This document shows, in pieces, positions 1 through 21,958 of a stretch of 21,958 bases of DNA. The translations under genes and the position numbers were made by a program. The number at the start of each line of letters is the position of its first letter. Positions within the stretch are counted from its first letter, which is position 1. The notes beneath the pieces were generated by a model. That model was not told the DNA's origin, made no database searches, and worked only from the letters and a program-made list of their open reading frames with translations. This stretch comes from a virus: the IMG/VR virus record IMGVR_UViG_3300021197_000197, positions 1 to 21,958 of that record; one strand, given 5' to 3'.

Positions 1-1649
1 GCATCTTCTCTCACCTTAGTTGGGTCAGCAAGTGCTCTGTCTTTCATAATATCCGCTAGATTAACTTCTTTACCGTCAGCACCTGTCTTTTTAATACCTT
101 GAAGCCCAGTCATAATAGGGTTTTTAGAAAATTCTTCTTTAGGGAATCCAACCTGTGAACCACCAGCAGGAGGAGGAGGAGTAGTACCACCAGCACCAGT
201 ACCACCAGCAGCAGCAGCACCAGCAGCACCCGGTCTAAGGACTCCAAGTCCCCCCATATCTTGAACTTTACGAGGTCCTGTTGAAGCAGCACCGCCTTGT
301 CCTTGTACAGGAGGAGGAGTAGTAGTGGTTTGCGCAGGTTGGTTAGTAGGTACTTCACTTGAACCCATCCCTCTAGCCGCTACTGCCCCTAATCCTAACC
401 CAGTCCCTAGTGTTTGAGCAGTTCTTCTTCCTGAAAAGTCTCGAACTTCATCTCTTGAGCCGGCTTTAGTAATTCTCTTGTTTGCTGTTTTACCCACTTT
501 AGCGTTAGGAAACTGCCTGCGGTTTCTAGATTCGGTAAAGCCCTTACGCAGTACATTTTGTATGCCGCCACCAATGTCTTTAGCTTTATCTACACCAGCA
601 CCTGCCAGATCCTTACCTTTTTCTAGTACCTTCTTACCTTTATCCGCTACAAACTTGCCTGCCTGCTGCCCGGCTTTAGTCTTCCCTAAAGCACCAATAG
701 CGGATCTACCACCATATAAACCCCCAAGGGTTGTGGCGGTGTCTTTTAATCTATCTAAATTCTTGCCATCGGCAGATAAATTTTGCACGGGGGCGCCATA
801 AGCACTAAACGATCTGGGAGCACCATCAGGTTTTTTCGAGGTGTCCTTAGGTTTACCAGTAGAAAAATCGAACAAGTCGCCATAAAACCCTGCTGCAGAA
901 GTGTCTGGTTTTCCCGGAGTACTCTTAGGTTTTTCACTAGAAGGAGCACCACCTGTGCCTTCAAACCCAGCTTCAGTCATTAGTAACTCTCTTGCCACTT
1001 TATTTTCTTCAGCTGTACCACCACGAGTTACTACATTTAATATGTCTCTTAGAGCTGATTGTCGCTCAGGATCAGACGCATCGCCCGGGCCTAACTGCTG
1101 CAATGCTTTTCTAATACGAGCTTTTAGGCCTTCTATACGACCACCATCTTGGAACTTAGGGATAATACCACCCTGCGCTACCATCATAGGTTTTTGTTGT
1201 ATAGGTAATCCGCCTTGAGGTTTTTGTTGTTGTTGTTGCGCCATCATATTAGCAGGATTTTGACCCGGCATTGGTCGTTGCGCTGTCATTGGTCGTTTCG
1301 GTTGTGCTGAGTTCTGGCCCTGCATTGGTCTTCTAGCCTGCATATTCTGAGGCGGTTGGCGCTTCGCTTGGTTGTTTTGCACTACACCAGCTATATTATT
1401 AGTTAGTTGTTTGGATTGACTTTCTAATATTTGACCATCCAACTGTTCAGAGATAGTACCTTGTGGTTCTTGCATGGCAGCATTTAAGGCTTGCTCTTTT
1501 TCCGCTTGCTCTTTAGCAATCTGTTGCTTTGCTATCACCGTAATGATCTCGGGAGTAACGCCTTTAGGACCAGTACCTAGGTTAGGATTTTCCCGTAGGG
1601 CTAACTTCTTAGAGTCTACCTGTTGCTGTACTGTTTCAAGTCCCGCCAT
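1..1649 (-). CDS. Putative virion-associated low-complexity protein (3' end cut off)
   Basis: The frame stays open from an ATG at 1649 to the window edge, giving at least 549 residues with no stop; the C-terminus is missing. The start is supported by GGAGAT about 7 nt upstream and by the stop of the preceding gene at 1670. Residues 1-70 are charged and helical (MAGLETVQQQ, KEQAEKEQA). Next comes a Pro/Gln/Met-rich stretch with RPM repeats and a run of five Gln, then the motif AQGGIIPKFQDGG at residues 158-170, which resembles motifs in the gene upstream. Residues 170-230 are helical. Lys/Gly/Ala-rich sequence follows (KFVADKGKKVLEKGKDLAGAG), then a Gly/Pro/Ala tract near residues 470-500. No enzymatic motif and no cysteine are seen. 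From position and composition I infer a structural or packaged virion protein of the marine-phage type; no function can be assigned. Confidence 0.75.
   Translation of the reverse strand, partial: MAGLETVQQQVDSKKLALRENPNLGTGPKGVTPEIITVIAKQQIAKEQAEKEQALNAAMQEPQGTISEQLDGQILESQSKQLTNNIAGVVQNNQAKRQPPQNMQARRPMQGQNSAQPKRPMTAQRPMPGQNPANMMAQQQQQKPQGGLPIQQKPMMVAQGGIIPKFQDGGRIEGLKARIRKALQQLGPGDASDPERQSALRDILNVVTRGGTAEENKVARELLMTEAGFEGTGGAPSSEKPKSTPGKPDTSAAGFYGDLFDFSTGKPKDTSKKPDGAPRSFSAYGAPVQNLSADGKNLDRLKDTATTLGGLYGGRSAIGALGKTKAGQQAGKFVADKGKKVLEKGKDLAGAGVDKAKDIGGGIQNVLRKGFTESRNRRQFPNAKVGKTANKRITKAGSRDEVRDFSGRRTAQTLGTGLGLGAVAARGMGSSEVPTNQPAQTTTTPPPVQGQGGAASTGPRKVQDMGGLGVLRPGAAGAAAAGGTGAGGTTPPPPAGGSQVGFPKEEFSKNPIMTGLQGIKKTGADGKEVNLADIMKDRALADPTKVRED
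148..238 (-). repeat. Low-complexity GGT/GCT/CCT tract encoding Gly/Ala/Pro
   Basis: A run of near-trinucleotide repeats encodes GAAGAAAAGGTGAGGTTPPPP in the low-complexity protein at the left end, the last four residues being proline. It is probably a flexible, disordered linker and a slippage-prone site. The same protein has a second short tract, five Gln codons, near 1224-1240. Confidence 0.75.
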
Positions 1650-1669
1650 TATTTATCTCCAATTCTTAA

Positions 1670-3358
1670 TTATGTCTGGTCGCTTGTGCTGGGAGCGCCA
1701 AACATTGTGCCTAAATCTGCTAGAGCAGTGTCACCCTGTACCAACGAATCAAAATCACTAGGTTGCGTATAGCTAGTAGTGCTTGCTTGTACTGGCATAC
1801 CCTGAAGTAGCGAGTGCATATATTGAACCTGTTTGTAAGGATAATCTCTCTGCTCTTTAAATTGCTCGTAATCAGCCTGAACCCCAGCCTCATTAAGTGC
1901 TTGTTGGGTAGCTCCTGCTTCTTGCTGTGCTCTTAACGCATCTAAACCGTATTGGTTTGCAGCTTCTTGTTCTTTGAAGCCTCGATCTTGTGCTAAGCCA
2001 AACTGCTCTGCTGCCCTATCAAACCCAGCAGCTCTTTGTTCTGCTGACATATCTCCAATGTTTCTAGATAGGTTGGAAGCTGCTTCGGCACGCATAAGCG
2101 CATCTCTTGAACCACCAAACGCCCCAGCCTGTGTAAGTGCAGTGCGATCCTGTAGTCCTTGAATTTGGTTCTGCCTACTCATATCGGCAGCTGTGCGGTT
2201 AATAACTGTATCCGTATAAGGATTCATATAGGTCTGAAGATTTTCAGTATTAAACGCGTCAGGAGCAAATCCACTTGTGCCCATATCTGCAGTAGGGTCG
2301 GTTAAGTTGCCCATACTAGTAAACGCTTGATCTTGTAAGGTGCTAGCCCCTGCAGTTAGAGGGCCTCCATAGCTTTCATACCCCATCTCCGCCAATGCTT
2401 TACCCTGACCTAGCATATCGGTAACGTAGTCACCTGCCCAGTTAGATAGCGAAGACTCAGTGCCAACAGGCATATTTACATCTGTAGTAGTATCACCTGC
2501 TGTTAGCTGTTCATCGTTTGTGGTTGCAGGTGGCGTGCTTGAACCCGGATCAGTTCCTTGCCCTTGGAAATTAGTAGTGTATGGCTGATTCTTATATACT
2601 GAACCTAGTCCCTGTACAGCGTTTACATTACCACCCATATTGAATGAAGCCAGTCCCCCCTGCGCCATCTTCGGCATAAACTGTTGGGGGTCAATCTGTT
2701 TACCTTGTTTCGGATTACCTGTACGTGCTTGACGTACTCCATCCATCATATTATGTAACTGTTGTGCGCCGGCATCAGAATTACCGTTGCCTAGGTGACT
2801 TACTACATCAGCAGGTATTACAAACTCACCGTCACTTAGTCTAGCTTCCTGTACTCCATCTATATTAGCAGGTACTTCGTCAGCCATACCATCAGTCTTA
2901 CCACCTAAGTAGTAGCCCTTGTTCATAGAAGCTAAGCCACCAGCAGCCATGCCCTGTGACTGGTCCACAGCATCAGTAACTGGAGTGCTGGCAGGTATTC
3001 CCGCTTGCGTGTCTGCGGCTGCTTGGGCCTCTGCTACAGTAGAAAAAGCTCTTGGACTCAATGCGTCATCTTCACGCTCACCATAAAAAACATCTGTGAA
3101 GTAGTTTCTACCACCAGATCCGGGTCTACGGTCAGCATCATTATAGTCAACTGGCATTCTGTTTCGTACGGCGGTGTACTTTGGTATCTTACCTTGATAA
3201 CCTACTGCAGGCACGTTTGTTTGCGCTGCATCTGACATTGCATCAGCCGCATAATATTTTAACAGACTAGCCACAGCTGGGTTTTCTGTCTCGAGTTCAC
3301 CGAAATCAATATTCAATAGCCCAGAAAGGCTATCCAAGCCGCTTGGAACATTACTCAT
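1670..3358 (-). CDS. Virion-type protein with SDGEFVIPADVV and GAFGGSR modules
   Basis: 562 residues; ATG at 3358, with a GGTGAT ribosome site overlapping the stop of the giant gene. Two modules are visible. Residues about 136-230 hold MAAGGLASMNKGYYLGG, then S175-DGEFVIPADVVSHLGNG, an ARTGNPKQGKQ segment, and a second glycine motif, MAQGGLASFNMGG. Residues about 390-540 begin with an Arg/Ala-rich helical stretch containing GAFGGSR (412-418). They continue through Gln/Glu-rich helix and end near FKEQRDYPYKQVQ and LLQGMP. I recall both modules from uncultured marine phage and pelagiphage structural regions, where they are normally left as hypothetical. No cysteine, signal peptide or membrane segment is seen. 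Its place between the giant gene and another glycine-motif protein suggests a late virion component. The role is unknown; tail-tip, internal or scaffold-like roles are all possible. Confidence 0.8.
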   Translation of the reverse strand: MSNVPSGLDSLSGLLNIDFGELETENPAVASLLKYYAADAMSDAAQTNVPAVGYQGKIPKYTAVRNRMPVDYNDADRRPGSGGRNYFTDVFYGEREDDALSPRAFSTVAEAQAAADTQAGIPASTPVTDAVDQSQGMAAGGLASMNKGYYLGGKTDGMADEVPANIDGVQEARLSDGEFVIPADVVSHLGNGNSDAGAQQLHNMMDGVRQARTGNPKQGKQIDPQQFMPKMAQGGLASFNMGGNVNAVQGLGSVYKNQPYTTNFQGQGTDPGSSTPPATTNDEQLTAGDTTTDVNMPVGTESSLSNWAGDYVTDMLGQGKALAEMGYESYGGPLTAGASTLQDQAFTSMGNLTDPTADMGTSGFAPDAFNTENLQTYMNPYTDTVINRTAADMSRQNQIQGLQDRTALTQAGAFGGSRDALMRAEAASNLSRNIGDMSAEQRAAGFDRAAEQFGLAQDRGFKEQEAANQYGLDALRAQQEAGATQQALNEAGVQADYEQFKEQRDYPYKQVQYMHSLLQGMPVQASTTSYTQPSDFDSLVQGDTALADLGTMFGAPSTSDQT

Positions 3359-3365
3359 AATTTAA

Positions 3366-6300
3366 TCACCGCTTACCAATAATTTTAAGTATTTCATCTG
3401 TTTTAGCCTTTATTTTACCACCGGCTTTGTTGCCGTATGGAGTAAAACCACTATAAAACTTACTTTGTTGAGGAGTAGCAAAAATATTATCTCCTCCTAT
3501 GTCATACTGATACTGTATCATAGCAAGATCACCCGGTTTCCCTGATGTCGTAGTAGCCGTCCTACCTTTAGTTACAAACTTACGTATTCTTTCTTCTTCT
3601 TCCTCTTGCTCTATTCTAGCATTCTGAGCATCTATCTGAGTTTGCAAATCGTCGTTTCTCTGGCTCTCCTGCTCTATGTCTCCAATCAACCCAGTGGATT
3701 CCGGAGTAAATACCGAATCAACAAACCCAGAATAATCTCCAGTATTAATAGCGGCTTCCATATATTGTTGGTCTAACGTATTTAATACACCATCGTTATT
3801 AACATCATACATGGCTATTTCTGCTCTGTCATCCCTATTTTCTAGGATAACTTCATTTTCTGCAATGATTGTAGTTAGAGCATTTTTGTCTGCCTGAGTT
3901 ACTTCATTTACCTCAACACCAAGTATATCCGCCATCTGTTGTATAGTAAGGTCCTGAGCAGTTTGGCTTGCCTCGAAAGCATCCACGTCTGTCTGCAGAT
4001 CACCTACATCAGTCTGCAAGTCACCTACATCAGTCTGCAAGTCACCTACATCAGTCTGCACGTCGCCCACATCAGACTGCAACTGCTCTACGTTGGTTTC
4101 TATATTATCTACATCTGTTTTTACTTCTTCCAACTGCTCAGTAGTTGCATAGCCTTCCAAAGTTGCACTAAGGTCGGTGGGCGCTACGCCAGAAGCAATT
4201 TGCTGATCTATGTACTGATATATTCCAGTGGAGTCTGTGAATGTAGGATTACCCTCATCATCCAGAACGGGGGTAGTGTTACCATCATCATCTACTTCAG
4301 TTATGGGTTCAGGTGGTTTACCTACAACCCCTTCTACTATCTCTTGTACTTGTAAATTATTGAGGGTATCTTTAGCGTCTAACTCTGCATATATCCCCGT
4401 GCGTGCCTCTGGATCACCCATAGCAGCTACAGCAGCGTCTATAATCTCTTGCTTTTGAGTCTCATTAAGACCCATATCAGCTATTAATGCGTAAAGGCCT
4501 GTAGGTTGTGTAAGTACCGGGTCGCCATTCTCATCTACGATTAACTTGTTGTAAAAAGTTGGTTCGCCGCCATGTTGGTCACTTACGTCAATCGCTTCAT
4601 ACTGTTCTTCACCGCCGGGATCACCGATAGTTTCAAGTATTTGCCCGTCTACTGCCCTGCGCTCATCTTTCGCATGTGACACTAGGTTTCGAGCGTACGC
4701 ACTGCCCGCCTCATAAGAAAATAACGCCGTTTGCCATATGTAATCGTATATGCCGGTGTTATTCCCTACAAACTGAGGTCTGTCCTCCTCATCTAGGACA
4801 AACTGCCCATTATCATCCAAAAGGACAGCATTATTACCTAGTCTAGCATCAACAATGTTACCAACCGCTTCTTCATCAATACCTACGTCTATACCTTCTA
4901 TACCTTCCTTTATTTTTTTGTCTACTTCGGCTATTTTTTCGTCTATTTCGGCATATATACCGGTACGATCATCTTTATCCCCAAAGTTAGTTATGGCGGC
5001 ATCTACAAAGTCTTGTACTTCTTGTTGAGTTGCAAATCCAAAACTCTGCGCTATGGCATACACGCCTGTACCCGAATCCATAATTGGTTCATTAGTAACG
5101 GGGTCGTATTGAAGTACGCCGATCTCATTTCTAACCTGCTCGGGAGGACGACCAATGGCTTCCTTAATCTTATCGTCAACCATTGCGTTGGTCTCTACCG
5201 TAGTAGAGTAGTTAGCTAAAGAATCTGTTAGGCGTTCTAGATTTAACTCATCACTGGCAGCAACTTCATCTAGTATAAACTTGTACATCCCAGTAGGGGG
5301 TTCTACAGCTTGCTCTCCAGTATCGGGATCTATCACTGCATCCCCATTTTCATCAAATACTGGCTCACCACCCAAGCCACCTATGGCATCATTTACTACC
5401 TTTTGCGCATCTTCATCTGTGTAATCTGTCTTCTCATCTATAAGACCAAATAGCCCTGTAGGCGCAATATCTAAGTCTCTTTGTTCGTCAGATCGGTTTT
5501 TGTTATTAATAATTTTGTAGCGCGACTCGTAGTCGGAATAAGTAAACTCGCCGTCCCCGTTATAATCAAACCTTTCTATAAGGTCTTGAGGAAGCTCCCC
5601 AGTTTCTATATAACTATCTAACCAAGTTGTGTCTTCGCTAAACTCTGCAGGCAGCTGTTTTAAAAGACGTGTCCTCGCATCTGTTGTAACGCCATTTGTA
5701 GTTGACATGCCTTTATCGGGGAGGTATCCGTCTCTATTCTCAATACTACCCGAGGACATTAAACGGGCGAAGGTACGCAACTCGGCTACATCATTAAGGC
5801 CAGCCCTAGCTTCCCACCCCGGTTTAAAAGGTGTACCTATAACACCCTGCACAGAGTTTAGTAAGGCGTCTAGTTCGTCAACTTTTAATGTTTCACCATC
5901 GGTGCTAATCAGTCCGAGTTCTTGTGCAATAGCGTAAACTCCAGTATTTACGGACCCCATAGGTTCTTCAGAATCTGCATAACTTTGTAAGAGTTCAATG
6001 TCTTCTTCAGTAATAAGGTTATTCGTCCCGGGAGCAACATTGACTAACGCACGGTATTCGTCGTTACTTAACAAATGTAGACCTAAAAAGCCCCCCATAT
6101 AGTTAAGAGACCCACGGGACTCTTCTTCAACTATACGATCAATTCTTGGATCAATGCCACTGAGCGCCCTAAAGTCATTAAGGTTGTCCGCTTCCATCAG
6201 TGCTCTTAAATACTCTGGATCTTGTACGCCTGTCCACCCGAACGCTCTCTGCCCCAGAGCATCAGTAGCTATTTGTTCTAGTCGTTCGTCTGACAACCTC

Positions 6301-9300
6301 GCATCAATATCTTCTTCTATGACTGTTAGTCTGTCGCCATATTCTTGTATCTTATTGTCAGTGGCATATGTTTGTAGTCCAGTAGTGAATCGTAACTCTT
6401 CTAACTCACTATTAATTCCAGTAGAGGTTTCTTTCCACGTTCTATAATTCTCTGCGGCAGCAACATCATCCATACTAATAGTGCCAAAGAACGCAGTTTT
6501 GTCAGCATCGGTTATTACCCCATCACCGTCATAGTCATATGTAGGATCAACAGGTAAATCACCATTAATCATCTGATCTATATATTCTTGCTTGAAATAA
6601 TTATCTCTACCTTGTTCAGGAGCAGCTGGACCCCAAGCCTCAGCTATAGCATCTTGTAGAGCGCCAGTAATTTCATCGTCACCAAGTATTTTAGTTTCAA
6701 GATCATTAACTAAATTAGTGAACTTTTTATCTATCTCTACAAAAGCCTGACCTTTCTCGCCTTCTGGTAGGGTAATGGCATTTTGTATTTCTAAATACAA
6801 TCCACTAGGCTGTTTTTTTATACGTGTTAAGTCTGGAACACTTGATTTTGTTTCTTGGTCATATTTAGTGTAATATTCTGCAGGCTTACCTATTATGGTT
6901 TTGAACTCATCAACTTGGTCCTTCATTACTCCGTTAACAGCACTATCAAAACCGGGTATATCTTCGTATTTTTTAAATAGGTTATCTAGTGCCTTCTGCC
7001 TATCTACACCAACCTGTTCGTACACATCCGCTATTTCTGCATACAATCCAGTAGCGCCTATGTAATAAGAGCTAGTGGGGCTATAGTTATTTGCGGGACT
7101 ACCAATAGCTAATGCCTGATCGTCTAAACGCTGTGTAAATTCGGTGATGTTATCGGCAACTTGTTCTTCTAAATCTTCAACCTTAGAATCTAAAACTTTA
7201 ATGCTCCTGTCTTGACTTCTCTTATTTTCATTAAGCTGTTGTAAGTCATAGAGCACCCCAGAGCCTTCCCGTAATACCGTTGCGTCTCCTACATTTTGCT
7301 GATCTATATCTAATATCTTTCCATCTTTATCAGTATATAACCTACCGTTAGTTGGGAAATATTGTGCCCAAGTTGCATCAGATCTGCTGGCATATGCACC
7401 TGCACTCGTCTGCCTGACGATATAAGCATACCATGACGCATCGCTCTCTCCCGTACCACCTGACTTGCCGGTTGGGTCATAGTTGTCGGCAGATATATAC
7501 CCATCGCCATTATCATCTATCCATATAAAAGGCCCAACACCAATTAGATGGTCAGGGATTTTCATAGGCCCGTATTTTTCTATGTGGGCATATATATTTT
7601 CATGGGTTGCGTCTACTTCGTAATATTTCTGCTCTTTACCAAAAACGTCATCTATAATATCCATTTGGCCTTCGATACTAACGCCCAACTGCTCTAAATC
7701 TTGTTTTAAGCCGTCTAAAGACTCGTTTATGTTTCCTATAGCACCCGAACCACCAATAGCAGTGGCGAAACTATCAGACTCTAGAAAGTCTGCAAGTGAG
7801 GACCTTATAAGTGCATTCGTTTCTGTTTCATCCATGCTAGCGCTAGTTATGGCATTTACAAGACCAGTGCTATCTAAGAACTCACTCAGTGCCCCACTCA
7901 GAATAGTATCTACATCATCCGCTGTTTGAAATTCTGTGAAGTCAGGTAACGCATCCAGTTCAGTTTGGAAGTCTTCGGCGGTCACATAATTTTTGAGTGA
8001 ATCACTTATAGTACCAGCTACATCGTCTGCTGTTTGGAAATCACCAATAGCGGTATTAAAATCGTCGCTGTCTAAGAAATCTGCTAAACTATTAGTTATA
8101 AGAGTGTTTGCTTCGGTTTGGTCTAAACTATTTTCTTTGATTGTATCTACTAAGCGAGTGTCACCTAGGAAGTTTGTTAGTGAAACACCTATAGCCCCTA
8201 TAATCTCTTCTTCGGTTGGGCCTACAGCATTTAAGAAATCGTCGCTTACCAAGAAATCCCCAAGTGCCCCAGATATTATGGTTGCTACTTCACTCGAATC
8301 AACCCCCACCATACTTTGGAAAAGGTCTCCCCTTACAAAATTACCAAACGCTTCATTTACTTCACCTACAGTCAACCCCGCATCAGGTAAAGCATCTTTA
8401 AACGCATCACTCTCTAGGAAGGTCTCTAGTGAAGTATCTACAACATCTTGCACTCCATCTTCATCTAAACCTGCTTCGGGAATTTCTGGTAGTGCGGTTA
8501 TAAATTCTTCCGTTGTCAAGAAGTCGGAAAAAACCTCTTCTACAGCAGTTTTATCTAACCCCGCTTCTGGTAAGTCTAGAGTTTTTACATAGTCTACCAG
8601 TTTGTCTGTTATTGCGGTTTCTACATCGTCTGATGTTACAGCATCAGGCAGTTCTAGGTCACTCGACTTAACGTAGTCTGTTAAAGAATCAGTTATAAGA
8701 GTCTTAACTGCCTCTTCATCTTGCAAACCGGTTACATTAGGAATTATTTCTGTAAGTGCTTCGGACGTCAGGAAATTTGTTAATGAGTCAGTAATTAGAG
8801 TAGAAACATCACTTACTGTTTGGAAATCAGAAGTGTCATCTGCAGTTATAAAACCATCAGTGCTAGGCAAAGCGTTTTTAAAATCATCCGACCCTATAAA
8901 GGCTGTAAGTAACGCCGCTACGTCATCTGCATTGTCTACATCTAGGAACGTACCATCTTCTTTTAGTTTGCTAACTATACTTTCGGTAAGAGTAGATATA
9001 TTTTCATCCACAGCAAACGCATTAGCAACTTCAGTCGCAATTAATCCTTCTGCACCTGCAAGGCCGTCGTACTTCAAACTAAGGGCAGCTATTGCTTCGG
9101 TTGCAGTAACTCCTTGTTCTTTTAGCGTTGTGATGTCTGTTTTTATTGTTTCTGCTTCGCTGGCGTCCACGAGAGAATCTCCTACAAAAGTGTCTAATAT
9201 GCCTGTTTGGTTGGGAGTATGTTCTACCTCTTGGGTATTTACCTTATATTCATACTCTTCTAAAGCATTTCGTTCAAATATGTTAAGACCTTTCTTGTAA

Positions 9301-12300
9301 GCCTCAACGTCTTCATTAGTTAGAGAACCATCTTCATCGTAGTCAAATACTGACGCTTGGCCCCCTTGTTCAGCAATAGCGTACATCCGTTGTATTATGT
9401 CGTAATGATGCTGTGGTGTCGGTCTGTCTGAATATGTATCCTGTATATCATCAGGATTAGCTAACTGGTAAGCATCTGCAAGTTGCTGGTCAAAGTCTGC
9501 CTCATTAAAGTCATCCGTGTCACTAGGCAAGTTAATAGCAAAATTAATTGCATCTTTACTTGGGTTCTCTATACCCATCTTAACATACGACTCAATAGCT
9601 TCTGTAGTGCTTATGTAGCTAGCGTCATCTGTAGCATTTAGTAAGTCGTTACCGGCATTAAACCCAGCCATACCTAAATCGTTTGCTATGCTATTTACTG
9701 CTTCTACATCCCCACTGTTTATGGCTTCCTGCAACTCAGGATTTTGACTTATAGCTAAGTGTACTAGGGGGTTATTAGATTCGGCATTCGTAGTAAAGCC
9801 GCCCGCAGGACCGCTACCACTAGGCCCACCGGCTTGGTCAATTACCCCGTTAATAGCTAATATAGGTCCGGTAGTTCCAGCTGATGCTATCATTGACAAC
9901 ACAACATTTGAAGCCATCTCACCACCAAAATCTCTATCCGGGTCCATAGTTGCTAGAGAAGTTTCCTTAATATATGTGGACGCAGCGGCTTCAGCACCTT
10001 CCGCCCCAGTTTCTTTAAGAACTACAACCCCGTTTTTAACAAGTAACCCACCTAGATCATCGGAAACATTTTTAGCGCCTCTTTCAGCTAACACATCTGT
10101 AGCTTCTCCCAGCGCACCTTTAAAAATAGTCCCCTCTAACGCCTGACTACCCCCTGACAGTATGCCTACCATCATTGCAGCTGTAGCACCTACTTTTATA
10201 GACAGCCCCGCTGCATACTCCCCAGCATAAGCCTCTAACCCTGCGCCACTTAATCCAAGTGCGTCTCTACCATAAGTCTCTGCAGTTGAGTAAGCGTCTT
10301 CATAAGTCTCCATGACCCCACCACCAGCAGCTTCCACCATATCTGTAGCCAAGCCTGTCTTTAGTGCCGCCTTAGAAGCCATCATGTTGGCCGCTTCCTC
10401 TGTAAGATCTTTTACCGCTGCAAGACCCCCCGCTTTAACTGCAGCAAAAGTAACTCCGCCAAGAGCTAGTGGGATTAATTCACTTACGACCTCTACACCC
10501 ACAAACTCTATTAAGAAAGTAGTCGGGTGAGCTACAAACTCGCCGAATATGGCTTTTGTAGTGCCCATAAACCCTTCAGCTTCATCTATGTTTTTCATCA
10601 TTACTTTGAAGGTATCTTGGTGATCTTGAGACATGTACCCCATAGCCATACCTTGTATAGCATCTAGGTTTTTGGACATTTGATTTTCCATAGAGAAGTC
10701 TATGTTTTTAATGGCCGCATCATACACTAAATCATAAGTTGCTTGAGCTTCCTCCTCACCAGCCCCCGCTAACAATAACGCATTCTTAGCCTGAACAGCA
10801 TCTCTTCTGGCATTACCTATTTGTGCGTTAGTGGATATACTCATAGCAAAACTGTTAAACGCTCCGGCTACTTCAGTAACCCCACGAATTGTTGCAGAGA
10901 GGGCAGCCGCTTCTTTACCCGAGGCATTAGCATATTCTTCGTCGTAGGCTGCCTGAGCATCCTCATCATTACCACCGCTAAGTTTCACGTTGTCATAGGC
11001 ACGTTGCGCCTGCTTCTTAACGCCAGCCTCTGACTCGTGGTCAAGTATTCCTTTTATGGTCCTATAAACCCACGAAGTTTCACCTTCCTTTAGAGGCTCT
11101 TGCCCGTTTGCTTCGCGTACGTTGTTTTCTGCAATCCTAGCTTCTTCTGGCGGTAATACTCCCAACACCTGTAGGTATGCAGTTGGATCATACTTAGCTG
11201 TCTCTTGTAAAGTTAGCCCCATAGGACGCTCTGAAACGGTTAGTTGAGAGCCCCCCTCAACACCTTGATATTGCACTAGGGTAGTAGGTTGTATCCACTT
11301 TTTAGACCCGTCAGGTAGTGTTACAAGTCTTAACTGGTTAGTAGCTAGGGCATTAATTACAGTGGCACGCTGCTCGGGATCGTCCTCAAAAAGACCTAAC
11401 ACATCAGATACTATATTAGTGTAGCCCTGTGTTGCTAATATATAGTTTACCTCTGGTATGCTAAGTAACGGCGAATCTTCCGGAGTAAATGCAGTGGATA
11501 CAAGCGTGGCAGGGTCGTAATTAAAATTTATGTTAGAATCTGGGTCTTGAGATGTTTGTAAAAACTCTAATGTAGTGGCTGAACCTGCTGCCTCTCCCTG
11601 AGCTTCTGCTTGCGCAAGTATACTATTAAATACTGCGGCTCTTTGTCCGGCTGATAGCTTACTAACATCTATACCCGACTGCTGTAACGCAAAGTCTGTT
11701 TGGTCCGACACTGCGCCATACAGCAACGATTTATATTGGGTTTCGCTTACAGGAACTCCTTCAAATATACCAACACTTAAATAATGTTCGTGAGCATCTT
11801 CTACAGGTATACCATTGGCTGCTGCGTATTCTTCAGTCCCCCGCCAGTAGCCGTTTATATCTAATATCGAAGCATCTAATACGTTACCAAAGAAAGGATT
11901 TAACGCATCATCTCTAAGCTGTATTTCGGCGCTTAACTCGCCTGTTGCGGTTTGGTATATTGAATTTTGAACTTCATGCTGCCCTGCTAAGTTGAGTATA
12001 TTAGAATTTATATCCTCTAAAGCTAATGTATCTAAAGTCGTTTGCACGCTATCTGCTTCTATAGCATCGTAATATACTTGTTTGTCTCCTTCAGAAGCGC
12101 CGGGAGCATTAGCGGCTATTCTTTTTGTTTCTATGTCTTGCTTCCTAGCTTCCTGTAGTTCCTGTATTTCAGTTATCTTAGCTATTTCAGCGTCAATTTC
12201 TTTATCTAGCCTATCTCTTTCAGCTGCCGCATTTTTCGCATCCTTGTATTTTGTTGTAGCTCTTTCCGTAGTATCGAGTACAGTCTGTTTAACCTCGTTA

Positions 12301-15300
12301 ATACCCATAGATACCGAGTTTTTAAGATGAGTTACTACAGCATCCCCTATAGTATTTAAGAAAGCACTTTCAATATTCCCTCCCTGCATAGCGGCATTTA
12401 GACTGCTGCGTAGTGCTACAGTAAACAATTCGGGAGTTATCATGTTTACTAGATTGGAGTCTTTAAATGCTTCGTTTACTCTCTCAGCAACTACTAATTC
12501 CCTACTAATTATGCGGGCTTTATTCTCATCAGTAAGCTCTCCCGTCACAACCAAAGTGCCAAAAGACTCTTCTAGAATGTTTTTAAGGTCATTCGGCAGC
12601 TCATCTACCGCAATACCCATAAGGTTAGCTGTACCCTCCACCATCTCATCAATTCTTTCCAAGGTGCCTTCAGGAAGTTCATCTGCAAAAACTGTACCCA
12701 TACCCACAAATTTAGACATTGCACCCTTTACAGAGTCAGATATAGGTTCTATAACGGAATTGTCTATATTTTCACCTATAGTTCTTATTTCACCCTCTAA
12801 CTTGTCAAACGCAGCTTTCATCCCTTCTGTTGTGTCAAGCAAGGAATCTATGCTTCCTTCCGGAAGCTGTTCTGTTACTAGATCTAGTAGAGGTTGTATT
12901 GCTTCACTGTCTAACACCTCGCCAACTTGAGATGCGGCGTCTTTTAAATCATTAATAGCTTCGCCAAGAAAGTTATTGAACTCTCCGCTTATATTATTTT
13001 CGTCAAAAAAGTTAGATACAACGTCCCCAGCCTTTTCTCCAACGACACTTGCCGCTTCTTTATTTAGAGCATCCGTAAAACTGTCCCCATCCGCAACGTC
13101 TACTACTATTTGCGAAACAGAATCCATTACATAGTCTGGAACTGAACTAGTGTCTACTCCTAAATACTCAAACCCACTAGACAGGTAGTCTGCACCAAAG
13201 CCACTCATTATGGCGCTTCCTACGTTGTCCCCAGAGCCAATAGCATTTATAAGTGTTACAGTTTGGCGGGCAGTCAGGCCAAATAATCCTACCCCCGCGG
13301 CAGTAGCTATGGCAACTTGATTACCCACAGCTAAAGCTGCATTCACAGCAACTGTTCCGGTTACGCCAAGTTTTCCAAGCCTATCGAGTTCGTCATAGTA
13401 GGCAAGTTCCCCCGCCATCTCCGCTTCTTCAGCACCGGCGGGCATTTTTAACTTACCATCAATTTGTAGTGCCGCTAGTATAGCCTGAGCGTAGTCTTCT
13501 CCTTTTAATGTCCTACCGTCTCCCAAAATACTATTAAGGCCTTTAAGGCCAACAAGGATCAAGGTAGCTACAGGACTAAGCGCAGCAGCAAGGTTTAGTA
13601 TGGGGTTATCTAACCCTTTTTCAAGAGTACCAACACGTCTAGGCTGCGACACCCAAACCATAGAGTATGACCCAGTAGGAGCTTTACCGCCCGTAATGTC
13701 GATTAGAAACCCGTCACCCGCATTACTATCGCCCGGGTTGGCATACTCACTGTAATCCGGCATTTCACCATCAAAATAGTAAGTATGGTTTAGTACCCAA
13801 TCCGCTCCTTGAATTTGATTATGGCCGTCCATCACGAACTCATCGCCAAACTGTGCGCCACCCTTCATATATAGCTTAGAAGAGTCATACCACAAGTCCA
13901 TGTCTCCCATCATTTCATCTATGACTTCAGAGTCTGCTTCTACGTATAAGGGCATCTCTAATCGCTGAAGTTCTTTACCCCAATCCGCTAGTTGTTTATT
14001 AAACGACCATTCATGCTTAGGCATCATATACTCAGCGTCGTGCGGTATACCCCCCGCCCAGTAAAGTTGTCCATTTGCAAAGTATGAATTATTAGTTGAA
14101 CCGGATGAATATTCCATTCCGAACCGCCAAGTGTCGGTGGTATACTTCCATAAATCGTCTGACTCTTCGTAGTTGATTCTGTTGCGCCAAGCATCTTGCG
14201 CTAATGTAAACTTGTTCTCCTCTGCTATACTCCCTAGGGCAGTGCCTTCCCCAAAGTTATCTTGTTTATCGGGTAGCTCATAGAAATATTCTTCTACAGA
14301 ATCTAGGGTGTACAATCTTGCTATATCATCAACAGTTAAACTATCAGGGTCTTCTTGGTATTTCCTAGCTGCAGTTGCCAACATGTGCATAGCACCGTAC
14401 GTCGGCTCTACTTCATCCGCCCAAGCCGCCAGCTGATCAGCGGGGATGTCTTTTAACGAACCGTATTCCTGTATGTCAGCCGTGGTAAACGACTTTTTTA
14501 GCTGGTCAGTAACACCGGATGGGTTAAGTGCATGTTTTGGTACTTTCTCCCATGTGGATTCCCATTCTTCTGGTATGCTTCTAAACTGTCTTTGTGCATG
14601 ATCCTCACCAAATAAAAGTGCTAAGCTGTAGTATCCCGCCGCCATTTCCTCAGCAGTAGGTATAGAATCAACGCCAACAACCCACTCCGCAGGTAACGGT
14701 TCTTGTGGACGCCATGCAGGATTTTTAACCCCCGCCACTGTTATTGCTAAGTCAGGATCATTAGGCATACGAAGTTCAAACATATCGCGTAGCGTTATGT
14801 ATTCTAGAGTCTCCGGGTCAATACCTAGTGTTATGTCTGTATCTTCTAGCTCTACGCCCCCATACATTCCTCTTGTAGCGGTAGCCGTAGTATTTGTTTT
14901 CAACCATGACTCCGCGGCCCATCTTCCTATTCCGTTTGCGTAAGTCTTAGCCTCGTCCTCATAGCCTTCAACAACTAAGCCCTCTTCCCATCGAGGGTCA
15001 TACCATACTGTTTTTTCTAACTCACTTTCATACCCACCAGACATTATAGATTGATAACCAGCAATAAGTTCTTCAGCCGTTAAGGGTCTAGAATATCCTT
15101 GGTAGTGTACGGTGTAAGGGTTTGCATTAGTAAACGCTAACTGGGGGGCGCCATCATTGGCAAACCCCGAAAGCTGATACCCCAATACAGCGCCACCTTC
15201 AACCTCGAAATTGTCATTGACTGTCAGCCCCGTATATATTTTTGCTAACCTATTATCAAGCTGTATACGTTCGTCGTAACTAAAATTTGACCCATCGGCT

Positions 15301-15635
15301 TTAACATCTTCCGTTAGATCAGTACCCCGCATTCCTTGGGTATATCTCTGAAAGAGTAGCCCATCAGATAGGGCATCAAGTTCACCATTGCCTACTAAGT
15401 CAAATAAATTGAAAAGGTTGGGGTTTTTTTCTTTGTTAGTTACTTCGTCGAGATATTGTTCTATTTCTTCTGCACTACGAACGCCCTCTTCATTTGGTAC
15501 TAGGCCCTCGACTAAGGCATCTCTCCTTACCTCATTCAGGTATCTGGAGAACAACTGGGCATCTTTTTCGTCTATAACACCATCACGGTTTATATCAAAA
15601 GGGCTATAAGCAGTTTTGTTATTATCTTCAGCCAT
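3366..15635 (-). CDS. Giant 4089-residue modular virion protein or adhesin-like protein, cysteine-free
   Basis: One uninterrupted frame of 4089 residues; ATG at 15635, with AAGG about 8 nt upstream overlapping the fibre stop. From the N-terminus: an EF-hand/dockerin-like loop D14-x-N-x-D-G with D25, and a degenerate one at D79; a mixed Trp/Tyr-rich region to about 670; hydrophobic segments near 680-700 and 758-790; helical and charged sequence to about 1180; an HYLSVGIFEG motif at 1284; a second hydrophobic cluster (1707-1740, 1811-1830, 1907-1932). Then come an EF loop at D2098, about 14 degenerate helical repeats (2210-2631), EF loops at D2707, D3034 and D3357, about 13 TG(I/L)Y modules (2862-3990), a heptad coiled coil (about 3832-3887), an EF loop at D3944 and a Lys/Gly-rich tail. 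By eye there is no cysteine. It lies between a tail fibre and virion-type proteins. A Ca2+-dependent giant fibre/adhesin or an ejected virion protein fits best; the function is not established. Confidence 0.9.
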   Translation of the reverse strand: MAEDNNKTAYSPFDINRDGVIDEKDAQLFSRYLNEVRRDALVEGLVPNEEGVRSAEEIEQYLDEVTNKEKNPNLFNLFDLVGNGELDALSDGLLFQRYTQGMRGTDLTEDVKADGSNFSYDERIQLDNRLAKIYTGLTVNDNFEVEGGAVLGYQLSGFANDGAPQLAFTNANPYTVHYQGYSRPLTAEELIAGYQSIMSGGYESELEKTVWYDPRWEEGLVVEGYEDEAKTYANGIGRWAAESWLKTNTTATATRGMYGGVELEDTDITLGIDPETLEYITLRDMFELRMPNDPDLAITVAGVKNPAWRPQEPLPAEWVVGVDSIPTAEEMAAGYYSLALLFGEDHAQRQFRSIPEEWESTWEKVPKHALNPSGVTDQLKKSFTTADIQEYGSLKDIPADQLAAWADEVEPTYGAMHMLATAARKYQEDPDSLTVDDIARLYTLDSVEEYFYELPDKQDNFGEGTALGSIAEENKFTLAQDAWRNRINYEESDDLWKYTTDTWRFGMEYSSGSTNNSYFANGQLYWAGGIPHDAEYMMPKHEWSFNKQLADWGKELQRLEMPLYVEADSEVIDEMMGDMDLWYDSSKLYMKGGAQFGDEFVMDGHNQIQGADWVLNHTYYFDGEMPDYSEYANPGDSNAGDGFLIDITGGKAPTGSYSMVWVSQPRRVGTLEKGLDNPILNLAAALSPVATLILVGLKGLNSILGDGRTLKGEDYAQAILAALQIDGKLKMPAGAEEAEMAGELAYYDELDRLGKLGVTGTVAVNAALAVGNQVAIATAAGVGLFGLTARQTVTLINAIGSGDNVGSAIMSGFGADYLSSGFEYLGVDTSSVPDYVMDSVSQIVVDVADGDSFTDALNKEAASVVGEKAGDVVSNFFDENNISGEFNNFLGEAINDLKDAASQVGEVLDSEAIQPLLDLVTEQLPEGSIDSLLDTTEGMKAAFDKLEGEIRTIGENIDNSVIEPISDSVKGAMSKFVGMGTVFADELPEGTLERIDEMVEGTANLMGIAVDELPNDLKNILEESFGTLVVTGELTDENKARIISRELVVAERVNEAFKDSNLVNMITPELFTVALRSSLNAAMQGGNIESAFLNTIGDAVVTHLKNSVSMGINEVKQTVLDTTERATTKYKDAKNAAAERDRLDKEIDAEIAKITEIQELQEARKQDIETKRIAANAPGASEGDKQVYYDAIEADSVQTTLDTLALEDINSNILNLAGQHEVQNSIYQTATGELSAEIQLRDDALNPFFGNVLDASILDINGYWRGTEEYAAANGIPVEDAHEHYLSVGIFEGVPVSETQYKSLLYGAVSDQTDFALQQSGIDVSKLSAGQRAAVFNSILAQAEAQGEAAGSATTLEFLQTSQDPDSNINFNYDPATLVSTAFTPEDSPLLSIPEVNYILATQGYTNIVSDVLGLFEDDPEQRATVINALATNQLRLVTLPDGSKKWIQPTTLVQYQGVEGGSQLTVSERPMGLTLQETAKYDPTAYLQVLGVLPPEEARIAENNVREANGQEPLKEGETSWVYRTIKGILDHESEAGVKKQAQRAYDNVKLSGGNDEDAQAAYDEEYANASGKEAAALSATIRGVTEVAGAFNSFAMSISTNAQIGNARRDAVQAKNALLLAGAGEEEAQATYDLVYDAAIKNIDFSMENQMSKNLDAIQGMAMGYMSQDHQDTFKVMMKNIDEAEGFMGTTKAIFGEFVAHPTTFLIEFVGVEVVSELIPLALGGVTFAAVKAGGLAAVKDLTEEAANMMASKAALKTGLATDMVEAAGGGVMETYEDAYSTAETYGRDALGLSGAGLEAYAGEYAAGLSIKVGATAAMMVGILSGGSQALEGTIFKGALGEATDVLAERGAKNVSDDLGGLLVKNGVVVLKETGAEGAEAAASTYIKETSLATMDPDRDFGGEMASNVVLSMIASAGTTGPILAINGVIDQAGGPSGSGPAGGFTTNAESNNPLVHLAISQNPELQEAINSGDVEAVNSIANDLGMAGFNAGNDLLNATDDASYISTTEAIESYVKMGIENPSKDAINFAINLPSDTDDFNEADFDQQLADAYQLANPDDIQDTYSDRPTPQHHYDIIQRMYAIAEQGGQASVFDYDEDGSLTNEDVEAYKKGLNIFERNALEEYEYKVNTQEVEHTPNQTGILDTFVGDSLVDASEAETIKTDITTLKEQGVTATEAIAALSLKYDGLAGAEGLIATEVANAFAVDENISTLTESIVSKLKEDGTFLDVDNADDVAALLTAFIGSDDFKNALPSTDGFITADDTSDFQTVSDVSTLITDSLTNFLTSEALTEIIPNVTGLQDEEAVKTLITDSLTDYVKSSDLELPDAVTSDDVETAITDKLVDYVKTLDLPEAGLDKTAVEEVFSDFLTTEEFITALPEIPEAGLDEDGVQDVVDTSLETFLESDAFKDALPDAGLTVGEVNEAFGNFVRGDLFQSMVGVDSSEVATIISGALGDFLVSDDFLNAVGPTEEEIIGAIGVSLTNFLGDTRLVDTIKENSLDQTEANTLITNSLADFLDSDDFNTAIGDFQTADDVAGTISDSLKNYVTAEDFQTELDALPDFTEFQTADDVDTILSGALSEFLDSTGLVNAITSASMDETETNALIRSSLADFLESDSFATAIGGSGAIGNINESLDGLKQDLEQLGVSIEGQMDIIDDVFGKEQKYYEVDATHENIYAHIEKYGPMKIPDHLIGVGPFIWIDDNGDGYISADNYDPTGKSGGTGESDASWYAYIVRQTSAGAYASRSDATWAQYFPTNGRLYTDKDGKILDIDQQNVGDATVLREGSGVLYDLQQLNENKRSQDRSIKVLDSKVEDLEEQVADNITEFTQRLDDQALAIGSPANNYSPTSSYYIGATGLYAEIADVYEQVGVDRQKALDNLFKKYEDIPGFDSAVNGVMKDQVDEFKTIIGKPAEYYTKYDQETKSSVPDLTRIKKQPSGLYLEIQNAITLPEGEKGQAFVEIDKKFTNLVNDLETKILGDDEITGALQDAIAEAWGPAAPEQGRDNYFKQEYIDQMINGDLPVDPTYDYDGDGVITDADKTAFFGTISMDDVAAAENYRTWKETSTGINSELEELRFTTGLQTYATDNKIQEYGDRLTVIEEDIDARLSDERLEQIATDALGQRAFGWTGVQDPEYLRALMEADNLNDFRALSGIDPRIDRIVEEESRGSLNYMGGFLGLHLLSNDEYRALVNVAPGTNNLITEEDIELLQSYADSEEPMGSVNTGVYAIAQELGLISTDGETLKVDELDALLNSVQGVIGTPFKPGWEARAGLNDVAELRTFARLMSSGSIENRDGYLPDKGMSTTNGVTTDARTRLLKQLPAEFSEDTTWLDSYIETGELPQDLIERFDYNGDGEFTYSDYESRYKIINNKNRSDEQRDLDIAPTGLFGLIDEKTDYTDEDAQKVVNDAIGGLGGEPVFDENGDAVIDPDTGEQAVEPPTGMYKFILDEVAASDELNLERLTDSLANYSTTVETNAMVDDKIKEAIGRPPEQVRNEIGVLQYDPVTNEPIMDSGTGVYAIAQSFGFATQQEVQDFVDAAITNFGDKDDRTGIYAEIDEKIAEVDKKIKEGIEGIDVGIDEEAVGNIVDARLGNNAVLLDDNGQFVLDEEDRPQFVGNNTGIYDYIWQTALFSYEAGSAYARNLVSHAKDERRAVDGQILETIGDPGGEEQYEAIDVSDQHGGEPTFYNKLIVDENGDPVLTQPTGLYALIADMGLNETQKQEIIDAAVAAMGDPEARTGIYAELDAKDTLNNLQVQEIVEGVVGKPPEPITEVDDDGNTTPVLDDEGNPTFTDSTGIYQYIDQQIASGVAPTDLSATLEGYATTEQLEEVKTDVDNIETNVEQLQSDVGDVQTDVGDLQTDVGDLQTDVGDLQTDVDAFEASQTAQDLTIQQMADILGVEVNEVTQADKNALTTIIAENEVILENRDDRAEIAMYDVNNDGVLNTLDQQYMEAAINTGDYSGFVDSVFTPESTGLIGDIEQESQRNDDLQTQIDAQNARIEQEEEEERIRKFVTKGRTATTTSGKPGDLAMIQYQYDIGGDNIFATPQQSKFYSGFTPYGNKAGGKIKAKTDEILKIIGKR
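3660..7055 (-). repeat. About 13 dispersed TG(I/L/V)Y modules in the C-terminal third of the giant protein
   Basis: Short motifs TGLYAEI, SGLYLEI, TGVYAIA, TGLFGLI, TGMYKFI, TGIYDYI, TGIYQYI and others recur between residues 2862 and 3990, spaced about 30-200 residues apart. Many are preceded by (I/L/V)GxP and a DxxG turn pair (for example VGKPPEP, DDDGN, DDEGNP, then TGIY), suggesting a beta-hairpin plus helix module repeated along a stalk. Confidence 0.8.
3991..4080 (-). repeat. 21-bp tandem repeat encoding the heptad DLQTDVG
   Basis: Four consecutive 21-bp units begin at 3991, 4012, 4033 and 4054, with a partial fifth from 4075. The two central units are identical and the outer ones differ at 1-4 positions. 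Each encodes one seven-residue heptad (DLQTDVG or variants such as DVQTDVG), forming the core of a coiled coil near residues 3832-3887 of the giant protein. Unit number is likely to vary by slippage. Confidence 0.92.
7743..9008 (-). repeat. Array of about 14 degenerate 24-37-residue protein repeats in the giant protein
   Basis: Residues 2210-2631 of the giant protein consist of units such as TADDVDTILSGALSEFLDS, DQTEANTLITNSLADFLDS and TSDDVETAITDKLVDYVKT. The rough consensus is (D/T)xx(D/E)VxxhIxxSLxxFLxSxxFxxAh, often ending in LP or G before the next unit. The repeats have diverged at the DNA level, so the array is old. Each unit is probably two short helices. Confidence 0.85.
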
Positions 15636-15644
15636 GAATCAGCC

Positions 15645-17336
15645 TTATAGTGAAGCGATTATGAATGCTAGTAATTCGGGATACCGAACACCGCGTCTTG
15701 TTACCTCTGTAGCTGTAACACCTTCTGGTATGTGTGCCTGCTCTTCGTATATTTCGCCTTCGTGTTCCCACCAAGTAGTGCTAATAAACATAGCGTACTT
15801 GCCAGCATCTAAACCCCCGGCAGTGAAAGCAGCTTCAAGGTCTTGAGCAATGATACCAAAGTGTATTCTAGCATTATCACCTTTTTCTGCAACTGAATCT
15901 ATCCATCTAAACTTGCGTAGTAAGCCTTTTGCAGCTAAAGCTACTCTTTTTTCTGCGTCAGATAGTTCTTCTATGTCTTGTTTTAAGTTTCCATCTGATG
16001 TCTGTATTGTACCATTAGTAGCATATATATCATCAAACCTAACAGATGAACTACCTAAGTCTACTACATTATCTTCAAAATCTCCTATCCCATCACAAGG
16101 CGATACCCTTTGAGTAGAAAACTGTGTAGTAGCCAAGAGTCCACATCCGGAGCCAGCAAAAAATGTACCACTACCATAAGAAACCTCAGTGTAGCCTAAA
16201 CTACCCCTAAAATTACTACCTGCAATCATGCTAATCATACGACCATCTTGAGAGCCGCTTGTATTGCTGTTAGTAATGGTAACTATTGGATTTTCTTCTT
16301 GAGTTTTACCGTCAGTAAAAGTTATAGGTGTAGACAGCTGAGAACCTGTAATACTTCCAGTTAGCTTGTCAGGTGTAATTGTTGTATTAGCTATCTTAGC
16401 TCCGGTAACTGCGGAGTCAGCTATTTTTGCTGTAGTTACGTTTGCATCAGTTATTGCCGCAGTTAGGACACAGTTAGAACCAAGATTACCAGAACCGATT
16501 GTGTTAGCAGCTATCTTAGCCCCAGTAACTGCTTGAGTTCCTAACCTATCAGTGTTTACTGCCCCATCTGCTATTTTTGCAGTTGTAACAGCGTCATCAG
16601 CTAATCTTGCTGTAACCACAGCGCCGTCTGCAATAGTTAGGGCTGTAGCTCCTGTAACTTCGCCTGTATGTGTAGCATTAGTTACTTTAGCTGTGTTGGC
16701 TGTAATGGCTGAGTTTATTGCGTCTGCAAGTTTTGCATCTGTTACTGCGTCGTCAGCTATTTTTGCTGTAGTTATATTTGCATCTGCTATCTTAGCTGTA
16801 GTTACGTTTGCATCAGTTATTGCCGCAGTTAGGACACAGTTAGAACCAAGATTACCAGAACCGATTGTGTTAGCAGCTATCTTAGCCCCAGTAACTGCTT
16901 GAGTCCCTAACCTATCAGTGTTTACTGCTCCATCCGCTATTTTTGCAGTTGTAACAGCGTCATCAGCTAACCTTGATTCCGTTACAGCGCCCGCCGCTAT
17001 CTGTATCCCCGCTATAGTTCCAGTTAAGTTAGCTGCAGGGTAGTTTGTTGCGCTACTCAAATTAAATGCTGGGGTGGCACTAGAACCACCTAAAGCCACA
17101 GTTACACCACCAAAAGATACTGTAGAATTTTCTAGTTTACTGTTAGGTATAGAGCCATCAATTATGTCACTGGTATCAAACTGCAACGCCTTTGAAAGCG
17201 CTTCGTCTATATTAGCAAAGTAAAATTTAAGCACATTATCTTTTTGTGCTTCGTAAACAGCGCTGTAGGTTATTGGTGGTTGTGGTAAAGCTGGCGCATG
17301 AAATAACTTATTGGTATTCCGTATCTTTGTAGCCAT
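15645..17336 (-). CDS. Tail fibre/needle protein with C-terminal peptidase S74 intramolecular chaperone
   Basis: 563 residues; ATG at 17336 only 2 nt after the upstream stop, with GAGG inside the end of that gene. Residues 1-60 form an N-terminal region with KLFHAPALPQPP, likely the virion anchor. Residues about 115-330 are short repeats of the type A(V/I)TxAKIAD and TGAKIANT, typical of beta-rich trimeric fibre shafts, with one long unit duplicated. The C-terminus matches the peptidase S74 chaperone family: S447-D-G-N-L-K452 keeps the Ser and Lys that carry out autocleavage in characterised members, HFGIIAQDLE follows at 492, and a final YPELLAFI helix is present. By family knowledge the last ~117 residues should guide trimer folding and then be cut off before S447. 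It probably binds the host surface. The family call is firm; the receptor is unknown. Confidence 0.92.
   Translation of the reverse strand: MATKIRNTNKLFHAPALPQPPITYSAVYEAQKDNVLKFYFANIDEALSKALQFDTSDIIDGSIPNSKLENSTVSFGGVTVALGGSSATPAFNLSSATNYPAANLTGTIAGIQIAAGAVTESRLADDAVTTAKIADGAVNTDRLGTQAVTGAKIAANTIGSGNLGSNCVLTAAITDANVTTAKIADANITTAKIADDAVTDAKLADAINSAITANTAKVTNATHTGEVTGATALTIADGAVVTARLADDAVTTAKIADGAVNTDRLGTQAVTGAKIAANTIGSGNLGSNCVLTAAITDANVTTAKIADSAVTGAKIANTTITPDKLTGSITGSQLSTPITFTDGKTQEENPIVTITNSNTSGSQDGRMISMIAGSNFRGSLGYTEVSYGSGTFFAGSGCGLLATTQFSTQRVSPCDGIGDFEDNVVDLGSSSVRFDDIYATNGTIQTSDGNLKQDIEELSDAEKRVALAAKGLLRKFRWIDSVAEKGDNARIHFGIIAQDLEAAFTAGGLDAGKYAMFISTTWWEHEGEIYEEQAHIPEGVTATEVTRRGVRYPELLAFIIASL
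16429..16604 (-). repeat. Direct repeat copy B in the tail fibre gene (176 bp)
   Basis: This stretch recurs 366 bp further along, at 16795-16970, with only a few mismatches, mostly silent. 366 bp is exactly 122 codons, so both copies are in the same frame and encode the same shaft segment (including GSGNLGSNCVLTAAITDAN). It is the downstream copy in the direction of translation. Confidence 0.9.
16795..16970 (-). repeat. Direct repeat copy A in the tail fibre gene (176 bp)
   Basis: Partner of the copy at 16429-16604. The near identity at the DNA level, much higher than in the surrounding degenerate AKIAD repeats, indicates a recent duplication or ongoing gene conversion in the fibre shaft. 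Confidence 0.9.
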
Positions 17337-17338
17337 TA

Positions 17339-19510
17339 CTAGCCTCGTCTACCGTCTGGACGCATGTTTAGTCGTAACGTACCCAACTGCCATTTTACCC
17401 CTAGAGTATCTGATTCTACCTTTATAGCTATTTGCCTACCACGAACACGTACGTCTAGTTGTTTTGTATACTGATCTACGGAATTTGTTGTTACCACTAC
17501 GCCATCACTGTTACCCCCTTCAGACAAAGGATCATTATTAACAGCGCCAGACTCACTAGCTCCCAATATAGATAGCGTAGTAGATATGTCGCCATCAGAA
17601 GCGGAACCCAAAAATTGAACGTCTGGTATGACCCTATCTACAAAAGTAAAACTATTGCCCGACTCTATGCCAAACTGGCCAGAGGTTATAAAAGCAGTTA
17701 TGGGTGCAGTCTGTACATCTTGGTTATTATCTAACCCATTCTCATGCTCTACCAAGTTATAACTTTCGGTTGCTGCCAAAGGAAAATCGTTTATTGTAGA
17801 GTCTAACCAAGCACTACGATCCATAGTGCCATAATACCAAACGTCTTCTAAGTAGTTGTACACTACATACTTATTAGGAGCAACACGTTCCTCAGAACAA
17901 TAGAACCACCACACTTCATGGTACTCTTCTAAAGTGCCCGCGAATACTTGTCCATATTGACCTTGTTCTAAATCATCAAATATATATTTTCTTACATCGC
18001 ATCTTAGAGGTTGGACAGTTCCATCGTACTTATAGAACTTTTCTTTGCCCATCCAGTACGTTACTCCGTTGGCGTATGCAACGGCCTTCGACGAAGCTAC
18101 TGATATGTTCGACCCAACCAACTGAGAACCCCATACTATGGGAGCACCAACATACTGTAACGAATATACAGAAGAATCGGTGAAAACCAATATTTCTTGC
18201 CGTGACTGGATTGCAGTCATTATTTTTGTGCCTTGGGATAACTGCAAGTCTCCTGCTTGGTTAGTTGAACGTGGTCGCCAGTCAAACATATCTTCTTGAT
18301 CTGACCAACGTATTAACATTGGATTCTTTGTTTCTGTGTCGTCACCAAAAGCATTACAACCAAAACAAAATACAAATCTACTAGCATCTGATACTAATAA
18401 CATATCTTGTACGACAGGAACCTCTGCAGAGACTTCATATTGTGCGGTAACTGAACTACCCCCACCAGTGCCAGTAGAATTAGCGTTTGTTCCTCCAGTT
18501 ATAGTAAAGGTGTTAGCTGCAGTATCAACGGTTTGTATTTTAAACCTACCATTAAGAGCTACATTGTTTACTGTGCCTGCATTTGCAAATGTGACATGTT
18601 GTCCCGATTCGTACACTCTACTTAACGTAGCGTCTGTCACTGTAACTGTAGGAGACGTGTTCACCGTAGCGAAAGGGTTTGAAGCTAGCGACACGGCTGC
18701 TCCGTTATTTACATTTTTAACCGCTTGTAATCGAGTGGCTGTTTTATTCGCATCATCAAAAGTTACTGACCCTGTATCCCAATAATATAACTCTCCACCA
18801 CGCGGCCCTACTATAAGGTCTTCACCGAAGTTTGCTTGGTTCCACGTACGTAAGTCTTCTGCACCACCAGCACCTTGGTTAAAGCCCCCACTATTCCATG
18901 CCAACGAACTCCAACCTTGTGTAGGAACTACTAAAGATGGCCCTATATTTAGTTGATATGTAGCAACAACTGAAGTGCCGCCACCCGCAGAGACAGTGCT
19001 TGTAGCCTCGGTAGCCACTACAACTTTATATTTGCTTGTACTAACTACTTCTGTTATGACATGCTCTTTGTTTATGTCTGTGTGTGGTATGCCACCTACA
19101 TTACCACTGGGTACTCCAGATATAGTTACATAGCTACCCAAAGTAGCTCCATGACTAGCATGTGTTATTTCTATAGAGGTAGATTCGTCGGTGGTTTTTA
19201 TAGGGTTATCTAAGTTACCACTAGTAAGCCTTATAGGAGTTACATCATAATATATGGCTGCGTGCTCTACATAAAACTTTACATTTGTCCCAACGCCTGT
19301 ATAAACATTAGAACTTAAATCTACCCACTGGAATATTGATCTACAGACCCCCGTAAATGTTTCATCGCTAATCTTTCTCCAACCACCAATCTTTTCTGCA
19401 TAGCCTTGACGAAAGCGCACTTTATCGCAATCGTGCCAACCAGCCTCATTAGTGTACTTGGTTATCTCACGATTTATACCCGGGTTAAATTCAAGTTTGC
19501 TTAATGGCAT
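17339..19510 (-). CDS. P22 gp10/phage stabilisation-like tail or connector protein
   Basis: 723 residues; ATG at 19510, 1 nt after the lysin stop. The N-terminus (MPLSKLEFNPGINREITKYT, then GW-HDCDKVRFRQGYAEKIGGW to residue 44) is the hallmark of a phage protein widespread in podovirus-like genomes and usually labelled stabilisation protein or tail hub; I relate it to the P22 gp10 family from memory. The middle is beta-rich and appears to hold two copies of a related domain (about 103-188 and 276-361). Each ends in a Gly/Ser turn such as TGTGGGSSVTAQYE and resembles small FCCH-like beta domains inserted in phage tail proteins. The remainder (DMFDWRPRSTNQAGDL, then VYSLQYVGAP and EEYHEVWWFYCSEE) looks like beta-propeller blades. 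It probably closes the portal or tail channel. It lies immediately before the fibre gene, as expected for a tail module. The family call is moderately sure. Confidence 0.72.
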   Translation of the reverse strand: MPLSKLEFNPGINREITKYTNEAGWHDCDKVRFRQGYAEKIGGWRKISDETFTGVCRSIFQWVDLSSNVYTGVGTNVKFYVEHAAIYYDVTPIRLTSGNLDNPIKTTDESTSIEITHASHGATLGSYVTISGVPSGNVGGIPHTDINKEHVITEVVSTSKYKVVVATEATSTVSAGGGTSVVATYQLNIGPSLVVPTQGWSSLAWNSGGFNQGAGGAEDLRTWNQANFGEDLIVGPRGGELYYWDTGSVTFDDANKTATRLQAVKNVNNGAAVSLASNPFATVNTSPTVTVTDATLSRVYESGQHVTFANAGTVNNVALNGRFKIQTVDTAANTFTITGGTNANSTGTGGGSSVTAQYEVSAEVPVVQDMLLVSDASRFVFCFGCNAFGDDTETKNPMLIRWSDQEDMFDWRPRSTNQAGDLQLSQGTKIMTAIQSRQEILVFTDSSVYSLQYVGAPIVWGSQLVGSNISVASSKAVAYANGVTYWMGKEKFYKYDGTVQPLRCDVRKYIFDDLEQGQYGQVFAGTLEEYHEVWWFYCSEERVAPNKYVVYNYLEDVWYYGTMDRSAWLDSTINDFPLAATESYNLVEHENGLDNNQDVQTAPITAFITSGQFGIESGNSFTFVDRVIPDVQFLGSASDGDISTTLSILGASESGAVNNDPLSEGGNSDGVVVTTNSVDQYTKQLDVRVRGRQIAIKVESDTLGVKWQLGTLRLNMRPDGRRG

Positions 19511-19511
19511 A

Positions 19512-19859
19512 TTAGTATTTCCAAGCTACTGGGGTAGTCTCCCGCGTGTCTACATGCACAAAACCTTTAGCAACACCAATACCATTGAAACCCATGATAG
19601 AAGCATTACGTATAATAGCCATACGCTGCGCACCACCCACTACCTTTATGTCAGCAGCAATGCCTTGACTGTGTGTGCCCGGCCTTACTTTTTTAGCTTC
19701 AATGCTGTGGTTAGGCGATCTGTACCCACTAGTTATGATAAACGGAAACCCACACACCTCACGCAGTGCATCAAGTTTCTGTAAGAAGTCAGGACACATC
19801 TCATTCTCACCAGTTTCCTGACAATTAAAATCTTCTACTTTAAAATACTTTAGGCTCAT
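19512..19859 (-). CDS. Endolysin: M15-type zinc D-Ala-D-Ala/L-Ala-D-Glu peptidase
   Basis: 115 residues, the usual length for the single-domain M15 (VanY/Peptidase_M15_3) lysins of phages. Visible signatures are SGYRSPNH at 44-51, H63-SQGIAAD70 and FVH102VD, which supply the expected Zn ligands His63, Asp70 and His102; the C-terminal WKY is also typical. It should cut peptide cross-links in the murein at the end of infection. No signal peptide or TM is present, so access to the wall would depend on the holin gene directly upstream. The start ATG overlaps the holin stop (ATGA). Because no good Shine-Dalgarno lies before it, translation is probably coupled to the holin. Cys13, Cys22 and Cys36 are present but have no known role. 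Confidence 0.93.
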   Translation of the reverse strand: MSLKYFKVEDFNCQETGENEMCPDFLQKLDALREVCGFPFIITSGYRSPNHSIEAKKVRPGTHSQGIAADIKVVGGAQRMAIIRNASIMGFNGIGVAKGFVHVDTRETTPVAWKY

Positions 19860-20227
19860 TTTTTTAGACTCATTAGTTTAGATACACCTTTAATACCAAA
19901 GCTAGAACTTATTGCAATAAACAATAAATATTGGTACCACTCAGGCAAACCAGATAACGCTACAAAACCTTGCTCTACACGATCTATAACAGTTAAATCA
20001 TTTACCACTATAGCATATCCTACCATAAACACGGGTAGCGCTAATACAACCGTCCAAAATTCGTCTTTCCAGCTATGGGCAGAAGCATCAGCCATCTTAG
20101 CTTCCCATTCACCGTCATTCTCAATTACTTTGATTTTAGCCTTGTGTTTGGCTTGCTTCTCTTCGGCTTTGTTTTTTAGATACCCACCAGCTATATTAGC
20201 TATAGGGCCTATTAGATGTTGTAACAT
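19856..20227 (-). CDS. Holin of the 3-TM gene-transfer-agent/phage family
   Basis: 123 residues. An N-terminal amphipathic segment (LIGPIANIAGGYL) is followed by a Lys/Glu-rich stretch, then W53-KDEFWTVVLALPVFMVGYAIVV (about 57-75), a loop with GFVALSGLPEWYQY, and a last hydrophobic segment (about 98-119) ending in FGIKG. The WKDEFW, LPEWYQY and SFGIKG signatures match the 'holin of 3TMs' family (PF11351 by memory). It should form inner-membrane lesions that release the endolysin encoded by the next gene. A strong GAGG lies 5 nt before the ATG and overlaps the stop of the upstream coiled-coil gene, and its own stop overlaps the endolysin start by 4 nt. The family call is confident; pore type and timing are unknown. 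Confidence 0.88.
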   Translation of the reverse strand: MLQHLIGPIANIAGGYLKNKAEEKQAKHKAKIKVIENDGEWEAKMADASAHSWKDEFWTVVLALPVFMVGYAIVVNDLTVIDRVEQGFVALSGLPEWYQYLLFIAISSSFGIKGVSKLMSLKK

Positions 20228-20232
20228 ATATA

Positions 20233-20236
20233 CCTC
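20233..20236 (-). promoter_or_regulatory. Ribosome binding site GAGG for the holin, overlapping the upstream stop
   Basis: On the minus strand TGAGG combines the stop of the coiled-coil gene (TGA, 20237-20235) with a GAGG 5 nt from the holin ATG at 20227. This gives the holin its own initiation signal and probably reinitiation by ribosomes that finish the upstream gene. The endolysin, by contrast, has only the ATGA overlap. Confidence 0.55.
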
Positions 20237-20726
20237 ACTTTAATGGGTTGTATAATTCGTCCATACCGTCCCATAAATCTTGTATTTCACGTTTTAAGAC
20301 CTTTATCTCACCTTCAAAGCCTTCTACGTCTTTAACAACTAACTCTGCTTTTTTAACAATAGTTTGCATTTCTGTTACTGACTTTTCTACATCAGTAATT
20401 TGTTTCTGTATTAGTAACAAACCAGCTTGTTGGTCTTTAATAACTACTAAGTTAGTACCTAATTCCGCTAGTTTACCCTGTAATTTAGATACATCGTTAG
20501 CAGTAAGTTCTTGCTCAATAAGTAATATTTTCTCTTCTAACGGCACTATATCAGGTACTTGTATAGCTTCAACCGCTTCTAGACGGGAGTATAGGCTACT
20601 AGCAGTCCATACACCACCACCAATAGTAGAACCAATAGCTAATACTACAGCAATCCAAGCGCCTTTAAACGTCTGACCACCGATCTTTAGTTCGCTATCC
20701 TCAATACTCACTACAGTCTTCTCCAT
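20235..20726 (-). CDS. Single-TM coiled-coil protein, possible inner-membrane spanin-like protein
   Basis: 163 residues. A short N-terminal segment (1-21, containing ELKIGGQTFKG) precedes one clear membrane span at about residues 22-44 (WIAVVLAIGSTIGG). The rest, from 48 to about 155, is hydrophilic and rich in Glu, Lys, Leu, Val and Ile with heptad-like spacing, which suggests a long coiled coil. The start at 20726 overlaps the end of the previous gene by 26 nt, and the stop lies 7 nt before the holin start. N-terminal TM plus periplasmic coiled coil next to holin and lysin is the general architecture of an i-spanin. However, no lipoprotein partner with a lipobox was found, so the spanin role is only inferred. 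It could also be a holin regulator or a virion membrane-spanning protein. No cysteine is present. Confidence 0.75.
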   Translation of the reverse strand: MEKTVVSIEDSELKIGGQTFKGAWIAVVLAIGSTIGGGVWTASSLYSRLEAVEAIQVPDIVPLEEKILLIEQELTANDVSKLQGKLAELGTNLVVIKDQQAGLLLIQKQITDVEKSVTEMQTIVKKAELVVKDVEGFEGEIKVLKREIQDLWDGMDELYNPLK

Positions 20727-21540
20727 ACATGAAGCAACTATAACCTTGTGCTGTAGGGCCTGTTAAGTAGTATTCAGCCTCACTACCTGTAGCTAATACA
20801 TCCGCTTCTGACACGTATAAGTCTAAACCAAAGTTTGAACCATTTAGTAACACAGCAGTAGCATTGTTGGTGTTTGCCCAACTCATTGAAACCCATTGAT
20901 TGTTAACTGAATAAGACACAGTAGCTTGCTCTGCAGTAGTATTGTTGTTCTCAGCACCCTGCTCTAAGAAATCTACCGCCTCTTGGTTTTCGGCAACGGC
21001 AATGAATGCACTTGCATTATTGGCATGCGTCTCAATGTCATCTATAGACTGATTATATTCGGTAACTTCTTCTTGTGTGATAGTTAGAACTTCTTGATTA
21101 GCTGCTACAAACTCTTGTACTTCCGCTTCTTCATCCGGCGTAGCTGCAGTTTCAGCCATCTCCGCTACTTCTACAACCTGCACCATCTCAACAACTACTT
21201 CGGTAAATGTATCAATAGCGCTATCCATAAGCTCTAATTCTTGAGTGGCACGCTCATTAAGTACATCTTGTACAGACCCGTAAGGTAAGTACGTACTCAT
21301 ACCTGACAAAGCCATGTTATAGGCTTGAAGCTGCTCAGAAGTTATGTGAGCACTACCTGAAAGAGTACCATCAGACATACTATGCCCGTGATAAGAGTAT
21401 TCTTGCGCCGCACCTACTAACTTAATTCCTCTATCAATTTGATCTACAATAGCAGATGAGGTATCAATTAAGTTGTCTAACTCACTGGAGTGAGCTACGG
21501 AACCTAGCACTAATAGAGGTAATATCATCATCTTCTTCAT
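20701..21540 (-). CDS. Exported hypothetical protein with signal peptide
   Basis: 279 residues from the ATG at 21540. This start is preferred because MKKMMILPLLVLGSVAHSS is a classical signal peptide, with likely cleavage near AHS-S at about residue 18, and GGAGAG lies 10 nt upstream. A TTG at 21558 would add six residues before the signal and is less likely. The mature part is predicted helical (NLIDTSSAIVDQIDRGIKL). Its middle is strongly acidic and Glu/Val/Ala-rich (VEMVQVVEVAEMAET, TPDEEAEVQEFVA). The C-terminal ~80 residues look beta-rich with many Asn and aromatics (SVNNQWVSMSWANTNNA), with two cysteines near the end (SCFMYGEDC) that could form a disulphide. It overlaps both neighbours. 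It is presumably periplasmic during infection or virion-associated. I do not recognise a characterised family. Confidence 0.72.
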   Translation of the reverse strand: MKKMMILPLLVLGSVAHSSELDNLIDTSSAIVDQIDRGIKLVGAAQEYSYHGHSMSDGTLSGSAHITSEQLQAYNMALSGMSTYLPYGSVQDVLNERATQELELMDSAIDTFTEVVVEMVQVVEVAEMAETAATPDEEAEVQEFVAANQEVLTITQEEVTEYNQSIDDIETHANNASAFIAVAENQEAVDFLEQGAENNNTTAEQATVSYSVNNQWVSMSWANTNNATAVLLNGSNFGLDLYVSEADVLATGSEAEYYLTGPTAQGYSCFMYGEDCSEY

Positions 21541-21958
21541 AGTCAACGCTCTCTCCAATCTTTAAAATTTTATTATACCAATCTTTGGTGTTTTTAGTGT
21601 AGTCAGGAATGTAAGTTTCTGGATTTTGTTTCATTACCAAAAAAGCCCTTTTACCAACTATAAGTTTACCGTTAGACAATATAGGACAGGGAGTTCCCGA
21701 TATAAACATACTTTTCCATACATCAACTGACTGACACATCCTAGCTACAGCAGCTACTTTCATACCTAAATCTGATAATAATTTACTATCTCTACGGCGA
21801 TCACAATTAGGATCAACTTCATAAGAACCACTAGATAACCCAACACCTACCGTCTGTAACGACCCGCCCGACCCTTTTAAACACGTATCCATACCATTAG
21901 ACATGTAACTAGGACTTATGGCGCTACCTACAGGCATTTCACTACTAGATCCTGCACC
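21482..21958 (-). CDS. Hypothetical cysteine-containing protein (5' end cut off)
   Basis: The frame is open at the window edge, with seven codons (GAGSSSE) before the first internal Met at 21937. The true start is therefore probably outside the window, and the visible 158 residues are the C-terminal part. Features are a Ser/Gly-rich start, paired cysteines (DTC, PNCDRRRD), the conserved-looking GMKVAAVARMCQSVDVW, then SGTPCPIL and a charged acidic tail. I recall similar MKVAAV...C...TPCP proteins in marine phages, always annotated as hypothetical. The cysteine content and the exported neighbour hint at a role outside the cytoplasm, but no signal sequence is in view. The end overlaps the next gene by 59 nt, so the two are probably translated in tandem. 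Function unknown. Confidence 0.7.
   Translation of the reverse strand, partial: GAGSSSEMPVGSAISPSYMSNGMDTCLKGSGGSLQTVGVGLSSGSYEVDPNCDRRRDSKLLSDLGMKVAAVARMCQSVDVWKSMFISGTPCPILSNGKLIVGKRAFLVMKQNPETYIPDYTKNTKDWYNKILKIGESVDYEEDDDITSISARFRSSLQ
21551..21556 (-). promoter_or_regulatory. Ribosome binding site GGAGAG that decides the start of the exported protein
   Basis: On the minus strand GGAGAG ends 10 nt before the ATG at 21540, within the coding sequence of the upstream gene. It overlaps the competing TTG at 21558-21556, so it can serve only the ATG. It places the signal peptide at the very N-terminus, as expected for an exported protein. Confidence 0.6.

Follow-up and report, generated by a model that had tools for sequence, protein, structure and literature searches.

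What could a single gene of 12.3 kb contribute to the late operon of a short-tailed phage, and does the protein of more than four thousand residues that it encodes belong to any characterised family? The question is raised by a viral sequence of 21,958 bases, which is a complete IMG/VR record and was analysed at its full length as the window; it is linear and probably a fragment. The giant protein encoded there is real, belongs to a widespread family and has no characterised counterpart. It is probably a virion component, and its position and composition make it likely that it serves a short-tailed phage of the LUZ24/P22 lineage as a further ejection (internal virion) protein, one whose length varies between relatives.

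Gene neighbourhood and protein architecture

All convincing genes in the window lie on the minus strand (Table 1). The initial annotation had described the 12.3-kb frame as one uninterrupted gene, and this was confirmed, with 4089 codons read from an ATG. Its length is not an assembly accident, because open homologues occur on independent contigs (L113, 4156 aa; L111, at least 4151 aa; L102, at least 4268 aa; L217, 5302 aa). Only 9 bases separate the giant gene from the fibre gene and 7 bases from the p562 gene. Upstream lie a holin-like gene and genes for an M15-type endolysin, a gp10/tubeB-like protein and an S74 fibre; the last two, previously recognised from the bare sequence, were verified by database matches. 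The fibre gene additionally contains a 218-nt internal duplication (16417-16634 and 16783-17000, 92% identical) amid a set of shorter repeats, which suggests recent repeat expansion.

Table 1. Coordinates of genes in the window and of segments within the giant gene
Feature	Position	Strand	Remarks
Giant ORF	3366..15635	-	4089 aa; ATG start; no internal stop; 0 Cys; net charge -478
gp10/tubeB-like head-closure or tail-tube protein	17339..19510	-	phrog_3287, E 1.7e-66; 6 Cys
Tail fibre, S74 intramolecular chaperone domain	15645..17336	-	E 1.9e-10; 4 Cys
p562, virion-type protein	1670..3358	-	SDGEFVIPADVV domain and C-terminal domain; 0 Cys
p549	3..1649	-	Cut by window end; 819 aa in relative L103; 0 Cys
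N-terminal dockerin/EF-hand module, residues 1-119	15279..15635	-	Pfam Dockerin_1 match at 13-39
Core segment a, residues 177-580	13896..15107	-	Common to close giants
H1 segment, residues 581-880	12996..13895	-	Conserved GSYSMVWV motif, then Ala/Gly-rich, moderately hydrophobic helices
H2 segment, residues 1600-2060	9456..10838	-	Predicted all-helical (low-confidence model)
Calcium-loop-like motif, from residue 2098	9306..9344	-	Present in L102 too
Calcium-loop-like motif, from residue 3034	6498..6536	-	
IGxP...TGxY repeat modules, residues 2844-3810	4206..7106	-	Longer, expanded array in L102
21-nt tandem repeats encoding heptad coiled-coil-like stretch	3980..4084	-	DVGDLQT
Conserved C-terminal tip	3369..3548	-	YD..sIFa...Q..FY..SPYg...GG.i...TDEILkIIG

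A Pfam scan of the giant returned one domain above cut-off, Dockerin_1 (E 2.8e-7), which scored 31.1 bits where the gathering threshold is 22.9 and was aligned over part of its length. The N-terminal module around it recurs in two homologues, with residues 1-119 matching 528-648 of L111 and residues 10-102 matching 259-350 of L113. Further calcium-loop-like motifs occur at residues 2098, 2707, 3034 and 3944, and all 11 TGxY motifs, often preceded by IGxP, fall within residues 2862-3803, against 0.8 expected from shuffles. The H2 segment is also found in four shorter homologues (L024, L086, L087 and L093). Of the domain list first proposed, the dockerin/EF-hand module, the calcium-loop-like and TGxY motifs and the heptad-like stretch hold, whereas the hydrophobic regions are weak evidence and fall below threshold in some homologues. 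Segments with KD>1.5 lie at residues 679, 767, 1707 and 1808; they are missing from L111, L102 and nearly all known ejection proteins and therefore do not discriminate, so that transmembrane segments were dropped as evidence for ejection.

AlphaFold models of giant segments reached mean pLDDT values of 53.3 (residues 165-1340) and 49.3 (residues 1600-2260), too weak for fold comparison, and hint that the conserved domains are mainly helical. TM-scores normalised to the query in a Foldseek search with a low-confidence model (about 0.05-0.12) were uninformative and were disregarded, and profile searches against PDB sequences returned coiled-coil or designed-helix noise or nothing.

Length variation and selection across the family

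The giant belongs to a widespread family of proteins from uncultured short-tailed phages, not characterised before, whose members are very large, acidic, poor in cysteine and rich in calcium motifs. When the conserved C-terminal tip was used as the query, 80 loci were found, in which the tip is carried by proteins of widely differing length; of the 79 tip ORFs measured, 46 were complete (383-3111 aa), and longer members were retrieved in full separately. Overall, homologues range from 383 to 5302 aa without any change of position in the gene order, which rules out a conserved length of about 4.1 thousand residues for all giants. The closest relatives of the giant are L002 and L003 (92-95% identity), while L017/L103 supply the corresponding downstream region from a further contig, at 87-89% identity. 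L128 is 44% identical over 1759 aa, and L113, L111 and L102 are about 24-29% identical in their main matched segments. The other full-length giants measure 5302, 5229, 4156, 4049, 3948, 3829 and 3754 aa, with about 25% identity in matched parts. Arrays of thrombospondin-type-3-like (TSP3-like) calcium loops are N-terminal in L217, L221, L111 and L222, but in L220 most of them lie between H2 and the tip, which implies that modules move.

Neither the annotated phage records searched nor two scans of bacterial genomes yielded a relative of the giant. These searches define a giant-protein family of uncultured short-tailed phages that has no isolate or named family, and in which one gene can take about a quarter of a contig (15.9 kb of 66.4 kb for the 5302-aa member).

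Keeping 12 kb intact had been taken as a sign of strong selection. This view survives for residues 1801-2100, which overlap the predicted helical H2 segment (dN/dS 0.05-0.07), and for the last ~190 residues (0.17 against L017), but not for the gene as a whole, for which dN/dS is 0.72 against L002 and 0.57 against L003. Taken as a whole, the giant is under weak selection; strict constraint is confined to a single helical domain and the region close to the C-terminus. For comparison, gp10 gave 0.13 and 0.34 against the same two relatives, and the lysis genes about 0. These ratios are approximate, since dS differs between neighbouring genes and recombination is likely. Compared with L002 and L003, the window shows almost no change in its holin, endolysin, p163 and p285 genes (19512-21558; dS about 0-0.05), whereas gp10 and the fibre are far more divergent (dS 0.15-0.67); this step is a probable recombination boundary.

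The downstream block and its cysteine depletion

On contigs that are long enough, the recurrent order is gp10, fibre, giant, p562, a protein of ~600-820 aa and one of ~2000-2200 aa. The placement originally noted, after a gp10-like protein and a fibre and before virion-type proteins, is thus borne out, and in the window and its relatives the giant gene lies downstream of the tail-tube/closure genes, where ejection clusters are found. The p562 position is filled by a single gene of 500-700 aa or by two genes of ~230 and ~290 aa. In cultured LUZ24-type relatives, the slot of the giant holds a protein of 290-760 aa, followed by a p562 homologue and then by products assigned to the internal virion proteins through annotation or placement; the phiGT1 study likewise located the internal virion genes of the LUZ24 lineage on the right-hand side of the tube genes (PMC10386132). 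Furthermore, gp10 of phiM5, its p562 homologue ('detected in phage particle proteome') and the next three proteins are annotated in the phage record as found in particles. In many relatives the widespread SDGEFVIPADVV domain is found at the C-terminal end of the slot protein, but in the window it lies within the first half of p562; this shift in position indicates that genes have fused and split within the family.

In L103, the p549 counterpart is followed by a cysteine-free protein of 2147 aa. The C-terminal 800 residues of this ~2100-aa protein match DarB-like and other very large families (phrog_10089, E 1.9e-35). Homology between its N-terminal region and H2 appeared likely by eye, yet the hhalign probability was near 1% and no such relationship is claimed.

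The composition of this block is distinctive. The giant, p562 and the 819-aa and 2147-aa proteins (the last two taken from the ~89% identical relative L103) contain no cysteine in 7,617 aa, against 19 in 2,130 aa, or 8.9 per 1000, for the other seven proteins of the window, among them the gp10-like protein and the S74 fibre, which stand outside the cysteine-free block. Even with p562 and p549 added to the reference set, 5.9 cysteines per 1000 remain, a rate that would give zero in 4089 aa with a probability of ~4e-11. To calibrate this property, we used T7, N4, P22 and SU10. Their ejection proteins contain one cysteine in a total of 10,820 aa, whereas nearly all of their portal, tube and spike proteins have several; among proteins of at least 400 aa, cysteine is lacking in 8/8 ejected proteins and in 1/16 others (p 1.2e-5). 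Across 80 gp10 loci, 73 of 84 proteins of this size downstream of gp10 lack cysteine, compared with 6 of 42 upstream and none of the 80 gp10 proteins themselves (downstream against upstream, p 1e-15, which is nominal as the loci are related).

Within the tip family, 79 ORFs contain 11 cysteines in 135,595 aa, and 9 of the 46 complete members carry one or two, so the property is depletion rather than absence. Short fibres without cysteine occur too. Two papers on N4-like phages noted the lack of cysteine in the giant virion RNA polymerase and proposed transit as the reason (PMC3715699, PMC3915230); our literature search found no statement of cysteine absence for ejection proteins in general, although such a paper may exist. 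The lack of cysteine, which the giant shares, is a property of ejection proteins observed here and not an established definition. Calibrated in this way, cysteine depletion offers a simple, homology-free marker for candidate ejection operons.

Candidate roles of the giant protein

We favour ejection because the giant constantly sits directly before the counterparts of LUZ24-type internal virion genes, and position together with the lack of cysteine points to the ejected set in particular. LUZ24 gp50-53, phiM5 gp27-31 and SU10 gp20-24 occupy the same operon region after gp10/tubeB-type genes and all lack cysteine. For SU10, gp20-24 have been demonstrated to exit the particle, and in DEV gp71-73 have been identified as ejection proteins (PMC9509320, PMC10925440). 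Although phiM5 gp27 is homologous to p562, the giant itself has no homologue among the LUZ24, phiM5 and SU10 ejection proteins, and comparisons with T7 gp14-16 and P22 gp7/20/16 likewise gave no sequence similarity. Ejection proteins vary in size and domains, and groups are often matched by size and synteny rather than by sequence (PMC8954989).

Gene order, family membership, composition and conservation are established here, whereas virion location, ejection and calcium-triggered folding are inferred. A few copies of the giant would be packed into the head as extended, reduced chains free of calcium. On infection they would pass out along the tail channel, either ahead of the DNA or alongside it, accompanied by p562, the ~600-820 aa protein and the ~2100-aa DarB-like protein. 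Without cysteine, the chain would avoid disulfide trapping during transit of the periplasm. Outside the host cytoplasm, the dockerin, EF-hand and thrombospondin-type-3-like loops may bind Ca2+ and fold; contact with the conduit may fall to the helical H1/H2 domains and the conserved C-terminal tip. A bolder version, to which we give little credence, is that a chain of four to five thousand residues is ejected extended and folds module by module as it encounters Ca2+ beyond the host cytoplasm, calcium binding thereby helping to draw it out of the particle or building a long extension of the DNA conduit, in the manner of RTX proteins in type I secretion. Should the giant be ejected, it would rank with the largest phage proteins for which delivery into a host is known, and it would put to the test how such long chains get through a narrow tail channel.

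Several features count against ejection, among them the lack of sequence similarity to known ejection proteins and the incomplete cysteine rule described above. The giant carries a net charge of -11.7 per 100 aa, and giants in general range from about -10 to -15, compared with -3 to +3 for known ejection proteins; near neutrality is a descriptive rather than an established definition of the class, but the giant lacks it, and such acidity is odd for a protein packed with DNA. Moreover, calcium-type modules are typical of secreted adhesins. Dockerin/TSP3 calcium-binding proteins and RTX-type adhesins are acidic and cysteine-poor with repeated calcium-loop modules, as is the giant, and giant secreted adhesins tend to lack cysteine. 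Unlike these proteins, the giant is encoded in a phage late operon, and no match to its core and tip was found among them.

The acidity and calcium modules would suit the main rival reading, an external tail appendage, a fibre or whisker stabilised by Ca2+ in the manner of RTX or dockerin-bearing adhesins of bacteria, with the C-terminal tip on the tail and the variable modules facing the host surface. The calcium modules vary in number and position among relatives, the gene adjoins that of the S74 fibre, the protein evolves fast, and its coiled-coil-like and IGxP-TGxY repeats fit such a structure. However, the fibre of the same phage carries four cysteines, and genes in the fibre position average 2.5 per 1000 aa, a rate at which zero in 4089 has a probability near 4e-5. 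In addition, the conserved domains are predicted, in low-confidence models, to be mainly helical, and the block-wide absence of cysteine is common to internal virion proteins. We regard an external appendage as rather unlikely. As for receptor-binding or fibre domains, the giant shows only coiled-coil-like and calcium modules, and Pfam and PHROGs searches gave no match to a fibre family.

An ejected protein could also act as an effector in the host cytoplasm, like the N4 virion RNA polymerase or P1 DarB, rather than as part of a conduit. N4 gp50 (3500 aa) and DEV gp71 (3398 aa), both ejected polymerases, resemble the giant in size, lack of cysteine and location in an ejection cluster, and the DarB-like match of the last block gene is compatible with such a role. 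The giant differs from these polymerases in being far more acidic, in its calcium-type modules and in being encoded first in its block, whereas the N4-type polymerase is encoded last. Against a cytoplasmic role, it has no enzymatic domain in Pfam or PHROGs and no similarity to N4 gp50, and its calcium modules suit an extracytoplasmic site; we consider such a role improbable. Identity with an N4-type virion RNA polymerase was rejected, as no polymerase domain (Pfam) and no similarity to N4 gp50 were detected. Tail tape measure proteins are long and helical like the giant, and some shorter slot proteins are publicly annotated as such; this identity was also discarded given the absence of a Pfam/PHROG tape-measure match, the gp10/tubeB-type, short-tail gene set and a family spanning more than a tenfold range of lengths. 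Searches found no homology to these proteins or to known ejection proteins. The proposal that one giant gene stands among the late structural genes of a short-tailed phage and matches no characterised family from end to end is supported. Finally, a non-virion late product, such as a surface or assembly factor, is very improbable for a gene that lies inside the structural block and shares its composition with particle proteins.

Several minor observations concern the block itself. Across loci L019-L098, a short motif of the type [AFMRY]xGG[ILMVKY] occurs 112 times in the cysteine-free downstream block against 36 in shuffles (~3-fold), with no enrichment upstream; the tip of the giant does not fit the exact pattern. 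The last block protein of L103 (~2100 aa, 7575-14018) contains an HExxH stretch and an E3-binding-type match (E 1.5e-5). Beyond it, at 14306-17113, lies an oppositely oriented DUF927 primase/helicase gene whose product has 14 cysteines, and the cysteine-free run ends there.
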